Position numbers and translations under genes: made by a program. Below the pieces are notes generated by a model. That model saw only the letters and a list, made by a program, of their open reading frames with translations, was not told the DNA's origin and made no database searches. A DNA stretch of 64,000 bases from Schaalia sp. JY-X169 (GTDB lineage Bacteria > Actinomycetota > Actinomycetes > Actinomycetales > Actinomycetaceae): the NCBI RefSeq assembly GCF_014069575.1, contig NZ_CP059675.1:248001-312000 (forward strand). Reading direction: 5' to 3'. Positions within the stretch are counted from its first letter, which is position 1; every line of letters begins with the position of its first letter. Positions 1 through 64,000 of this stretch are shown in pieces.

Positions 1-707
1 TTCGACTGCCGTCGCGGCACCGTGAACTCGAGCCATCGTCGCCGTTCTTTGAGCCGATGAACGGACGAACACAGACGCTGGAAACACGCGCCAAGGGCAA
101 TATCGCAGTGTTGGATCGGCTTGCTATGCCCGAGTTTGTCTCAACACCAGACCTCCTCGAATTCCGCCCAAACGCTACTTGGCTACCACTCCTTACAGAC
201 GCCGCCAAGTGGAGTACGCTGTCGCCTTCGCAACTTGGTGATCGTCTGCCAGTGGTGCTACACGTTCCATCATCGCGGCCCGCACTAAAGGGCTCAAAGC
301 CAATCCATGATGCACTCGTAGCCTTGCAGGAAGAGGGCGTGATTGAGTATCTAGAAGTCAACGGCGTTCCATACGAGTCAATGCCAAGCTACGTTGAGAG
401 AGCTGACATAGTTGTGAACCAGGTCGGCATTGGCGCCTATGGGACTCTCGCTCTTGAATCGATGATCGCGGGCAGGGCCGTTGTGACCCAGGTTTGGCCA
501 TCTGTTCGGGAATATATTCTTGATCAGACGGGGATGAAACTGCCGATTATAGAAGCTAACGCTCGGAGCGTTTATTCTGTGGTGCGGGAAATCGCGCGAA
601 ATCCAACAGCGTACTCATCTGTCGGAGGGGATTCGCGGATTTACGCCAATAAGGTCCACAACATGGAGGTCGTAGCTGGACGTCTAGCACCGTTCCTATT
701 GAGCTGA
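1..707 (+). CDS. Glycosyltransferase, C-terminal part (gene runs off the left edge)
   Basis: The frame is open from base 3, so the ATG at 57 is internal and the gene begins outside the window. The residues before it resemble the middle of the protein at 2663-3901. The visible part matches the C-terminal half of that paralogue, with shared blocks PEFVST.DLLEF, ATWLP, a GAYG segment and an E..AGRAVV-type donor-site segment. It ends with the same LAPFL tail. I infer a GT-B type sugar transferase of the envelope glycan locus; donor and acceptor cannot be read. It converges on the ABC exporter gene downstream. Confidence 0.72.
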   Translation, partial: RLPSRHRELEPSSPFFEPMNGRTQTLETRAKGNIAVLDRLAMPEFVSTPDLLEFRPNATWLPLLTDAAKWSTLSPSQLGDRLPVVLHVPSSRPALKGSKPIHDALVALQEEGVIEYLEVNGVPYESMPSYVERADIVVNQVGIGAYGTLALESMIAGRAVVTQVWPSVREYILDQTGMKLPIIEANARSVYSVVREIARNPTAYSSVGGDSRIYANKVHNMEVVAGRLAPFLLS

Positions 708-738
708 CCAGAGCGGGATTTCCTGTGCGCATGGGGAG

Positions 739-2535
739 CTAGGTGGCATCCGCAACCAGTCCGGCGAGCCTTGCCTGTTCTCTGAACGTCGGCACTTCCC
801 TGACTACCTCATCGAAAGTTCCTGAGGCCAAGAGGAGTCCATCCTCCATAAAGAACAGCTGATCCACGTCCTTAACTGTTGACAGACGGTGCGCAACCGA
901 AATGACAGTTACGTCCCCGTGCAGCGCCCGAATTGCCTTGGAGACTTCGGCTTCGGTCTTCGTATCAAGCGCAGAGGTTGCTTCGTCCATTATCAAGATA
1001 TATGGATCCGAGTAGAGCGCCCGAGCTATACCAAGGCGTTGTCGTTGGCCGCCGGAGAAGCCCATTCCACGCTCGCCTACACCGGCGTCTAGTCCACCGG
1101 GACGCTTCTCGATGGCGTCCCAAAGTTGAGCGCGCTTGAGACATTCAATGACCTTCTCCCGATCGATTGTTCCCTGCCACGTAAGCGCAACATTCTGCGC
1201 CACAGAACCGTCGAAAAGCGACACATCTTGGGGTACATACCCCACGCGGGATCTCCATGCAGCCAGCACGTCGGAAAGTCGCTGATTATCGAGCATGACA
1301 GAACCTTCCTGCGGCTCGAGTAGACCGAGGATAATATCTACCAGAGTTGACTTTCCAGATCCTGATTCTCCAACTAGGCCGACGCGTGTGCCAAGCTTTA
1401 TAGTCATTGAAACGTCGCGTACTGCGGGCTCTTCTCCTGTCGGGTACATGAAGGAAACAGACTTGAGCCGGAGCTCCTGAGGGTCACCGTCAAGGGGTTC
1501 TTTACCCAAGACTTCCCGCTGTGCTTTGTAGTCCTCAGCATCTTCCATGTCTCGAAGCACTGCGCGAATCTGAGCTTGGTTTGCGTTCAGATTATTGTTG
1601 GTTGTCTGCAAGTTGATGAGCGTCGGTATCAGACGCATTGCACCTACGGCAAAGAGGACGACTGCGCTGATTGCCTCGTTCATGTCGTGTGTGAGTACGA
1701 AGGAAATCACGCCGACAAGGAGGAATCCTCCTATGAGGGCCGCGTCCATGACGAACTTGGGAACGGAACCTAAGAACTGGATGTTGGCACGCGCCCGCGC
1801 AGCATGTTTGCGGTTTCTGCGAACTTCCTCAGCTACCTCGTCGAACTTGTTCCTGAGCGTTATCTCCTTTAGAGCGCCGACCATATCCGTCATCAGCGAT
1901 GCAACTTTGTAGCTATAGTCGCGGTTAACACGCCCCGCAACAACGGCCCTCCTCGTCAGTACCGCTGACAGAAGATACGCGATCAAACCCAGATAAACCA
2001 CCGCGATCGCGGCGGTCAAAGGCCGGACCACGGCCAAAGTTACCAGGATTAAAACAGATGATAACAGCGAAGCTGGTAGAGCGATTATTGGAAGGATCAG
2101 GCCCGAGACCACGGCAGACACTCCAACGTCGGCCATTCTCACCAAACGGGAGCTGGTGCGTCCTAGCCGGACGACCCACGGCGCACCAATGTAGGCGTCA
2201 AACAATCTGAGGCCTAGGCCAAGCTCGAATTCTGTGAACTTCCTCGTGGCAGCCCATTGCTGAGCGAGCGAAAGCGCCGACTTCATGAGAATTAGGCACG
2301 AAACAACCAGAATGAGCCAGACGTACCCATCGGGCCCAACTGAAAGATTTACTACGGGTATGTTGATCTCGGAGCCTTGAAGCATCGACGAAAGTGAAAG
2401 TGCCAGGAGCATTAGTGCGGCGACATCCAGAAGTGTCAGGAGGCACGATATAAGTACGTAAATGCGGATGTACCGGGTGGCTCCGGGAGGTAAATACTTC
2501 TGAACCCGTTTGAACTGCACAAAGGCGGCCTTCAT
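739..2535 (-). CDS. MsbA-like ABC exporter, fused membrane and ATPase domains
   Basis: This is a 598-residue half-transporter. Residues 1 to about 330 hold several hydrophobic helices, and the rest is an ATPase domain with Walker A GESGSGKST near residue 390, signature FSGGQRQR near 491, Walker B ILIMDEATS near 517 and a switch histidine in AHRLS. This architecture is typical of exporters and flippases of lipids or lipid-linked oligosaccharides (MsbA, PglK). The locus suggests a lipid-linked glycan substrate, but that is inference. The ATG at 2535 has a GGAG ribosome site just upstream. It sits between two paralogous glycosyltransferase genes and faces the opposite way. Confidence 0.85.
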   Translation of the reverse strand: MKAAFVQFKRVQKYLPPGATRYIRIYVLISCLLTLLDVAALMLLALSLSSMLQGSEINIPVVNLSVGPDGYVWLILVVSCLILMKSALSLAQQWAATRKFTEFELGLGLRLFDAYIGAPWVVRLGRTSSRLVRMADVGVSAVVSGLILPIIALPASLLSSVLILVTLAVVRPLTAAIAVVYLGLIAYLLSAVLTRRAVVAGRVNRDYSYKVASLMTDMVGALKEITLRNKFDEVAEEVRRNRKHAARARANIQFLGSVPKFVMDAALIGGFLLVGVISFVLTHDMNEAISAVVLFAVGAMRLIPTLINLQTTNNNLNANQAQIRAVLRDMEDAEDYKAQREVLGKEPLDGDPQELRLKSVSFMYPTGEEPAVRDVSMTIKLGTRVGLVGESGSGKSTLVDIILGLLEPQEGSVMLDNQRLSDVLAAWRSRVGYVPQDVSLFDGSVAQNVALTWQGTIDREKVIECLKRAQLWDAIEKRPGGLDAGVGERGMGFSGGQRQRLGIARALYSDPYILIMDEATSALDTKTEAEVSKAIRALHGDVTVISVAHRLSTVKDVDQLFFMEDGLLLASGTFDEVVREVPTFREQARLAGLVADAT

Positions 2536-2662
2536 CGCTACTCCTCAGGGTGTTCTTTTCACCCATATCCTAGTGTAGAGGTGTGGGGATGGCCGACTGC
2601 CTAGACTTGGAGATGTTTAGCAAGATGAGCATAGTAACCGGTTGTGAAGAGTTGGTATTCAT

Positions 2663-3901
2663 ATGGTGAATATTCCCGAGAGAGTGGGACGGTCCTTTCG
2701 AAAAGCAGCATGGTCGGGGATGAACATGTTTCCTGAGAGGTTGTGGAGGGCTCGCGCCCCAGAATGGTCGAAGTGGGGCAGCACTGAAGCTAATGGTCTA
2801 CTGCCGCGTCTAGAAGGCGAAGTGCGGCTCCTGATTGGCCCGGCTAACTTTGCAGGGCAGGGCAACCTCTGGGCGCGCGCTGCCGAAATGCTACCGGCGG
2901 TCCAAGCAGTTAGCGTGCAGCCTCGAGCGGTCGGCCCAATTCGATATGAAGCAGACTTGACTGTCAGCCCCCATATGGCGGCACACTCGCGACATTGGGC
3001 CAAGAGGAACCTTGAGTTAGTCAAGGACCAATATACGCATGTGCTCGTGGAGGCTGGCTACCCAGTTTTTGGTGCCGCGTTTGGTAACGACCTGGTCAGT
3101 GAAATCAAAGACCTCAAGAGAGCGGGTTTGACCGTGGGTTACATTGCACATGGCTCAGACGTGCGGAAGCCGGCTGAGCATGCTCAACGGGATCCGTTCT
3201 CACCATTTCTCGACATGGATGCCGAGCTCCTGCGGCACTATGAGCGCAAAGCAGATAGAAACCTGTCGGTGCTGGAGAGCGTTCGAGTCCCAGAGTTTGT
3301 GTCCACAGTTGATCTCTTGGAGTTTTGTCCGGGCGCTACTTGGCTACCGACGCTCGTGGATGACCATCGGTGGTCAACTCGCAAGGGGAGGTTTCTCGCC
3401 TCGCCGGACAGAAAGCGCCCCATGGTACTTCATGCGCCCAGCCAGGTGGGGGTGAAGGGGTCCGCAATGATAGACGCGGTGCTCACGAAACTCGATGTAG
3501 AGGGGGTAGTTGAGTACGTGAGGGTTCAGGGAATACCATCGGCACAAATGCCTGAGCTCGTGGGAGGTGCAGATGTGGTAGTTGACCAGATAGGTACCGG
3601 CGCTTATGGAGTTGCTTCGCTGGAAGCAATGACTTATGGACGTGTCGTTGTTGCGGGGGTTTGGCCCTCCACGAGAGAGTTGCTGAAGTCTGAATTCGGT
3701 CAGGAACTGCCGATTGTTGAGGCAGATCCAAAGACCTTGGAGTCTGTAATTCGCGGGCTTGCGGCAGATCGAGGGAAACGTGCACAGCTAGGAAAGCGGG
3801 GCATTGAGTTTGTGGAGGCAGTTCACTCCCCACAGAAGGTCGCCGAAGTATTAGCGCCATTTCTAGGTGTGCCTATGCAACCGAACTGGAGAGACCGATG
3901 A
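2663..3901 (+). CDS. Glycosyltransferase, GT-B-like
   Basis: A 412-residue protein without membrane segments. The N-terminal half contains HVLVEAGYPVFG and a GYIAHGSDVRKP segment, as in GT4/GT1-like nucleotide-sugar transferases. The C-terminal half has IGTGAYGVASLEAMTYG, a likely donor-binding region. It is a full-length paralogue of the truncated gene at the left edge. Its stop overlaps the next start by four bases (3898-3901), so it heads a tightly packed set of genes running to 7361. No clear Shine-Dalgarno site precedes the ATG at 2663. Sugar specificity is unknown. Confidence 0.75.
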   Translation: MVNIPERVGRSFRKAAWSGMNMFPERLWRARAPEWSKWGSTEANGLLPRLEGEVRLLIGPANFAGQGNLWARAAEMLPAVQAVSVQPRAVGPIRYEADLTVSPHMAAHSRHWAKRNLELVKDQYTHVLVEAGYPVFGAAFGNDLVSEIKDLKRAGLTVGYIAHGSDVRKPAEHAQRDPFSPFLDMDAELLRHYERKADRNLSVLESVRVPEFVSTVDLLEFCPGATWLPTLVDDHRWSTRKGRFLASPDRKRPMVLHAPSQVGVKGSAMIDAVLTKLDVEGVVEYVRVQGIPSAQMPELVGGADVVVDQIGTGAYGVASLEAMTYGRVVVAGVWPSTRELLKSEFGQELPIVEADPKTLESVIRGLAADRGKRAQLGKRGIEFVEAVHSPQKVAEVLAPFLGVPMQPNWRDR

Positions 3902-4968
3902 GACGAATACAGATCGTCATTGGTGTTCACGACGAGCGCCGTCCGGTGCGCAGAGCTATCGAGAGCGTTATATCGGATGAGTTTGCGGATGCCATTGTTG
4001 TGGCCCACGGGATCGATCCAGGTCTGTTGGACGTGCCATTGGACAATCCTCGGGTAACTCTCCTGGAATGCCGCTCAGGTCGAGGTAAGCCGGGGGTTGC
4101 CTATAACTACGGTGTCGAACGATCCTCGGCACCCTTTGTTGGACACCTTGGGTCCGATGATTGGTATAACCCAGGTGCACTAACCGCGATGCTGGAGGCT
4201 GCCTACCGTGACGAGGCTGATTTCGTTTTAGCACCTCTTGGTAAGGCCAAAAGTGAACGAGGGTTGCGTCCCATCACTCTCAGAAGTCAGAATCTCAGTG
4301 GTGAGCGAGACCGGCTCTTTTACAGAACCGCCCCCCTAGGTATTGGGCGTAGGGAAGTCATGAACAATCCCAGATACAAAATGACCGAATCTGTAACGTC
4401 TGGAATGGATCTTCAAGCCAGCGTCGCAATGTGGACTGATGGTTTAAGGATCTCGTACAAATCTATGGATCCCGCCTATGTCGTTGGTTCGGATGCAGCA
4501 GAACGAGTGTCCAGCCGCCGCCGGTCTCTCGAGGAAATTACGGAGGCGCCAAGGCTACTGCTCGAGCAGCGCTGGGTTTGGGAACTGCCAAAGCAACAGC
4601 GATACGGTCTGGCAGTGAAACTACTCAGAAGCAACATGATCGACTATGCAGCTATGTATAGCGCGCATCAAGCGTGGCGCCACGGCGATGAGGTCCTACT
4701 CCGCTGTCTCGTGGATGACATTATGCAACTGTCCGGAGTGGCGATCAGGGCTCTGTCAGCCAATGAAAGCCGAATCATTGATGAGATAAGGAGTGGAAAT
4801 CCAGAGAGCATTCAGCGTGCACTTGCTAGGCGACGGAGCAGTCCTCTGCGGGAGAGGGCACTTCCAAGAAACCCTCTTGATGCGCTCCGCCATGACTCCC
4901 TGCTTCGTCGCGGTTTGGTCACACAGGCGTGGAGGTTTGCCGTGAGGAGAGGTGGAGGACTTGATTAG
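3898..4968 (+). CDS. GT2 family glycosyltransferase
   Basis: A 356-residue protein. The N-terminus (IQIVIGVHDERRPVRRAIES) is a GT2 nucleotide-binding fold, and HLGSDDWYNPGAL carries the metal-binding DD-type motif expected of a GT-A enzyme. The C-terminal 120 residues are helical and basic without a clear membrane span. It is paralogous to the protein at 6258-7361: both share GSDD, an FYR/YYR-APLG.-RRE block and a YV.G.DA..RV block. The two flank the ceramidase-like gene. Presumably it adds one residue of the envelope glycan on the cytoplasmic side; specificity is unknown. Confidence 0.8.
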   Translation: MRRIQIVIGVHDERRPVRRAIESVISDEFADAIVVAHGIDPGLLDVPLDNPRVTLLECRSGRGKPGVAYNYGVERSSAPFVGHLGSDDWYNPGALTAMLEAAYRDEADFVLAPLGKAKSERGLRPITLRSQNLSGERDRLFYRTAPLGIGRREVMNNPRYKMTESVTSGMDLQASVAMWTDGLRISYKSMDPAYVVGSDAAERVSSRRRSLEEITEAPRLLLEQRWVWELPKQQRYGLAVKLLRSNMIDYAAMYSAHQAWRHGDEVLLRCLVDDIMQLSGVAIRALSANESRIIDEIRSGNPESIQRALARRRSSPLRERALPRNPLDALRHDSLLRRGLVTQAWRFAVRRGGGLD

Positions 4969-6265
4969 CTCTCGCAGGGAGGACACCAAAATTCTGGCGT
5001 CCTGGGTGACCCTCGAAGTGAGTCCAACGCGACCTGTAGCACTTGGTTGCCCGCAGGGAACACCCTCGGCTTGGAGCGTGAACGATGCCATTGAGATCAA
5101 CGCGGTGGCACTTTGGGGTCAAGGACCCCAGGTAGTCCTCGTAAGCGTCGATACGCTATATGTCGGAAGTTGGCTGGAGGAGTTGATCGTCTCTGCTCTT
5201 TCACCGGTGCCCCGCGAGAACATCCTCATAGGGGCTTCTCACACGCACTCTGCGCCGATGACGGATCACTCAAAACCGGAATTGGGAGTCCCCGACGAAG
5301 AGCATCTTTCGTCACTCGTCGCTCCCGTCCAGACTTCGATGGCTGAGCTTCTTGATCCAAAGAATTGTCAGTTTGTGACGACGACGGTGTGCTTCGGCCA
5401 TGCCAAGCATTCCATAAGTCGTCGACTGAAGGCCTCAAGACAGGAGCTTGCTGCTGGCTCGGAGACAGTTGTGATGCGCCCGGATTGGCGTGGAACTACC
5501 AACGAACAAGTTCTGATGCTAGAGCTTCGCGACCTTGAGGGAACGGTTCGTGCGGCAGTGTGGAATTACGCCTGCCACCCTGTTGGATTCCCGCTGGGGG
5601 ACACAGTCTCAGCGCACTTCCCTGGCGCGGTGAGGTCCGCGTTGCGCACTAAGTGGGGAGCTGGTACTCCGATTGTGTACTTCCAAGGTTTCTCGGGTGA
5701 TACTAGGCCGCGATCACTGGCAGTCCTGAATACTCCTCGTCGGATTCTTGGGCGCTTCCTCCGACTTCAGAGGCGCAGACCGCCGACATGGCAGCATATT
5801 ACGCTCCAGCAGTATGACGATTGGTTGGAGAGCTTTGTAGCAACAGTGCTGAGGATCTCGGAAAGGCCCAAGGTTGTGGAGGTGACTAGCGCTTTGGCTT
5901 CACGGACAGTCATTCATGGTGAACAGTTTGTGTCGCCGCCGCAGAACGTGTCCTTTCAAGCGATCAAGCTTGGGAAAAGCCTTGCAATCGTCGCAGCCAG
6001 CGCAGAACTGGTTGCAGAGTACGCGGTACCGGTGAGGAGGATGACTCGCTCGGCTCTAGGCTCGCGATGGGTTATGTTGGTCGGATGTATTGATACTCCA
6101 TTCGGATACGCACCAACACGCGCAATGCTTCGTGAGGGGGGGTACGAGGTGTCGGGGTTCTTGGAGCCTTTTGGTCTCGATCGCGTGAACCCTCGAATTG
6201 AGGAGAGTCTTCTTTCTGGTTTTTCCGAGGTCCTAGCAAGCTTGGGAGACAGAACAGATGTCTGA
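4952..6265 (+). CDS. Neutral/alkaline ceramidase-like hydrolase (PF04734-like)
   Basis: A 437-residue protein that resembles the N-terminal domain of neutral/alkaline ceramidases. Supporting segments are ALGCPQGTPS near the start, LIGASHTHSAP (the His-rich zinc-site region), WNYACHPVG and YFQGFSGDTRPR. In ceramidases these segments hold the zinc ligands and active site for amide hydrolysis. No signal peptide or membrane anchor is visible, so a cytoplasmic role is likely, for example deacylation or deacetylation of a lipid or amino sugar (inference). The GTG at 4952 overlaps the upstream gene by 17 bases; a TTG at 4961 is an alternative. It ends 8 bases into the next gene, so the three are co-expressed. 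Confidence 0.72.
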   Translation: MEDLISSRREDTKILASWVTLEVSPTRPVALGCPQGTPSAWSVNDAIEINAVALWGQGPQVVLVSVDTLYVGSWLEELIVSALSPVPRENILIGASHTHSAPMTDHSKPELGVPDEEHLSSLVAPVQTSMAELLDPKNCQFVTTTVCFGHAKHSISRRLKASRQELAAGSETVVMRPDWRGTTNEQVLMLELRDLEGTVRAAVWNYACHPVGFPLGDTVSAHFPGAVRSALRTKWGAGTPIVYFQGFSGDTRPRSLAVLNTPRRILGRFLRLQRRRPPTWQHITLQQYDDWLESFVATVLRISERPKVVEVTSALASRTVIHGEQFVSPPQNVSFQAIKLGKSLAIVAASAELVAEYAVPVRRMTRSALGSRWVMLVGCIDTPFGYAPTRAMLREGGYEVSGFLEPFGLDRVNPRIEESLLSGFSEVLASLGDRTDV

Positions 6266-7361
6266 TGCACAAGCTTATGACGACCAAATTCAAAGAGAGC
6301 ACCCGACGGTCGACGTGATTATTGCCTGTCACTCGACTGCGCGCCCTCTTGCGCGAGCAGTAGCGTCTGTCCTCGATGGAAACGCTAACGCCGCTAGCGT
6401 CACTGTGGTTGCCCACAACATTGCAGTGGACGAGTTGCGTGCGGTCCTTCCACATGCGCATGCCAGTCAAGTGCGTTGGCTTAGCCTCAACGATGGGACC
6501 CACTCTCCTGCAAACCCCTACAACTATGGGACGGCAGGATCCACTAGCGAATGGGTGAGCCTGCTTGGGTCAGACGATTACCTTCAGCCGGGGGCCGTAG
6601 CCGACTGGTTAAGCGTCGCCGCTGACTCGGACGCCGTGATTACCAGGTTAATGCACGACACGGGCGTGGTGGTGAGGACCCCGCCGGTGCGCCCCTTTCA
6701 TCAAGGGCTCCGTGATGCAGTCAGCGACCGCCTCTACTATCGCAGTGCGCCGCTAGGCTTGATGAGGCGCGAGTTCCTCGAGGCCCACGATCTGCGTTGG
6801 GATGCTGATCTAACTTCCGGTGGGGATCTGCGGCTCTCCACCATGCTGTGGTCCTCTGGGAGGGTGGTTACGCAAACCATGGGACCCGGGTACGTGATTG
6901 GGGCGGATGCTGGTGACCGTGTCACTATGAGGCTCGCACCACTTGACGATGAACTGAGCCATGTTGATCGAGCCTGGGGTGAACATGGCTGGGCGCGACG
7001 GCTAACGTTGGGCCAACGAGACGCATTGGCTACAAAGTACTTGAGAATCCATATTTTTGGTGCGGCATACTATCGGGCAGCAGCGAACTGTTGGACTGCT
7101 GAGGACAGACTAACCCTTTCCAGAGCAACGGCTCTGATCCTCCGGCGAGCTCCGCGTGCTGACAGGGCCCTCTCCATCGCAGATCGAAGCCTTCTGGTCG
7201 CTGCGCTGGACACGACAACCCCTGACCACGTCATAAGCCGTTTGGCTTTGGCGCGCCGCCGATTTTACACATTGGCGGCCCTAATCCCCAGAGACTTAAG
7301 TCAGATTTTTAATCGGGAAGCACCACTGAGGTTCATGGCGTCGTCGGCCCTAGTGCGGTGA
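6258..7361 (+). CDS. GT2 family glycosyltransferase
   Basis: A 367-residue GT2 enzyme: VDVIIACHSTARPLARAVAS forms the nucleotide-binding start and LLGSDDYLQPGAV the metal-binding motif. It is clearly paralogous to 3898-4968 over the first 250 residues, including APLGLMRREFLEA and GYVIGADAGDRV. The C-terminal third is more divergent. The ATG lies inside the 3' end of the ceramidase-like gene (8-base overlap), which places it in the same operon. The pair may add successive residues of one repeat unit; this is inference. Confidence 0.8.
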   Translation: MSDAQAYDDQIQREHPTVDVIIACHSTARPLARAVASVLDGNANAASVTVVAHNIAVDELRAVLPHAHASQVRWLSLNDGTHSPANPYNYGTAGSTSEWVSLLGSDDYLQPGAVADWLSVAADSDAVITRLMHDTGVVVRTPPVRPFHQGLRDAVSDRLYYRSAPLGLMRREFLEAHDLRWDADLTSGGDLRLSTMLWSSGRVVTQTMGPGYVIGADAGDRVTMRLAPLDDELSHVDRAWGEHGWARRLTLGQRDALATKYLRIHIFGAAYYRAAANCWTAEDRLTLSRATALILRRAPRADRALSIADRSLLVAALDTTTPDHVISRLALARRRFYTLAALIPRDLSQIFNREAPLRFMASSALVR

Positions 7362-7407
7362 GAATGAAGCAGTACTCGAAAGAGCATTCAATGCTGGAAG
7401 TTGATTA

Positions 7408-8721
7408 GTGTGCAGTCAACAAGTTGAGGAGCTATTACCATTTGAGGTGGACGAAGTGGAGGAACACTTGACAGCCCCGAACAGAAAGCCACTGGCGCGA
7501 GATTTTCGTGTGGTGATGACCAGTCGGATATTCCTCCCCGAACCTGCCGCAGCATCCTTCCGGCTGGGGGCGGTGTACGAAGCCCTCGTCGAAGAAGGCG
7601 CTGAAGTGACTGTTCTGACAACCGAGCCGGCTCTGACTCCTGAGATGGTCTTGACCGCGGAGTCGCCTCAGATCAAACGCTGGCCTGTACTGAGGGATAA
7701 GACAGGCTATGTGCGAGGCTATCTGCCCTACATGTCATTCGACATCCCACTGTTTTTCCGGTTGCTTGCAGAGCGTAGACCCGATGTGATCTTGGTGGAG
7801 CCGCCTCCGACAACCGGCGCAGTCACCCGTGTCGTTGCTGCGCTGAAACGAGTTCCATATGTTTGGTACGCCGCTGACATCTGGTCGGATGCTACTGAAA
7901 TCACCGGAGCTCCAAAACCAGTTGTAAGCATGCTTCGTTTTATTGAGAAGTTTTCGATTCGTGGAGCGGCTGGAATTATCGCTGTCAGTGACGGGGTCGG
8001 CAAGCGCGTGGCGGAGCTGGGGGGAAAGAACATTCGCGTCATCCCAAATGGGATTGACACGGATGTTTACACGACTCGTGTGGAGCCACTTGAGGCTGGT
8101 GAGTTAGCAGAGTCGGGAATCGTCTCCCCCTACCTGATCTATGCAGGTACAGCCTCGGAGTGGCAGGGGGCCAGCATCTTTGCAGAGGCAATGCGAAGCA
8201 TCGCTTCCGCAGAAACTAAGCTACAAGTGGTATTTGTGGGTCAGGGAACCGAATGGGACTCGATTCAGAAGATCTCTGCCGAACTCCAGGCAACATACGG
8301 TAGAGACGTGATCATTCAGGTTCCACCTGTCTCACCATTGCGAGTAGCTGAACTCCTTGCGGGTGCTGAGGGTGCTCTGGTTTCAATCGTGCCTGGGCAA
8401 GGATATGACTTTGCGTACCCGACGAAGGTTCTCGCGGCGCTTGCTTCCGGTAAGCCAGTCGTATTTGCAGGAACAGGGCCTGCGGCATCCGACATTGAGT
8501 CGCTTGGCCTTGGCATCGTGACCGACTATGACCCGATCAAGGTAGCGGACGCAATGACTCGACTTGCGCCTCGTTCGGCGATGCTGTTTAGTCCTGAACG
8601 CCTTCGTTCCTGGGTGATCGATAACAAGTCGATGCGGGCAATGGGCACGCGAGCCGCCGACTTCATCCTTTCAACTGCGAAATGCGGCGCATCACCGCAG
8701 GTAGGGAGATTCGTCAAGTGA
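7408..8721 (+). CDS. GT4 family glycosyltransferase
   Basis: A 437-residue enzyme with a two-domain GT-B layout. The N-terminal domain begins at about residue 33 (FRVVMTSRIFLPEPAAASFR) and contains WYAADIWSD, typical of WbuB-like GT4 enzymes. The C-terminal domain has VIPNGIDTDVY, LIYAGTASEWQG and ALASGKPVVFAG, the usual donor-binding elements. Translation is drawn from the GTG at 7408, but the first 32 residues are unusual and a downstream GTG near 7450 is possible. Its stop overlaps the next start (GTGA, 8718-8721), so both GT4 genes are translationally coupled. Confidence 0.85.
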   Translation: MCSQQVEELLPFEVDEVEEHLTAPNRKPLARDFRVVMTSRIFLPEPAAASFRLGAVYEALVEEGAEVTVLTTEPALTPEMVLTAESPQIKRWPVLRDKTGYVRGYLPYMSFDIPLFFRLLAERRPDVILVEPPPTTGAVTRVVAALKRVPYVWYAADIWSDATEITGAPKPVVSMLRFIEKFSIRGAAGIIAVSDGVGKRVAELGGKNIRVIPNGIDTDVYTTRVEPLEAGELAESGIVSPYLIYAGTASEWQGASIFAEAMRSIASAETKLQVVFVGQGTEWDSIQKISAELQATYGRDVIIQVPPVSPLRVAELLAGAEGALVSIVPGQGYDFAYPTKVLAALASGKPVVFAGTGPAASDIESLGLGIVTDYDPIKVADAMTRLAPRSAMLFSPERLRSWVIDNKSMRAMGTRAADFILSTAKCGASPQVGRFVK

Positions 8722-9815
8722 TCATCGCGGTTGTTACGCCCTGGTATCCATCCCAGGCACGTCCTGTCTCCGGGTTGTTCGTAAAGCGCGAGGTTGACGC
8801 CTTGGATGGAATCGGCGAAGAGGTACGAGTCATTCACCTCGATCGCGACTTGCCTGATGGCGCCCAAGCACGGCAGACCGTGGGCGGAGTCAAGGTGCTC
8901 AGAATAGGTATGAATCCGGCGAACCCGTTCTCCGTCATGAAGGCCGTCGCGCCTCTGCGTGCGGCTGTTGTCGGTGTCGATGTCGTCAACACGCACGCCA
9001 TCTCCGCACTTCCCGTTGCAGCAGCAGCGCGTTTTCCGGTGCCTTGGGTGCACACAGAACACTGGTCTGCGCTTAGCTCTCCCGAGTCTGCATCGGCGCT
9101 CTTGAGAACTGTCCGGCCAGGGTTTGCGGCTCTCTTGCGTCTTCCGGACGTGGTCGTTGCAGAGAGTGAACGACTGGCAGCTCCGATCCGGCAGTTTAGA
9201 GGTAACAGAACAGTGGAGCTGATCCCCTGTATCGTTCCAGCGCCGAACCAACTTGTCCCGAGGCGAAATGAAGGAGGCGATCCGACTGGGTCAGTGCCCA
9301 TTAGGCTTGTTTCAACCGGTGGTGTTATCCCGCGAAAAAACCCTTTGCTCGCCGTCCACACTCTGGCTGAGCTTCGAGACCGTGGTGTAGATGCCTCACT
9401 CCGCTGGATCGGGGAAGACGAACAAAAGAGTGAGGCTATTCGGCTCGCAAGTGACCTCGGTGTCGATGCGAAATTCCTTGGCGCACTGAGTCCCCAGCAG
9501 GTACAAGAAGAGTTGGCTAGTGCCGATATCTTCTTTGCTCCCACCCAGGGGGAGAACTTCTTTGTTGCAGCCGCAGAAGCGCTCGTGAGTGGCAGGCCCA
9601 TCTGTGCTAGCGACCAAGGGGGCCACACCGAATACGCTGATCCGGCATTCAGCGAGATTGTGTCAGAGCAGACGCCGGGGGCTTATGCCGAAGCGATCAT
9701 TAGGCTCCGCGACAAGACCCGTGGTGTTACTGCTGCAGAGATAGCCGCCACAGTCGAGCGCAGATTCACAGCAGAGACGGTGGCACGGGCATACGTGGGC
9801 CTATACGGTGGTTAA
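8718..9815 (+). CDS. GT4 family glycosyltransferase
   Basis: A 365-residue GT-B transferase. I take the GTG at 8718, not the in-frame ATG at 8682: it gives a proper start (IIAVVTPWYPSQARPVSGLF), has a purine-rich GGGAG upstream, and makes the standard 4-base overlap with the previous gene. Motifs are VNTHAISALPVA and HTEHWS in the acceptor domain, STGGVIPRKNP at the start of the donor domain, and FFVAAAEALVSGRPIC carrying the E..7..E-like element. It likely acts at the cytoplasmic membrane face. The donor sugar is not determinable. Confidence 0.85.
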   Translation: MIIAVVTPWYPSQARPVSGLFVKREVDALDGIGEEVRVIHLDRDLPDGAQARQTVGGVKVLRIGMNPANPFSVMKAVAPLRAAVVGVDVVNTHAISALPVAAAARFPVPWVHTEHWSALSSPESASALLRTVRPGFAALLRLPDVVVAESERLAAPIRQFRGNRTVELIPCIVPAPNQLVPRRNEGGDPTGSVPIRLVSTGGVIPRKNPLLAVHTLAELRDRGVDASLRWIGEDEQKSEAIRLASDLGVDAKFLGALSPQQVQEELASADIFFAPTQGENFFVAAAEALVSGRPICASDQGGHTEYADPAFSEIVSEQTPGAYAEAIIRLRDKTRGVTAAEIAATVERRFTAETVARAYVGLYGG

Positions 9816-9860
9816 TCAAAAGCGTATCGACATCGATCCATTGCAATAGGGAGATGAACT

Positions 9861-11444
9861 TTGACAGACGGAATGCCTGAGCCTCGTGCTCCGCAAGAGG
9901 CACGCCGTCTTCCCCGAGCATTATCGGTCAGTTTGCAGGTGCTAGCTTGGGTGGTCGTCGCCCTCTCGGCAGTTGCTATTGGGCTGGCGCGATGGACACT
10001 TCGCACGTTCGGATCAATCACCCCTGATCAAGCACTGTTGAATCTGCGCGGCGCGGGGCAAGAAGGTGGCGGCGGGAGTGAGCTGATCGTAGAGGCCGTA
10101 GTCGCGTCGGCGGTAATTCCTTTGGCACTGGTCTCTCTGGTTTGCGGTGGGTTCTACTTCCTACGCCGACGCGTCGTACGCAGGAACGTCAACCAAAAGC
10201 TCTCCTCTCACGGGTTCGCCGCGGCGTTGACAGTATTGGCCGTAGCTATGCCGGTCGCAGGAGCAGGCTCGATTGATTCGGCGCTACAGGTCCGCCAGTA
10301 CATTGCCTCAAGCGATCCGTCCCTGGATGTCGGGGCCTACTACGTGCAACCCGAGCGCCTGGAACAACCCAGTGGAGACAAGCCCAACCTCGTCCTCATC
10401 TACCTTGAGTCGATTGAAGATACATTCCAGGATGAGGGTCTTTTTGGGGTGGACATGCTCGCTGACTTGACGCGGGCAACCGAAAACTGGGACACGATAG
10501 ACGCGCTGGAGCAGTATCCCGGTGGCGGATGGACAATGTCCGGGATCGTCTCTACCCAATGCGGTGTCCCACTTCGATCGTCCTCGGCCAGTGGGGTGAC
10601 CTCGACTGACACTACGGACCAGGCAGGCGTGCTCAACAAGTTCCAAGGAGAGAGCTACATGGCCGGGGCGCAGTGCCTTGGCGATGTGCTCGCAGAGAAT
10701 GGCTACCAGAATGTGTACCTAGGTGGGGCGCGTGCGGCATTTGCAGGAAAAGGGTCTTTCCTTACTACCCATGGTTACGACAAGGTCTTGGACCTTGAGC
10801 ACTGGGATGCCCAGGGCGAAGTAGAGAAGTCTGAGCGGTGGGGACTATCGGATCGCCGCCTGCTAGAGAACGCTAAGAGCGAGATTCTCTCACTTCGGGA
10901 GTCAGGAGAACCATTCAACCTGACGATGCTGACCCTCGACAGCCACGAACCTGCTCATCTCTTCCCGTACTGCGAGCCTGTGAGCGATCTGGACACGACC
11001 TCTGTAACCACCTGTTCAATGAACGTCGTCGCTGACTTCGTTACATTTCTTGAGTATGAGGGGTTCCTTGACGACACGGTGGTAGTCGTCATGGGTGACC
11101 ACCTCAAGTTTCCCGCCACCGCCAACAGCTACTTTGAGGAGCTAACCTCCACAGAGAACCGCACTATCTTCAACCGGATATCGGTTCCTTCCGAACTGGA
11201 GATCAAAGAAGCCACTGTGGATCAGCTGGGTGTGTATCCAACCATTCTGGATGCCCTTGGGTTTCAGTTGCAAGATGGACAAGCAGGCTTGGGAGTCTCA
11301 GCTTTCCACCACGGAATCCCCATCCAGTCGCTGCGCTCGTTGAATGCGGACGAGTATGAAACCATCATCCGCTCACGGTCCCAAGACTTCTATGACGCGC
11401 TCTGGGGTCTAGACACGCTGGTCGCGCAGCCTCCCGAACAGTGA
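9861..11444 (+). CDS. LTA synthase-like phosphoglycerol/phosphoethanolamine transferase
   Basis: A 527-residue membrane enzyme. Hydrophobic segments at about residues 15-37, 72-98 and 114-136 precede a large extracellular sulfatase-type domain. LVLIYLESIEDT (metal-ligand Glu), GGGWTMSGIVSTQ (candidate threonine nucleophile) and VVVMGDHLKFP (metal-ligand Asp-His) match the alkaline phosphatase superfamily as in LtaS and MdoB. Such enzymes move phosphoglycerol or phosphoethanolamine from a phospholipid onto a glycan outside the membrane. This fits decoration or chain building in the wall glycan. The TTG start has GGGAG 8 bases upstream. Which headgroup is used is unknown. Confidence 0.8.
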   Translation: MTDGMPEPRAPQEARRLPRALSVSLQVLAWVVVALSAVAIGLARWTLRTFGSITPDQALLNLRGAGQEGGGGSELIVEAVVASAVIPLALVSLVCGGFYFLRRRVVRRNVNQKLSSHGFAAALTVLAVAMPVAGAGSIDSALQVRQYIASSDPSLDVGAYYVQPERLEQPSGDKPNLVLIYLESIEDTFQDEGLFGVDMLADLTRATENWDTIDALEQYPGGGWTMSGIVSTQCGVPLRSSSASGVTSTDTTDQAGVLNKFQGESYMAGAQCLGDVLAENGYQNVYLGGARAAFAGKGSFLTTHGYDKVLDLEHWDAQGEVEKSERWGLSDRRLLENAKSEILSLRESGEPFNLTMLTLDSHEPAHLFPYCEPVSDLDTTSVTTCSMNVVADFVTFLEYEGFLDDTVVVVMGDHLKFPATANSYFEELTSTENRTIFNRISVPSELEIKEATVDQLGVYPTILDALGFQLQDGQAGLGVSAFHHGIPIQSLRSLNADEYETIIRSRSQDFYDALWGLDTLVAQPPEQ

Positions 11445-11490
11445 ACTTATCCCGATGATTCCCCAGAAGCCCATATCGGAGTAGCACGCA

Positions 11491-11925
11491 ATGGCGACCC
11501 AGAGATATCACGGCATTTGGCTGGTGTTCTGCGGTGGTGCGCTCGGCACACTGCTGCGCTATCTGATTGATGTTGCGCCAACGCGTGTCGCTGGGTTTGC
11601 CCTAGACATCTTCATCATCAACGTGGTTGGAGCGTTTCTATTGGCGTTCCTAGTGGGCTGGATTACTGGCGCGGGGGAACCAACCCGGAAGCAACTGCGC
11701 CTTCGTCTGCTTCTCGGTACCGGCATGATGGGCGGTTTTACGACCTATTCGACGCTTGCGGTTGAAGTCGCGCATTCCCTGAGCGACGGACGCTGGCTGG
11801 GAGCATTGGCGTACTCACTTGGGACAGTCTTGGGTGGTGCAATGCTCAGCGTGGCGGGGTTACTTGCAGGAAGACGTGCCGTGCGAGCGCGACGGCTTCG
11901 TCGAGTGTCTAAGGAAGCACCGTGA
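11491..11925 (+). CDS. crcB: CrcB/Fluc fluoride channel subunit, copy A1
   Basis: A 144-residue protein with four membrane helices. Signature segments are GGALGTLLRYLID, INVVGAFLLAFL and GTGMMGGFTTYSTLAVE, as in fluoride export channels (Fluc/CrcB). The C-terminus is Arg-rich. Its stop overlaps the start of the second subunit by four bases (11922-11925). Paired crcB genes usually encode a heterodimeric channel. The pair is duplicated at 17262-18058 with high identity. I found no fluoride-riboswitch pattern in the 47 bases upstream. No direct role in glycan synthesis is implied. Confidence 0.92.
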   Translation: MATQRYHGIWLVFCGGALGTLLRYLIDVAPTRVAGFALDIFIINVVGAFLLAFLVGWITGAGEPTRKQLRLRLLLGTGMMGGFTTYSTLAVEVAHSLSDGRWLGALAYSLGTVLGGAMLSVAGLLAGRRAVRARRLRRVSKEAP

Positions 11926-12284
11926 GCAGTCTGGTACTGGCATTTCTTGCTGCCGTCGCCGGGGGACTGGGCGCAGCGTTGCGGTTCCTAATTGACATGT
12001 CCATTCCCGCTAAGGCCAGAGCTAGTTTTCCTTGGGGCACTTGGCTTATCAACATCACTGGCTCATTCGTCCTCGGACTCGTCGCGGGCCCGCTCACTGG
12101 TGCGGTGTGGGGACCGATCTTTACGGTTGGGCTGCTCGGCGGATATACGACTTTTTCAGCAGCCAGCCTTGAGACGGTGTCACTCGCAGAAGACGGGAGG
12201 TGGGGGGCGGCTCTCTTCTACGGGCTAGGTACCCTGGTGATCAGCGTGCTTGCTGCGCTGGGCGGAATCACCCTGACGGTCTAG
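11922..12284 (+). CDS. crcB: CrcB/Fluc fluoride channel subunit, copy A2
   Basis: A 120-residue four-helix protein with GGLGAALRFLIDM, LINITGSFVLGL and GLLGGYTTFSAASLE, the expected pore and sodium-site region of Fluc channels. The GTG start overlaps the upstream subunit gene by four bases. The duplicate at 17696-18058 is nearly identical in the core. It most likely pairs with the upstream subunit in the cytoplasmic membrane to leak fluoride out. Confidence 0.92.
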   Translation: MSSLVLAFLAAVAGGLGAALRFLIDMSIPAKARASFPWGTWLINITGSFVLGLVAGPLTGAVWGPIFTVGLLGGYTTFSAASLETVSLAEDGRWGAALFYGLGTLVISVLAALGGITLTV

Positions 12285-12453
12285 ACGACTTGAGATCTAG
12301 TCGCGAGCCCCACGGTCTTGGTGTCAGCGGTCATCTGCTCGCCGCGCGTAAAGAGTCCTGCGCTTCACACCGAACCGGCACTACAAAAACGTGTTATAGA
12401 ACTGACAAAGCAATCTGACACTTCCCTCCAAATGGATGTGCCAAGATTATTGA

Positions 12454-13530
12454 ATGTCACCACGCCATGCCACACGGGTATCCAAGAGTAAGCCAGATAC
12501 GTACTGGCGCTTGCTCGCAGCAACTGTCGTCGTATTGGTGAGCGTAGTTCTCGTGGTTTTGGTAATCCACGGTACGGAGCGTGCACCAAGAATTACAGCG
12601 CAATCTAGCTCCACATCGCTTCAATATGGAGACGTCGCTGCCGCTTCTCTCCCAGATGGGGTGGCAACGTCTGGTGTCACTCTTTCCCCGCTGGCCATTC
12701 GTCCTTACGGGAGGAGCCTGGATAACCTAGCCGATCTTAACGATCCAAGGCGCGAGTACGATGAGAACGGCGTAGTCGTGCAGCCATGGCCGGATCACGA
12801 GGGCTTCGTGACGCACCCAGTAGGTTTGTCCTGGTACATCGTGTATGCCATAGAGTCCTACTTCACTTCAGGTGATCCCGAGTACCTAAACAGAGCGGAA
12901 CTCAACGCCCAGAAGCTGCTTGACGACTCAGAACTTGTCGATGGTGTCAGATGGTTCCCCTACGACTTCGACCACGTATTTCACGGCGTCATTCCCCTGC
13001 AGGCACCATGGTATTCGGGCATGGCTCAGGGCATGGCGCTCTCTGTGTTTACGCGCATGTACGAGGCGACAGGGGAAGACAAATGGAAAGTCGCGGCCGA
13101 CGAGACATTTGCTTCGTTTACCCAGGATGCGCCTGCTGACAGGATGTTCTTAAACATCGATGACGGGAATCTGTGGTTCGAGGAGTACATACAGCCTGAC
13201 TACCCGGCCAGCCACGTGATCAATGGGCATATGTACGCGATGTGGGGACTATTTGATTACGCCATTCAGTTCGATAACGAGCGGGCCGCAGCGCTCTTCG
13301 ACGCTGGTGCGACGACGATTCGCGACTCATTCTCTGAGTGGAGATATGAGAATCAATGGTCCTTCTACTGTGCGGGTCAAGTTTGTAAGGATATCGACCT
13401 GAGGCCGGAGAACTATCATCGCGGGGTAACATACCAACTTACGGACCTCGCGCTCATGACAGGCGACCGCACATTCCTAAACATGGCAGACACATTGGAA
13501 GAAGATGCTGCCGCAGCGAGCGGCAGTTGA
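12454..13530 (+). CDS. Membrane-anchored D-glucuronyl C5-epimerase-like protein
   Basis: A 358-residue protein with an uncleaved-looking N-terminal helix (about residues 22-43, Val/Leu rich) and a long extracellular domain. The segments HPVGLSWYIVYAIES, WFPYDFDHVFHG, PWYSGMAQGMALSVF, INGHMYAMWGLFD and YHRGVTYQLTDLALMTGD match the C-terminal domain of D-glucuronyl C5-epimerases (PF06662), including conserved Tyr and Gly-rich clefts. That family converts glucuronate to iduronate within polymers. Here it would act on a uronate-containing wall glycan outside the membrane (inference). It lies between crcB and wecB, exactly where the second duplicated block lacks it. Confidence 0.78.
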   Translation: MSPRHATRVSKSKPDTYWRLLAATVVVLVSVVLVVLVIHGTERAPRITAQSSSTSLQYGDVAAASLPDGVATSGVTLSPLAIRPYGRSLDNLADLNDPRREYDENGVVVQPWPDHEGFVTHPVGLSWYIVYAIESYFTSGDPEYLNRAELNAQKLLDDSELVDGVRWFPYDFDHVFHGVIPLQAPWYSGMAQGMALSVFTRMYEATGEDKWKVAADETFASFTQDAPADRMFLNIDDGNLWFEEYIQPDYPASHVINGHMYAMWGLFDYAIQFDNERAAALFDAGATTIRDSFSEWRYENQWSFYCAGQVCKDIDLRPENYHRGVTYQLTDLALMTGDRTFLNMADTLEEDAAAASGS

Positions 13531-13564
13531 TCTGAGCAACTCCACCCGGTATTTCGGTCCCGAT

Positions 13565-14704
13565 CTAGCAGGTGGCGCAGCAACGCTCCTTTAGCGCCGC
13601 CACCACCGCGTCGGCAGCATGTCCGTTCCCGTAAGGCGCCGCATCTGTTGGCGCGGGACGGGGACGCGTTGCTGCCGCGGTGAGGGCGGGGCCGGGTTCG
13701 ACGAGGACGTTCCAGCCGAGTTCCACTGTTTCGACCCATTCGGTCTCTGGGCGCACCGTGGTGCAAGGTACACCGAGCAGGAACGCTTCCTTCTGCAGTC
13801 CTCCCGAGTCAGTGATGACGCCGCGGGAGTTCATGACGGCTGAAACAAGTTGTGGGTAGGGGATGGAAGCGTGGGCAATCAGGTTCCCGCGAGCCAGTGT
13901 CAGGCCGTGTTCCTCAACTTTGGCCAGTAGTCGTGGGTGGGCGAGGATCACCACTGGATGGTCCACGTTGCCCAGCGACTCAAGGATCGCTTCTAAGTGG
14001 GCCGGGTCATCCGTGTTTTCCGCACGGTGGATGGTGGCAACCGAGTAGGTGCCCGGCATCAGATCCAGGCTGTCCTGGAATGGGGAGTTCTTGCCCTTCA
14101 CTTTATCCCGGGTCTCGTAGAGGACATCCGTCATCACGTCACCAGTGATCACAGCACCCTCGGTAATGCCCTCATGGGCAAGGTGATCGGCGCCAACCGT
14201 TGTTGGTGTGAGCAGAAGGTCAGAGGCGTGGTCGGTAAGAACACGGTTGTGTTCCTCCGGCATACGCCGGTTGAAAGAGCGGAGGCCAGCCTCAAGATGA
14301 GCCAGGGGAATGTGCATCTTCGCCGCACAGATCGCCGCTGCGAGCGTCGAGTTCGTGTCCCCGTAAACCAGCACCCAGTCGGGATTGTGCTTCGCATAGA
14401 CGTCGTCGAGGGCGCTCATCATTGCCCCCGTTTGTTTCCCGTGTGATCCCGAACCAACCCCCAGGTGTTCGGCTGGTGCCGAGATCCCCAGGTCCTCAAA
14501 GAAAACATCAGAGAGCATCGGGTCGTAGTGCTGACCGGTATGCACGATGACGTGCTCGATTCCCGCTTTCTTGAAGGCCTTATCGATTGGTGCCAATTTG
14601 ACGAACTGAGGGCGTGCGCCGACCACGGAAAGAACTCGCGGGTGTCGATTGTAAGGGTAGGTGCTAGGAACGGGTGCAACGTATTCTTGGTGAACATCTG
14701 ACAC
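13565..14704 (-). CDS. wecB: UDP-N-acetylglucosamine 2-epimerase (non-hydrolysing), copy A
   Basis: About 379 residues if started at the GTG at 14704; an upstream ATG at 14773 would overlap the divergent gene. Motifs are VVGARPQFVKLAPI, HTGQHYDPMLSD, HLEAGLRSF and TDSGGLQKEAFLLG, the catalytic and UDP-binding regions of WecB/MnaA, which interconverts UDP-GlcNAc and UDP-ManNAc. Over about 350 residues it is almost identical to 18306-19487. In copy B the arginine codon of RVLSVVG is preceded by ATG; here that codon is CCG, so the native start is lost. No good ribosome site supports the upstream starts, so expression is uncertain. It ends in a short tail (KERCCATC). Confidence 0.8.
   Translation of the reverse strand: MSDVHQEYVAPVPSTYPYNRHPRVLSVVGARPQFVKLAPIDKAFKKAGIEHVIVHTGQHYDPMLSDVFFEDLGISAPAEHLGVGSGSHGKQTGAMMSALDDVYAKHNPDWVLVYGDTNSTLAAAICAAKMHIPLAHLEAGLRSFNRRMPEEHNRVLTDHASDLLLTPTTVGADHLAHEGITEGAVITGDVMTDVLYETRDKVKGKNSPFQDSLDLMPGTYSVATIHRAENTDDPAHLEAILESLGNVDHPVVILAHPRLLAKVEEHGLTLARGNLIAHASIPYPQLVSAVMNSRGVITDSGGLQKEAFLLGVPCTTVRPETEWVETVELGWNVLVEPGPALTAAATRPRPAPTDAAPYGNGHAADAVVAALKERCCATC
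13593..14639. repeat. Duplicated wecB block, copy A (partner 18439-19485)
   Basis: This 1047-base stretch is collinear with 18439-19485 without gaps, with over 90% identity by eye. It begins at the end of the conserved wecB coding part (VVAAL) and ends at the arginine codon of RVLSVVG, so it covers the gene but neither its 5' promoter nor its 3' tail. Confidence 0.85.
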
Positions 14705-14731
14705 TGCGACGGGTTTGGAGGAGTTCGGAGT

Positions 14732-15991
14732 ATGGCGACCAATGAAAGGGTTCTGGTACTGCTCACCAACCAATTTCCGATTCCAAGCGGGGACTACGCC
14801 TTCATATCAAATGAGATTGGTGAGCTCTCCGATGCTTTTGACCGAATCTATGTCTGGAGCCACGCTACTCCTGAACAAGACACCGTCCCACTTCCCGCAA
14901 ATGTAACCTACATGGGAACACTAGGACCGGCAGAACCCCTGACGACTGGAAAGGTTGCAACCGCTAGTCGGGTTCTTCGCATGCTACGGCCACTGATGGT
15001 CCCGGAAATTCAAGCCGGGGTGATCCGCAGCAAATCTCAGTTCAATGTCGCGCTCAACACCGCAATCAGGGCTGTTCGGGGTGCTGAAAGGGTGGAGGTC
15101 GGCCTCAAACGACATGGGCTGAAGCTCGAAGACGTGTATGCCTATGGCTTCTGGGGTGTCCATGGGGGACTACCACTAGCACTGCTGGGTAGGAGGACGA
15201 AGTCAGCAGTTGTCCGCGTGCATCGCTATGACCTCTATGAGGAGATGACGGGATACATACCGTTTAGACGAGGCCTATTCAACAGTGTGGACCTGGTGCT
15301 CCCCATCTCTGACCACGGACATTCGTATCTGGTTGAGCGCTACCCAAGTGTGGCTCACAAAGTGGTGACGCAGCGTCTCGGCACGGTTGACCGCGGACTG
15401 GGTCCAGAGCCCCAACCTGGGCTCAGTCGCATCGTGAGTTGCTCCAACGTGATCCCTCTCAAGCGCGTTCCAATGATCTTTGAGAGCCTCAGGGAGGCCG
15501 CGCTAACCAGCCCGATTGAGTGGGTTCATTTTGGCGATGGAGCGGATTTTGCATCTTTACAGTCACTGATCGCAAAGCATGATCACCCCGGCCTTTCAGT
15601 CGGCCTGCGTGGTCGCGTTCCAAACTTGAGCATCCTGGAGTATTACCAGAGCACCCCGATTACAGCGTTCGTGAACCTGAGCGAAAGTGAAGGCGTACCC
15701 GTAAGCATCATGGAGGCCATGTCCTATGGGATTCCCATCGTCGCAACCGATGTTGGTGGGGTAGCGGAACTACTTGGGGTAGATGGCGAATCAGGTGTCC
15801 TCCTTCCAGCGGATCCGACCGCGAAGGAAGCAGCCGTCGCGGTGCTCAAGGTGATAGAGGAACGCTCCGGCTTCTCTCCAAGACAGCAGTGGATGCGGCT
15901 AGCAAATACGACCAATCTAACGAGTGGGTTGGTAGACAAAATGATGGGTGCAGAGTCGAAGAAACATCGAGGCGCACGCAGACTATTCTAA
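14732..15991 (+). CDS. GT4 family glycosyltransferase
   Basis: A 419-residue GT-B enzyme. LVLLTNQFPIPSGDYAFISN starts the acceptor domain, AYGFWGVHGGLPLALLG and VVRVHRYDLYEE follow, and the donor domain has RIVSCSNVIPLKRVP, VGLRGRVPN and LSESEGVPVSIMEAMSYG with the E-x7-E pattern. The GGVAELLG segment completes a standard GT4 site. A GGAG site precedes the ATG. The gene is divergent from wecB copy A. It resembles amylovoran-type GT4 enzymes, but donor and acceptor are unknown. Confidence 0.85.
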   Translation: MATNERVLVLLTNQFPIPSGDYAFISNEIGELSDAFDRIYVWSHATPEQDTVPLPANVTYMGTLGPAEPLTTGKVATASRVLRMLRPLMVPEIQAGVIRSKSQFNVALNTAIRAVRGAERVEVGLKRHGLKLEDVYAYGFWGVHGGLPLALLGRRTKSAVVRVHRYDLYEEMTGYIPFRRGLFNSVDLVLPISDHGHSYLVERYPSVAHKVVTQRLGTVDRGLGPEPQPGLSRIVSCSNVIPLKRVPMIFESLREAALTSPIEWVHFGDGADFASLQSLIAKHDHPGLSVGLRGRVPNLSILEYYQSTPITAFVNLSESEGVPVSIMEAMSYGIPIVATDVGGVAELLGVDGESGVLLPADPTAKEAAVAVLKVIEERSGFSPRQQWMRLANTTNLTSGLVDKMMGAESKKHRGARRLF

Positions 15992-16144
15992 AAAGAGTAT
16001 CCACTTGCCCCATGCTTACTTGAGGATTAGCGGCCCTTCTGTAAGTTGTTTATTGGCTGGTCTGGGACTGGCTGGCAGGATGGGTGTTATCTGTTCGGTG
16101 GGTGGGGCAGAAGGCGGCAGATTTCCTGCTCAGTATTGGTCGAA

Positions 16145-17122
16145 CTAGGTAAGAATTGTCTTGTAGATTTCCTCAAGCTCATGGAGGCCGCGTTGAGGTG
16201 AACGTTCCGCAAGCACCCAGTCACGCCATTCCAGTGAGCTACTTTCAGCATGCTCCGGGTGATTCAACAGATCCTCGACATGCTCACGTGCATTAGCAAT
16301 TGGGGTTCCAGGACCCGGCACCCCGACTTCCAGAGCCGGATCAATCCACCCAACTAATGGGCGACCGAGGGCGAGACACTGCAAGTCTGACATTCCCAGG
16401 GAGCCAAAGGAGAACTGGCCGATGACAACATCAGCAGATTTCAGCGTGCCTTCAAAATCCTCTGAAGTCATCTTTGGGAGCATCTTCACGCCCGCCTCCT
16501 TCGCGCTTTTGGCATGCGTTCCCCAGTCCACCCCTACGACCTCGATTCCATCTGCCACAAGGTCTCCCGCGAGGTCGACCAGGCTTTCCCCGCCTTTGGA
16601 ATCGTCCCAGCGTGCCGAGAAGAAGACTCGACCGGTCCGTGCTTTGGGACTCTCCTGAGCCCGCATGGAGCGGCGGTACGTTTCTGGCGGGAGTGGGTTG
16701 GGGACATAAGTTGCAGAGGAGTCCAGCTCTTGTGCGGCTTCAAGTAGATCTGGTGTTGCTACGACAAGTTGTGCCGAGTGCTTCACGGCTGCACGTTCGA
16801 CGTGTCCTATCAGGGGGCGGTGGAGGTCTTGGCGCAGATCGGTGCCGTGGAGGTGCAACACGTAGGGTGCATTTTTTAGCCAGCCGTAGTATCCGTTAGG
16901 ACCGTAGTGAATGTGCTGTACCTCCGGCTTGGTTCCATCGCTCAGGTAGCGGAGCGCATCGGTGCCGCGTCTAGCCCAAGCGGAAAGCGACGTGAGTGAG
17001 GGTGCGGCCGGGAGATTGCGCAGGGCCCAGCTGCGGCCGTTGGCACGAGCTGTGTGCACCAGGTTGGTTCCAGTTGATGCAACATCGCCCAGATGAAGTA
17101 CCTTGGTGTCGTTGCTGTACAT
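16145..17122 (-). CDS. Glycosyltransferase, GT-B-like
   Basis: A 325-residue soluble protein. VLHLGDVASTGTNLVH begins the first domain. PYVLHLHGTDLRQ, LVVATPDLLEAA and TYVPNPLPPE match the acceptor-domain end of GT4-like enzymes. FFSARWDDSKGGESL opens the donor domain, and GQFSFGSLGMSDLQCLALGRP is the donor-site helix. The ATG has GGAG four bases before it. It is a single gene convergent to 14732-15991, with a 153-base gap in which I see nothing. It is related in style to the proteins at 1-707 and 2663-3901 but not closely. Confidence 0.75.
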   Translation of the reverse strand: MYSNDTKVLHLGDVASTGTNLVHTARANGRSWALRNLPAAPSLTSLSAWARRGTDALRYLSDGTKPEVQHIHYGPNGYYGWLKNAPYVLHLHGTDLRQDLHRPLIGHVERAAVKHSAQLVVATPDLLEAAQELDSSATYVPNPLPPETYRRSMRAQESPKARTGRVFFSARWDDSKGGESLVDLAGDLVADGIEVVGVDWGTHAKSAKEAGVKMLPKMTSEDFEGTLKSADVVIGQFSFGSLGMSDLQCLALGRPLVGWIDPALEVGVPGPGTPIANAREHVEDLLNHPEHAESSSLEWRDWVLAERSPQRGLHELEEIYKTILT

Positions 17123-17164
17123 GTCACTCCAGGTGCGGTTGGGTGTAAGAGCATTGCCGGTTCT

Positions 17165-17195
17165 GACGCTACCAGCGTCTGCCGGTTAGCGGCAG
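17165..17195. promoter_or_regulatory. Two tandem perfect hairpins upstream of crcB copy B
   Basis: A 6-base stem with a 3-base loop (17165-17170 with 17174-17179) is followed directly by a 6-base stem with a 5-base loop (17179-17184 with 17190-17195). They lie 67 bases before the crcB start and 43 bases after the start of the divergent glycosyltransferase gene. They do not match the fluoride riboswitch consensus as I know it. They could be a leader element or an operator pair; the function is unknown. Confidence 0.35.
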
Positions 17196-17261
17196 TTGGG
17201 CGGGAGCGACTGGCGAGAGAAACTATAGAAGTCGGCTCTGCGTGGAAGGTTAGGTGGGAGC

Positions 17262-17699
17262 ATGGGAAGCAACCGTCGGTACTCCGGTGCGGCACTGGTG
17301 TTCTGTGGTGGTGCGCTCGGCACTCTTCTGCGCTACCTGATTGATGTTGCATCTGTTCGCGTCTCTGGGTTCGCCCTCGACATCTTCATCATCAACGTTG
17401 TCGGTGCGTTCATACTGGCGTTCTTGGTGGGGTGGATTACGGGGGCAGGGGAGCCGACACGGAATGAACTACGTCTGCGACTGTTTCTGGGTACCGGCGT
17501 GATGGGAGGCTTCACAACATACTCGACGCTTGCGGTTGAAACTGCGCACAACCTAGGTGATGGACGCTGGACGAGCGCGCTGGTGTACTCGTTAGGGACA
17601 GTTCTGGTTGGTGCACTGCTCAGCGTGGCCGGGGTGTTGGCGGGAAGGCGCGCTGTGCGTGCGCGCAGGCTCGGTCGGGTCCTGGGGGAAACACGATGA
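17262..17699 (+). CDS. crcB: CrcB/Fluc fluoride channel subunit, copy B1
   Basis: A 145-residue four-helix protein nearly identical to 11491-11925 outside the first ten residues, with the same GGALGTLLRYLID and GFTTYSTLAVE motifs. It overlaps the next subunit by four bases (17696-17699). It is the first gene of the second copy of a duplicated block. A redundant fluoride-export pair beside the first is unusual; functionally it should be equivalent. Confidence 0.92.
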   Translation: MGSNRRYSGAALVFCGGALGTLLRYLIDVASVRVSGFALDIFIINVVGAFILAFLVGWITGAGEPTRNELRLRLFLGTGVMGGFTTYSTLAVETAHNLGDGRWTSALVYSLGTVLVGALLSVAGVLAGRRAVRARRLGRVLGETR

Positions 17700-18058
17700 A
17701 CGGCCTGCTTCTCGCGCTTCTGGTTGCCGTCGCCGGAGGATTGGGTGCGACGTTGAGGTTTGTCATCGACATGTCCATTCCCGCGAAGGCTAGAGCACGC
17801 TTTCCCTGGGGCACCTGGCTCATCAACATCACAGGCTCATTCGTCCTCGGACTCATCGCTGGTCCGCTCACTGGTGTGGTGTGGGGGCCGATCTTTACGG
17901 TTGGGCTGCTCGGCGGGTACACGACGTTCTCAGCAGCCAGCCTCGAGACAGTGTCGCTCGCTGAGGACGGGCGGTGGGGGACTGCTCTCTTCTACGGCTT
18001 AGGGACCTTGGTGATCAGCGTGCTTGCTGCGCTGGGCGGGGCGGCTCTGACCAGTTGA
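17696..18058 (+). CDS. crcB: CrcB/Fluc fluoride channel subunit, copy B2
   Basis: A 120-residue protein with GGLGATLRFVIDM, LINITGSFVLGL and GLLGGYTTFSAASLE. Differences from 11922-12284 are confined to a handful of positions, mostly near the two ends. The ATG overlaps the stop of copy B1. Its stop lies 10 bases from the end of the convergent vapC remnant, so whatever separated crcB from wecB in the ancestral block has been replaced here. Confidence 0.92.
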   Translation: MNGLLLALLVAVAGGLGATLRFVIDMSIPAKARARFPWGTWLINITGSFVLGLIAGPLTGVVWGPIFTVGLLGGYTTFSAASLETVSLAEDGRWGTALFYGLGTLVISVLAALGGAALTS

Positions 18059-18067
18059 CGGGGAGTC

Positions 18068-18306
18068 TCAGTCGAGTGCGCCGGGTGCTATGGCTTGAAG
18101 TCCCTGGCTCATCGCAGCATCTACCATGCGTTTGTCATACGTAATGATGCCGCGTACGTCGGGCGACAGCTTGGTGGCTGTCGCGATGTGGATGGCATCC
18201 AAGGTACGGAGAGTCGCTGGCTCGACCAGCGGCGCAGAGGAACTGACTCTGCCTCTGGAACGAAAAGCTTCACAAGTGCCGAGGTGTCGATGTAAACACC
18301 CTGCAC
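18068..18306 (-). pseudogene. Remnant of a VapC-type PIN-domain toxin gene
   Basis: From the GTG at 18306 one frame reads YIDTSALVKLFVPEAES, the typical PIN-domain N-terminus with its first acidic residue. From about 18238 a different frame reads LRTLDAIHIATATKL and IITYDKRMVDAA, the PIN C-terminus with two further acidic residues. About 55-60 central residues are missing and the reading frame shifts, so no intact toxin can be made. The start overlaps the stop of wecB copy B by one base, the spacing of an antitoxin-toxin pair. This suggests that the end of that gene derives from the antitoxin. Confidence 0.72.
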
Positions 18307-19487
18307 TACAATCGATCCGATCGTTGATCGCTGAGCAGCATCTCCGAGGAGAGCCCCTCGGGCAGAGAAATCTGTGGAAGGTCGATCTCCCAGAGACCGC
18401 GCTCATCCGTTGGGAGGTCAACCAACCCGCGCTCCACCAGCGCCGCCACCACCGCGTCGGCAGCATGTCCGTTCCCGTAAGGCGCGGCGTTGGTAGTGGT
18501 GGGACGGGGACGCGTTGCTGCCGCGGTGAGGGCGGGGCCGGGTTCAACGAGGACGTTCCAGCCGAGTTCCACCGTTTCAACCCACTCGGTCTCCGGGCGC
18601 ACGGTGGTGCAGGGGGCGCCGAGCAGGAACGCCTCCTTCTGCAGTCCTCCCGAGTCAGTGATGACGCCGCGGGAGTTCATGACGGCTGAAACAAGTTGTG
18701 GGTAGGGAATGGACGCGTGCGCAATGAGATTGCCGCGGGCAAGGGTCAACCCATGTTCCTCAACCTTGGCCAGGAGTCGTGGGTGCGCAAGGATCACCAC
18801 TGGATGGTCCACGTTGCCCAGCGACTCAAGGATCGCTTCTAGGCGGGCCGGGTCGTCCGTGTTTTCGGCACGGTGGATGGTGGCGACCGAATAGGTGCCA
18901 GGCATCAGATCCAGGCTGTCCTGGAACGGGGAGTTCTTGCCTTTCACCTTGTCGCGGGTCTCGTAGAGGACATCCGTCATCACGTCACCCGTGATGACAA
19001 CACCTTCGGTAATTCCCTCATGGGCAAGGTGGTCGGCACCAACCGTGGTTGGGGTGAGGAGTAAGTCAGAGGCGTGGTCGGTGAGGACGCGGTTGTGCTC
19101 TTCCGGCATGCGCCGGTTGAAAGAGCGTAGGCCTGCCTCAAGATGAGCCAGGGGAATATGCATCTTCGCCGCGCAGATCGCCGCTGCAAGCGTTGAGTTT
19201 GTGTCGCCATACACCAGCACCCAGTCGGGATTGTGCTTCGCGTAAACGTCGTCGAGGGCGCCCATCATGGCACCGGTTTGCTTCCCGTGTGATCCCGAAC
19301 CAACCCCTAGGTGTTCGGCAGGTGCCGAGATCCCCAGGTCCTCAAAGAAGACATCAGAGAGCATCGGGTCATAGTGCTGGCCGGTGTGGACAATGACGTG
19401 CTCGATGCCCGCTTTCTTGAAGGCCTTATCGATTGGTGCCAACTTGACGAACTGGGGGCGTGCGCCGACCACGGAAAGAACTCGCAT
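18306..19487 (-). CDS. wecB: UDP-N-acetylglucosamine 2-epimerase (non-hydrolysing), copy B
   Basis: A 393-residue protein with the same catalytic segments as copy A (VVGARPQFVKLAPI, HTGQHYDPMLSD, TDSGGLQKEAFLLG). It makes UDP-ManNAc, the substrate of the divergent WecC. The ATG at 19487 is preceded at six bases by TATAAT, so the mRNA is probably leaderless and no ribosome site is needed. After the point where copy A ends, copy B continues for about 35 residues (VERGLVDLPTDERG, then LPEGLSSEMLLSDQRSDR). That tail resembles the C-terminus of VapB-type antitoxins and is followed by a vapC remnant. It is the likelier functional copy. Confidence 0.88.
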   Translation of the reverse strand: MRVLSVVGARPQFVKLAPIDKAFKKAGIEHVIVHTGQHYDPMLSDVFFEDLGISAPAEHLGVGSGSHGKQTGAMMGALDDVYAKHNPDWVLVYGDTNSTLAAAICAAKMHIPLAHLEAGLRSFNRRMPEEHNRVLTDHASDLLLTPTTVGADHLAHEGITEGVVITGDVMTDVLYETRDKVKGKNSPFQDSLDLMPGTYSVATIHRAENTDDPARLEAILESLGNVDHPVVILAHPRLLAKVEEHGLTLARGNLIAHASIPYPQLVSAVMNSRGVITDSGGLQKEAFLLGAPCTTVRPETEWVETVELGWNVLVEPGPALTAAATRPRPTTTNAAPYGNGHAADAVVAALVERGLVDLPTDERGLWEIDLPQISLPEGLSSEMLLSDQRSDRL

Positions 19488-19493
19488 GATGTG

Positions 19494-19499
19494 ATTATA
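19494..19499 (-). promoter_or_regulatory. Minus 10 box of wecB copy B, leaderless start
   Basis: On the minus strand a perfect TATAAT ends six bases before the ATG at 19487, so transcription should start at or next to the A of the start codon. No purine-rich ribosome site is present. No convincing minus 35 hexamer was found at 16-18 bases; a TTGTGA lies 21 bases away. Copy A has only a TACAAT in the matching place and no ATG. Confidence 0.6.
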
Positions 19500-19608
19500 G
19501 GCAAGAGCGGGTTTATCTGGTCACAAGCAGGATTGGCGCCAAGTGCCCAAAGGTAGACTTGGCCCTGGTTCATCCGCGGATACTTGCACAGAATGAAAGG
19601 CATGCTTC

Positions 19609-20898
19609 ATGCGCGTAGCAGTTGTTGCTCTTGGAAAGATCGGTTTGCCACTGGCAGTTCAGTTTGCTGACGCAGGCTGCGAAGTGGTGGGTGTTGACGT
19701 CAATCAGCACACGGTTGATCTGGTCAATGCAGGTATTGAACCCTTCCCCGGGGAGGACTTCCTTCAGGAGAAGCTTTCCGTCCTCGTCCCTGCCGGACGG
19801 CTGCGGGCCACAACCGACTACGCAGAAGCCATTCCTGGTGCGGATGCTGTCGTCCTCGTCGTTCCCCTGTTTGTCAATGATGAGACTTGGGAGCCCGACT
19901 TTGGCTGGATGGATGCCGCTACCGCTTCGCTTGCGGGCCACCTCACCCCCGGAACTCTGGTTTCCTACGAGACAACCCTCCCCGTGGGGACGACTCGCAA
20001 CCGTTGGAAGCCCATGATTGAGCAGATCTCCGGTTTGAAAGAGGGCGTGGATTTCGACCTCGTCTTCAGCCCCGAACGTGTCCTGACCGGTCGCGTGTTT
20101 GCCGACCTGCGCAAGTACCCCAAACTGGTTGGCGGACTGTCGGACCGTGGAACCAAGGCAGGCATTGAGTTCTACAAGCAGGTGCTGTCCTTTGATGAGC
20201 GTCCCGACCTGCCCCGTGAAAATGGAGTATGGGACATGGGCAGCGCCGAGGCCGCGGAGATGGCCAAGTTGGCTGAGACCACGTACCGCGATGTCAACAT
20301 TGGTTTGGCCAACCAGTTTGCCGTTTACGCAGACAAAGAAGGCATTGACGTCAACCGCGTCATCGACGCCTGCAACTCCCAGCCCTACAGCCACATTCAC
20401 CGCCCAGGAATTGCGGTTGGTGGTCACTGCATTCCTGTTTACCCGCGCCTCTACCTGTCGACGGATCCCGATGCTTCGATCGTGCGGACCGCGCGCCAGT
20501 TCAACGCGGCAATGCCCGACTACGTGGTGTCCCAGGTGAAGAACCTGGTTGGTTCCTTGAAGGGCCAGAAGGTTGCCGTGCTGGGTGCCTCCTACCGTGG
20601 CGGCGTCAAAGAGACCGCGTTCAGTGGCGTCTTTGAGACCGTGGATGCACTGCGACGTGAGGGTGCCGATGTGATGGTTGAAGATCCCATGTACGAGGAC
20701 GAAGAACTGGCCGCCTTTGGCTGGGATCCCTACCACGTTGGCGAAGACGTTGACGTGGTGATCGTCCAGGCCGACCACAAGAGCTATGCGAACCTTTCCC
20801 CACGGGACTTCCCCGGCATCAAGCTTCTGTTTGACGGGCGTCGCATCACCAACCCAGACAACTGGGTGGGAACGCCCCGGCTAGTTATCGGGGAGTAG
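19609..20898 (+). CDS. wecC: UDP-N-acetyl-D-mannosamine dehydrogenase (nucleotide-sugar dehydrogenase)
   Basis: A 429-residue enzyme with an N-terminal NAD-binding fold (VVALGKIGLPLA), a central TGRVFADLRKYPKLVGG segment, and the catalytic cysteine at residue 274 in VGGHCIPVYPRL. The C-terminal UDP-binding domain contains LGASYRGGVKET. The family oxidises the C6 of UDP-hexoses in two steps. Its position divergent from wecB makes UDP-ManNAc to UDP-ManNAcA the most likely reaction, though UDP-glucose-type enzymes are similar. GAAAGG lies 8 bases before the ATG. This activity would supply a uronate residue that the C5-epimerase-like protein could act on in polymer form (inference). Confidence 0.88.
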   Translation: MRVAVVALGKIGLPLAVQFADAGCEVVGVDVNQHTVDLVNAGIEPFPGEDFLQEKLSVLVPAGRLRATTDYAEAIPGADAVVLVVPLFVNDETWEPDFGWMDAATASLAGHLTPGTLVSYETTLPVGTTRNRWKPMIEQISGLKEGVDFDLVFSPERVLTGRVFADLRKYPKLVGGLSDRGTKAGIEFYKQVLSFDERPDLPRENGVWDMGSAEAAEMAKLAETTYRDVNIGLANQFAVYADKEGIDVNRVIDACNSQPYSHIHRPGIAVGGHCIPVYPRLYLSTDPDASIVRTARQFNAAMPDYVVSQVKNLVGSLKGQKVAVLGASYRGGVKETAFSGVFETVDALRREGADVMVEDPMYEDEELAAFGWDPYHVGEDVDVVIVQADHKSYANLSPRDFPGIKLLFDGRRITNPDNWVGTPRLVIGE

Positions 20899-20907
20899 AT
20901 CACCCGT

Positions 20908-22896
20908 ATGGCTTGGGTTGAGTTCTCGCTGCTTGCCGCACTTGCGGTTCTGGTCGTAATGGTTCCCGGAGCCCAGGCCCTGTGGTTGATGCGCGTTCGC
21001 GACTTCCGCACTGTCCTGCTCGCACCTGCGGTAGGAATTGGCCTTCTAGGTCTTCTCACGTTCATTGCGGCGCCTATCGGTGGCTGGTCATGGGTGTATC
21101 CGACCGGTTTGATCGCCCTGCTTCTGGCGGCGATGATCCTACAGAGGGCGCGAGAACGAGGGCGTGCGACCAGCACGGCAGTTGCAGGCGAGGCCGTTCT
21201 GAGAGGACGCTCAAGCAAGGCGACACTTCTATGGGCAGCTGCCGGGGTGAGCGTCTTCGTCGCTGCGTACATGCCGGTCTTCGTAGCTACGGTGATTGAT
21301 CCTGGCCTGCCACAGACCCTGAACTTGGCAGATGCGGCATTCCATTTGACCGGCGCCAAGCTTGTCGCCGATACCGGTGATGTCAGCCCGCTTACAGCTC
21401 TGGCGGAAGTTCGAACGCCTGTCGCCGCAACCGGGGTGTACTACCCGGTGCTCTGGCATGCTTTTGTAGCACTTCTGATCCCGCTCTCTTTGGTGGGCAC
21501 GGCAACGAACGCGGCTATCGTCGCCGTGGGACTAGTGTTCTGGCCCATTTCACTATCTGCACTTTCGGTTTCCCTGACGCGTTCCGCCCCGTCTGCAGCG
21601 TTCTGGGCCCCCATGCTTGCGGTGACGTCCTCACTGTTCCCGGGGAGCATCCTTTTTCGGTGGTCGATGGATCCTTTCGGAATGTCCGTGCCGCTTGTCG
21701 CCTCCGCATTGGCAGTGATGATCTGGTGGCAACGAGGGCGACAAGAGGGAGCAGCAACCTCGAGACCCCTGTTGATTTGCTTCGCATTGATCTTCGTCGG
21801 AGCCATTGCCGCGCAGCCCAGCACTGCCCTTCTGATTGCCGTCATCCCCTTGGTGACTCTGGTGTCCGCACTTGCCTGGAGCGGCATAAATGCAGTTCGC
21901 AGAGGTGCCTGGGTCCGCTCAGCACTGAGTGGAGGAACAATCCTGGTACTCGTGATCGTGGGTGCCGTGGCAGTGAAGGCAGCCACTCGCCTGTCGTATG
22001 TGCAGTCGCTTGGAAGTTTTCAGCGCGCCCAACTTGGTTACTGGGGTTCATTGTATGAGCTGGCTCGGGGTGGGCCAACCTACCCGCAGACAGCAACCAG
22101 CTTCCTACCGTGGGCGGTGATTTGCGTAGTTGGAGCTGTCTGGGCAATCTGGTCGCTGAGGTCCCAGGCACGTTGGATCTTCTCAGGAACCGCTCTGGCG
22201 TTCCTGCTGATTTACATGGCGTCATCCGGCCCTGACAACGTCTTCCGCCTCCTGACGGGCCCCTGGTACAAGGATTACACGCGACTCGCCGTCTTCGTGA
22301 TAGCGCTAGTTGCCGCGGCGGCTGGGGCAGCAATCGGTACCTGGATGGGACGCCTCTTTGGAAGCACGTGGAGCGGAGGACGTTTCATGGCACTAGCACT
22401 CGGTTCCGCAATCGCCATCTTCGCGGTCCTCTCTCCCGTCCTCGGAATCGGAGGCCCACGCGCCTCATATCGTGAGTCGATAGAAGAAGGCTACGACCTT
22501 GAGCTGGATGACGACACGGTGCTCAGCGAGGACGCTGCCTACCTCCTGAGGAACCTGGATGGTGATCTCCCTGCTGGGTCCTACATACTTGGCGTTCCAT
22601 CATCAGGTGCCGCGTTTGCAGTGGCCTTCTCTGATCAGTACGGCTTCACCCGCTGGGTCTCGGATCCTACCGTGACGTTCTTGATGGAGAACATCGACTC
22701 TATTGCCGCCGACCCCGAAGTGTGTGCGGCCGTCAGAGAATCCGATGTTTCGGCAGTCCTTCTGACGGATGCCCCAGCGGAGGGTGAAGAAACCGCATCC
22801 AGTGGTGGGCTCAGTCGGCTAGACACCTCCGAGGGCTTCGAACTAATCGAAACCCGAGGCGACTTGACGCTGTGGCGCATTACCGCGTGCGACTAG
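20908..22896 (+). CDS. Large polytopic membrane protein, DUF6541-like
   Basis: A 662-residue protein with roughly 12-14 hydrophobic helices up to about residue 515, followed by a soluble extracellular-type domain of about 145 residues rich in Asp and Glu. The arrangement resembles the DUF6541 family of actinobacterial envelope loci, probably GT-C-fold glycosyltransferases or polymerase-like proteins that use polyprenyl-linked sugars. No Wzy is recognised elsewhere, so this is a candidate polymerase or polyprenyl-sugar transferase (inference). It starts 10 bases after wecC. Its stop overlaps the stop of the convergent rgpF-like gene in the same CTAG. Confidence 0.65.
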   Translation: MAWVEFSLLAALAVLVVMVPGAQALWLMRVRDFRTVLLAPAVGIGLLGLLTFIAAPIGGWSWVYPTGLIALLLAAMILQRARERGRATSTAVAGEAVLRGRSSKATLLWAAAGVSVFVAAYMPVFVATVIDPGLPQTLNLADAAFHLTGAKLVADTGDVSPLTALAEVRTPVAATGVYYPVLWHAFVALLIPLSLVGTATNAAIVAVGLVFWPISLSALSVSLTRSAPSAAFWAPMLAVTSSLFPGSILFRWSMDPFGMSVPLVASALAVMIWWQRGRQEGAATSRPLLICFALIFVGAIAAQPSTALLIAVIPLVTLVSALAWSGINAVRRGAWVRSALSGGTILVLVIVGAVAVKAATRLSYVQSLGSFQRAQLGYWGSLYELARGGPTYPQTATSFLPWAVICVVGAVWAIWSLRSQARWIFSGTALAFLLIYMASSGPDNVFRLLTGPWYKDYTRLAVFVIALVAAAAGAAIGTWMGRLFGSTWSGGRFMALALGSAIAIFAVLSPVLGIGGPRASYRESIEEGYDLELDDDTVLSEDAAYLLRNLDGDLPAGSYILGVPSSGAAFAVAFSDQYGFTRWVSDPTVTFLMENIDSIAADPEVCAAVRESDVSAVLLTDAPAEGEETASSGGLSRLDTSEGFELIETRGDLTLWRITACD

Positions 22897-24752
22897 GAGT
22901 TGCGAGTCCCACGGATCGAAGCTACACGCGTTGTGACCGCTGCTCCTGCGGACTTGCCGGCCATCCAACCGGTGGTCAGCGTGGCACCGAGGCGCGGGAA
23001 GCGGTCGCTAATGCGCCGCTGAACGAGTGAGCGAATTGATGCTGCCGAGGGCGCTCCCGTTTCAGATGCACCGAGCATCTTCACCTGTTCCAGCACGTGG
23101 GGGTGTAGGAAGGACGAGATCGAGTCCAGTTTGTACTCAAGCGTCACGGCGGAAATTTCTGCGAGCGCCGGGGTCTGAACGCAGCGCGAGAAGAGACCTT
23201 GACTGTAGATGACGTAGCTGTAGAGGCGTTCGAGGACGTGGGCGAGAGAGCCGTCGCGGTAGTTGCCGCCTGCGGGGAACTCATCGGGTCGGAAGGCGGC
23301 GTTGACTAAGGGGAGGAGTGCCTCTCGACGAGCGATGAACATGCTGCCGTACGGCGACAGGGGAGTGTTCGTGTCAAAGGGAATGTCGATCCCGAGACGG
23401 TTCTTGAGAGCTTCGGCTGGAAGGCGATTAGCAGTCCAGCCATTTCCCATTGTCGGCAGGCCCATGTGAATGACCGGGGGGAAAACCATGCCCAATTGTG
23501 GTTCATCAGCAAAGCGATCGTAGATGTGGGCAACATGACTCGGGGAAGCAAACAGGTTCTCGAAGAGATGGCTGCGGAACCAGGAACTCACGCTTTGGGG
23601 ATCCTGCACGGACCGTTTCGAGTGCATCTTGACGATCAGATCGAAGCGTGGGCTCTGAATTACGTCGCCGCAATCCACCAGGAACGCTGAGATGTCTCGC
23701 CCATCGTTCGTTGATACAGTCCGTACTTCGATGGCATCGAAGTACGCCGCGTCGTCGTTTGACTGAATCAGCGCCTCGAGCTCTGTCTTCTTGTCGGTCG
23801 TGTCAGTTGTGACGAACAACGAAACCGGACTTGGCACGTTGGCCGCGTAGCGGAGCATTTCTGCAAACATGTCGGGGTAGAAGACATGCGCGCAGACGGC
23901 TGTTGCGAGAGTGTTTGGTTCACGACCGTCCCGGGCGCCGCTTGGAATGTCAAGAAGGGCAAGGTTTGTGTACCAGACCTGTGGGGGAACTGCGTGCGTT
24001 AAGTAGTTCCAGAAAACACCAAGGGGATAGCCGCTAAGTGCAACGCGCTCGTAGACATCTCGAGCACTAACTGCCCAGCGCTCCAGAAGAAGGGGATCCG
24101 AAACGAAAACTGCCCACGGGATCAGGGGGACGCGGGAGCTTGGAGAACGTAGCAGGTAATCGTCATCCGAGTTCTCGTACACCCAACTGGTATCAAATCC
24201 GACCTTGCCCGCACGGGTAAGAAGGTCGCGAATGTCGGATGCCTTGCTGACTGCAGAGAGGAATCCTTCAGACAACAGTGCTTCACGGTTGACCTGTATC
24301 AGTAGAGGCTCAAGAGTCAAGGCTTCCGTTCCCTGCTCTCCAGAGAAAGTCGGGTCAGGCTTGTTCAGCAGGCGGATTGGCGTGCCGGGACCATCTAGAC
24401 TCTCGAAGAGGCCGTTGAGGTCGGAAAGTGGTCCGAGGAGGCCGTCACTGACGATGAGTATTTCCTCTCCGAGTCTTTCGGGTCGGCCACTTGCAGTTTC
24501 TGCCAACGCCTCTAGGACACCGACGAGCCCACGACCCGAGTCGTAGTGTAGGGTTGCCAGCTCGATGCCCGCCGACACCACTCCTGCCTCAACGGACGTC
24601 GCATCAATTGCGAGGAGCGTTGCGGGACAGTAGGGCAGAAGGGCTGAGAGGAGAAGGTCTGCCGCATCCCTACGGCCCCGACTGTTGTCAGGTGAGGCCG
24701 ATAGGGAGAAGACAAGAGTTCGGGACCGTTGTTGGTTCTCCACGGTGGTCAC
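22893..24752 (-). CDS. RgpF-like rhamnan synthesis protein
   Basis: A 619-residue protein. The second half carries the RgpF (PF05045) hallmarks: HVFYPDMFAEMLRYAANVP, FDLIVKMHSKRS and PPVIHMGLPTMGNGWTANR, then SPYGSMFIARREALLPL. The first 230 residues are a less typical Rossmann-like domain. RgpF proteins extend rhamnose-containing polysaccharides in streptococci. The GTG start overlaps the stop of the upstream paralogue in a GTGA quartet, so both are made from one transcript. Rhamnose supply is supported by rmlA and rmlB in the same window. Confidence 0.83.
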   Translation of the reverse strand: MTTVENQQRSRTLVFSLSASPDNSRGRRDAADLLLSALLPYCPATLLAIDATSVEAGVVSAGIELATLHYDSGRGLVGVLEALAETASGRPERLGEEILIVSDGLLGPLSDLNGLFESLDGPGTPIRLLNKPDPTFSGEQGTEALTLEPLLIQVNREALLSEGFLSAVSKASDIRDLLTRAGKVGFDTSWVYENSDDDYLLRSPSSRVPLIPWAVFVSDPLLLERWAVSARDVYERVALSGYPLGVFWNYLTHAVPPQVWYTNLALLDIPSGARDGREPNTLATAVCAHVFYPDMFAEMLRYAANVPSPVSLFVTTDTTDKKTELEALIQSNDDAAYFDAIEVRTVSTNDGRDISAFLVDCGDVIQSPRFDLIVKMHSKRSVQDPQSVSSWFRSHLFENLFASPSHVAHIYDRFADEPQLGMVFPPVIHMGLPTMGNGWTANRLPAEALKNRLGIDIPFDTNTPLSPYGSMFIARREALLPLVNAAFRPDEFPAGGNYRDGSLAHVLERLYSYVIYSQGLFSRCVQTPALAEISAVTLEYKLDSISSFLHPHVLEQVKMLGASETGAPSAASIRSLVQRRISDRFPRLGATLTTGWMAGKSAGAAVTTRVASIRGTRNS

Positions 24753-26443
24753 TTCTCTACCTTTCCTAGTTTGCCGAGGGCGGAACGTGCTTGAAGCTCG
24801 AGATCATGAACGCGGTCGAACGCATCGGGCGAGAGATTTTGTATTGCCTTGCCGATGCGGTTCTTCAGCGTCGGAGCGATGACCCGCCCCGAGTAGGGGT
24901 AGTGCGTGTAATCTCGGAACACCTTCGGAGAGTGTGAGTAAAGGTCGACTACCAGGAGCAGATCCATTTGGGCTTCCGCGAGGCCGCCGGTCTCCCCAAC
25001 GAAGTAGCCACCGTTGCGAGCAATGTCAGCGGTGAGTAGATCGAGCATGTGGTGAAGCAAATCGGCATCCCCAACCAACTCCACCATGTGCCCCCAGCCT
25101 CCGGCGCGCTGCACTGCAAGACCGATTAGCTCGACAACTTCTCGGCGGTAGGCTGCGCCACCACGGTAAGGAGCAACCGGAGATGTATGGCTGAATTTTC
25201 CGGCAATTCCAAGTTCCGAGGCGAGATTCCTTGCGTTTAGTGAGTCCGAGAACCACTTACGTCCTCGGACTGCCGTGCCGACGACCTGAATGTACGGGTA
25301 GAGTGCGCCGAGTTTCCCGTGCATATCAAATAAGTCGAGAATGAACTGCGGATCAGCAACAACCGCTTCGGAGGCGCTCCGGTACCGCAGGTGGATCCCG
25401 TCTGCACGAAGCCCAGGTTTGGGAGGTCTGGGGGCGACAATGAGGACCTCCGCATCGCCCATTAGTGCGGTCACTCCATCTTCGGCGAGAATCCTCCAGG
25501 GGTCTTCTTTGCGGTGTACAAGACAAACGCGGCCTGGATTAGGGGTGCCTTCGGGGCTTGCAGTGACCTGGTGGTCGGAATCCGGAACACGAATGTAACT
25601 TGCCCCAATTCCTTCGGTGAGTTCCCGCGTGGTTGCTCGGCGAACCACGCCCTCAACGATGAGGTCTTCTGAGTAGCCCAGACGCATTGCTTCCTTTGTG
25701 ACTGCGGCAGTCACGATACCCTGGTCGACAAGTGCGGGAACATCGTGGAAGTAGAGGCGTTTCTTGAAAAGGGGGCATCCGTCGTACAGCAGCGCAAGCG
25801 GCGCCTCCATGGTGGAATTCGCAACGCCGTAGTTCGCGGCGGGGAAAGCTGCCTTCCACGTGTACCCCAAGTCAGCGAAGTGCGATGTGAACTGGCATTC
25901 GAAGAGCGTGACGACATCGGAGTATGAAGTAGGTGTCGGCAGGGATTCCCAGTAGCTTGCAAATGCTGGGTCGCGCAGTATGCTTCCGCGCACTGCGAGC
26001 CAGTAGGACTGTAAGTGCGCAGGCATGGTTCCACGACCCGTGTAGGGGTGGGGAGTGACGGCGGGATGGTCAGTTACACCCCAGAAATCTACGTCTTCAT
26101 TGCCCATACGAGTTAGGAGTGGTTCGAAGGAGCCGATTGGGCCAAAGAATGTGTAGTTGACAAGCAGGAGCTCGTCGAGCTTCCCAATGAAGTCCCAGCC
26201 CAGAAGGTTGAGCGCATCGCGGTATGCGCCGACATCGTAGCCCATGTTGGGGCGCTCGAGTACGCGGTCTGCGATGTTCTGGACTGCTTCCAAAGAGTCC
26301 GGCTTCAGCAACCCGTTGACCACCACCAGGATCGTGTCCACAAAGGGACGAAAACCCATCAGCGTGTCTAGTACGGAGTTGTCGCAGATCCCGTCGGGAT
26401 CATAAAGCAGGAAGACCAGTGCACTACTATGTTCAGAAGTCAC
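24749..26443 (-). CDS. RgpF-like rhamnan synthesis protein
   Basis: A 564-residue protein. The N-terminal half contains NMGYDVGAYRDALNLLGWD, the most characteristic RgpF segment, then LLLVNYTFFGPIGSFEPLL and AHLQSYWLAVRGSIL. The C-terminal part repeats RgpF-like features (FDMHGKLGALYPYIQVVG, KFSHTSPVAPYRG). It starts with GTG at 26443 and has only a weak ribosome site. It is divergent from the Wzm/Wzt exporter genes with 187 bases between the starts. Two unequal RgpF proteins in tandem suggest two transfer steps, or division of labour in one enzyme complex (inference). Confidence 0.83.
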   Translation of the reverse strand: MTSEHSSALVFLLYDPDGICDNSVLDTLMGFRPFVDTILVVVNGLLKPDSLEAVQNIADRVLERPNMGYDVGAYRDALNLLGWDFIGKLDELLLVNYTFFGPIGSFEPLLTRMGNEDVDFWGVTDHPAVTPHPYTGRGTMPAHLQSYWLAVRGSILRDPAFASYWESLPTPTSYSDVVTLFECQFTSHFADLGYTWKAAFPAANYGVANSTMEAPLALLYDGCPLFKKRLYFHDVPALVDQGIVTAAVTKEAMRLGYSEDLIVEGVVRRATTRELTEGIGASYIRVPDSDHQVTASPEGTPNPGRVCLVHRKEDPWRILAEDGVTALMGDAEVLIVAPRPPKPGLRADGIHLRYRSASEAVVADPQFILDLFDMHGKLGALYPYIQVVGTAVRGRKWFSDSLNARNLASELGIAGKFSHTSPVAPYRGGAAYRREVVELIGLAVQRAGGWGHMVELVGDADLLHHMLDLLTADIARNGGYFVGETGGLAEAQMDLLLVVDLYSHSPKVFRDYTHYPYSGRVIAPTLKNRIGKAIQNLSPDAFDRVHDLELQARSALGKLGKVEK

Positions 26444-26468
26444 TCCGACACCGCCCTAATAATTTGGG

Positions 26469-26603
26469 GTTGGCAACGCCAACGCTTGGTGCCAGCCTAC
26501 CGAAACTGTTGGCGCTGTTCCGGGACTACGCTCGGAACTTGTCCGTGGGGTAGCGCGGGGTCGCTATCATGGTCCTCATGGCAGCGACCACACCGCGCGG
26601 TGT
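26469..26603. promoter_or_regulatory. Divergent control region with hairpin and perfect 14-base palindrome
   Basis: Between the divergent rgpF-like and wzm-like genes there is a hairpin with a 6-base stem and 3-base loop (26469-26474 with 26478-26483). There is also a perfect 14-base palindrome, ACACCGCGCGGTGT, at 26590-26603, about 27 bases before the exporter start. A dyad at that place could be an operator. A TATCAT near 26562 is a possible minus 10 box for the exporter, but the spacing to any minus 35 is poor. Confidence 0.35.
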
Positions 26604-26629
26604 ACGACACTCCAACGACAGGCGGCTCT

Positions 26630-27553
26630 ATGGCTGAAGAATCTCAGATCGTAGCGGCCCGCTACAGTCGTCTGGAGAAATTACCTCTAGCTACATACCG
26701 ACGAAAAGAGAATGCCGTTACGGGGTTCTTCAACGCAGTTCGTGAGGTGGCTTCCCGTCGTGAGCTGCTTGGCCTACTGGTGCGGCGCGAGTTGGTGGGT
26801 AAGTACAAAGACAGCTCGCTTGGCCTCGTGTGGTCAATGGTTCGCCCATTAACCCAGTTGCTCATCTACTACCTGGTGATGGGAGAGTTCCTCGGGGCCG
26901 CGCGAAACATCAATAATTTCGCGATCTTTATCTTCTCGGGGCTCACCATCTATGGGCTATTCTCCGAGATAGTCAACACAATGACGAGTTCGATTGTTGC
27001 TAACTCAGGGTTGATCAAGAAGGTCTACCTCCCGCGTGAGATTTTCCCGATTGCCGCAGTAGGTGCGGCACTCGTCAACTTCGGCCTCCAAATGATCATT
27101 CTGTTGGTCGCGGCGGCGCTTGTCGGAACCATTGTCTTCGGTGCGAACCTCTTGTTCTCGCTCCTCTCCGTGCTAATCGTCTTGCTGTATGCGGTTGGAG
27201 TGGGGCTCTTCCTCGCCGCCTGGAATGTGTACTTGCGTGATATCCAGTTCATGGTGGAAGTAATCGTCATGCTGCTCATGTGGTTCAGTCCGATCGTCTA
27301 CTCGTGGACGTTTGTGGCAGACGCGTTCAATTTCAGAGGGATTGGTTGGTTGACGAACATTTACATCAACAATCCTGTGACCCTCGCGGTTCTAGGTTTC
27401 CAGAAGTCGTTCTGGGCAGATGCGAGCGACGGCATCATGCCGGATGACCTACTCCTTCGAATGGGAGTCGCCGCATTGATTGGCGTCCTCGTCCTCTGGT
27501 GGGGTCAGCGCGTGTTCTCCCGATTGCAGCCTAACTTTGCTCAGGAACTCTAA
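26630..27553 (+). CDS. ABC polysaccharide exporter, membrane subunit (Wzm/TagG type)
   Basis: A 307-residue permease starting at the ATG at 26630 (AEESQIVAARYSRLEKL); longer readings upstream look non-coding. VRRELVGKYKDSSLGLVWS and LIYYLVMGEFLG are typical of the ABC-2 O-antigen and teichoic-acid exporter family, with six membrane helices. AGGCGG lies seven bases upstream. The stop TAA shares its last A with the next ATG, so both subunits are coupled. The partner is the Wzt-like ATPase. It would move an undecaprenyl-linked chain across the membrane. Confidence 0.88.
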   Translation: MAEESQIVAARYSRLEKLPLATYRRKENAVTGFFNAVREVASRRELLGLLVRRELVGKYKDSSLGLVWSMVRPLTQLLIYYLVMGEFLGAARNINNFAIFIFSGLTIYGLFSEIVNTMTSSIVANSGLIKKVYLPREIFPIAAVGAALVNFGLQMIILLVAAALVGTIVFGANLLFSLLSVLIVLLYAVGVGLFLAAWNVYLRDIQFMVEVIVMLLMWFSPIVYSWTFVADAFNFRGIGWLTNIYINNPVTLAVLGFQKSFWADASDGIMPDDLLLRMGVAALIGVLVLWWGQRVFSRLQPNFAQEL

Positions 27554-28818
27554 TGGCACACGATATTTCACCTTCTGAGGGCCACGACGCGAATGCTCGG
27601 GTGCTTCCCGGACCTGAGGTTGCGGTCATTAACGATGTGTCGAAGTTCTTTGTTCTGCGCAAGGACAAGTCCGTAAAGGATCGCTTACTCCACCCCGGGC
27701 GATCGCGGAAACACGAGGACCGGTTCTGGGCGCTTAGGGATGTCTCCCTTCAGATCCGCGCTGGCACAACAATTGGGCTCATCGGGCCCAACGGCTCGGG
27801 AAAATCAACCCTTCTCAAGATGATTGGAGGGATAATCCAGCCCGACGATGGAGTCGTCGAGACTAGAGGTCGGCTTGCTGCCCTCCTTGAGCTCGGCGCA
27901 GGCTTTCACCCGGACCTGACAGGCCGGGAGAACGTTTACTTGAACGCTGCGATCCTTGGGATGTCGCGCGAAGAAACTGATGAGAAGTTCGAGAGTATCG
28001 TTGCTTTCTCCGGTATCTCGCAGTTTATAGACACCCAGGTCAAGTTCTACTCTTCCGGTATGTACGTCCGCTTGGCCTTCGCCGTCGCCATCCACGTCGA
28101 CCCGGATATTCTCCTTGTAGACGAAGTTCTCGCAGTCGGTGATGAAGCCTTCCAGGAGAAGTGCCTGAGCAAAATTCAAGAGTTCCAGCAAGAAGGGCGG
28201 ACGATCATCATCGTCTCCCATTCCATGGGGCACATCACGTCGCTGTGTGACCGCGCGATTGTTCTCCATAAGGGCACTGTTGCCTTCGATGGGGATCCCA
28301 TCGAGGCCGTCCAAGTCATGCGGACTGGGCTGTTTCTTGACAGCATTGATGGGGTATCGGTTGCCACAGGTCGGGACGAAGTTGAGACGCTGGGACAGAC
28401 CACCATCCTGCGGATTGCTCCCTCGACTGTAGACAGCTCATTGCGGCCGGGTGAGGACCTCACCGTTGACGTGGAGGTCTACGTTCCTCGGCAAATGCCA
28501 AAGTGGGACCTGACGCTCTCCATCAACAACTCGCTTGGTTCGACGATCCTCATTACCAGCGCCCATGCTGCGGGCCTCAAGAATGCGCCAATCGAAGGTA
28601 CTCAGATAGTCCGGTTTGAACTGCCGAGCCTTTCTCTGACAGATGGGGGATACTCGCTCACTGCTGTGTTCTATGACGAATTTCAGCACGAGGTTTGCAG
28701 GAGTGAGGGGGCCGCCGCTTTCCGAGCGGAGTCTGGAGAAGAGAGCATAGGGACCGTCTACTCCAGAGTAGTTGGCTCACTGTTACCACCTGAGGGGACA
28801 GACGATGCGGACGCGTGA
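27553..28818 (+). CDS. ABC polysaccharide exporter, ATPase subunit with C-terminal Wzt-like domain
   Basis: A 421-residue protein. Residues about 25-255 form the ATPase: Walker A GPNGSGKST, the family-typical LLELGAGFHPDLTGRENVYL, the degenerate signature YSSGMYVRLAFAVA and Walker B ILLVDEVLAVGD. Residues about 280-410 form an extra beta-rich domain like the Wzt C-terminal glycan-recognition domain, which reads a terminal modification in O-antigen systems. Such a domain implies that the exported chain carries a specific end cap (inference). It directly follows its membrane partner. Confidence 0.88.
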   Translation: MAHDISPSEGHDANARVLPGPEVAVINDVSKFFVLRKDKSVKDRLLHPGRSRKHEDRFWALRDVSLQIRAGTTIGLIGPNGSGKSTLLKMIGGIIQPDDGVVETRGRLAALLELGAGFHPDLTGRENVYLNAAILGMSREETDEKFESIVAFSGISQFIDTQVKFYSSGMYVRLAFAVAIHVDPDILLVDEVLAVGDEAFQEKCLSKIQEFQQEGRTIIIVSHSMGHITSLCDRAIVLHKGTVAFDGDPIEAVQVMRTGLFLDSIDGVSVATGRDEVETLGQTTILRIAPSTVDSSLRPGEDLTVDVEVYVPRQMPKWDLTLSINNSLGSTILITSAHAAGLKNAPIEGTQIVRFELPSLSLTDGGYSLTAVFYDEFQHEVCRSEGAAAFRAESGEESIGTVYSRVVGSLLPPEGTDDADA

Positions 28819-30481
28819 CACGGGAGGAGGGGCGTCTTCATCTTGGGTCCTGGCAATCGTCGGTATCCTGGGCGTCTTCTTTGGCATGGTCGCCTGGGCC
28901 ATGGTCTCTCCGACTGGCGGCGCCCCGGACGATGACTACCACCTCGGCAGTATCTGGTGTCCCGACCCCGTCGAGGGTGGCTCATGCGACGTCGTAGTAA
29001 GTAATGGTGAAGTCACCAACGTCATCGTTCCAGAGACGGTTTACATGTCTCAGCACTGTTGGGCATTCCATCCGGAACAGTCGGCTGCCTGCTCAGACGC
29101 TCTTTCTGATCAGAACCTGGTCCCTTCTTATCGGTTCGACACGGGATCCTACCCCCCTGGCTTCTACCAGTTCCACCACACGTTTGTGGGAACTGACGTC
29201 CACAGATCCATCATGGTGATGCGGGTTGCAAACGTCATACTCGGACTCGGTGCGCTGACGCTTGTTGGGGCACTTGCACTACCGCGACGCAGACAAGACC
29301 TTCTGCTTGCAACCGTCGTTGCGTGGGTGCCGATGGGCGTCTACTTTGTAGCCTCAAACAATCCCACCAGTTGGGCGATTAGCGGCACCCTAATCTATGC
29401 GGCGGGGCTACTCTGCTCTGTCGAGTCAGAGCGGTGGCGACGCTGGGCGTTGCTCTTGGTGGCAGCTAGTGGGGCTGGGATGGCGATGATGAGCAGGCCT
29501 GATGCCGCATTCTTCATCTTCGTCGTGACACTTGCGACGTGGTTGCTCATTCCACTGCGCCGCCAACGGATTCCAGAACTAGTGGTCTCTGTCGCTGCCT
29601 CACTGCTCGGCCTAATCGTGCTCATGAGCTCGAATCAAGCTTCAAGCCTCACCGGCGATGGCGGCTGGCCTGTGGACGAGAACCTGTCAGCACTGCGCGT
29701 GTTCCTAATGAACCTCCTGTCACTTCCGGAATACGCCGCGAGCTTCTGGGGACTCGGTATGGGTCCGGGTTGGATGGACGTGCCGCTGTATGGCTGGTCG
29801 ACGCTGACAATGGTGGTGCTGTTCGGGGGACTTGTGTTTGCTGGCGCCGACTACGTTTCATGGCGTAAGGGGCTTGCCGCGCTAGTCCTCTTTGGTGCGC
29901 TTTTCGGCATACCTGTAGTGAGTATGACCTTGCGCCACGTCCAGCCGCTCACGTACTACCAGGGACGTTATATGCTCCCGTTGCTGGCGGTGGCCCTGTT
30001 TGTCTGGTTACGCAGCTCCGATCGAAAGCCGCTGGTTCTCGCTCCCGGGCAGTTTGCGATGATCGCGGCAGTTGCTTCAATCGCGAATGCGCTGGCACTT
30101 CGGTCGACGACCTACCGTTTTTCGACCGGTGTGAACTCTGGGAACCATTTGAGCGCGGGGAGTCTGACCTGGTGGCCCTGGGTGGTCGGACCAAAAGTGG
30201 TGTGGATGGGTGGCGCCCTCGCCATGGCTATCGGAATCACGCTGCTACTTTTGCTGGTAACCCGTCAAAGGGCCTCGGTGCGCGACACCTTAGGTAGTGT
30301 GGAACCTGAACAACCAAACTCAAGGGGATGGAATGGCTATGAAGGGAATCATTCTGGCAGGCGGGTCGGGCACGCGGCTACACCCGCTCACGCTGGGCAC
30401 ATCGAAGCAGCTGATGCCGGTGTACGACAAACCGATGATCTATTACCCGCTGACGACACTGATGCTGGCGGGAATCAATGA
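28805..30481 (+). CDS. Polytopic membrane protein, DUF2142-like
   Basis: About 558 residues from the ATG at 28805, which lies 14 bases inside the exporter ATPase gene. An N-terminal helix precedes an extracellular loop with four Cys, then about ten helices; the [15 protein letters not shown] segment is typical of DUF2142 membrane proteins, possibly GT-C enzymes. The last helix ends near base 30270, but the frame runs on to 30481, overlapping rmlA by 149 bases. Both other frames hit TAG stops within 30293-30299, so a single-base indel near the end may have lengthened this protein. The N-terminal part is secure; the tail is not. Confidence 0.7.
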
Positions 30482-31211
30482 GATCCTCATAATTACCACC
30501 CCTCATGACGCTGCCGGATTTGAGAGGCTGCTGGGAGACGGGTCCCAGTTCGGCATCAAGATAACTTACGCGCAACAAGCTGTTCCCAATGGTCTTGCAC
30601 AGGCATTCGTCATCGGGGCGGACTTTATTGGTGATGACAAGGTTGCCCTCGTCCTCGGCGACAACCTCTTTTATGGTCCCGGTATGGGGTCTCGACTCTC
30701 ACGCCTTACAGATATCAAGGGTGGCGCCGTCTTCGCGTACCGCGTGTCCAACCCTTCGGCGTACGGAGTCGTGGAGTTTGACCGCGACAACAGAGCGGTC
30801 TCTTTGGAAGAGAAGCCGGCTGCACCCCGCTCGCATTACGCGGTCCCGGGCCTGTACTTTTACGACAACACGGTTGTCCAGATAGCTAAGGATCTGGAGC
30901 CATCTGCCCGCGGCGAGTACGAGATTACGGACGTCAACAAGGTTTACCTTGATAGGGGGGATCTCGCTGTCGAGGTCCTTCCCAGGGGCACCGCATGGCT
31001 TGACACCGGAACTTTCGACGATCTGTCAGATGCCGCGGTATTCATTCGTACCGTTCAAGATCGTCAGGGAATGAAGATTGGCTGCCCCGAAGAAGTGGGC
31101 TGGCGTAAGGAATTTCTGACGGATGAGGAACTGCGAGAAGTAGCTCTTCCCCTGGTCAAGTCAGGTTACGGAGAATACCTCCTCGACCTGATTGAGCAGG
31201 GTCGGGACTAG
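30333..31211 (+). CDS. rmlA: Glucose-1-phosphate thymidylyltransferase
   Basis: A 292-residue enzyme, ATG at 30333 with AAGGGGA just upstream. [16 protein letters not shown] is the nucleotide-binding loop and [17 protein letters not shown] the RmlA signature. [28 protein letters not shown] and [13 protein letters not shown] complete the active site. It makes dTDP-glucose, the first step to dTDP-rhamnose. The next step, RmlB, is at 39682. RmlC and RmlD are not in this window. Confidence 0.93.
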
Positions 31212-31248
31212 GGGCCCAAGCGCGTCTCACGACGGTGTTGGGGATCAA

Positions 31249-31998
31249 ATGAATGAGAAGGTGATTGCCTCCGGAGAGCGACTTTTGGTCGTGATTCCAG
31301 CTTGGAACGAAGCCAGCGTGATCGGTGACGTTCTCACTGAGCTCCGTACAGCAGTACCGTGGGCAGACGTCGTTGTCGTCTCCGATGGTTCTGTGGATGA
31401 CACGGCGAAAATCGCTAGGGACGGTGGTGTGAAGGTGCTCGAGCTACCGTTGAACCTGGGGGTTGGTGCGGCCATGCGCACGGGGTACTTATATGCGCGT
31501 CGCAATGGCTATGACTGGGCCCTACAGCTGGATGCAGACGGTCAACATGATCCCGCTGATATTCCTCGCCTCCTGGATGCAGCAAGAGCGGCGGATGCAG
31601 ACATTGTGATCGGGGCGAGGTTCGCGGGCACTGGAAGCTACCAGACTAAGGGCCCTCGTCGATGGGCAATGAGTTTGTTGTCAGCTGTCCTCTCGCCGGT
31701 CACCAAAGCCAAATTGACGGATACCACGTCAGGGTTCAAGCTAAATTCCAAGAAGGCAATTGAGTTGTTCTCGGTGGATTACCCGGCAGAGTACCTGGGA
31801 GACACGATCGGTGCTTTGACAATCGCCGCGCGACGCAGGCTCAAGATCATTCAGGTTCCAGTGGAGATGAGGCCCAGGGCGGGCGGTGAGCCGTCCCACG
31901 GTGCACTAAAGTCAACGCGTTTCCTACTTCGAGCGTGGTTTGCGCTCGCGATAGCGCTCACGCAGAGACCTCTATCTGTGGGGGGCGCAGGAAAATGA
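31249..31998 (+). CDS. GT2 glycosyltransferase, dolichol-phosphate mannosyltransferase-like
   Basis: About 249 residues. LVVIPAWNEASVIGDVL, VVVVSDGSVDDTAKIA and ALQLDADGQHDPADIPRLL are the canonical GT2/DPM motifs with the DAD metal site. It ends without a full membrane domain and overlaps the next gene, a small two-helix DUF2304 protein, by four bases (ATGA). That pairing is common and suggests the DUF2304 protein anchors it. The likely product is a polyprenyl-phosphate-linked sugar used outside the membrane by GT-C enzymes such as the DUF2142 or DUF6541 proteins (inference). Confidence 0.85.
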   Translation: MNEKVIASGERLLVVIPAWNEASVIGDVLTELRTAVPWADVVVVSDGSVDDTAKIARDGGVKVLELPLNLGVGAAMRTGYLYARRNGYDWALQLDADGQHDPADIPRLLDAARAADADIVIGARFAGTGSYQTKGPRRWAMSLLSAVLSPVTKAKLTDTTSGFKLNSKKAIELFSVDYPAEYLGDTIGALTIAARRRLKIIQVPVEMRPRAGGEPSHGALKSTRFLLRAWFALAIALTQRPLSVGGAGK

Positions 31999-32393
31999 GC
32001 AGCACGAGCTACATTTTCGGCATTGTGTTCTCGCTGGTAGTCTTCGCAGCGATTTTCGTTAACCTTCGCTCAGGACGCATGAAGGAGAAATACGCGACCT
32101 GGTGGATTGTGATCGGCATCGCCGTGGTACTGATTTCCGTGTTCCCTCAAGTACTCTCCTTCCTCTCACGACATCTCGGTGTCGAAGTCCCCTTCAACCT
32201 CGGGTTGTTTGCCGGAGGTATCGTATTGTTGCTCATCACGCTGCAGTTCAGTGTCGACCTGTCGAAGAATTCGGACTCGGACAGAAGGCTGGCTGAGGAG
32301 ATCGCACTGGTATCCGAGAGGGTGAGGGTGCTAGAGGAGGTGCGGGACGTCGAGGAGGAGAACGGCCAGGAGGAGCCCGACGCGGGGTTCTAG
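31995..32393 (+). CDS. DUF2304 small membrane protein
   Basis: A 132-residue protein with three hydrophobic segments (about residues 5-22, 35-52 and 67-87), followed by an acidic coiled-coil-like tail (LAEEIALVSERVRVLEEV). This matches DUF2304 proteins, which sit beside DPM-like GT2 genes. The ATG overlaps the stop of that gene by four bases. A membrane partner of the upstream transferase is the best guess. Confidence 0.78.
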   Translation: MSSTSYIFGIVFSLVVFAAIFVNLRSGRMKEKYATWWIVIGIAVVLISVFPQVLSFLSRHLGVEVPFNLGLFAGGIVLLLITLQFSVDLSKNSDSDRRLAEEIALVSERVRVLEEVRDVEEENGQEEPDAGF

Positions 32394-32437
32394 GCCCAGT
32401 TCGAGATGATACGTGGGAGTGCCCGCTAGGAGGAACC

Positions 32438-33307
32438 GTGTTTAAGGATTATGATGACCCGGATTTGCTTCGGCGCATCCAAGAGTTACTGACGAGGATC
32501 TTGAAAGAGTTCGATCGTGTATGTGCAGAGGTTGGGACTCCCTATGTCGTCTACGGGGGAACCGCTCTGGGTGCGGTTCGCCACGGCGGATTTATCCCGT
32601 GGGATGATGACGTCGACGTATGTATGCTGCGACGCGACTACGAGCGGTTCCTTTCGCATGCTCCGGGCGTATTAAAGCCAGAGTATGTACTCTCGAACTC
32701 TCGCGTAGACGCTGAGTTTCCCAACATGTTCTCTGTTCTGGGACTCCGAGACACGGAGTTCATCTCCGAATTCATCAAAGACAGTCCGTACAAGATGCGG
32801 CTCTCGATCGATATATTCCCCCTCGACAAGGTTCCGCGGGAGACATGGCGGTACCGATTGCAAGCTCGGGAGGCTTGGTTCTGGGGGCGCATGATGTACT
32901 TGCAGGGGACTCCACGCCCGTACTTGAGCCTCGAGCCTGCCGTAACAAGGGCAGTGCATTCTGTGACGGGCCTTGTGTATCGGGCACTAAAGGGCCTTCA
33001 CGTGGGTCCCACAGTCCTGCAGAACCGATGGGAGAAGGCAGCGAGACGTTTCGAGCAAGAGCCTGGGAACAGGCACACCGACTTCACGGATATGAATCCA
33101 ATGGCATGGGAGGTCGCAGAAGGTGATCTCTTTCCATCAGTGTCAGCTCCATTTGGGGACATCGAGGTGCAGCTCCCCAACAACTATGAGGCGATATTGA
33201 CCCGCGGCTACGGCGATTACATGGAGCTACCACCAGAGAATAAGAGAAAGAACCACCAGCCATACCACGTGGACTTGGGCCGCTACGCAGAAGTCGACCC
33301 GGATTAG
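32438..33307 (+). CDS. licD: LicD-family phosphotransferase
   Basis: A 289-residue protein with the LicD/fukutin nucleotidyltransferase-like core: YVVYGGTALGAVRHGGFIPW followed by DDDVDVCMLRRDYERF, with the catalytic acidic cluster, and IDIFPLDKVP further on. LicD moves phosphocholine from CDP-choline onto a sugar of teichoic acid or capsule. The CDP-choline enzymes LicA and LicC are encoded 3 kb downstream as a fusion, with a LicB importer, which supports this role. The GTG start has AGGAGG five to eight bases before it. The stop overlaps the flippase start by one base. Confidence 0.88.
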   Translation: MFKDYDDPDLLRRIQELLTRILKEFDRVCAEVGTPYVVYGGTALGAVRHGGFIPWDDDVDVCMLRRDYERFLSHAPGVLKPEYVLSNSRVDAEFPNMFSVLGLRDTEFISEFIKDSPYKMRLSIDIFPLDKVPRETWRYRLQAREAWFWGRMMYLQGTPRPYLSLEPAVTRAVHSVTGLVYRALKGLHVGPTVLQNRWEKAARRFEQEPGNRHTDFTDMNPMAWEVAEGDLFPSVSAPFGDIEVQLPNNYEAILTRGYGDYMELPPENKRKNHQPYHVDLGRYAEVDPD

Positions 33308-34569
33308 TGGGATCTAGCGGCAAGTCCCAACTGGGACGGGACTATTTCTGGAACACGGCGAGCAGCCTCATGGGATCGCTATCGATGGTGCTGATGCTCA
33401 TCGTGGTGACGAGGGCGGCCGGTATCGCTGCCGCTGGCGTCTACTCTCTGGCGACAGCGGTGGGTCAGCAATTCCAAACCGTGGGCGCCTATGAAGTTCG
33501 CCCCTACCAGGCAACCGATGTTCGCCACCGCTTTTCCTTCGGAACCTACTATGCTACGCGCCTGGTCACTCTCGTTGTAATGGTCGTGGGAATTGTGGCC
33601 TATGCTCTGGTGACCGGCAAAGGCCAACAGAGCGCCATCGTGGTGATCCTCGTTGCTTCACTTCGTGTGTTCGACGCATTCGAGGATGTGTTCTATGGGG
33701 AATTTCAGAGGATCGGTCGGCTCGATATCGCGGGGCGTGCCAACTTCTTCCGAGTGCTGGTAACCACAACGGTGTTCACTGTCCTGATTTTCGTTACGCG
33801 CGACCTTGCGACTACGACCATTGTGACCATCATTGTGACCGCTTTGGCCGTTGCTTTCTTGATTGTGCCTCCGGCCAAGGGCCTGTTTCCACTGCGGCCT
33901 GCATTTAGTGTGGGTCCGGTGCGCTCTCTCTTGATCGCCTGCCTACCTCTTTTCTTGGCAGCCTTCCTGGCAATGTACTTGACGAACGCACCACGCTTCG
34001 CCATTGAGGCATTCATGGACTCAGCACAGCAGGGCTACTACGCCATACTTTTCATGCCGGCATTGGCAATCAACATTCTTGCCATGTTTGTGTTCCGTCC
34101 CCTACTCACTCGTATGGCAACATACTGGGCCGCGGGAAATCGTGCAGGGTTCACAAGGCTAGTCAAGAGGGGCATTCTGGGTGTGGGACTAGCTTTTGCC
34201 CTAACTTTCATTGTGGTCTATTTCCTTGGCGTGCCAATACTGAACCTGCTTTACAGCGTAGACCTTTCCGAGTATCGCCGGGAGTTGCTAGTCATAGTCG
34301 TAGGTGGCGCCATGAACTCTCTAGCAGTCATTTTCTACTACGCGCTGACAACTATGCGGCAGCAACATCTATTGTTGGGAGGGTATCTCGCCAGCGCGGG
34401 TCTGGTATGGGTGTTGTCCCGAGTCCTTGTGCCAACTAGCGGGATTATGGGAGCTGCTCTTTCATACTCCTTGGCCATGATGGTTCTAGCCCTTGTGTTC
34501 GCTCTATCATTTATGCTCATGAATCGAGGGGCACCCCGGGGAGTGGCGCAGACGCCCCCAAAACTGTAA
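33307..34569 (+). CDS. Polysaccharide flippase, Wzx/MOP type
   Basis: A 420-residue protein with about 12 hydrophobic helices. GRDYFWNTASSLMGS at the N-terminus and the overall spacing resemble oligosaccharide flippases of the MOP superfamily. Wzx proteins turn undecaprenyl-linked repeat units to the outer face. The GTG start shares its G with the licD stop, so the two are coupled. This gives the locus a second translocation route beside the Wzm/Wzt pair. Confidence 0.82.
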   Translation: MGSSGKSQLGRDYFWNTASSLMGSLSMVLMLIVVTRAAGIAAAGVYSLATAVGQQFQTVGAYEVRPYQATDVRHRFSFGTYYATRLVTLVVMVVGIVAYALVTGKGQQSAIVVILVASLRVFDAFEDVFYGEFQRIGRLDIAGRANFFRVLVTTTVFTVLIFVTRDLATTTIVTIIVTALAVAFLIVPPAKGLFPLRPAFSVGPVRSLLIACLPLFLAAFLAMYLTNAPRFAIEAFMDSAQQGYYAILFMPALAINILAMFVFRPLLTRMATYWAAGNRAGFTRLVKRGILGVGLAFALTFIVVYFLGVPILNLLYSVDLSEYRRELLVIVVGGAMNSLAVIFYYALTTMRQQHLLLGGYLASAGLVWVLSRVLVPTSGIMGAALSYSLAMMVLALVFALSFMLMNRGAPRGVAQTPPKL

Positions 34570-34608
34570 CGGGCAGGCATTTCGTCTGGGTGGTCATTGA
34601 GGAGCCCC

Positions 34609-35718
34609 ATGAGAATCGCAATCATCACAAACACGTATCCGCCGAGGGTTGGTGGGTTGGAGCAACATCTGCAACAGCTAGCAACTGGCTTGGCAAAGCT
34701 AGGCAATGACGTCACGGTGATAACCATCGACGAGCAACCCGGAACTCGACTTGAGAATGGCGTGCGGATCCTGATCGGTAAAGCACACTTGCCGATTTCC
34801 GGCGTCATTAGCTTCCCGACACTCGGAACCACGAGGCGATTGGCATCGTTTCTCAGTGAGGGCGCATTTGATGCGGTCTCCGTCCATACTCGCTTCTTCC
34901 CGATGACCTTCGTGGGTCTGCGTGCTGCGCATATGGCTTGCATTCCCGTGGTACACACCGAACATGGAAGCGGCTACGTTGCGAGCTCTTCCACAATCAT
35001 CGTCCTAGCAAGCAGGGTCGTGGACAACACGCTTGGTCGATACGTTTTGCGCCATGCGGAGCGAGTACTTGGTGTCTCGCAAGAGGCTGCTTCCTTTGCG
35101 CGACGATTGGGGGCGAAGGAGCCCAAGGTTTTCTATAACGCGATTGGGCCGCGTCTCTCCCCGGCCGAAGTCCCGGATCGTCCGGAACGCTTAGTCTTCG
35201 TTGGGCGTCTCGTTGATGGGAAAGGATGGGATACCTTCCTACGGGCTGTCGCTCGCCTCCGCGACCATGGCCGCGACATTGAAGGAATCATCCTGGGAGA
35301 CGGATCTGACTTTGACGCAGCGCGAAGCCTCGCCGAGGAGCTCCGAGTGGACGATGTGGTGCAGCTCCGTGGACGAGTTTCACCCGAGCATGTTCGGAGC
35401 GAGATCAGCGGAGCTACTCTCGTGAACCCGACTGTGCTGTCCGAGGGGTTCCAAACAACAATGCTGGAAGCGCTCGCTGAGGACGGGCGTGTGGTCACGT
35501 TCGATGTCCCAGGCGCGAAGCTGCTTCGAACGCAGGGCATGCCTGTGTTGATAGCTCCGCAAAAGTCAACCGATTCGCTGGTTGAGACGCTCGAATTGCT
35601 GCTCGATGATCCGCCGCCAGCGGCGAGTGCTGGGGCCCTTTCTCCCTGGACCTGGGAAGAGCGGCTGAGAGAATTCTCCGGTGTCTTGGCTGACGTTGCA
35701 CCTACATCTATCCGGTGA
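34609..35718 (+). CDS. GT4 family glycosyltransferase
   Basis: A 369-residue GT-B enzyme, ATG at 34609 with GAGGAG six bases upstream. IAIITNTYPPRVGGLEQHL opens the acceptor domain, HTEHGSGYVA follows, and LVFVGRLVDGKGWDTFLRA begins the donor domain. The terminal site is LSEGFQTTMLEALAEDG, with the first Glu and the second Glu of the E-x7-E motif. It is the last gene of the operon that begins near 26630. Donor sugar unknown. Confidence 0.86.
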   Translation: MRIAIITNTYPPRVGGLEQHLQQLATGLAKLGNDVTVITIDEQPGTRLENGVRILIGKAHLPISGVISFPTLGTTRRLASFLSEGAFDAVSVHTRFFPMTFVGLRAAHMACIPVVHTEHGSGYVASSSTIIVLASRVVDNTLGRYVLRHAERVLGVSQEAASFARRLGAKEPKVFYNAIGPRLSPAEVPDRPERLVFVGRLVDGKGWDTFLRAVARLRDHGRDIEGIILGDGSDFDAARSLAEELRVDDVVQLRGRVSPEHVRSEISGATLVNPTVLSEGFQTTMLEALAEDGRVVTFDVPGAKLLRTQGMPVLIAPQKSTDSLVETLELLLDDPPPAASAGALSPWTWEERLREFSGVLADVAPTSIR

Positions 35719-35772
35719 TCATCTGGAATGAACTGTGACAATCTCGCGAGTCTGTAACAGTGTCGTAACCTA

Positions 35773-35831
35773 GATGTTCGATTCTGTTCACAAATGCGTT
35801 ATATTCGAACGTGATTCGATGTTCGATTCTG
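35773..35831 (+). promoter_or_regulatory. Leaderless promoter of licCA framed by a direct repeat
   Basis: TATATT at 35800-35805 lies five bases before the GTG start at 35811, so the transcript should begin at or beside the start codon. The 14-base sequence GATGTTCGATTCTG occurs twice, at 35773-35786 and 35818-35831, one copy upstream of the minus 10 and one inside the coding start. GTTCAC after the first and GTGAAC after the second form an inverted pair. This is a plausible operator for the protein's own N-terminal helix-turn-helix (inference). Confidence 0.55.
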
Positions 35832-37637
35832 GTGAACGAGGTGTCCTCTTTGTTGTCACAAAATCAGTTTTCAGTGCTGTTTGCCCTCCAGAAGACGCAC
35901 GAAGGTCTTACGCAGCGGGAAATAGCAGAGAATGCGGGACTAGCTCTGGGAACAGTCAACGCAGTCGTCCGTGAGTGCGCCGCCCTCGGATACATCGTTG
36001 ACCGCCAACTGTCCTCGAAAGGTCTCGAAGCGTTGCAACCGTACCGGGTTGAGAACGCGGTGATAATGGCCGCGGGGCTCTCCCAGAGGTTTGCACCCAT
36101 ATCCTATGAGAAACCGAAGGGCCTCCTTCGTGTCCGCGGCGACGTGCTGATAGAGAGACAGATTAAACAGCTCCATGAGGCTGGGATCATGGACATCTCA
36201 GTTGTTGTTGGGTACAAGAAGGAGTATTTCTTCTACCTGGCCGAGAAGTATGGTGTGGAGATCGTCATCAATGATGAGTACGCAACTCGCAACAACAACG
36301 GCACACTCTGGGCAGTTCGAAACAGGCTTGCCAACACATACATTTGTTCTTCAGACAACTACTTCACATCCAACCCCTTCGAAACCTACGTCTACCAGTC
36401 GTACTACTCTGCGCAGTTTGTTGAGGGAACAACGGATGAGTGGTGCATCGAGACTGCTCAGAACGGTTTGATCACCGGAGTCGAGATCGGTGGCGAGGAT
36501 TCTTGGATCATGCTCGGACACGCCTACTTCGACAGGGAGTTCTCCAAGCATTTCCGAGAGATTCTCGAAACGGTCTACACCCGCCCGGAGACAGTGGGCA
36601 AGCTGTGGGAAGAGATCTTCATAGACCACCTTGATGTCCTTCCGATGGTTGTTCGCCCGTACCCGGAGGGGCTGATCAACGAGTTCGACTCACTGGATGA
36701 GTTACAAGGCTTCGACCCGCTCTTCATTGAAAACGTCGATTCTGAGGTATTCGACAACATCGTTGAAGTGCTCGACACCACGAGATCAGAGGTCGGCAAC
36801 TTCTATCCGCTGAAACAGGGGATCACCAATCTGTCATGCCACTTCAGCGTGGGTGACGAGGAGTACGTCTACCGCTATCCAGGAGTCGGGACCGACAAGA
36901 TGATCAACCGTGGTGCTGAGCAGGCCGCCCTTGAACTAGCCAGCGACCTTGGTTTGGACTCGACATTTATGCACATGGACGCGAAGCGAGGTTGGAAAAT
37001 CTCACGATTTATCCCTGAGGCACGAAACCTCGATGTATCAAACCCGCAGGAGCTCTCAAACGCAATGAAGATGCTGCGGACGCTTCACCACTCCGATGCG
37101 ACGTTGGACCGGCACTTCGACTTTATTGACGAGGGATTGAGGTATGAGAGTCTCCTGTTACAGCACGGGCCGATTGACCTGCCCGGATACCAGGAGTTGC
37201 GGACCAAAGTCCTGCGGCTCAAGGAGTATGCAAATGCGGACGGTTTCCCCCTGGTGCCGGGCCACAACGATTTCTTCCACCTCAACTTCCTCGTTGAATC
37301 AAGCAATGAAATGCACCTGATCGACTGGGAGTATGCGGGAATGTCGGACGAAGCAAATGACTTTGGGACACTCACTGTCTGCTCGGAACTAACTGAGGAC
37401 CAAGCCAACCAGGCGTTGGAGTACTACTTCGGACGTGAAGCCTCTCCTCGCGAGCGGCGCCACTTCTGGTCTTACGTTGTTTTCGCGGGATGGTGCTGGT
37501 ACATCTGGGCTCTCGTCAAGGAAGCGGAGGGCGACAACGTCGGAGAGTGGCTGTACATCTACTACAAGCATGCTGTTACCTATGTTGACCGTCTCCTTAG
37601 TGAGTACGAGGACGTGTCAGAGGTGGTTGCGCCGTGA
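35811..37637 (+). CDS. HTH - CTP:phosphocholine cytidylyltransferase - choline kinase fusion
   Basis: A 608-residue three-part protein. Residues about 15-75 form a MarR-like winged helix (LTQREIAENAGLALGTVNAV). Residues about 80-310 are a LicC-type nucleotidyltransferase, with VIMAAGLSQRF and KPKGLLRVRGDVLIERQI as the CTP-binding start. Residues about 330-600 are a LicA-type choline kinase, with the catalytic HNDFFHLN at 485-492 and LIDWEYAG after it. One polypeptide would thus turn choline into CDP-choline and might sense or control it. The GTG at 35811 fits a leaderless transcript; a later GTG at 35841 is possible. It is coupled by a 4-base overlap to the LicB-like transporter gene. Confidence 0.9.
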   Translation: MIRCSILVNEVSSLLSQNQFSVLFALQKTHEGLTQREIAENAGLALGTVNAVVRECAALGYIVDRQLSSKGLEALQPYRVENAVIMAAGLSQRFAPISYEKPKGLLRVRGDVLIERQIKQLHEAGIMDISVVVGYKKEYFFYLAEKYGVEIVINDEYATRNNNGTLWAVRNRLANTYICSSDNYFTSNPFETYVYQSYYSAQFVEGTTDEWCIETAQNGLITGVEIGGEDSWIMLGHAYFDREFSKHFREILETVYTRPETVGKLWEEIFIDHLDVLPMVVRPYPEGLINEFDSLDELQGFDPLFIENVDSEVFDNIVEVLDTTRSEVGNFYPLKQGITNLSCHFSVGDEEYVYRYPGVGTDKMINRGAEQAALELASDLGLDSTFMHMDAKRGWKISRFIPEARNLDVSNPQELSNAMKMLRTLHHSDATLDRHFDFIDEGLRYESLLLQHGPIDLPGYQELRTKVLRLKEYANADGFPLVPGHNDFFHLNFLVESSNEMHLIDWEYAGMSDEANDFGTLTVCSELTEDQANQALEYYFGREASPRERRHFWSYVVFAGWCWYIWALVKEAEGDNVGEWLYIYYKHAVTYVDRLLSEYEDVSEVVAP

Positions 37638-38572
37638 AGTTTGGACTCGCAAGTGGGGCACTTTGGGGCCTTGACACTGTCATTCTTGGCATGGCCCTTT
37701 TGCTCATCCCCTTCCTGGGATCTCCCGATGCAGCTCTTGCAAGTGCTGCTTTACATGACACCGTCTGTGCGCTGCTCCTTCTGGTCTTCATGGGGTTCAA
37801 AGGGCGCCTCCGTGACACTCTCACGGCTGCTCGTACCAAGAGCGGACGCGCCGTCATGGTGGCGGCACTGTTGGGTGGACCAGTAGGTATGACCGGATAT
37901 CTGATCGCTATCAACAATATTGGGCCGGGCTACACCGCTATCATCTCCTCCTTCTATCCCGCAGTTGGAACTGTCTTGGCGGTTGTCTTCCTTAAGGAGC
38001 GCATGCATCCACGCCAAGTAGCTGCACTGGCGGTTGCGCTGTCTGGAATCATCGCGATTGGTTACTCTTCCGCGACCGCGGACCTTCCAGGGAATGCCTG
38101 GCTGGGTATCCTCGCCGCACTGCTGTGCGTGTTCGGGTGGGGGTCAGAGGCGGTCATCCTCGCGTGGGGTATGCGTGATGACAATGTAGATAACGAGACA
38201 GCTTTGCAGATCCGCCAGACTACCTCCGCCCTCGTCTACATGCTGGTGGTGGCTCCCGTGTTCGGCGTTCTTGGCTTTGCCCTGAAGGCGAGCATCACCC
38301 CGGCAATGGGCGTACTCGCCGTTGCTGCACTGGCGGGGACGGCCTCGTACCTGTTCTACTACAAGGCAATTGCGACGGTGGGGGCGTCGCGAGGTATGGC
38401 CTTGAACATTTCCTACTCCGCATGGGCCGTCATCTTCGGCTTGATACTCATGGGCACGGTACCGGGCTTCCTGCAGATCTTCGCATGCATCGCAATTCTC
38501 ATTGGCACAGTATTGGCGGCATCCCCAAACTGGAAGGACTTGAGCTTCAAGGGGCTTTCCAGACCGGCCTAG
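37634..38572 (+). CDS. licB: LicB-like choline importer, EamA/DMT family
   Basis: A 312-residue protein with ten hydrophobic helices and two EamA repeats; GPGYTAIISSFYPAVGTVLA with LKERMHPRQ is the end of the first. DMT proteins next to licA are choline importers in Haemophilus and Streptococcus. The GTG start overlaps the fusion-gene stop by four bases. With LicD upstream this completes a choline import, activation and transfer set. Choline specificity rests on context. Confidence 0.85.
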   Translation: MKFGLASGALWGLDTVILGMALLLIPFLGSPDAALASAALHDTVCALLLLVFMGFKGRLRDTLTAARTKSGRAVMVAALLGGPVGMTGYLIAINNIGPGYTAIISSFYPAVGTVLAVVFLKERMHPRQVAALAVALSGIIAIGYSSATADLPGNAWLGILAALLCVFGWGSEAVILAWGMRDDNVDNETALQIRQTTSALVYMLVVAPVFGVLGFALKASITPAMGVLAVAALAGTASYLFYYKAIATVGASRGMALNISYSAWAVIFGLILMGTVPGFLQIFACIAILIGTVLAASPNWKDLSFKGLSRPA

Positions 38573-39552
38573 TACTGCCCTCCCACACCGCGGAGCCCAT
38601 CGCGCAAAGCCCGCGAGAAGGGGACGACACGCGTGGTGCGGCCGGGAGTGAGCAGGTAGTACCCCATGTACTTTGTCATCCACCACAGATAGCGCTGCTT
38701 CCACCTCTTCGGGAGGAAACTGGCTGACTGTAGAAGCAGGGTATTTCGCATCATGTAGTAGTTGCGGATGGGAGAGTGCACGTGCACGGGCTTCTTGCGT
38801 CCTGGGACTTGAGCGACCTCGTCTCCCAACGAATGGTAGATGCGGGCATTGCCGCTAACCAGGATGCGGTACCCCTTCTCAACTGCGCGAAGGCACCATG
38901 CTAGATCAACGTGATCAATGAACAGAGCCTCGTTCATGGGCCCGACATCGTCCAGTGCACTCATGGAGATCAGGCAGCCAGAGGCGAGAACAAACGGCAC
39001 TGCCAGGGCTTCCCCGCGTTGAGGAACACGGGTGCGGATCGCCCCCCACTTGGTGAAGGAATAGACGAGGGCGTTCCCGACATCGCCGCCACGACCATCT
39101 AGAGGTACCGGGCCGACAGCCGCCACGGGTCCATTAGCGGCTGAGGATGGGAAGTATGCCATGGCCTCACGGTCATCTGGTTGAAGCAGAGAGAGCCGCA
39201 TTGGCTGACCCGGCGAAGGAGGTTCCTCAAAACAGTCAAGAAGCTCTTCGACCATGTTGGGCGCCAGAGTTGAGTCTTGGTCAGAAAGCAGAACATAGGT
39301 GGCGCCCTCGTTGCGCGCCCAGATGATCCCCTGATTCTGTGCCGCAGCGATCCCGCGGTTCCTACCTAGAGGTAGCCAGTGGACTCCAAACTCCCTTGCT
39401 TCCTCCTCCACATCCTTGTGGTTCGCAGAGCCATTGTCGACGATCACTACGTCGTCCACCTGCGGGGAAAGTGAGCCCAGCAACGACCTAAGTTCATCCT
39501 TCGTTGGGTTGTATGTGACCACGACTGCAATCACATTTTGGCCCTGGGTCAT
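38569..39552 (-). CDS. GT2 glycosyltransferase, rhamnosyltransferase-like
   Basis: About 327 residues from the ATG at 39552, which has GGAGG five bases upstream; the longer upstream reading is not used. VIAVVVTYNPTKDELRSLL, VVIVDNGSANHKDV and YVLLSDQDSTLAPNMVEEL match the rhamnosyltransferase branch of GT2 (RfbF/RgpB type), with DQDS as the metal motif. FIDHVDLAWCLRAVEKGY is the typical acceptor-side acidic segment. It is divergent from rmlB. Its stop and the licB stop overlap in one CTAG. Transfer of dTDP-rhamnose is likely. Confidence 0.83.
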   Translation of the reverse strand: MTQGQNVIAVVVTYNPTKDELRSLLGSLSPQVDDVVIVDNGSANHKDVEEEAREFGVHWLPLGRNRGIAAAQNQGIIWARNEGATYVLLSDQDSTLAPNMVEELLDCFEEPPSPGQPMRLSLLQPDDREAMAYFPSSAANGPVAAVGPVPLDGRGGDVGNALVYSFTKWGAIRTRVPQRGEALAVPFVLASGCLISMSALDDVGPMNEALFIDHVDLAWCLRAVEKGYRILVSGNARIYHSLGDEVAQVPGRKKPVHVHSPIRNYYMMRNTLLLQSASFLPKRWKQRYLWWMTKYMGYYLLTPGRTTRVVPFSRALRDGLRGVGGQY

Positions 39553-39630
39553 CAGACCTCCATTTCCCGGCGCGTAAGCCCGGCTAGACTGGGAATGACC
39601 TACCTCAAGCCTAGTGGGAGTAATACTTAG

Positions 39631-40689
<1,059 letters not shown>

Positions 40690-40698
40690 AGTTTGTTT

Positions 40699-41643
40699 AT
40701 GACGCCTCCCATCGTTCACGTGGCGATGGCCACCTACAACGGGCAGCCGTGGATTGGTCGCCAGGTCGCAACCGTCCTCGACCAGGACGGTGTAGAGGTG
40801 CGGCTGGTCATCTCCGATGATGGTTCGACCGACGGGACGCGGGACTGGACCCGAGCTTTGGCGCAACGTGACCCGCGGGTGGTGGTGCTACCTGAGCGTG
40901 ACGGCGAGGCCGGGGTAGCGGCGAACTTCCTCCACGCGCTGACACACTTGGATGTCCGCCCCGGTGAGTATGCGGCATTTTGTGACCAGGATGATTTGTG
41001 GCAGCCGCATAAACTCATCGAACAAATCCACTTCATGGACGAGGCCGGAGCGCACGCAGTGTCATCCAACGTCACGGCATTCACCGTGGGTGCGGACGGC
41101 GAGGTGAGCCGGACCCTGATCCGCAAGGATCAGCCGCAGGTGGAATGGGACTTCCTTTTCGAAGCTCCGGGTGCCGGCTCAACCTACGTCTTTGACTATG
41201 AGGCTTGGAAGATCCTGGTCGACTATCTTGACGCGTGGGGGGCGGAGGGCGTGGCTGTCCACGACTGGTTCGTTTATGCGGTGCTACGCGGGGCTGGGAT
41301 GTCCTGGGTTATTGACCCTCGACCACATGTGGCCTACCGACAGCACGAACGCAATGTGGCGGGAGCCCACAAAGGCCTGCAAGCAACCGTGAACCGCTGG
41401 CAACTGCTCCGCTCAGGCCACTACCGTGGACAGTTCTTGCTGATGACCGAGGTGGCGAATCGGGCGGCCCATGCCGCAGGTCGGGACGAAGGGTTCCTGC
41501 GCGGCCTCACAGAATGGAAGGCGTGGCTTAGTGATACTTCCTGGCGAGGTCGGGTTGCGGTTGCGCGCAACGCGCGAGGGATGCGCAGGCGCCCTATCGA
41601 GCAGGTGAAGCTTGCCGCGTCGTGTCTACTTGGAGTGTGGTAG
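40699..41643 (+). CDS. GT2 glycosyltransferase, rhamnosyltransferase-like
   Basis: A 314-residue GT2 enzyme. HVAMATYNGQPWIGRQVATV, VISDDGSTDGTRDW and YAAFCDQDDLWQPHKL match the RgpB/RfbG branch, with DQDD as the metal motif. VAYRQHERNVAGA lies near the acceptor site. The ATG at 40699 is taken; a TTG two codons earlier is possible, and neither has a strong ribosome site. It is in line with rmlB, so dTDP-rhamnose is the probable donor. It marks the right end of the glycan locus. Confidence 0.83.
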   Translation: MTPPIVHVAMATYNGQPWIGRQVATVLDQDGVEVRLVISDDGSTDGTRDWTRALAQRDPRVVVLPERDGEAGVAANFLHALTHLDVRPGEYAAFCDQDDLWQPHKLIEQIHFMDEAGAHAVSSNVTAFTVGADGEVSRTLIRKDQPQVEWDFLFEAPGAGSTYVFDYEAWKILVDYLDAWGAEGVAVHDWFVYAVLRGAGMSWVIDPRPHVAYRQHERNVAGAHKGLQATVNRWQLLRSGHYRGQFLLMTEVANRAAHAAGRDEGFLRGLTEWKAWLSDTSWRGRVAVARNARGMRRRPIEQVKLAASCLLGVW

Positions 41644-42465
41644 TTACCGGCTTAGCACCGTGAGGGTCACCTTCTCAGTGGTCGCGATGCTTTCCGCGTC
41701 CACCCCGCCCGGCACCCACACAACCGATGCTCCGCGAATCCACAGTTGGATGAGCTGCGCGGTGAAGAGCGTGGGGTTCGCGGTGGTAACCAGCACCCTG
41801 TGTTGGTCGAGTCGGCTTGCGGGGTTGCTAAGTTCCCCTTCAAGACCCAGGTAGTCGCGAGTGAGGAGGTCGTCGAGGCGGAGAAGCGTCTTCTGCGGGT
41901 CTTCTAGGAGGTTCGGTGGGAGCCAGTCGATGTCGTTTCCAACAATGACTGTGGCGCCGGGTGCGGTGTGCGGCATCTCGACCTCGTCCCCGTAGGACAT
42001 GACGTCGGCGGTGCCGTCCGTGATGCCGAAAGGAAGGTCACCTGGCCAGGAGAATGCGAAGGACTCAGGCGTTTGGGCGACGAGGACGTCTGGGCCAAGT
42101 TCAATCCGCATGGTCATCAAAAAGTCCAGATCAGTGCTCACTGCCAGATCGATCTGGTCTAGGTTGCGAGGGGGGCGCTGACGGAGCCCGCGTAACCAGC
42201 ACGCTGCGATCCACAGGGGCGTCCGCCAGTGGGTGGTCAAGTACTCTGCAAACGACGACGCCCCAAATGGGAACTCATTGGCTAGGAAGTTGTCGGTCTT
42301 GGCAAGCCATCGACGCGCCACAGGTCCAGACAGTTCGACCCGCTCCCGAATGGACGGGGTTCCGGGGGGATTCGAGGCGCTGCCCGGATCAAGGAACCAA
42401 GTCAGGACTGGACCCGGTCGGGGAGAAAGGAGAGCAGTCAGTGAGGTGGCATCAAGCTGTTTCAT
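41644..42465 (-). CDS. TIGR03089 family protein
   Basis: A 273-residue protein conserved in actinobacteria (TIGR03089). PGPVLTWFLDPG, RERVELSGPVARRWLAKTDN and LTTHWRTPLWIAACWLRG resemble the N-terminal part of AMP-binding enzymes, but the phosphate-loop and C-terminal domain are absent. No enzyme activity is established for this family as far as I know. It is commonly found near whiB and envelope genes, as here. Its TTA stop abuts the end of the convergent GT2 gene. Confidence 0.78.
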   Translation of the reverse strand: MKQLDATSLTALLSPRPGPVLTWFLDPGSASNPPGTPSIRERVELSGPVARRWLAKTDNFLANEFPFGASSFAEYLTTHWRTPLWIAACWLRGLRQRPPRNLDQIDLAVSTDLDFLMTMRIELGPDVLVAQTPESFAFSWPGDLPFGITDGTADVMSYGDEVEMPHTAPGATVIVGNDIDWLPPNLLEDPQKTLLRLDDLLTRDYLGLEGELSNPASRLDQHRVLVTTANPTLFTAQLIQLWIRGASVVWVPGGVDAESIATTEKVTLTVLSR

Positions 42466-42571
42466 CCTCGTAGACTAGCTGGTCGCAAGGGATGATACTT
42501 CCAAGCCGAGCCCCCCGGACTGCGACACGCGGGATGAACCGTTGTTTTCGGGCGGTTTTTGTCCGTTCCAC

Positions 42572-42601
42572 TTGACAGGGGCGGGACTACACGCATGTAA
42601 T
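42572..42601 (+). promoter_or_regulatory. Promoter of whiB
   Basis: TTGACA at 42572-42577 and TGTAAT at 42596-42601 are separated by 18 bases, close to the housekeeping sigma consensus. The transcript would start near 42608, giving a leader of about 40 bases before the ATG at 42649. Confidence 0.65.
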
Positions 42602-42648
42602 TAGGGGACGTTGCGACGCGTGACGGCCATTCTTTTAGCGGGGGACAC

Positions 42649-42948
42649 ATGTGGAACATCTTTGGTGAAGGCGCCATCACGTTTACCGTGGTCCAGGGCG
42701 CTGAAGCCCTCGATAGTTCCGATGAAGGCCCACTTTCTTGGCAACAAGATGCGCTGTGTGCGCAAACGGATCCGGAGGCGTTTTTCCCGGAAAAGGGCGG
42801 TTCCACCCGGGAGGCAAAAGGTGTTTGTGCGTCTTGCGAAGTTCGGGCTGAGTGCTTGGAGTATGCCCTTGTGAACGATGAACGCTTTGGAATATGGGGC
42901 GGACTGTCCGAACGTGAGCGGCGGCGCCTACGACGAGCTGCGTCTTGA
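42649..42948 (+). CDS. whiB: WhiB-family iron-sulfur transcription regulator (WhiB2-like)
   Basis: A 99-residue protein with the four cluster-binding cysteines at 37, 60, 63 and 69 (CASCEVRAEC), followed by GIWGGLSERERRRLRR, the turn and basic tail that contact sigma factor and DNA. The placement between TIGR03089 and the large GT2 gene fits WhiB2/WhmD, which in mycobacteria affects division and septation. It has its own strong promoter upstream. The next gene begins 17 bases after its stop. Confidence 0.93.
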   Translation: MWNIFGEGAITFTVVQGAEALDSSDEGPLSWQQDALCAQTDPEAFFPEKGGSTREAKGVCASCEVRAECLEYALVNDERFGIWGGLSERERRRLRRAAS

Positions 42949-42951
42949 GCG

Positions 42952-42957
42952 TAAAAT
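42952..42957 (+). promoter_or_regulatory. Possible minus 10 box, leaderless start of the large GT2 gene
   Basis: TAAAAT ends seven bases before the ATG at 42965, so the transcript could begin at the start codon. AGGA at 42958-42961 lies only three bases from the ATG, too close for normal ribosome binding. No convincing minus 35 is seen in the end of whiB. Read-through from whiB is the alternative. Confidence 0.35.
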
Positions 42958-42964
42958 AGGACAA

Positions 42965-45900
42965 ATGTCGTCCTTTCTTCCCGCCGAAGACGCGGTGCAG
43001 GCATCGCTAAGCGACGTTGTGGCACTGATAGTCCTAGCCCCCAAAGAACGCGGTGAACGCGTCGTTGGAAGGTGGGAGACGCTCGCGTCTGTACTACGAC
43101 AAGCAACGCCGCCGCGGCTTGTCATAGTTGTTGAGACCTCTCTGGATGCAACGCTCGAAACAGAAGTGGTCCAGGACGTCTCTGATCAGGTGCTTCCTCG
43201 CCTTTTTCCAGATGCGAAGGATGGTGGGGGTCTTCCGCATGAAGAGAGCCCACGCGTCATTCGCTTCTACTCTAGGGGAGCTCAACGTTTCGGTTCTGCG
43301 ATCCGGGAAGCCCTCGATGCGATACCCGAGGCGCGGAAGTGCTCTTGGATGTGGCTTCTTCACGACGACATGGTGGCGAACACCAATGCACTTGAGACGC
43401 TGCTCGCAGCCGGGCAATCGGGAGAGAGTGTTGGCGCAGTTGGCCCAAAGCAGGTCCATTACGGGGCCCCCGATCAGCTTTTGGAGATCGGTATCGATGC
43501 CACATCGAAGGGGCGCCGCGTTTACGTGGTGGAGCCAGATGAAATTGATCAGGGGCAGCACGATCGTCGCGATGATGTCCTAGCCGTTGGAACGGCTGGG
43601 ATGCTGGTCCGATCTGCCGCGTGGAATGCCGTTGGGGGGTTGGACCCCGCGCTGGGGCCGTTCGGGGATGGCCTCGAGTTTGGCCGCCGACTGTGGCAAA
43701 GCGGGTACCGCGTTGTCGTGGCACCCAGGGCTGTCGTAGAGCACGCGCAGGCATCTTACGGTCACGACACTGAGGGTCGCTCCTCTTTCGCTGCCCGGCG
43801 TACCGCGCAAATGTACAACTGGGGTCTGGCTCTTACGCGGCTCCAGTTTGTTGCCTTCATCGTGGGGGCTCCATTTCTTTCCCTGGGACGCTCCTTTGCG
43901 CGGCTGTTTAGCAGGACTCCAAGCTTGGCGTTTGGTGAACTCGCCGCCTATGTGCGGTTAGTGGGCATGACGCCTGCCCTCCTACGAGGGCGGGCGCGGC
44001 TCCAACGTGTGGCAACCGTGCCAAGAAGCGCCCTCTCAACACTCGAAGCCAGTCCGTTGGAGATCACCAAACACAGGCGCAACAGTCGTAAGATCCGCGC
44101 CAAAGGTGTTGATACTGAGGTCATTCTTGACCCGGCAGCTCTGGCCGCCCTGAAGCGACATCACGCGCGGGCCGCAGGTGGCTTTATTGGGCTGATGAGC
44201 GCCGCGATCATTGTCTCGGTCTTCGCTTGGTACCCGTTCAGAGAGGGTCTCATCGGAGGGCAGTGGGGGGCGCTACCCTCCAAGTGGAGTGTCCTGGCCG
44301 CTCAGGCTTGGAGTGGGTGGCAGATCACTGGCGATGGACTTGTTGGCCCGTCATCACCGCTCTTGGCGCCCCTCAGCATCGTCGCTGCCCCGTTTGCGCT
44401 GCTCGGCATTTCACCCCAGACCTTCGCATATCTCCTAGTCTTTGCCGCACTTCCTTTAGCAGCATGGGGTGGATGGTCCGTTGCGTCCTCGTTCACCCGA
44501 TCCACAACTGTGCGCGTTGGGTTGGCAGCGTTGTGGGCAACATCTGGCTCCGCTCTGATGCCGCTAATGTTTGGGAACTTGGCTGCGCTCTGTGCGTACT
44601 TGTCACTCCCGGCGGTTGTCGTGGGATTGGTCAGAGGGCTTAGACCCCCGGTCGCACTCGTTGCCCACGGCATCGAGGACCTCGTGGCCGTCGCGCCTAG
44701 GAACACTGTGTCCTGGCTGGGCCTTGCTGGTTTAGGTTCAGTTTTCGTTGTGGTAGCTGCTCCCATTGCACTGATGATTCTGCCGGTCGTAGCGCTGCTT
44801 CTGTTCGTGGGGACCGACTCGCAGTGGCTGCGGATTGGAGCGTGGCGCGGCACTGAGCGCCCACGAAGTGTGATGCGTTGGGCAGCGCTTGTAGCGGTCA
44901 CCGTACCCGGCCTGGTTGTCATTGCTCCATCGCTTGTCACACAGCTGCTTCGTGGTGACCCGCAGGCGTTCCTGGGATGGGCTCTGGGTACAACATTGGG
45001 GAATGCCGATCTGGGGCTCCTCGCGGGGCTTCCGGCCGCACTTCCACTCGCGGGTGCAGACTCCGGCTTTTTGGAAGCGGTGACTGCAGGTTCATTCCCT
45101 GCGTTGTTGATTGTGGGAGGATCACTGTCGGGCATTGCCCTTACGGTCTGGACTCTCGCAGCCGTCATCCACGCCTCGTGGAAACCCTCACAGATGAGTC
45201 CCGTGGTCGTGGGCAGCTGGGGTTTCGGGCTCACCCTCTCCGTCCTCGCCCTACTTCAGGCGTGGTTGGGGGCCGAGGCAGCGCGGGTATCCCCACTCCT
45301 TATCGCCGGGACGTCGCTGTCCTTTCTTGTCGCGGTGGGTGCGTCGTATGCGAACTACTCGCTCACTGTCTCCCAGCTGGTACCGGTGACGGACTACGCC
45401 GGCAGGTGGGCCAGGGGTCTTCCAGCCGGGATTGGTTCGGTTGCGGCACTTCTTTCTGCTGTCAGCCTCTTGGTCCTAGGTCCGGTTGGGTCCGCAGTTA
45501 GTGGATCACAATTTGTGCAGCCTGCGCCCTCCCCCCTGATACCGGTAATTGCTCAAGAATCGCAGAATGGGCCCAGAGCTGCCCGTTTCCTCACTGTCAC
45601 ACTCACTGACGGTGAAGTTCAAGCAGACCTGATGAGGGGAGTGGCGGTTCAGCAGGCTGATCTGCGTGTCTTCCCAGCCCCGACCAGCACAGTGACGTCG
45701 GCTGTCACACAAGCACACTCAAGTCTGGCGAGCATTGTTGCAACCATGACTGCTCGACCAACGGCCCGCACGTCATCTGGGCTGGCTGATCACGGGATCG
45801 ATATAGTCATGCTGTCGGCCCACTCTGAGGACTTCTCCGCCATCCAGAGTGTCCTTGACGCAACAGGGGGGCTCGAAAGGATCGGGAACCTCGAGGGCTC

Positions 45901-46369
45901 CACGATGTGGCGAGTCCGACCTGACGGGCGACTTCCTGCTCGCGTTTCGCTCCTCACCGCAGGCGAGGGAGGGGAAGTTACAACCAGCCCTGTGGATTCT
46001 GGCTCCGTCGGGGTGAAAACCACAATCGCTGAGGATGCGACCGGCTTCATCGTCATGGCAGAAGCAGCTGACCCGGGGTGGATAGCTTCTTTGGATGGAG
46101 TTCCTCTTACGACCGTCGAGGATCCCTCCTCGGAGGAGGGGTGGCGGCAGGCATTCGAACTACCCAATGGTGGCGGCGAACTGGAGATTACATACCGCGC
46201 TCCCTACCTCTACTGGTGGTGGGCTGGGGCGGGCCTGACACTGATGATTGTCGCGCTGATGGCACTTCCACGTAGCTTCCGCCGCCGCAGCATTGAACCA
46301 TGGGGTGACCAGGACGCTGGCTCAGACCCCTCGGAGGGTAGCTTCACCGAGGGGAAAGCACATGAGTAG
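42965..46369 (+). CDS. Giant GT2 glycosyltransferase with polytopic membrane domain
   Basis: A 1134-residue protein from the ATG at 42965. Residues about 15-270 are a GT2 domain: ALIVLAPKERGERVVGRWE at the start, SWMWLLHDDMVANTNALETL with the metal-binding DD, and AVGTAGMLVRSAAWNAVGGL. From about residue 400 to 860 there are some 12 hydrophobic helices in a GT-C-like layout, then an extracellular beta-rich region (to about 1080) and a last helix near 1087-1105. Actinobacteria keep this gene between whiB and a DUF5719 gene. A role in arabinan or rhamnan-like wall glycan has been considered for this family but is not shown here. It overlaps the next gene by eight bases. Confidence 0.82.
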   Translation: MSSFLPAEDAVQASLSDVVALIVLAPKERGERVVGRWETLASVLRQATPPRLVIVVETSLDATLETEVVQDVSDQVLPRLFPDAKDGGGLPHEESPRVIRFYSRGAQRFGSAIREALDAIPEARKCSWMWLLHDDMVANTNALETLLAAGQSGESVGAVGPKQVHYGAPDQLLEIGIDATSKGRRVYVVEPDEIDQGQHDRRDDVLAVGTAGMLVRSAAWNAVGGLDPALGPFGDGLEFGRRLWQSGYRVVVAPRAVVEHAQASYGHDTEGRSSFAARRTAQMYNWGLALTRLQFVAFIVGAPFLSLGRSFARLFSRTPSLAFGELAAYVRLVGMTPALLRGRARLQRVATVPRSALSTLEASPLEITKHRRNSRKIRAKGVDTEVILDPAALAALKRHHARAAGGFIGLMSAAIIVSVFAWYPFREGLIGGQWGALPSKWSVLAAQAWSGWQITGDGLVGPSSPLLAPLSIVAAPFALLGISPQTFAYLLVFAALPLAAWGGWSVASSFTRSTTVRVGLAALWATSGSALMPLMFGNLAALCAYLSLPAVVVGLVRGLRPPVALVAHGIEDLVAVAPRNTVSWLGLAGLGSVFVVVAAPIALMILPVVALLLFVGTDSQWLRIGAWRGTERPRSVMRWAALVAVTVPGLVVIAPSLVTQLLRGDPQAFLGWALGTTLGNADLGLLAGLPAALPLAGADSGFLEAVTAGSFPALLIVGGSLSGIALTVWTLAAVIHASWKPSQMSPVVVGSWGFGLTLSVLALLQAWLGAEAARVSPLLIAGTSLSFLVAVGASYANYSLTVSQLVPVTDYAGRWARGLPAGIGSVAALLSAVSLLVLGPVGSAVSGSQFVQPAPSPLIPVIAQESQNGPRAARFLTVTLTDGEVQADLMRGVAVQQADLRVFPAPTSTVTSAVTQAHSSLASIVATMTARPTARTSSGLADHGIDIVMLSAHSEDFSAIQSVLDATGGLERIGNLEGSTMWRVRPDGRLPARVSLLTAGEGGEVTTSPVDSGSVGVKTTIAEDATGFIVMAEAADPGWIASLDGVPLTTVEDPSSEEGWRQAFELPNGGGELEITYRAPYLYWWWAGAGLTLMIVALMALPRSFRRRSIEPWGDQDAGSDPSEGSFTEGKAHE

Positions 46370-47783
46370 ACAAGACGGAGTGGGTCGGGCCCGGTGGGTC
46401 CCACTTGGCATTGGGCTGTGCGCGTGCGTTGGGCTCACCGTTGGCTCTCTGGCGCTGGGGACCCCCGAGGGCGCCACCACAACTCAGAGCCGAGCGAAGA
46501 CCGAGGCCGTACAGGTGATCATGGATGAGATACCGCTGGTATGCCCGCCTGGAATCATCGCTCCCGAGGACGTTGTCCCCCTGCGGGCATCCTCAGCTTC
46601 CGACGCTGAACCGGTTACAGAAGCAGCCTTGGCAACCTGGGCCCCGGGCCACGCTACAGCCCTCGCGGGCGGCGGGGAACTACACCTACTTGGTAGTGAG
46701 GCCAGCAGTGGGGATGTGACCGGTGTTTCGCTTGCTGGCAGAGAGTCCGGGGACCTTCTCTCACTAGACATTGAGTCCTGTGCGATACCGGGTCAGAACC
46801 TTGCATTTGCTGCCGGCTCAACCACCGTGGGTGAGGACACCGTCCTCGTCCTCGCCAATCCGGGAGACATGGCACTGAGCGTTCAGGCCCAGGTATATTC
46901 GGAAGCGGGAGCATTACTTGAGTCTCCAGCGACACTGACCATTCCTGCGGGTTCAACCCTGTCCGTGCTGCCTGGCTCTTGGGCACAGGCAGAAGAGAAT
47001 CCCGTCATCACACTGACAGCGGAAGGCCTTGGCGTTGCCGCCTGGCTTCAAACATCCGGATTGAACGGTGAGGTCCCGCAGGGTCTGGCCCGCATCCAGG
47101 GAACACGCCCGGCGGAGACCGTCGTTATTCCAGGCGTGACTGCCTCACGTCAATCGACTCTCCGCGTCGGCAACCTCGGAACCGAGAACACGCGGGTGAC
47201 CGTGAGGTTACTCGGGAGTGACGGTGAACAGATCCTCAGTGGGGCGGATGGGCTTCCTTTTCCGGCGCAATCCACCGTGAGCATCGACTTGTCGGCACTC
47301 CCCAGCGATGTCAACGCCATTGTTGTTGAAGGAGGGCAACCGTTGGCCGCAACCGTCACCGAAGTGACGGAGGGTAGCGACCACCCGGATGTTCGGGATG
47401 CCAAATATTCATCACGAACCGTGGTGGGAGGTGCGCGTCAAGTGATGAGAACTGGCCTCGTAGACAAGAGCGAAGTCATTGCGGCGGCGCAGTCGCTTGG
47501 GTTCACGAACATCGAAGTGGCGGTTGCGCTCGCCAATCCCACAGACGAAACCATTGAAGTGGAACTCCAAGGGGCGGCCAAGACCCTCTCGCCGCATTCC
47601 TCGCAGCTGTACCCGCTGATCGGCAGCATGAACGATGCCGACCTGGTTGCTACCTCAGCGGTCTACGCCTCATACGTGGTTACGGCTGACACCCCTGCCG
47701 GTGCGGTTCGCTCAGTGACCAGCCTCGGGACCGAAGGTGTGCTTGCCCAATCGCGCCTAGTGTCCCTCTTCCCAGCAAACTAG
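46362..47783 (+). CDS. DUF5719 family secreted or anchored protein
   Basis: A 473-residue protein with a basic N-terminus and one hydrophobic segment (about residues 13-33, VPLGIGLCACVGLTVGSLAL), probably a signal peptide or anchor. The rest is beta-rich, with repeated LANP-type segments (VLVLANPGDMALSVQAQVY, ALANPTDETIEVEL) that suggest three Ig-like or FlgD-like repeats. It matches the DUF5719 partner of the large GT2 gene in actinobacteria. GAGGGGAAA lies seven bases before the ATG. It may assist that membrane enzyme outside the cell (inference). Confidence 0.78.
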   Translation: MSRQDGVGRARWVPLGIGLCACVGLTVGSLALGTPEGATTTQSRAKTEAVQVIMDEIPLVCPPGIIAPEDVVPLRASSASDAEPVTEAALATWAPGHATALAGGGELHLLGSEASSGDVTGVSLAGRESGDLLSLDIESCAIPGQNLAFAAGSTTVGEDTVLVLANPGDMALSVQAQVYSEAGALLESPATLTIPAGSTLSVLPGSWAQAEENPVITLTAEGLGVAAWLQTSGLNGEVPQGLARIQGTRPAETVVIPGVTASRQSTLRVGNLGTENTRVTVRLLGSDGEQILSGADGLPFPAQSTVSIDLSALPSDVNAIVVEGGQPLAATVTEVTEGSDHPDVRDAKYSSRTVVGGARQVMRTGLVDKSEVIAAAQSLGFTNIEVAVALANPTDETIEVELQGAAKTLSPHSSQLYPLIGSMNDADLVATSAVYASYVVTADTPAGAVRSVTSLGTEGVLAQSRLVSLFPAN

Positions 47784-47804
47784 CAGCCAAACATCTCGGT
47801 GGGC

Positions 47805-48290
47805 CTAGTCGAGAAGGTCCTCCGGGCGCAGCGCAAGAATGTCGCAAATGCGCTCCGCCAAGATCACTCGAAGGGCAAGAGGAATCTCTTCCTCTGTAGC
47901 CCGGGCACAAATTGGCCTGCGATACAGCACAATGCGATCCCGAAGTCCTCTGCGCCGATCCCTAGGAAACGAGCGAGCCAAGACAACATCATGTGACTCC
48001 CACTCAGCCGGATTTGAGGGCGGCACTTCCTCCACGCCGAACTCTATATCGGCAATGCCCGGTTCCCGGGCTGCCATCTGCGCCAACGCCAACTGCATCT
48101 CTTCGCAAAAGGATTCCCTCCGGGTTGTCCAGACAGGAAGCGCAGGATGGAAACGGGGTCCCCGAGGGCCGCGGCCATGACGATCTTTCCGGCGCCGACT
48201 GACACCCGAGTCTGCAACCGGAGGAATGCCGGCTGCGACGGCGGCGCGGCGCAGATAATCGGAGTGGGGGGAGACGAAGCCATCGGACAT
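47805..48290 (-). CDS. Zincin-like metallopeptidase family protein with degenerate active site
   Basis: A 161-residue protein. The body (FCEEMQLALAQMA, IADIEFGVEEVPPSNPAEWE, RIVLYRRPICARATEEEIPL) matches the small actinobacterial zincin-like family (PF06262). Where the family has HExxHxxG, this one reads VILAERICDILAL, so both histidines are missing and metal peptidase activity is unlikely. The first 50 residues are Arg-rich and poorly conserved. The neighbours (DUF5719, DUF3499) are the usual ones. It may be a structural relic or have a non-catalytic role. Confidence 0.75.
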   Translation of the reverse strand: MSDGFVSPHSDYLRRAAVAAGIPPVADSGVSRRRKDRHGRGPRGPRFHPALPVWTTRRESFCEEMQLALAQMAAREPGIADIEFGVEEVPPSNPAEWESHDVVLARSFPRDRRRGLRDRIVLYRRPICARATEEEIPLALRVILAERICDILALRPEDLLD

Positions 48291-48389
48291 ACGCCTAGGC
48301 TAGCGCGAACTCGTCGCCGACAAAGGTAGGCTGGGTAACCGTGGCAAGCTGGTGGTGTTGGCTGCCACGGCTGGACTTGAGGAGATCCC

Positions 48390-48791
48390 GTGAGATTGTG
48401 TTCCAAACCGAGTTGCACTCGTGGTGCCGTAGCAACCCTGACGTATGACTACCAGGATTCAACTGCGGTCCTTGGGCCCCTCGCCACCTCCGTAGAGCCG
48501 CACACGTATGACCTCTGTGAAGTGCATGCTGAATCGCTCACCGTCCCTCGAGGGTGGCAGGTTGTCCGCCTCCAGACACGTTTTGAGCCGGCGCCGCCAT
48601 CCAGTGACGACCTCCTCGCCCTCGTCGAAGTGATTCGTGACGTGGCGGGAGTTGAACACGACCCGGAGGTGCCCGACATGCTTCGCGAACCAGTGGTCAT
48701 CGACCAGGGAAGCAGGGAGGATAAATATGCCCCCCTGCGCCGTCGGGATCACTTCACAGTAATCACGGGGGAGGGTGGAGACACTCGCTAG
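48390..48791 (+). CDS. DUF3499 family protein, zinc-ribbon-like
   Basis: A 133-residue protein conserved in actinobacteria. Cys4, Cys9, Cys43 and His46 (RLCSKPSC, YDLCEVHAE) could bind one zinc ion. VPRGWQVVRL is the family signature. The C-terminal half is acidic. The GTG start has GGAG six bases upstream. Function unknown; it is usually linked to whiB and the zincin-like gene, as here. Confidence 0.85.
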   Translation: MRLCSKPSCTRGAVATLTYDYQDSTAVLGPLATSVEPHTYDLCEVHAESLTVPRGWQVVRLQTRFEPAPPSSDDLLALVEVIRDVAGVEHDPEVPDMLREPVVIDQGSREDKYAPLRRRDHFTVITGEGGDTR

Positions 48792-48819
48792 GTCCCCACC
48801 CTTTCTTGGAGAGACTGTC

Positions 48820-49502
48820 TCAGGCCTGCGAACCGCGTGAGGTTTCAAACGCCTGCGCGAGGACAGGTCCCAGGTTCTCTTTCCTTACGCGTTCATCCAC
48901 GTACATAAGCGAGGTATACGACGCAGAGAACGGCATGGCCAGACCTGAGATCAGGGCAGAGACCAGAGCCAAGAGGAAAGCGGTCACAGCCCACGGCAAC
49001 ACAGATGTTGCAAACATGATCACCGCTGAAATCGTCCCGCCAAGAAGTCCCACGACGATTGAGACGATGATGCTCATAAGAAGCATCCTGCCCAAGATGC
49101 GCCAGAACGCGCCCTTGGTCAGGGCCCATGAGCGGCGAAGTGCCGTTGGGGGCGTCGCGCCCTCGACCACAGCGATCAAAGTTGCGAAGTACAGTCGGAC
49201 GCTAACCCACACCGTGACGGCGATCCCGAGTGGAATTATGAGAAGAAGGAAGCTAAGGAACCACAGTGAGTCTCCCGAGGACGACGCAAAAGCAACCACA
49301 GCAATCAGGACAATCGGCACAATGAAGATAACTGCGGCAACCACACCCACAATCAGCCAAACGAGAACCGCGGTGCCAACCAGACGCCAGAAGTGAGACT
49401 TCAGAGCCTCCCACGTGGACTTGAGATCAAGGTTAATCCCAACCACAGCATTGGTAACAGACAGCGACTAGCCTCACGTAAAAGGCCCGTGAAATGGGTT
49501 CC
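48820..49502 (-). pseudogene. Membrane protein gene, 3' fragment, split by an insertion sequence
   Basis: About 208 residues remain readable from an internal GTG at 49446. Four to five hydrophobic helices (LVGTAVLVWLIVGVVAAVIF, LLIIPLGIAVTVWVSV and others) and ALRRSWALTKGAFWRILGR match DUF7847/GDPD-membrane-domain proteins. Upstream of 49446 the frame meets a TAG near 49460, before the element. The matching 5' fragment lies on the other side of the element at 50894-51286. Joined, the two give a continuous protein (MLVLSV then TNAVVGINLD). Confidence 0.82.
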
Positions 49503-49535
49503 ATGCCTCATTTGGTTTTTGCCCGCGAAAGTTGG
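49503..49535. repeat. Left terminal inverted repeat of the insertion sequence
   Basis: 33 bases. The inner 18 bases, TTTGCCCGCGAAAGTTGG, are matched perfectly in reverse complement by both right-end copies; the outer TGCCTCAT is also matched by both. Confidence 0.85.
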
Positions 49536-49564
49536 CATGGTTGGTTATGGGGACGGAGTTGAGT

Positions 49565-50824
49565 ATGGCTACTCGTGCGGAGATTACCGCTAAATATGCT
49601 CGTGAGTATAAGCAACTATCTAAGAAGGATCGGGGACGATTGTTGGATGAGGTGGTCTCGGTGACGGGGTGGAGTCGGGATAACGCTCGTCGACGTTTGT
49701 CCCAAGCGGCAGCGCCCAAACCCAAGATCCGCGGCGGCCCATCAAGGCAGCGCAAGCCTCGGCCTTTCAAGTATTCCTATGATGCGCGTAAGACTTTGCA
49801 AAGAGTGTGGGCGATGGGTTTGGGTCAGTGTGGGAAGTACCTGGTTGTATCCTTGCCAGGCCTGCTTGATGCCCTTGAGGCTCATGGGGAGCTTGTTGCT
49901 GGGGTGGACCGGTATTCCAGTGAGGTCAAAGAAGAGCTCTTGAGTATGAGCGCGGCAACGATTGATCGGTATTTGAAGCCCTTGAAAGACGGAACAAACC
50001 TGAAAGGAGCGGCAACAACCAAGCCCTCACCCTTGTTGCGTTCTTCGATCAAGATCCGTAAGGCAGGCGATGAAATGGAGAACCGTCCCGGCTTCTTTGA
50101 AGGCGATACGGTGGCTCACTGCGGGCCAACCTTGGTTGGTGAGTTCGCCCGGACTTTGAACCTGACCGATGTGTATACGGGGTGGAGTGTCACCACCAGC
50201 ATCAGGAATAACTCCTCGCGTCACATCATTGCTGGTTTGAACCGGATCATTGACCTCTGCCCCATCCCCTTAGAGGGCGTGGATTTTGATAACGGTAGTG
50301 AGTTCATCAACTACGATGTCGTGGCCTGGGCTCAAAACCTGGAACTGTATTTCACCAGGAGTCGGCCCTATAAGAAGAATGATCAAGCCAGTATCGAGTC
50401 CAAGAATAACCACGTCGTACGCAAATACGCTTTCTACTGGCGCTATGACACACAGGCCCAACTCTCCCTCCTGGAGCGGCTATGGGTAAACGTGAATGAC
50501 TACATGAACTACTACACGCCAACCACCAAACCAGTAGGGTGGGACACCGATACTAGGGGACGGCGCAAACGCGTCTACGACACGCCCAAAACCCCCTTCG
50601 ACAGGCTCAAGGACTCTGGGGCCCTCACCAAGGCTCAAACCCTGGAAATGGAAGCGTACAAGGCGTCATTGAACCCTGCCGCGCTAGCCCGTAACATCAC
50701 CCGCATCCAATCTGAACTGACCGCTCTGGCAAAACGAGGCACCGTGAAACTCATCGCTCAAACCGAAGCCAGAAACAAGCTCCCCAACACCGCCAAAGGC
50801 ATCAAACTACCCCAAGCCAGCTAA
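49565..50824 (+). CDS. DDE integrase-type transposase
   Basis: A 419-residue protein from the ATG at 49565, which has GGAG seven bases upstream; earlier starts are less likely. An N-terminal helix-turn-helix region (residues about 1-50) precedes an integrase core with FFEGDTVAHCG (first Asp), GVDFDNGSEFIN (second Asp) and RPYKKNDQASIESKNN (Glu). These match the transposases grouped with IS1202 or ISNCY elements and do not fit IS30, which reads WEGD. The frame is intact, so the element may still move. Confidence 0.85.
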   Translation: MATRAEITAKYAREYKQLSKKDRGRLLDEVVSVTGWSRDNARRRLSQAAAPKPKIRGGPSRQRKPRPFKYSYDARKTLQRVWAMGLGQCGKYLVVSLPGLLDALEAHGELVAGVDRYSSEVKEELLSMSAATIDRYLKPLKDGTNLKGAATTKPSPLLRSSIKIRKAGDEMENRPGFFEGDTVAHCGPTLVGEFARTLNLTDVYTGWSVTTSIRNNSSRHIIAGLNRIIDLCPIPLEGVDFDNGSEFINYDVVAWAQNLELYFTRSRPYKKNDQASIESKNNHVVRKYAFYWRYDTQAQLSLLERLWVNVNDYMNYYTPTTKPVGWDTDTRGRRKRVYDTPKTPFDRLKDSGALTKAQTLEMEAYKASLNPAALARNITRIQSELTALAKRGTVKLIAQTEARNKLPNTAKGIKLPQAS

Positions 50825-50825
50825 C

Positions 50826-50893
50826 CCAACTTTCGCGGGCAAAAACATATGAGGCACCAAACCAACTTTCGCGGGCAAATTGACATGAGGCAT
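50826..50893. repeat. Two tandem right terminal repeats of the insertion sequence
   Basis: 50826-50856 and 50862-50893 each carry CCAACTTTCGCGGGCAAA and GAGGCA; they differ in the middle bases. Each is an inverted match to the left end. The doubled end suggests a nested or repeated insertion, or a hybrid end left by an earlier copy. Confidence 0.8.
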
Positions 50894-51286
50894 TACGGAC
50901 AGGACCAGCATCCCGGTCACAAGTAGTGAAGCGCCAGCGCTGATGAGCCCAACGATTCCCTGCAACCTCAGATCGGAAATTGCCGGGTAAACCTCGGACA
51001 TCCCGACGGCGAACTCGGTGTCGCTACCAAATGTCACCTGATCGATGCTTGTCTCGGGTACTAGGGCGGAAACAATGCCAGAGAGCACTCCGACAATCCC
51101 CATGACGCCAAGGGAAATCGCAAACATCACTCTGGGGTTCGAGCGTATCGCTGCGAAGGTGCCATCGAACAGGTTTCCCAAGTTCAACGGGTGGAAGGGA
51201 ATCACAGGAGGCTTCGGCTGAGCCGGTCCACCCCACTGTCCCTGGTTCGGGTCGGAGGGCCACGGAGCATTCGGGTAAGAACTCAT
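50894..51286 (-). pseudogene. Membrane protein gene, 5' fragment, split by an insertion sequence
   Basis: From the ATG at 51286 about 131 residues of host protein are readable: a Pro/Gln-rich start, FHPLNLGNLFDGTFAAIRSN (typical of DUF7847-like membrane proteins) and two hydrophobic helices, the last ending MLVLSV. The frame then runs into the element, where it reads the tandem repeats as NLPAKVG and FLPAKVG. The rest of the gene is at 48820-49502. The product would be truncated and is probably non-functional. Confidence 0.82.
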
Positions 51287-51346
51287 ATCTCTATTGTGCC
51301 GGTCTGTGGACGTGACAGGCGACCGCGATCATGGGACGATCACTTC

Positions 51347-52027
51347 ATGACACCACGGATCTTAGTTGTCGACGATGACGCCTCGCTTGCGGAGATGATT
51401 GGAATTGTCTTGCGCGCCGAGGGGTTTGAGGTTTTTGAGTGCTTCGATGGGGCTGAAGCCTTCGGAGTGTTTGAGAGTTCCGACCCGCACTTGGTGTTGT
51501 TGGACGTGATGTTGCCGGGGCGCAGTGGAATCCAGATCTGTGAGGACATCAGACAGGTTTCGAATGTCCCCATCATCATGTTGACCGCCAGATCGGATAC
51601 TGCGGACGTGGTTGCTGGTCTTGAGGCGGGGGCTGACGACTATGTCCCGAAGCCGTTCAAGCCCAAAGAACTGGTTGCTCGGATTCGCGCACGTTTACGC
51701 AGCCAGAATGACACCGGAGAAGAGCAGTTGGTGCTGGGTGACCTCACAATCGATCAGTCCCGACATGAGGTGCGCCGCGGCGACGACGTTGTCCCGCTGA
51801 CCCCGCTGGAGTTCGACCTCCTTGTCGCCCTCGCACGGGCACCGTGGCGTGTTTTCACGCGGGAGGAACTGCTGGAACAGGTATGGGGCTACCGACATGC
51901 GGCCGACACGCGCCTTGTCAACGTGCATGTCCAGAGGCTCCGCTCCAAGATTGAGCGCGATGCAGAGAGTCCATCGCTAGTAATTACGGTGCGGGGTGTC
52001 GGATACCGTGCCGGCACGGGGTCTTGA
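51347..52027 (+). CDS. mtrA: Response regulator MtrA
   Basis: A 226-residue OmpR-type regulator from the ATG at 51347. The receiver domain has DDD at 9-11 and the phospho-acceptor Asp53 in LLDVMLPG. VPKPFKPKELVARIRARLR leads to the winged-helix DNA-binding domain (LTPLEFDLLVALARAPWRVF, RLVNVHVQRLRSKIE). Order and overlap with mtrB and lpqB are those of the conserved actinobacterial operon that controls wall metabolism and division. The stop overlaps the TTG of mtrB in a TTGA quartet. Confidence 0.95.
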   Translation: MTPRILVVDDDASLAEMIGIVLRAEGFEVFECFDGAEAFGVFESSDPHLVLLDVMLPGRSGIQICEDIRQVSNVPIIMLTARSDTADVVAGLEAGADDYVPKPFKPKELVARIRARLRSQNDTGEEQLVLGDLTIDQSRHEVRRGDDVVPLTPLEFDLLVALARAPWRVFTREELLEQVWGYRHAADTRLVNVHVQRLRSKIERDAESPSLVITVRGVGYRAGTGS

Positions 52028-53634
52028 GCGATACCCAGGCTGGTGACGCCGGCGCAAAGACTGGCGCTCACCCTCTTGAAGGGGATCAGACCAGCAGGCG
52101 GCGAATGTGGGAGTTCCTTGGGGGATCCCTGTCTCTGCGGATCGCGGTGACACTGTCACTGGTGCTGACGGTGATCCTGCTGGTGTTTATTTTCTTTGCA
52201 ACGAACGTGTTGCGCTCCGACCTCTTCTCAACCAGGCGCGACATGATTCTTGCCGACGCCGCCGTGCGATTTTCACAGGTCCAGAACACGCTTGACCAAT
52301 CCACCGCAGTCACGACCGACCAGGTTCAAGACGCGGTCACGCAGACCCTCACCGCGATTCGTGAGTCCGCCGCGGGTGCCGGAGCGGTTGAGGTCCTTCT
52401 CTTGCGTTCTCCCGATTCCTCGGAAGCTTTTCGGATCAACGAGTATGTGAATCCTGAGTACATTTCCGTTATCGGTGGGGGAATCCGCGACGAACTAGCT
52501 CACGATGTGGGACTTTGGCAGTCAGTCGCCCTCGCAAACGGCGCGGATACGATCCCTGGCATCGTCGTTGGGGCGCTGATCGACGTGCCCTCCGCGGGTC
52601 CGTACGAAATGTTTGTCGTGTACTCGCTAGAGCAAGAACAATCTACGTTGAACTCAATTATTCAAGTCTTCACCGTGGGCTCAGTTCCCGTCCTGCTCCT
52701 GATGGGTCTGGTCTCCTTCGTCCTCGTGTACAGGCTGCTGAGCCCTGTCAGAGCGGCGGCGGGCGCGGCTCGGTCCCTGGCGGCTGGGAATCTCTCAAGT
52801 CGGTTGCGTGTCTCCGGTCGTGATGAGATGGCACAGTTGGGGGCCACCTTCAATGACATGGCGGAGTCCCTGCAATCCAAAATTACCGACTACGACTCAT
52901 TGTCAAAACTCCAACAGAGCTTTGTCTCGGATGTGTCACACGAGCTGCGCACCCCCATGACAACAATTCGTATGGCGGATGAGGTCATTTTTGATGACCG
53001 GGATGCACTTCCCCCCGCATCCAAGCGGTCTGCGGAGCTCCTTCACGTCGAAGTGGCACGTTTTGAGCAAATGCTTGCGGATCTTCTGGAAATCTCTCGC
53101 TACGATGCCCAATCCGCCCAGTTCGACCCCGAGTCCGCTGATATCTATAGCCTCGTTGAGAAGGTGGTGAGCGCCAACGCGGAGCTTGCGGACCACCTCG
53201 GCGTTGATGTTCAACTTGGGCCCCGGCCGGAACGTTGCTCAGTGCCGGTGGATGCAATTCGTATCGAGCGTGTGGTGCGCAATCTGCTGGTCAATGCATG
53301 TGAGTACTCAGAAGGAATGCCAGTTCGTGTCACCGTTGCTGCAGGGAAGACCTCAGTCGCCATCCGAGTGCGAGACTACGGTGTCGGTATGGAGCCCGAC
53401 ACGGTGCGACGTGTATTTGACAGGTTCTACCGAGCCAACCCCGCGCGAACTCGCAGCACCGGTGGTACTGGTCTGGGACTGGCAATTTCAAAAGAGGACG
53501 TCACGCTACACAACGGCGTCATCAATGCCTGGGGCGAGCCGGGCCGCGGAAGCTCCTTCGTCGTGACGTTGCCACGCGTCGCCGGGAGTGCGGTCACAGA
53601 GTTTCCCCTGATTGTTTGGGAGGGTCACGCATGA
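52024..53634 (+). CDS. mtrB: Sensor histidine kinase MtrB
   Basis: A 536-residue membrane kinase. The first helix is at about 39-61, an extracellular sensor domain follows, and the second helix is at about 216-240 (VPVLLLMGLVSFVLVYRLL). A HAMP linker leads to the dimer domain with His306 in FVSDVSHELRTPM, then the ATPase with VRNLLVNACEYSEG, VRDYGVGMEP and TGGTGLGLAI. It phosphorylates MtrA. The TTG start overlaps the mtrA stop. An ATGA overlap couples it to lpqB. Confidence 0.95.
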   Translation: MSDTQAGDAGAKTGAHPLEGDQTSRRRMWEFLGGSLSLRIAVTLSLVLTVILLVFIFFATNVLRSDLFSTRRDMILADAAVRFSQVQNTLDQSTAVTTDQVQDAVTQTLTAIRESAAGAGAVEVLLLRSPDSSEAFRINEYVNPEYISVIGGGIRDELAHDVGLWQSVALANGADTIPGIVVGALIDVPSAGPYEMFVVYSLEQEQSTLNSIIQVFTVGSVPVLLLMGLVSFVLVYRLLSPVRAAAGAARSLAAGNLSSRLRVSGRDEMAQLGATFNDMAESLQSKITDYDSLSKLQQSFVSDVSHELRTPMTTIRMADEVIFDDRDALPPASKRSAELLHVEVARFEQMLADLLEISRYDAQSAQFDPESADIYSLVEKVVSANAELADHLGVDVQLGPRPERCSVPVDAIRIERVVRNLLVNACEYSEGMPVRVTVAAGKTSVAIRVRDYGVGMEPDTVRRVFDRFYRANPARTRSTGGTGLGLAISKEDVTLHNGVINAWGEPGRGSSFVVTLPRVAGSAVTEFPLIVWEGHA

Positions 53635-55304
53635 GATTGCGGAAGATTCTCTGGGTGTGTCTGGGCGTTGTAGCCCTCTTGGCGCCCTCGGCATGTTCAT
53701 CTTTGCCGCAGACTGGTGAACCCCACGAATTCGCAATTGAAGCCCCCCAGCGTGATCCTGTCCGTCAGTTCGGGTCTGCTCCCCAGGTGGGTTCCAGTCC
53801 GACGCTGTTGGTTGAAGACTTCCTCCGGGCAACTGCCGCCGGCATGTATGACGACTTTGCGACCGCGCGCCTCTACTTGCAGCCGGAGGCATCAGCGACA
53901 TGGCGGCCGAATCTGCAGGTGGCTGTGTTTCCCTCCGACTTTTCGCCCTCGCCCGAACTGAAGGACAGGCAGGGCGAATCGGCTCAAGTCTCACTGTCTC
54001 TCACAACGGTGGGCACAGTGAACGAATCCGGCGTCCTCAGTGTGTCTGTGACCCCGGGCTCCGTGTCAACTGAATTCACCCTGACGTTGAACGAGGACGG
54101 GGAATGGCGCATCGCGGAGTTGGCGGACGGAGTCATCCTTTCACAGTCAGCATTCACGAACGCCTACCAGAACGTTAATCTCCTCTTCCCCTCTTCGGAC
54201 CTGTCGGGCCTGGTGCCAGATCCTCGTTGGTATCCCCGCTCGCGTGTGGCGGCCTACCTGGTGCAGGGGTTGATCGAGGGGCCCATTGAGAGTCTGGTCC
54301 CGGCCGTCGTTGGTGATCTGGCCGCCGATCTGACGTTGCCGACCGCGGGTGTGGAGGTGCAAGATAGGGTCGCGATGATCGACCTGGAGGGAAACTCTTC
54401 TTCATCAGAAGCAGAGAGGAGTGCGTTGATCTGGCAGATCTCCCAGACTGTCACCCAGGTAGCTTCAGTTCAGTCGGTAGAGATTCGACTCAATGGTGTT
54501 GAGCTTGATGAGTCGGACGTCCCCTCCGGTCCGTCATATCGCCTCGATCGAGCTATTGGTTTGCTTGAGGGATCAGTTGTGCTTGGGTCTACGTCACTGT
54601 CCACAGAGGTTGCCAACCCGGAAGCGGCGGGTGTTGGGGTGGAAAACCCTGCGGTTGGTCCTGTCGAGGGTGCGCCAGTGGCGTGGGTGAACAGCGAACC
54701 GGGTCGCCTTGCGGTAATGACGCTTGGTTCAGCACAGCCGCGTGATACTCCCATCGCAGGTGCTACGGCGCCTTCAGTCGATAGGTTCGGTGTGGTGTGG
54801 GTATCGTCCACAGACTCACCGGGTGTGGTTTGGGCTGTCGCGCCGGGTCGGGAGCCTCTGCAAGTTCCGGTCCCGTTCGACGGGGAGGTCGCGGCGGTGC
54901 GGGTCTCTCCTGATGGGTCGAGGGCGCTGTTGCTTACCCGCGGTGGTGCGGGATCCCAAGTTTGGCTCGCAACGATTCGGCGTAACGATGTGGAGGCTCA
55001 GTACAGTTTCGAAGCCGTCACGGAGCTGGACCTTTTCCCCCCGAAAGTTGAAGGATTAACGTGGGTTGGTGAGACGACTGTTGCCGCCCTGGTTCCAGAA
55101 GGCGAAGAATCAACAATTGAAGTGTTCAGTCTAGGAGGGTGGCAACAGGTTCTGTCGGCACCCCCGGATGTCTCCAGAATTACGGCGGGCTCAACGCTGG
55201 GGTCTCTGCTTGTTCAACGCCCGGATGGAACAGCGTTCCAACGCGCCGGTGCGGCCTGGATTGAACTGGACAACTCTATCCAAGAGATTTCTTTCGCAGG
55301 CTAG
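53631..55304 (+). CDS. lpqB: Lipoprotein LpqB
   Basis: A 557-residue lipoprotein from the ATG at 53631 with GGAGGG upstream. The signal peptide ends in LLAPSAC, giving lipidation at Cys22, although a Pro at minus 3 is not ideal. A GerMN-type domain spans about 190-300 (SRVAAYLVQGLIEGP), and the C-terminal 230 residues look like a beta-propeller (VSPDGSRALLLTRGG). LpqB is the extracellular partner of MtrB. It overlaps mtrB by four bases. Confidence 0.93.
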   Translation: MRLRKILWVCLGVVALLAPSACSSLPQTGEPHEFAIEAPQRDPVRQFGSAPQVGSSPTLLVEDFLRATAAGMYDDFATARLYLQPEASATWRPNLQVAVFPSDFSPSPELKDRQGESAQVSLSLTTVGTVNESGVLSVSVTPGSVSTEFTLTLNEDGEWRIAELADGVILSQSAFTNAYQNVNLLFPSSDLSGLVPDPRWYPRSRVAAYLVQGLIEGPIESLVPAVVGDLAADLTLPTAGVEVQDRVAMIDLEGNSSSSEAERSALIWQISQTVTQVASVQSVEIRLNGVELDESDVPSGPSYRLDRAIGLLEGSVVLGSTSLSTEVANPEAAGVGVENPAVGPVEGAPVAWVNSEPGRLAVMTLGSAQPRDTPIAGATAPSVDRFGVVWVSSTDSPGVVWAVAPGREPLQVPVPFDGEVAAVRVSPDGSRALLLTRGGAGSQVWLATIRRNDVEAQYSFEAVTELDLFPPKVEGLTWVGETTVAALVPEGEESTIEVFSLGGWQQVLSAPPDVSRITAGSTLGSLLVQRPDGTAFQRAGAAWIELDNSIQEISFAG

Positions 55305-55403
55305 CTAGGTCCGGGTCTATCCCCAACGCGACTAAGGCGGTCCTTTCCACATTCGCTGAGAGAGCCGGTTGATCCGGGGTGTCCGTCGCGCAATGCTTCC
55401 ACA

Positions 55404-56090
55404 ATGAGACGGCAAGCAGATCTTTTGCAGGGGGCGAAGAATCTCCTGTTTCCGGTCCAGTGTGGGGGGTGTGGAAAGTGGGATAGCGAACTATGTGAGG
55501 ATTGTCGAGGTACTGCGACAAAACCGATTGCTTCTAAGATTATTGAGGACGCTGCGGGGTACCCCACAACTGAGCTGCTGTGCTTGGGTGACTACGCCGG
55601 GGTGCTTCGCTCCATCATCCTTACCGCCAAGCATGATCGGTATCGAGACTACTCAGATTTTCTCTTCGAGGCAGGAACCCACCTGGGGCGCGCTGTGGGT
55701 GAACGCCTAGCGGCAGTGGCTGAGCAGCCGATGCTCACGCCCTTGTGGATTGTCCCCGCCCCGTCCTCACACGCACGCAGGCGGCGCAGAGCTGAAGTTG
55801 TTCCGAAGATAGCGGATGGGGTGGCAGAAGGAGTTCGCCGCGAACTGGTTGCCCGGGTTGTAGTTGTGCCAGCTGTCGCGCTGCACCGTGGGGTTGGTGG
55901 ACAGAGCGGAAGGTCAGCGGGATCCAGGAGTAGCGCTCGACTGGGTGCAATGGACATTGTGATTCCACCTCCGGAGCAAAGCCTTGCGGTTGTGGTTGAC
56001 GACGTGGTCACCACTGGAACTACTATGCGCGGTGTCCTCGACGCACTGGGTGGTCATGGTGTCATGGCAGTTGCTTTGGCTGCCGCTTGA
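55404..56090 (+). CDS. comF: ComF family phosphoribosyltransferase-like protein
   Basis: A 228-residue protein with an N-terminal four-cysteine zinc ribbon (Cys20, 23, 31 and 34) and a phosphoribosyltransferase fold ending in VVVDDVVTTGTTMRG, the PRPP-binding loop. LCLGDYAGVLRSIILTAKHD is family-typical. In other bacteria ComF is needed for DNA uptake; whether that holds here is unknown. Its place after lpqB and before hpf is common in actinobacteria. No strong ribosome site precedes the ATG. Confidence 0.88.
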   Translation: MRRQADLLQGAKNLLFPVQCGGCGKWDSELCEDCRGTATKPIASKIIEDAAGYPTTELLCLGDYAGVLRSIILTAKHDRYRDYSDFLFEAGTHLGRAVGERLAAVAEQPMLTPLWIVPAPSSHARRRRRAEVVPKIADGVAEGVRRELVARVVVVPAVALHRGVGGQSGRSAGSRSSARLGAMDIVIPPPEQSLAVVVDDVVTTGTTMRGVLDALGGHGVMAVALAAA

Positions 56091-56242
56091 CATCACTCGA
56101 CTGTCAGCTTGTGGCGTTCGCTCAGCGCCGACAGCATGTGAAGGGCGTCTCAGTGACGTAGACTTGAGGGACTCTCTTTCGTTCACTCAGTGGGCAAGAG
56201 GGTAGCCCGGCTCATTTGGCTTAAGGAGGGTTTTTTACAAGA

Positions 56243-56263
56243 AGCAAGCAAATTGTGCTTGCT
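56243..56263 (+). promoter_or_regulatory. Hairpin in the hpf leader
   Basis: AGCAAGCA at 56243-56250 pairs perfectly with TGCTTGCT at 56256-56263 across a 5-base loop. It lies 36 bases before the hpf start. An AGGAGGG followed by six T is just upstream at about 56224-56236, with no start codon at a proper distance. The hairpin may affect mRNA stability or translation of this stress gene. Confidence 0.45.
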
Positions 56264-56299
56264 GTGCATATTCATTCCAAAGGCTCCTGGAGGATCCCC

Positions 56300-56959
56300 A
56301 TGGACATCGTCGTCACCGGCCGCAATGCCGACATTCATCCTAATTTCCGTGAATTTGTCGAGGGTAAACTCGAGAAAATCACCCAGTTCTATCCTCGTGC
56401 GCAACGGGTTGATGTGGTTCTGACGCGTGAGCGTAACCCACGCTTGGCCGCTAGTGCAGAGCGCGTAGAGCTAACCGTTTATGGGAAGGGCCCGGTGATC
56501 CGGGCTGAGGCAGATTCAGTTGACCGATATTCGGCAGTCGACCTTGCTAGCGCAAAACTCTTCGAAAGACTGCGTCGCCAGCGCGACAGAGTAAAGGATC
56601 ATCGCCGGTTCCAGTACGACGGTGTGCCGGACCCGAACTTCGACCAGCCGATCACTCCGGGCGTCGATGCGGATCTGCGCGATGCAGAAGATTGGGCGCT
56701 GCGTTCCGCACAGGATCTGAAACCAGGTGAGGTGCGCGAAGAACAATTGGGGGATTCTCCCGTGATTGTGCGTCAGAAAGTTCATGAGGCTCCGCCGATG
56801 AGCGTGGATGAAGCATTGCACCAAATGGAGCTTGTCGGACACCCGTTCTTCCTCTTCGTCGACAAGGACACGATGCAACCTTGCGTTGCGTACCGCCGGA
56901 AGGGGTGGACGTACGGCATCCTCAGACTGAACACTCGTATGCCGGAGGGTGCGGAGTAG
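56300..56959 (+). CDS. hpf: Ribosome hibernation promoting factor, long form
   Basis: A 219-residue protein from the ATG at 56300 with GGAGG six bases upstream. Residues 1 to about 105 are the ribosome-binding S30AE domain (VVTGRNADIHPNFREFVEGK). A linker follows, then the C-terminal dimer domain (MSVDEALHQMELVGHPFFLF, AYRRKGWTYGILRL) that pairs 70S ribosomes into 100S. It precedes secA, as in many actinobacteria. A strong hairpin after the stop separates the two genes. Confidence 0.95.
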   Translation: MDIVVTGRNADIHPNFREFVEGKLEKITQFYPRAQRVDVVLTRERNPRLAASAERVELTVYGKGPVIRAEADSVDRYSAVDLASAKLFERLRRQRDRVKDHRRFQYDGVPDPNFDQPITPGVDADLRDAEDWALRSAQDLKPGEVREEQLGDSPVIVRQKVHEAPPMSVDEALHQMELVGHPFFLFVDKDTMQPCVAYRRKGWTYGILRLNTRMPEGAE

Positions 56960-57005
56960 AGAACGCATCGGTCTCTATCGGGACGTGATTGCCGCAACCT
57001 ATGAT

Positions 57006-57048
57006 GTGTGGTGGGCCCCATGCCGATATGGCTTGGGGCCCACCACAC
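57006..57048 (+). terminator. Strong hairpin between hpf and secA
   Basis: A perfect 15-base GC-rich stem (57006-57020 with 57034-57048) closes a 13-base loop that itself contains GCC/GGC. No run of T follows, as is common for actinobacterial terminators. It lies 47 bases after the hpf stop and 80 bases before secA, so secA needs its own promoter in the remaining space. Confidence 0.7.
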
Positions 57049-57127
57049 TGTGGGTGTAAGTTGCGTAAACTGAAGGGCACGCCGCAATCCAAAACTTGGG
57101 TGTCGTAGGCAAAATCAAGGAGTACCC

Positions 57128-60004
57128 GTGTCGATTATTGACAAGATCCTCAGGGCTGGCGAGGGACGCCAGATTAAGCGTCTGGACCGTATAGCGGACC
57201 AGGTCGACGCCCTCGAAGAGGATTTCAAGAAGCTAACGGACGAGGAGCTTCGCGGGAAGACCGAAGAGTTCAAGCAACGGGTTGCTGATGGCGAGACTCT
57301 TGATGAGCTCATGGTTGAGGCCTTCGCGACGGTACGTGAAGCAGCATGGCGCGTACTGCGTTTGCGCCCATTTCACGTGCAGGTGATGGGTGGAGCTGCG
57401 CTCCACGGAGGAAACATCGCCGAAATGAAGACCGGTGAAGGTAAGACGCTTGTGGCGACGATGCCCGCATACCTTCGCGCACTCGAAGGAAAAGGCGTCC
57501 ATGTCGTTACGGTGAACGACTATCTGGCTGAGTACCAGTCAGAGATGATGGGGCGCGTCTACCGCTTCCTGGGGCTCACCGTTGGGTGTGTGCTTGCCGG
57601 GCAAACTCCCGCTGAACGCCATGAGGTTTACAGTTGCGACATCACATATGGCACCAACAACGAGTTCGGGTTTGACTACCTCCGCGACAACATGGCGCAG
57701 CGACCCGAAGATATGGTGCAACGTGGACACAACTACGTGATTGTGGATGAGGTTGACTCGATCCTCATCGATGAGGCGAGGACTCCGCTCATTATCTCAG
57801 GTCCGGCCGCGGGTGACCTCAACCACTGGTATAAGGAGTTCGCGCGGATCGCGCAGATACTCCAGCGTGATGTCGACTATGAAGTTGATGAGAAGAAGCG
57901 CAATGCGGGCATCTTGGAAGCCGGTATCGAAAAAGTTGAGGATCAGCTGGGCGTTGATAACCTCTATGAAGCGGCAAATACCCCGCTAATCGGCTTCCTG
58001 AACAACGCGATCAAGGCCAAAGAGCTCTACCACCGCGACGACAACTACATTGTTCAGGGTGGCGAGGTGATGATCGTTGATGAGCACACGGGCCGCGTGC
58101 TTTCAGGACGCCGCTACAACGACGGAATGCACCAGGCTATTGAAGCCAAAGAGGGCGTTGAAATTAAGGCGGAGAACCAGACTCTGGCAACAGTGACGTT
58201 GCAGAACTATTTCAGGTTGTACCCCGAGGGGTCTCGCGCTGGCATGACAGGTACAGCCGAAACTGAGGCGGCCGAGTTTGCGTCGACCTACAAGATCGGT
58301 GTCATTCCGATCCCCACCCACAGGGAGATGATCCGCAAAGATCAAGCGGATCTTGTCTATCCGACAATGCAGGGCAAGCTGAATGCGATCATCGACGATA
58401 TTGTCGATCGTCACAAGAAGGGGCAGCCGGTCCTTGTTGGCACAACATCTGTTGAGAAATCAGAGCAAGTGGCCTCGCTTCTGAAGCAGAAGGGCGTGCC
58501 TATTGAGGTACTGAACGCGAAGGAACATGAGCGGGAGGCCCAAGTGGTCGCCATGGCCGGACGCAAAGGTGCAGTCACCGTTGCAACTAACATGGCTGGG
58601 CGCGGCACCGACATCATGCTTGGTGGCAACGCGGAGTTTATTGCCCAGGCAAACCTGAAGAGTCGAGGGCTTGACCCCGAGGAATACCCGGAAGAGTACC
58701 GGGAGGCGTGGGCTGAGGCACTTGAGGATGCCCGCCGCGCCGTCGCCGAAGAACACGATGAGGTTGCTGAGGCCGGAGGGCTCTACGTTCTTGGAACGGA
58801 GCGGCACGAGTCGAGGCGAATCGACAATCAGCTGCGTGGTCGTTCCGGGCGTCAGGGTGACCCCGGTGAGTCGCGTTTCTACCTGTCCATGGAAGATGAC
58901 TTAATGCGGCTGTTCAACTCCGGAATGGCACAGCGAATCATGACTTCGGGTGCGTATCCCGAGGACGTTCCGCTTGAGTCAAAGATGGTCTCCAGGTCGA
59001 TTGCATCAGCGCAATCCCAGGTCGAGGCGCGCAACTTTGAGATCCGCAAGAACGTCCTCAAGTATGACGATGTGATGACCGGTCAACGCGAACTTATCTA
59101 CGATGAGCGTGCGCGAGTTATGCGTGGTGAAGACCTCTCGGAGCAGATCGATCACTTCCAGTCCCAGCTGGTTGCGGGCATCGTCCGGCAGTTCACTGTC
59201 GCCGACGACCCTGCTGACTGGGAGCTGGAGTCTGCCTGGACAGAACTACGTGGATACTATCCCGTGTCTGTGTCCATTGAAGACGTGGAAGCTGAGTACG
59301 GTGGACGGGCGAATCTGACGCGGGAGAATGTGGAGTTCGAGCTTCAGGGCGATATTCATGCTGCATACGCCGCGGCTGTTGAGGCCTTAGACGCCAATCC
59401 CGTTGCGATCTCTCAACTGGGTGACTCTGCTAACGACGAACTCCAACGGCGCGTCGTGCTGTCGACGGTTGACCGCCTGTGGCGCGAGCACCTCTACGAG
59501 GTGGACTACCTGAAAGAAGGAATCGGTCTTCGTGCGATGGGTCAGCGTGACCCCTTGGTTGAATACAAGGATGAAGCCTCGAAGATGTTCCAAGCGATGA
59601 TGGAACGGATCCGCGAAGAATCAGTCCAGCAACTCTTTGCCTACCACTACCAGTTTGAGAAAGCAAATGAGCAGCGCGAGGAGCTGATTGCCAATGGAGG
59701 TGGCGATAACTCTGCAGCAGTGGAAGCCGCGGCATCTGGCCAGGCCAGTGGAGCTCCACAGACTAAGAAGGCAGTGAAGCCTGCGAAGAGCCAGATCAAA
59801 GCTCAGAAAAAAGCATCGACTCCCAAGACCGTCATGGGAGATGTGGGACGTCAGTCTGTACCTAACAGGCTCACCATGCAGGGACCGGCCAAGCAGTCAG
59901 AGCCAGTGGCAGGAACGAACAGGGGGCCCGCGGTACCTGCGGCGGCAGGGGCCCAAACACTTAACAGGGCACAGCGACGGGCTCAGGGCAAGAAGAAGGG
60001 GTAG
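57128..60004 (+). CDS. secA: Preprotein translocase ATPase SecA
   Basis: A 958-residue protein, GTG start with AAGGAG five to nine bases upstream. [17 protein letters not shown] is Walker [21 protein letters not shown] is Walker B, and [14 protein letters not shown] and [12 protein letters not shown] are the second motor-domain motifs. It drives secreted proteins through SecYEG. The C-terminal 100 residues are Ala/Lys-rich and lack the CxC zinc-binding tail, as usual in actinobacterial SecA1. A weak 5-base-stem hairpin just after the stop (60008-60024) may end transcription toward the convergent genes. Confidence 0.97.
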
Positions 60005-60074
60005 CTGCCCGCCGTTAGTGCGGGGCCCAGTGATTGATGATCGCGCGTGATAACCGCTTTACGTTTCCTGGACT

Positions 60075-60581
60075 CTAGTGTGTTTCGAGCTCGCAAAGCT
60101 GCCATCGATCTCGCAGCCTTACCAGGCGTCCGGCAACTGCCCTTGCTCGGTTCTGATCCCACACCGTTACCGCAAACTCGAATGTCTCATTTGAGACCGG
60201 ACAAATGCGTGACGTCATCGCCAGGGCCGGAAGTGAGCCGCCTCGACCCCGAGAAGCACTGGTACTGGCACTAGTGCTGGCGCGAAGGTATCCGTAAACG
60301 TCCGCTGTCATCCACCGTTGAAGACTTCGAGGGTCCTTCCTCCCGGCAATGACGTCAACGACAGCCACAGCAATCTGTTGAGCCCACTGTTCGGGGCTGG
60401 GCAGCCCGGCCAGTGTTGTATCGCTCGGGTGACCGGTTCTGCGTTGGGTTGGCGCTATGTGAATGGCACGTGCATAGGGCCGACCCCTGACTTGCGTTCT
60501 GGGAGCAGGACCGGCAGTGCGGTTGGGGTGTTCTGAAGAACTGGCTACCTGGATGGTCTTGGCTGGCTCTGGGGTGTGCAT
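60075..60581 (-). CDS. Rv3235-like small protein (DUF6459-like)
   Basis: A 168-residue protein without membrane segments. The first 60 residues are Pro/Arg-rich and disordered-looking. The core (WAQQIAVAVVDVIAGRKDPR, RWMTADVYGYLR, then VWDQNRARAVAGRLVRLRDRW) matches the small Rv3235 family found near secA in actinobacteria. Function unknown. It is 6 bases downstream of the LysM gene and likely shares its transcript. Confidence 0.72.
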   Translation of the reverse strand: MHTPEPAKTIQVASSSEHPNRTAGPAPRTQVRGRPYARAIHIAPTQRRTGHPSDTTLAGLPSPEQWAQQIAVAVVDVIAGRKDPRSLQRWMTADVYGYLRASTSASTSASRGRGGSLPALAMTSRICPVSNETFEFAVTVWDQNRARAVAGRLVRLRDRWQLCELETH

Positions 60582-60587
60582 GGTCTT

Positions 60588-61607
60588 CTACTTCGACGAA
60601 GATGCGGGAAGAGGGATAGTTTCCAAGATCATTCCTGGTTCGATGTGGTTGGGGTCGGATCCGATGACAAGTTCATTTGCGTCATAAATGTCCCTCCAAA
60701 GTGCGTCAATCTCAGAGTCTGAAGCATTTTCACCGAGCATTGTTGCCGCAATGTCCCATAAACAGTCCCCCTCTGCAACCGTGTATGCCGTGGATAGGTC
60801 GACGGAATCACCATTTGAACTTGGAAGCAGTACCGGTGTGGACATGTCTCGCGTCGAAGGCTTTGTCGAGAGTCGGGAGGACAGCGTGTCGGAGATTGGC
60901 GGGGGAGTCGCGGTCAAAGACGGTGTGGAAGGTGGCATCTGCTGAAGATCGGAAGCTGGCTCAAGTCTCTGAGCCGGAGGTTGAGACGCAACCTCAGTTT
61001 CACGTGCCGCTTCGAACTCTCCCGAGCCTGGGAAGACACTGTCTGTACTCGCTGAAGGTGAACTGTCGGAGGCTGCCGTCCTAGAGGGAACCCCACCCGA
61101 AAGAGCAGTGTCAAGGGGGTGTACGTATTCTGCGGTGGTCGTAGAAGAGCTCCACAGGTATTCGGTAGTGTCTGTGGTGGTTCCCGTATCCGCTAGCGCA
61201 GCGCCGGAGAATAGGGTGCCCGCCAGGGCCGTGGTCGTGGCGATGCCCGCAACCGACCGACGTGCGGACCGTGTCCCCCAAGTTGCCACAGCCGTGCCCA
61301 AGATTAGGTGAAGCCGCCCAGGTAGCGTTCTACTCACTGCCACTAGTGCAAGCGCGGCCCAGACGGAGCGCCAGAGGAAGAGGATCTCAGCAAGAACCGC
61401 GAGGACGAGCGTCACGTAAGCAAACTGAGCTGAGCCGACGCCTTGAAGGTGAAGCGCCATGGCCACTGCGCCGAAGGACACCAGGAGCCCAGCAAGCTCA
61501 CGAAGCAAGGCTTTACGTGCTTGCCGTTGAACGGTTCCTCTGCGGTCGTCCCGCATTCCTGGGGACTGTGAATCGGTTGATGTAATCACTGACCTACCTC
61601 TTTCCAT
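60588..61607 (-). CDS. LysM-domain membrane protein
   Basis: A 339-residue protein. Hydrophobic segments lie at about residues 37-57, 62-98 and 118-138. A Ser/Thr/Pro-rich linker of about 130 residues follows, then a C-terminal LysM domain (AYTVAEGDCLWDIAATMLG, ending GMILETIPLP) that should bind peptidoglycan N-acetylglucosamine. The layout suggests a membrane-anchored wall-binding protein. The start is uncertain: the ATG at 61607 or a downstream GTG. Such proteins occur beside the Rv3235 gene in related genomes. Confidence 0.8.
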   Translation of the reverse strand: MERGRSVITSTDSQSPGMRDDRRGTVQRQARKALLRELAGLLVSFGAVAMALHLQGVGSAQFAYVTLVLAVLAEILFLWRSVWAALALVAVSRTLPGRLHLILGTAVATWGTRSARRSVAGIATTTALAGTLFSGAALADTGTTTDTTEYLWSSSTTTAEYVHPLDTALSGGVPSRTAASDSSPSASTDSVFPGSGEFEAARETEVASQPPAQRLEPASDLQQMPPSTPSLTATPPPISDTLSSRLSTKPSTRDMSTPVLLPSSNGDSVDLSTAYTVAEGDCLWDIAATMLGENASDSEIDALWRDIYDANELVIGSDPNHIEPGMILETIPLPASSSK

Positions 61608-61667
61608 TCTGTTGTGTCTACGCTCCTTAGTACTCTGACAAACAACAGTGGTGCAGAGATTACAGCG

Positions 61668-61697
61668 TTGTCTGTGGAAACCAGCCTCTTTTAGAAT
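61668..61697 (+). promoter_or_regulatory. Candidate promoter for the 61835 gene
   Basis: TTGTCT at 61668-61673 and TAGAAT at 61692-61697 are 18 bases apart. Transcription would start near 61704, leaving a leader of about 130 bases. That leader includes an ATG at 61714 that opens a 65-codon frame overlapping the gene, which looks non-coding. Confidence 0.45.
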
Positions 61698-61834
61698 TTG
61701 GGGATAACGTCTGATGGAAAAGGATATGGAACAGTTGCACTATGACTGCGCCGGTCTTCGCAAAGGTTCCCATGTCAGCGGCAGTTTGTCGCAGATGAGA
61801 GACGCGGGTACCTCGGCCGTGGCAAGCTGGGCAC

Positions 61835-62284
61835 ATGCAGCACTATCTAGCGCTCACAGCGTCCGAACTACTTGCCCAGACCCCACCGAATCGCGATGCG
61901 ATTTGCGTTGAAGATAGGGATGTTTCCCCAGATTCAACCTGGGAGGAAACAACTGAGGATGCGCGGGATGATGCCGCGCTAGAGTCTCTCCACCTTGCGC
62001 GCGAAGAACAATCCTCCCCCACTCGGCTGGTTGTGGGGGGCGCCCTCCCCTCCCGGGACGCACGCTTCAGTTCCTGGCAACAGGTCGACGAGATTTATGC
62101 GGACGACACAAGGGGGCGGGAGGTATGCGCGCAGCTATTCTTGGCGCAGACGCAAGAGGAGGCGGACCTGCTAATAGGGCAGCTCTTTGAGGAGGCCCTG
62201 ATGTGGTACGACATCAGCGAGCGTACTGACTTAGGCGACGCCCTCGTTCGTGCCAAACCGGTCGACGAAGTTGGAGAGGATTAG
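61835..62284 (+). CDS. Small acidic protein, DUF6912-like
   Basis: A 149-residue acidic protein. It starts HYLALTASELLAQ, has a central TRLVVGGALPSRDARFS strand, and ends QLFEEALMWYDISERTDL. This pattern resembles the DUF6912 family of actinobacteria, but the match is by eye and weak in the middle. No signal or membrane segment. No good ribosome site is present. The last 54 bases overlap the 3' end of the convergent amidotransferase gene. Confidence 0.6.
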   Translation: MQHYLALTASELLAQTPPNRDAICVEDRDVSPDSTWEETTEDARDDAALESLHLAREEQSSPTRLVVGGALPSRDARFSSWQQVDEIYADDTRGREVCAQLFLAQTQEEADLLIGQLFEEALMWYDISERTDLGDALVRAKPVDEVGED

Positions 62285-62980
62285 GTGGGCTGGCGACACA
62301 TCGACGCCGCGCACCCGTTCCTCAACCCTGGGCCGTTCCTCTTTCGGATAGTAGCCATGATCCTCAAACACGTCGATGCGCACCGAAATGCCTTCAAAAT
62401 CTAGTTCAGGATGGAACTGCGTCAGGTAGATGTTGTTGCGAATGCGCGCCATCTGAAGTGGGGCGACCGTGCCCGTCACTAGCGGCACCATCTGCGGTGG
62501 GTGCTCGACAACCGATTCATGGTGCCCGACGTAGGCGCGGAAAGTATCCGGAATGCCATTGAGAATCGGATCGACCCGACCCTGCGGGGTCACGGTCAAC
62601 TGCGGCGCCGTAATGTCCTCTGAAATGGCTGGACTCACGCTCCCGCCAAGCATGCGCGCCATAATCCCCAGGCCGTAGCAGATCCCCAAAATCGGGAAAT
62701 CTTCTGCGATGGCCCTTTCCGAAAGCCGCGTCAGGTTTTGCTCCACGTCGAGTTGCCGCAGGCTCTTGCTGTCTTCCGGCGCTGACACATCGAAGTGGGA
62801 ACCGCACATGATGATGCCGTCCCAGTGCTGCAAGTTAATATCGGGGAACGGATCCCGCTCAAGACGGACATTGACAAGCTCATCGTCGCGCAATCCCGTG
62901 AACTTGAGCATGGCTTGACGTTCCGAAATCGCAACTTTCTCGTAAATTCGCGTCGTGAACATAAGGAAGCGTCTGGCCAT
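62231..62980 (-). CDS. Class I glutamine amidotransferase, GMP synthase-like
   Basis: A 249-residue protein with the catalytic cysteine at residue 101 in ILGICYGLGIMARMLGG and the His-Glu pair in LTQFHPELDFEG. YVGHHESVVEHPPQMVPL is the substrate-side segment. It lacks the synthetase domain of GuaA, so it is a stand-alone amidotransferase-like enzyme. Some of these act on gamma-glutamyl compounds; its substrate is unknown. The 3' end overlaps the convergent small gene by 54 bases. Confidence 0.88.
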   Translation of the reverse strand: MARRFLMFTTRIYEKVAISERQAMLKFTGLRDDELVNVRLERDPFPDINLQHWDGIIMCGSHFDVSAPEDSKSLRQLDVEQNLTRLSERAIAEDFPILGICYGLGIMARMLGGSVSPAISEDITAPQLTVTPQGRVDPILNGIPDTFRAYVGHHESVVEHPPQMVPLVTGTVAPLQMARIRNNIYLTQFHPELDFEGISVRIDVFEDHGYYPKEERPRVEERVRGVDVSPAHLILSNFVDRFGTNEGVA

Positions 62981-63047
62981 GGTTGCAGTCTAGTCAGCCC
63001 GGGGGCGTCTGGCCCTCATTCGGGCACCATCAAGATAGTCTCTACAC

Positions 63048-63842
63048 ATGTCTCAAACGCGACGATACATCGACGACCTCCGCCTAGCACACGTCCTCGC
63101 AGACCAGGCTGACCACCAGAGCATGAACCGCTTCCAAGCGGATGATCTTCTCGTGGAAGAAAAGCCAGATTACACGTTGGTTTCGGATGCCGATAAGGCC
63201 GTGGAAGACCAGATCCGCCTTCAGCTCGGCACATCCCGGTCACGGGACTCCGTCCTCGGTGAGGAACGTGGAACAAGCGGTTCCTCAAGTCGGCAATGGA
63301 TTATTGACCCGATTGACGGGACCAGCAACTTTGTGCGAGGGGTTCCGGTATGGGCGACACTTATCGCCCTTGTCGAGGACGGCGAGGTCGTAGTCGGACT
63401 GGTATCCGCTCCCGCTCTGAAGCGTCGGTGGTGGGCGGCGAAAGGTATGGGCGCTTTCGCAGGGACGTCACTTATGAGGTCACGACAACTGCAGGTCTCA
63501 CGTGTAGCGCATGTCCATGACGCATTCTTCTCGTACTCGTCTCTGCAGGGTTGGCTGGCAGCTGGACGAGGACGGAGCTTCCTCGACTTTCAGGCGTCCT
63601 GCTGGCGAACAAGGGGATTTGGGGACTTCTGGAGCTACATGATGGTTGCTGAGGGCAGCGTTGATGTTGCCGCAGAACCTGAGCTGGCACTGTATGACAT
63701 GGCGGCGTTGGTTCCCATTGTGCAGGAGGCCGGAGGACGGTTCACGTCGCTAGATGGTGAACCTGGCCCATGGGGCGGAAATGCAATCGCTTCCAATGGG
63801 CTCATTCATGAGGCTGCAATCGAAGCCCTGAAGCCGCGATGA
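63048..63842 (+). CDS. hisN: Inositol-monophosphatase family, histidinol-phosphatase-like
   Basis: A 264-residue metal-dependent phosphatase. LVSDADKAVEDQIR, SVLGEERGTSG (metal Glu-Glu), WIIDPIDGTSNFVRGVPVWA (the DPIDGT metal site) and YDMAALVPIVQEAGGRFTS (second Asp) are all present. The sequence best resembles actinobacterial HisN, which removes phosphate from histidinol phosphate, but inositol or other sugar phosphates cannot be excluded. It stands alone, divergent from the amidotransferase gene with 67 bases between starts. Confidence 0.87.
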   Translation: MSQTRRYIDDLRLAHVLADQADHQSMNRFQADDLLVEEKPDYTLVSDADKAVEDQIRLQLGTSRSRDSVLGEERGTSGSSSRQWIIDPIDGTSNFVRGVPVWATLIALVEDGEVVVGLVSAPALKRRWWAAKGMGAFAGTSLMRSRQLQVSRVAHVHDAFFSYSSLQGWLAAGRGRSFLDFQASCWRTRGFGDFWSYMMVAEGSVDVAAEPELALYDMAALVPIVQEAGGRFTSLDGEPGPWGGNAIASNGLIHEAAIEALKPR

Positions 63843-63856
63843 TGCGTCGATAGGTG

Positions 63857-64000
63857 CTACCAGTTGTCCTGGGGGAGACCGGCGATGAGTGTCCGCGCAC
63901 GTGCCACGATGCCCGCCCTGCGCTGAGGGGCTAGCAGCGAATCGTCTGCTTCGCCAACTTTTGCAAACGGTCCGGCCTGTGCCACCCACTCATCGAGGGC
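63857..64000 (-). CDS. C-terminal end of an unidentified protein (runs off the right edge)
   Basis: An open frame of 47 codons ends at the TAG at 63857 and continues past the window edge. It reads LDEWVAQAGPFAKVGEADDS then RRAGIVARARTLIAGLPQDN. The composition is coding-like and the end lies 15 bases from the convergent hisN stop. I do not recognise the family, and too little is visible to assign a role. Confidence 0.45.
   Translation of the reverse strand, partial: ALDEWVAQAGPFAKVGEADDSLLAPQRRAGIVARARTLIAGLPQDNW

Follow-up and report, generated by a model that had tools for sequence, protein, structure and literature searches.

Phosphocholine on the bacterial surface is bound by C-reactive protein, by antibodies and by the platelet-activating-factor receptor, so that whether it is there, and how it is controlled, influences the encounter of commensals and opportunists with the host. 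In Streptococcus pneumoniae, the lic1/lic2 system is composed of LicA, LicB, LicC, LicD1/D2 and TacF, and the tacF gene sits with licD in lic2. In Treponema denticola, the cytidylyltransferase and the choline kinase are carried on one chain, LicCA, which serves phosphatidylcholine synthesis. In the pneumococcus, TacF acts as a monitor of the phosphocholine carried by the teichoic acid chain (PMC13385700). Mf1, a member of the LicD family, accepts both CDP-choline and CDP-ethanolamine (PMC11982090). Among actinobacteria, Lic-1 homologues and anti-phosphocholine reactivity are described for Actinomyces viscosus and A. gerencseriae in a 2023 survey, which leaves the glycan target of the phosphocholine undefined (PMC10434233), and lic genes were noted in Atopobium rimae and Olsenella uli in 2019 (PMC6697681). 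Given these reports, the pathway itself is not new for actinobacteria.

Gene content and distribution of the locus

The window analysed here is a stretch of 64,000 nucleotides, corresponding to bases 248001–312000 of a 2.38 Mb Actinomycetaceae genome. Between window positions 32438 and 38572, licD, a flippase gene, a GT4 glycosyltransferase gene, a gene encoding a LicC–LicA fusion (LicCA) and licB follow one another in that order on a single strand. These genes and their neighbours are as follows.

26429..28818, plus strand: Wzm/Wzt-type ABC exporter, permease and ATPase, context (NF050109 galactan ABC permease, 45 bits, below cut-off; Walker motifs in the ATPase)
30297..31211, plus strand: RmlA glucose-1-phosphate thymidylyltransferase, context (TIGR01207, 464.6 bits, above cut-off)
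31249..31998, plus strand: GT2 polyprenyl-phosphate sugar synthase-like protein, context (NF058614 PpgS, 121.9 bits, below the cut-off of 370)
31935–32393: DUF2304 protein, next after the GT2 polyprenyl-phosphate sugar synthase-like gene
32438..33307, plus strand: LicD family phosphotransferase (PF04991, 121 bits, E 9.7e-35, above cut-off, full length)
33307..34569, plus strand: MOP-superfamily (Wzx-like) flippase (AlphaFold model and fold search)
34597..35718, plus strand: GT4 family glycosyltransferase (PF13439, PF00534)
35776..35810, no strand: operator-like inverted repeat GTTCG-N25-CGAAC, before licCA
35811..37637, plus strand: winged helix-turn-helix (wHTH)–LicC–LicA fusion (Pfam, PDB sequence matches, AlphaFold model)
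37634..38572, plus strand: LicB, probable choline importer (DMT/EamA family), overlapping the licCA stop (7b0k, E 1.3e-33; EamA PF00892)
38569..39753, minus strand: rhamnosyltransferase-like GT2, context (TIGR01556, 177 bits, below the cut-off of 200.55)
39682..40689, plus strand: RmlB-like dTDP-glucose 4,6-dehydratase, context (an open reading frame with the NAD-binding motif GGAGFIG, putatively RmlB-like)

The original prediction placed LicD, a LicC–LicA enzyme and a LicB-like importer in an envelope-glycan locus, and both parts were borne out: Pfam, PDB sequences and a confident fold model identify all three as full-length proteins, and RmlA, the RmlB-like gene, the rhamnosyltransferase-like GT2, the GT4, the ABC exporter and the flippase are all there. 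Each of the four functions is represented by a full-length homologue of a known protein, and for three of them a pneumococcal structure has been solved. LicD is the only member of its family in the 2.38 Mb genome, has a weak match to fukutin-related protein, which belongs to the same superfamily, and is predicted to move phosphocholine from CDP-choline onto a glycan. LicB matches the pneumococcal LicB structure 7b0k over 292 residues, and W17, H43, D44, W167, E170, R191, Y233, Y236, Y255 and W258 (7b0k chain numbering) are invariant or nearly so among 75 actinobacterial LicBs. The presence of RmlA, the RmlB-like gene and the rhamnosyltransferase-like protein suggests that the acceptor is a rhamnose-containing glycan. 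A search for choline-binding repeat proteins (PF01473) gave no match in the genome, but gave none in the control genomes either, so that this absence carries no weight.

The start of the flippase gene overlaps the licD stop by one base. The protein has no Pfam match and no PDB sequence match to any flippase; its AlphaFold model (pLDDT 92) has the lipid III flippase WzxE as its best PDB fold (TM 0.74–0.78), followed by MurJ/MATE proteins. All 23 loci that contain a homologue with at least 40% identity have it next to LicD and in the same orientation. Two features of a TacF-type gatekeeper, a MOP flippase fold and linkage to LicD, are present, and by analogy a TacF-like role for the window flippase would be plausible.

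The genes also co-occur in related genomes. The fusion was found in 70 of 213 Actinomycetaceae genomes (in 69 with an identity of at least 46% across about 500 residues, in one as broken pieces). LicD was present in all 70 (Fisher p 9e-47) and LicB in 53 (Fisher p 3e-31), leaving 17 that lack LicB; as the genomes are related, the p-values are not those of independent samples. This co-occurrence argues against the genes having come together by chance. The fusion is widespread in Coriobacteriia. Scores of genomes from Actinomyces, Schaalia, Arcanobacterium and Coriobacteriia carry it, so that, together with the reports cited above, the description of such decoration as little described in actinobacteria proved overstated. 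The fusion is no general feature of actinobacteria, since of 395 other Actinomycetota genomes, sampled evenly, only 17 contained it, and these were confined to two families; within the genus of the window, only one of five other genomes carries it. On plasmids, LicCA was found only on a large Collinsella replicon and as distant Bacillota homologues accompanied by BCCT carriers.

The LicCA fusion and its upstream inverted repeat

The fusion is composed of a winged helix (residues ~16–63), a CTP:phosphocholine cytidylyltransferase-like domain (~80–302) and a choline kinase-like domain (~330–600). Residues 79–302 match S. pneumoniae LicC (1jyk, E 2.5e-36) and residues 336–589 match pneumococcal LicA (4r77, E 3.1e-29). 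The top PDB folds for its AlphaFold model (pLDDT 91) are 1jyk/1jyl and 4r77/4r7b, with a TM(target) of 0.93 between the LicC domain and 1jyk. The N-terminus is a winged helix-turn-helix (HTH_24, E 9.2e-9; MarR_2), whose residues 16–63 are modelled with confidence; this domain had been missed in the first reading of the sequence. The annotated GTG start at 35811 is probably too early and the true start is probably the TTG at 35850, because the alignment with relatives begins at about residue 14, the model does not cover residues 1–11, and the TTG follows a GAGG-like site.

Both enzymatic domains retain their catalytic residues. In the kinase domain, these are T339, N340, D487, N492, D505 and E507, together with Y508, W563, W566 and W580 of the aromatic box for a quaternary amine, and the equivalents of pneumococcal LicA T29, D176, N181, D194 and E196 and of its box Y197, W251, W254 and Y268 (Trp in the window enzyme) are present. 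In the LicC domain, K103, D182, W211, W266, E291 and D293 are retained, and the equivalents of the metal/CTP catalytic residues K28, D107, E216 and D218 of pneumococcal LicC are invariant.

The inverted repeat is a conserved feature of licCA. The pattern GTTCR-N24-26-YGAAC occurs upstream of 96 of 120 LicCA genes, as compared to 1.9% of random 300-base stretches from the same loci. In a set of 49 loci, gaps of 24, 25 and 26 bases were seen in 13, 29 and 3, respectively, while in shuffled sequences no gap length exceeded about 0.1 loci. The sequences between the arms have diverged widely among loci, so that constraint on the arms and their spacing is the likely cause, although related loci are not independent. 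In the window, a −10-like hexamer, TATATT, lies directly before the second arm, an arrangement shared by several relatives, and further half-sites are located at 35821–35825 and 35833–35837. The repeat is absent before seven LicCAs that are positioned after a LicB, and in all seven cases that LicB lacks it as well. At several of the LicB-first loci without the repeat, a different LicCA heads the operon.

Two features of an autoregulating enzyme-repressor or trigger enzyme are therefore found together: the enzyme is fused to a DNA-binding domain, and the promoter of its gene has a conserved site. The winged helix and the conserved repeat upstream of licCA suggest that the fusion controls its own promoter, through DNA binding predicted from its sequence: the winged helix would probably bind GTTCR-N25-YGAAC over the promoter and may thereby tune licCA–licB expression to supply. 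It is rather unlikely, though a serious contender for this part of the account, that the repeat instead serves an unrelated regulator or forms part of the promoter. The arms do overlap the −35-like and start-site regions, and a genome-wide regulon search (G000) returned 49 matches to the pattern against 37 for the reversed control, near chance, so that the pattern alone finds no further targets. In position, however, it is tied to the one gene with a winged helix, the repeat being rare upstream of LicB (2/87), LicD (2/44), the flippase (0/22) and the GT4 (0/17). It is also common to LicCAs of other types, as it precedes the LicCA paired with the ethanolamine permease EutH in a congeneric genome (G003), the second LicCA of Actinomyces mediterranea and a EutH–LicCA operon in a Coriobacteriales MAG (L100).

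The amino alcohol and a possible exchange of the LicCA–importer cassette

We consider the locus to be probably a Lic-1 type zwitterion-decoration system acting on a lipid-linked glycan, with phosphocholine as the most likely group. Choline brought in by LicB would be phosphorylated in the kinase domain of the fusion, and the LicC domain would form CDP-choline from the resulting phosphocholine. LicD would then put phosphocholine on a lipid-linked, probably rhamnose-containing oligosaccharide, and the coupled Wzx-like flippase would export the decorated product, which would be joined to an envelope glycan. The machinery for the import, activation and transfer of choline that was originally proposed is thus in place, with a complete Lic-1 set, a flippase gene overlapping licD and an envelope-glycan locus, whereas choline itself is a probable rather than a proven substrate, in view of altered contact residues and of EutH in a congener.

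In the LicC pocket, W136 is kept across the LicCA family, while D105, Y190 and D192 (pneumococcal numbering) are replaced by Ser, Leu and Glu, respectively; Y190 and W136 are presumably aromatic-box positions. The full choline-kinase signature motif is not found in the window enzyme, which has Ser, Asn and Cys in place of N201, W205 and E213 (pneumococcal LicA numbering), and the position of Glu213 is Cys in 88 of 93 relatives. In pneumococcal LicA, Glu213 touches the quaternary amine (PMC4364537); the roles of the altered LicA and LicC contact residues other than Y190 and W136 likewise follow published work (PMC4364537, PMC6697681). With several choline-contact residues replaced family-wide and the signature, including E213, incomplete, we rate choline as the likely amino alcohol of the window system and class the system as a variant.

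The importer genes bear on the same question. LicB directly follows LicCA in most relatives, and the window LicCA groups in this LicB-linked clade, one member of which has a BCCT carrier, of a quaternary-amine family, in the place of LicB. In the congeneric genome, LicCA is followed at the LicB position by EutH (PF04346, 397 bits; NF011668, 629 bits, above cut-off). The LicCA of the Coriobacteriales MAG is likewise paired with EutH, and a separate canonical choline kinase lies beside LicB there, while the second LicCA of A. mediterranea is paired with an ethanolamine permease (TIGR00908, 432.6 bits, above cut-off). All three of these ethanolamine-permease-linked LicCAs fall outside the LicB-linked clade, although long branches leave the exact tree places of two of them unsure.

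The main rival to choline is therefore that the same machinery handles ethanolamine or methylated ethanolamines, with LicCA forming CDP-ethanolamine and LicD adding phosphoethanolamine. The importer in the congener, the two further deep LicCAs with ethanolamine permeases and the contact residues changed throughout the family all favour it, as does the transfer of phosphoethanolamine by the LicD-family enzyme Mf1 (PMC11982090). For the window we nevertheless regard it as unlikely. The window carries LicB, in which aromatic residues known from the choline importer of the pneumococcus are conserved, and a genome search gave no EutH. Moreover, the ethanolamine-linked LicCAs lie outside the clade of the window enzyme, and an AU test rejected the window and congeneric LicCAs as one clade (p 1.9e-5, run on 24 rows under a simpler model with a quick tree, L100 being excluded). 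Judged by the identities of the importers and by the placement of the window LicCA in the LicB clade, the window system is best read as using choline and that of the congener as using ethanolamine.

The other genes of the two loci give a different picture. For LicD, the flippase and the GT4, the window and the congener are sisters with supports of 99, 95 and 98 (FastTree). Since these three proteins are sisters while the LicCAs are not, and the importers differ, the simplest account is that the LicCA–importer cassette was replaced in one lineage, either that of the window or that of the congener, while the transfer and export genes stayed. Such an exchange would be workable, as at least one LicD-family enzyme accepts both CDP-choline and CDP-ethanolamine. 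We tentatively propose, as a possibility somewhat short of even, that in host-associated actinobacteria one polypeptide phosphorylates and activates the amino alcohol and controls the operon that encodes it by way of a 35-base inverted repeat, and that related species swap phosphocholine and phosphoethanolamine on the surface by means of a LicCA–LicB or a LicCA–EutH cassette alone, with the same LicD, flippase and glycosyltransferase. If cassette exchange does swap choline for ethanolamine, close relatives could show different zwitterions on a similar glycan.

Two further destinations for the pathway were considered. It is improbable that the CDP-choline goes into phosphatidylcholine of the membrane or into a phosphocholine glycolipid instead of a glycan of the wall or capsule: LicD is partly similar to Mf1, a glycolipid enzyme of mycoplasma (65.5 bits with NF045866, far below cut-off), but it is present in every genome that carries LicCA (70/70) and is coupled to a Wzx-fold flippase inside a glycan locus, which fits a lipid-linked oligosaccharide as the acceptor. 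A phosphonate-bearing glycan, with the LicC domain activating 2-aminoethylphosphonate in the manner of PntC, is highly improbable: the Glu at D192 is shared with PntC, which is also the next nucleotidyltransferase fold match after LicC, but sequence and fold are much nearer to LicC, the fused kinase would be superfluous, and the genome gave no sign of phosphonate synthesis, its only match to the PEP-mutase model (PF13714) being PanB-like.

Comparison with known systems

The PntC phosphonate cytidylyltransferases (PMC6697681) have the same fold as the window LicC domain and the same Glu at the D192 position; unlike them, the window domain is fused to a kinase, is closer to LicC and is encoded in a genome in which PEP mutase was not found. 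Mf1 of Mycoplasma fermentans (PMC11982090) is a LicD-family CDP-choline phosphotransferase, as is predicted for the window LicD, but it acts on a glycolipid, and the window protein scores far below the cut-off of the Mf1 model. The window enzyme and T. denticola LicCA are alike, by description, in the fusion of the two enzymes.

For the Lic-1 homologues of A. viscosus and A. gerencseriae, the winged helix, the upstream repeat and the importer difference are not described in the available part of the survey (PMC10434233). In open-access papers, we found neither a description of a wHTH fusion with an upstream repeat or of the choline/ethanolamine importer difference between congeners, nor biochemical data on any wHTH–LicCA. 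The locus supplies an enzyme, an importer, a flippase and a control site that can be tested, for a modification that in Actinomyces has so far been without a defined glycan or regulator.

As compared to lic1/lic2 of S. pneumoniae, the window locus has the same four functions, and its LicC and LicA domains show 33% and 28% identity, respectively, to the pneumococcal proteins, with close folds. In contrast to the pneumococcal system, LicC and LicA are joined in a single polypeptide that starts with a winged helix and whose gene is preceded by a conserved inverted repeat, there is a single LicD, several choline-contact residues differ, and the flippase is WzxE-like by fold without a sequence match to solved flippases. 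The flippase gene nevertheless lies beside licD in both, and in this linkage the window locus resembles the pneumococcal tacF–licD pair.

Inverted repeat upstream of LicCA

A conserved inverted repeat, GTTCR-N24-26-YGAAC (window 35776-35810), overlies the promoter of the gene for LicCA, the LicC-LicA fusion with a winged helix. This upstream repeat is present in 96 of the 120 LicCA loci.

Importer genes beside LicCA

In the congeneric sister species G003, the ethanolamine permease EutH follows a distant LicCA and occupies the place of the choline importer LicB (L117, 9730-12862). This LicCA-EutH pair adjoins the same LicD, flippase and GT4 glycosyltransferase genes as are found in the window. 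LicB is absent from 17 of the 70 Actinomycetaceae genomes carrying LicCA, among them those of A. johnsonii (L048) and A. sp. oral taxon 170 (L043), and near the A. johnsonii LicCA no importer was found among the kinds tested.

Other LicCA cassettes and window features

In a Coriobacteriales MAG, EutH and LicCA share one apparent operon with LicB and with a canonical choline kinase encoded by its own gene (L100, 246-5037). Near the LicB-type cassette of Actinomyces mediterranea lie another copy of LicCA, paired with an ethanolamine permease, and a LicC-like gene that is not part of a fusion (L151, 9377-13526).

Elsewhere in the window, the following features were noted:

13565-14773 and 18306-19487, same strand: nearly identical UDP-GlcNAc 2-epimerase-like gene pair
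49532-50824, downstream of the glycan locus: ORF resembling an IS30-family transposase

The epimerase-like pair looks like a recent segmental duplication.

Outside the actinobacteria, LicCA homologues occur on the Lacticaseibacillus paracasei plasmid pE1-2 and in Lachnospira eligens (L118, L120). In both loci, another NTP transferase gene and one for a BCCT carrier come after the LicCA homologue.
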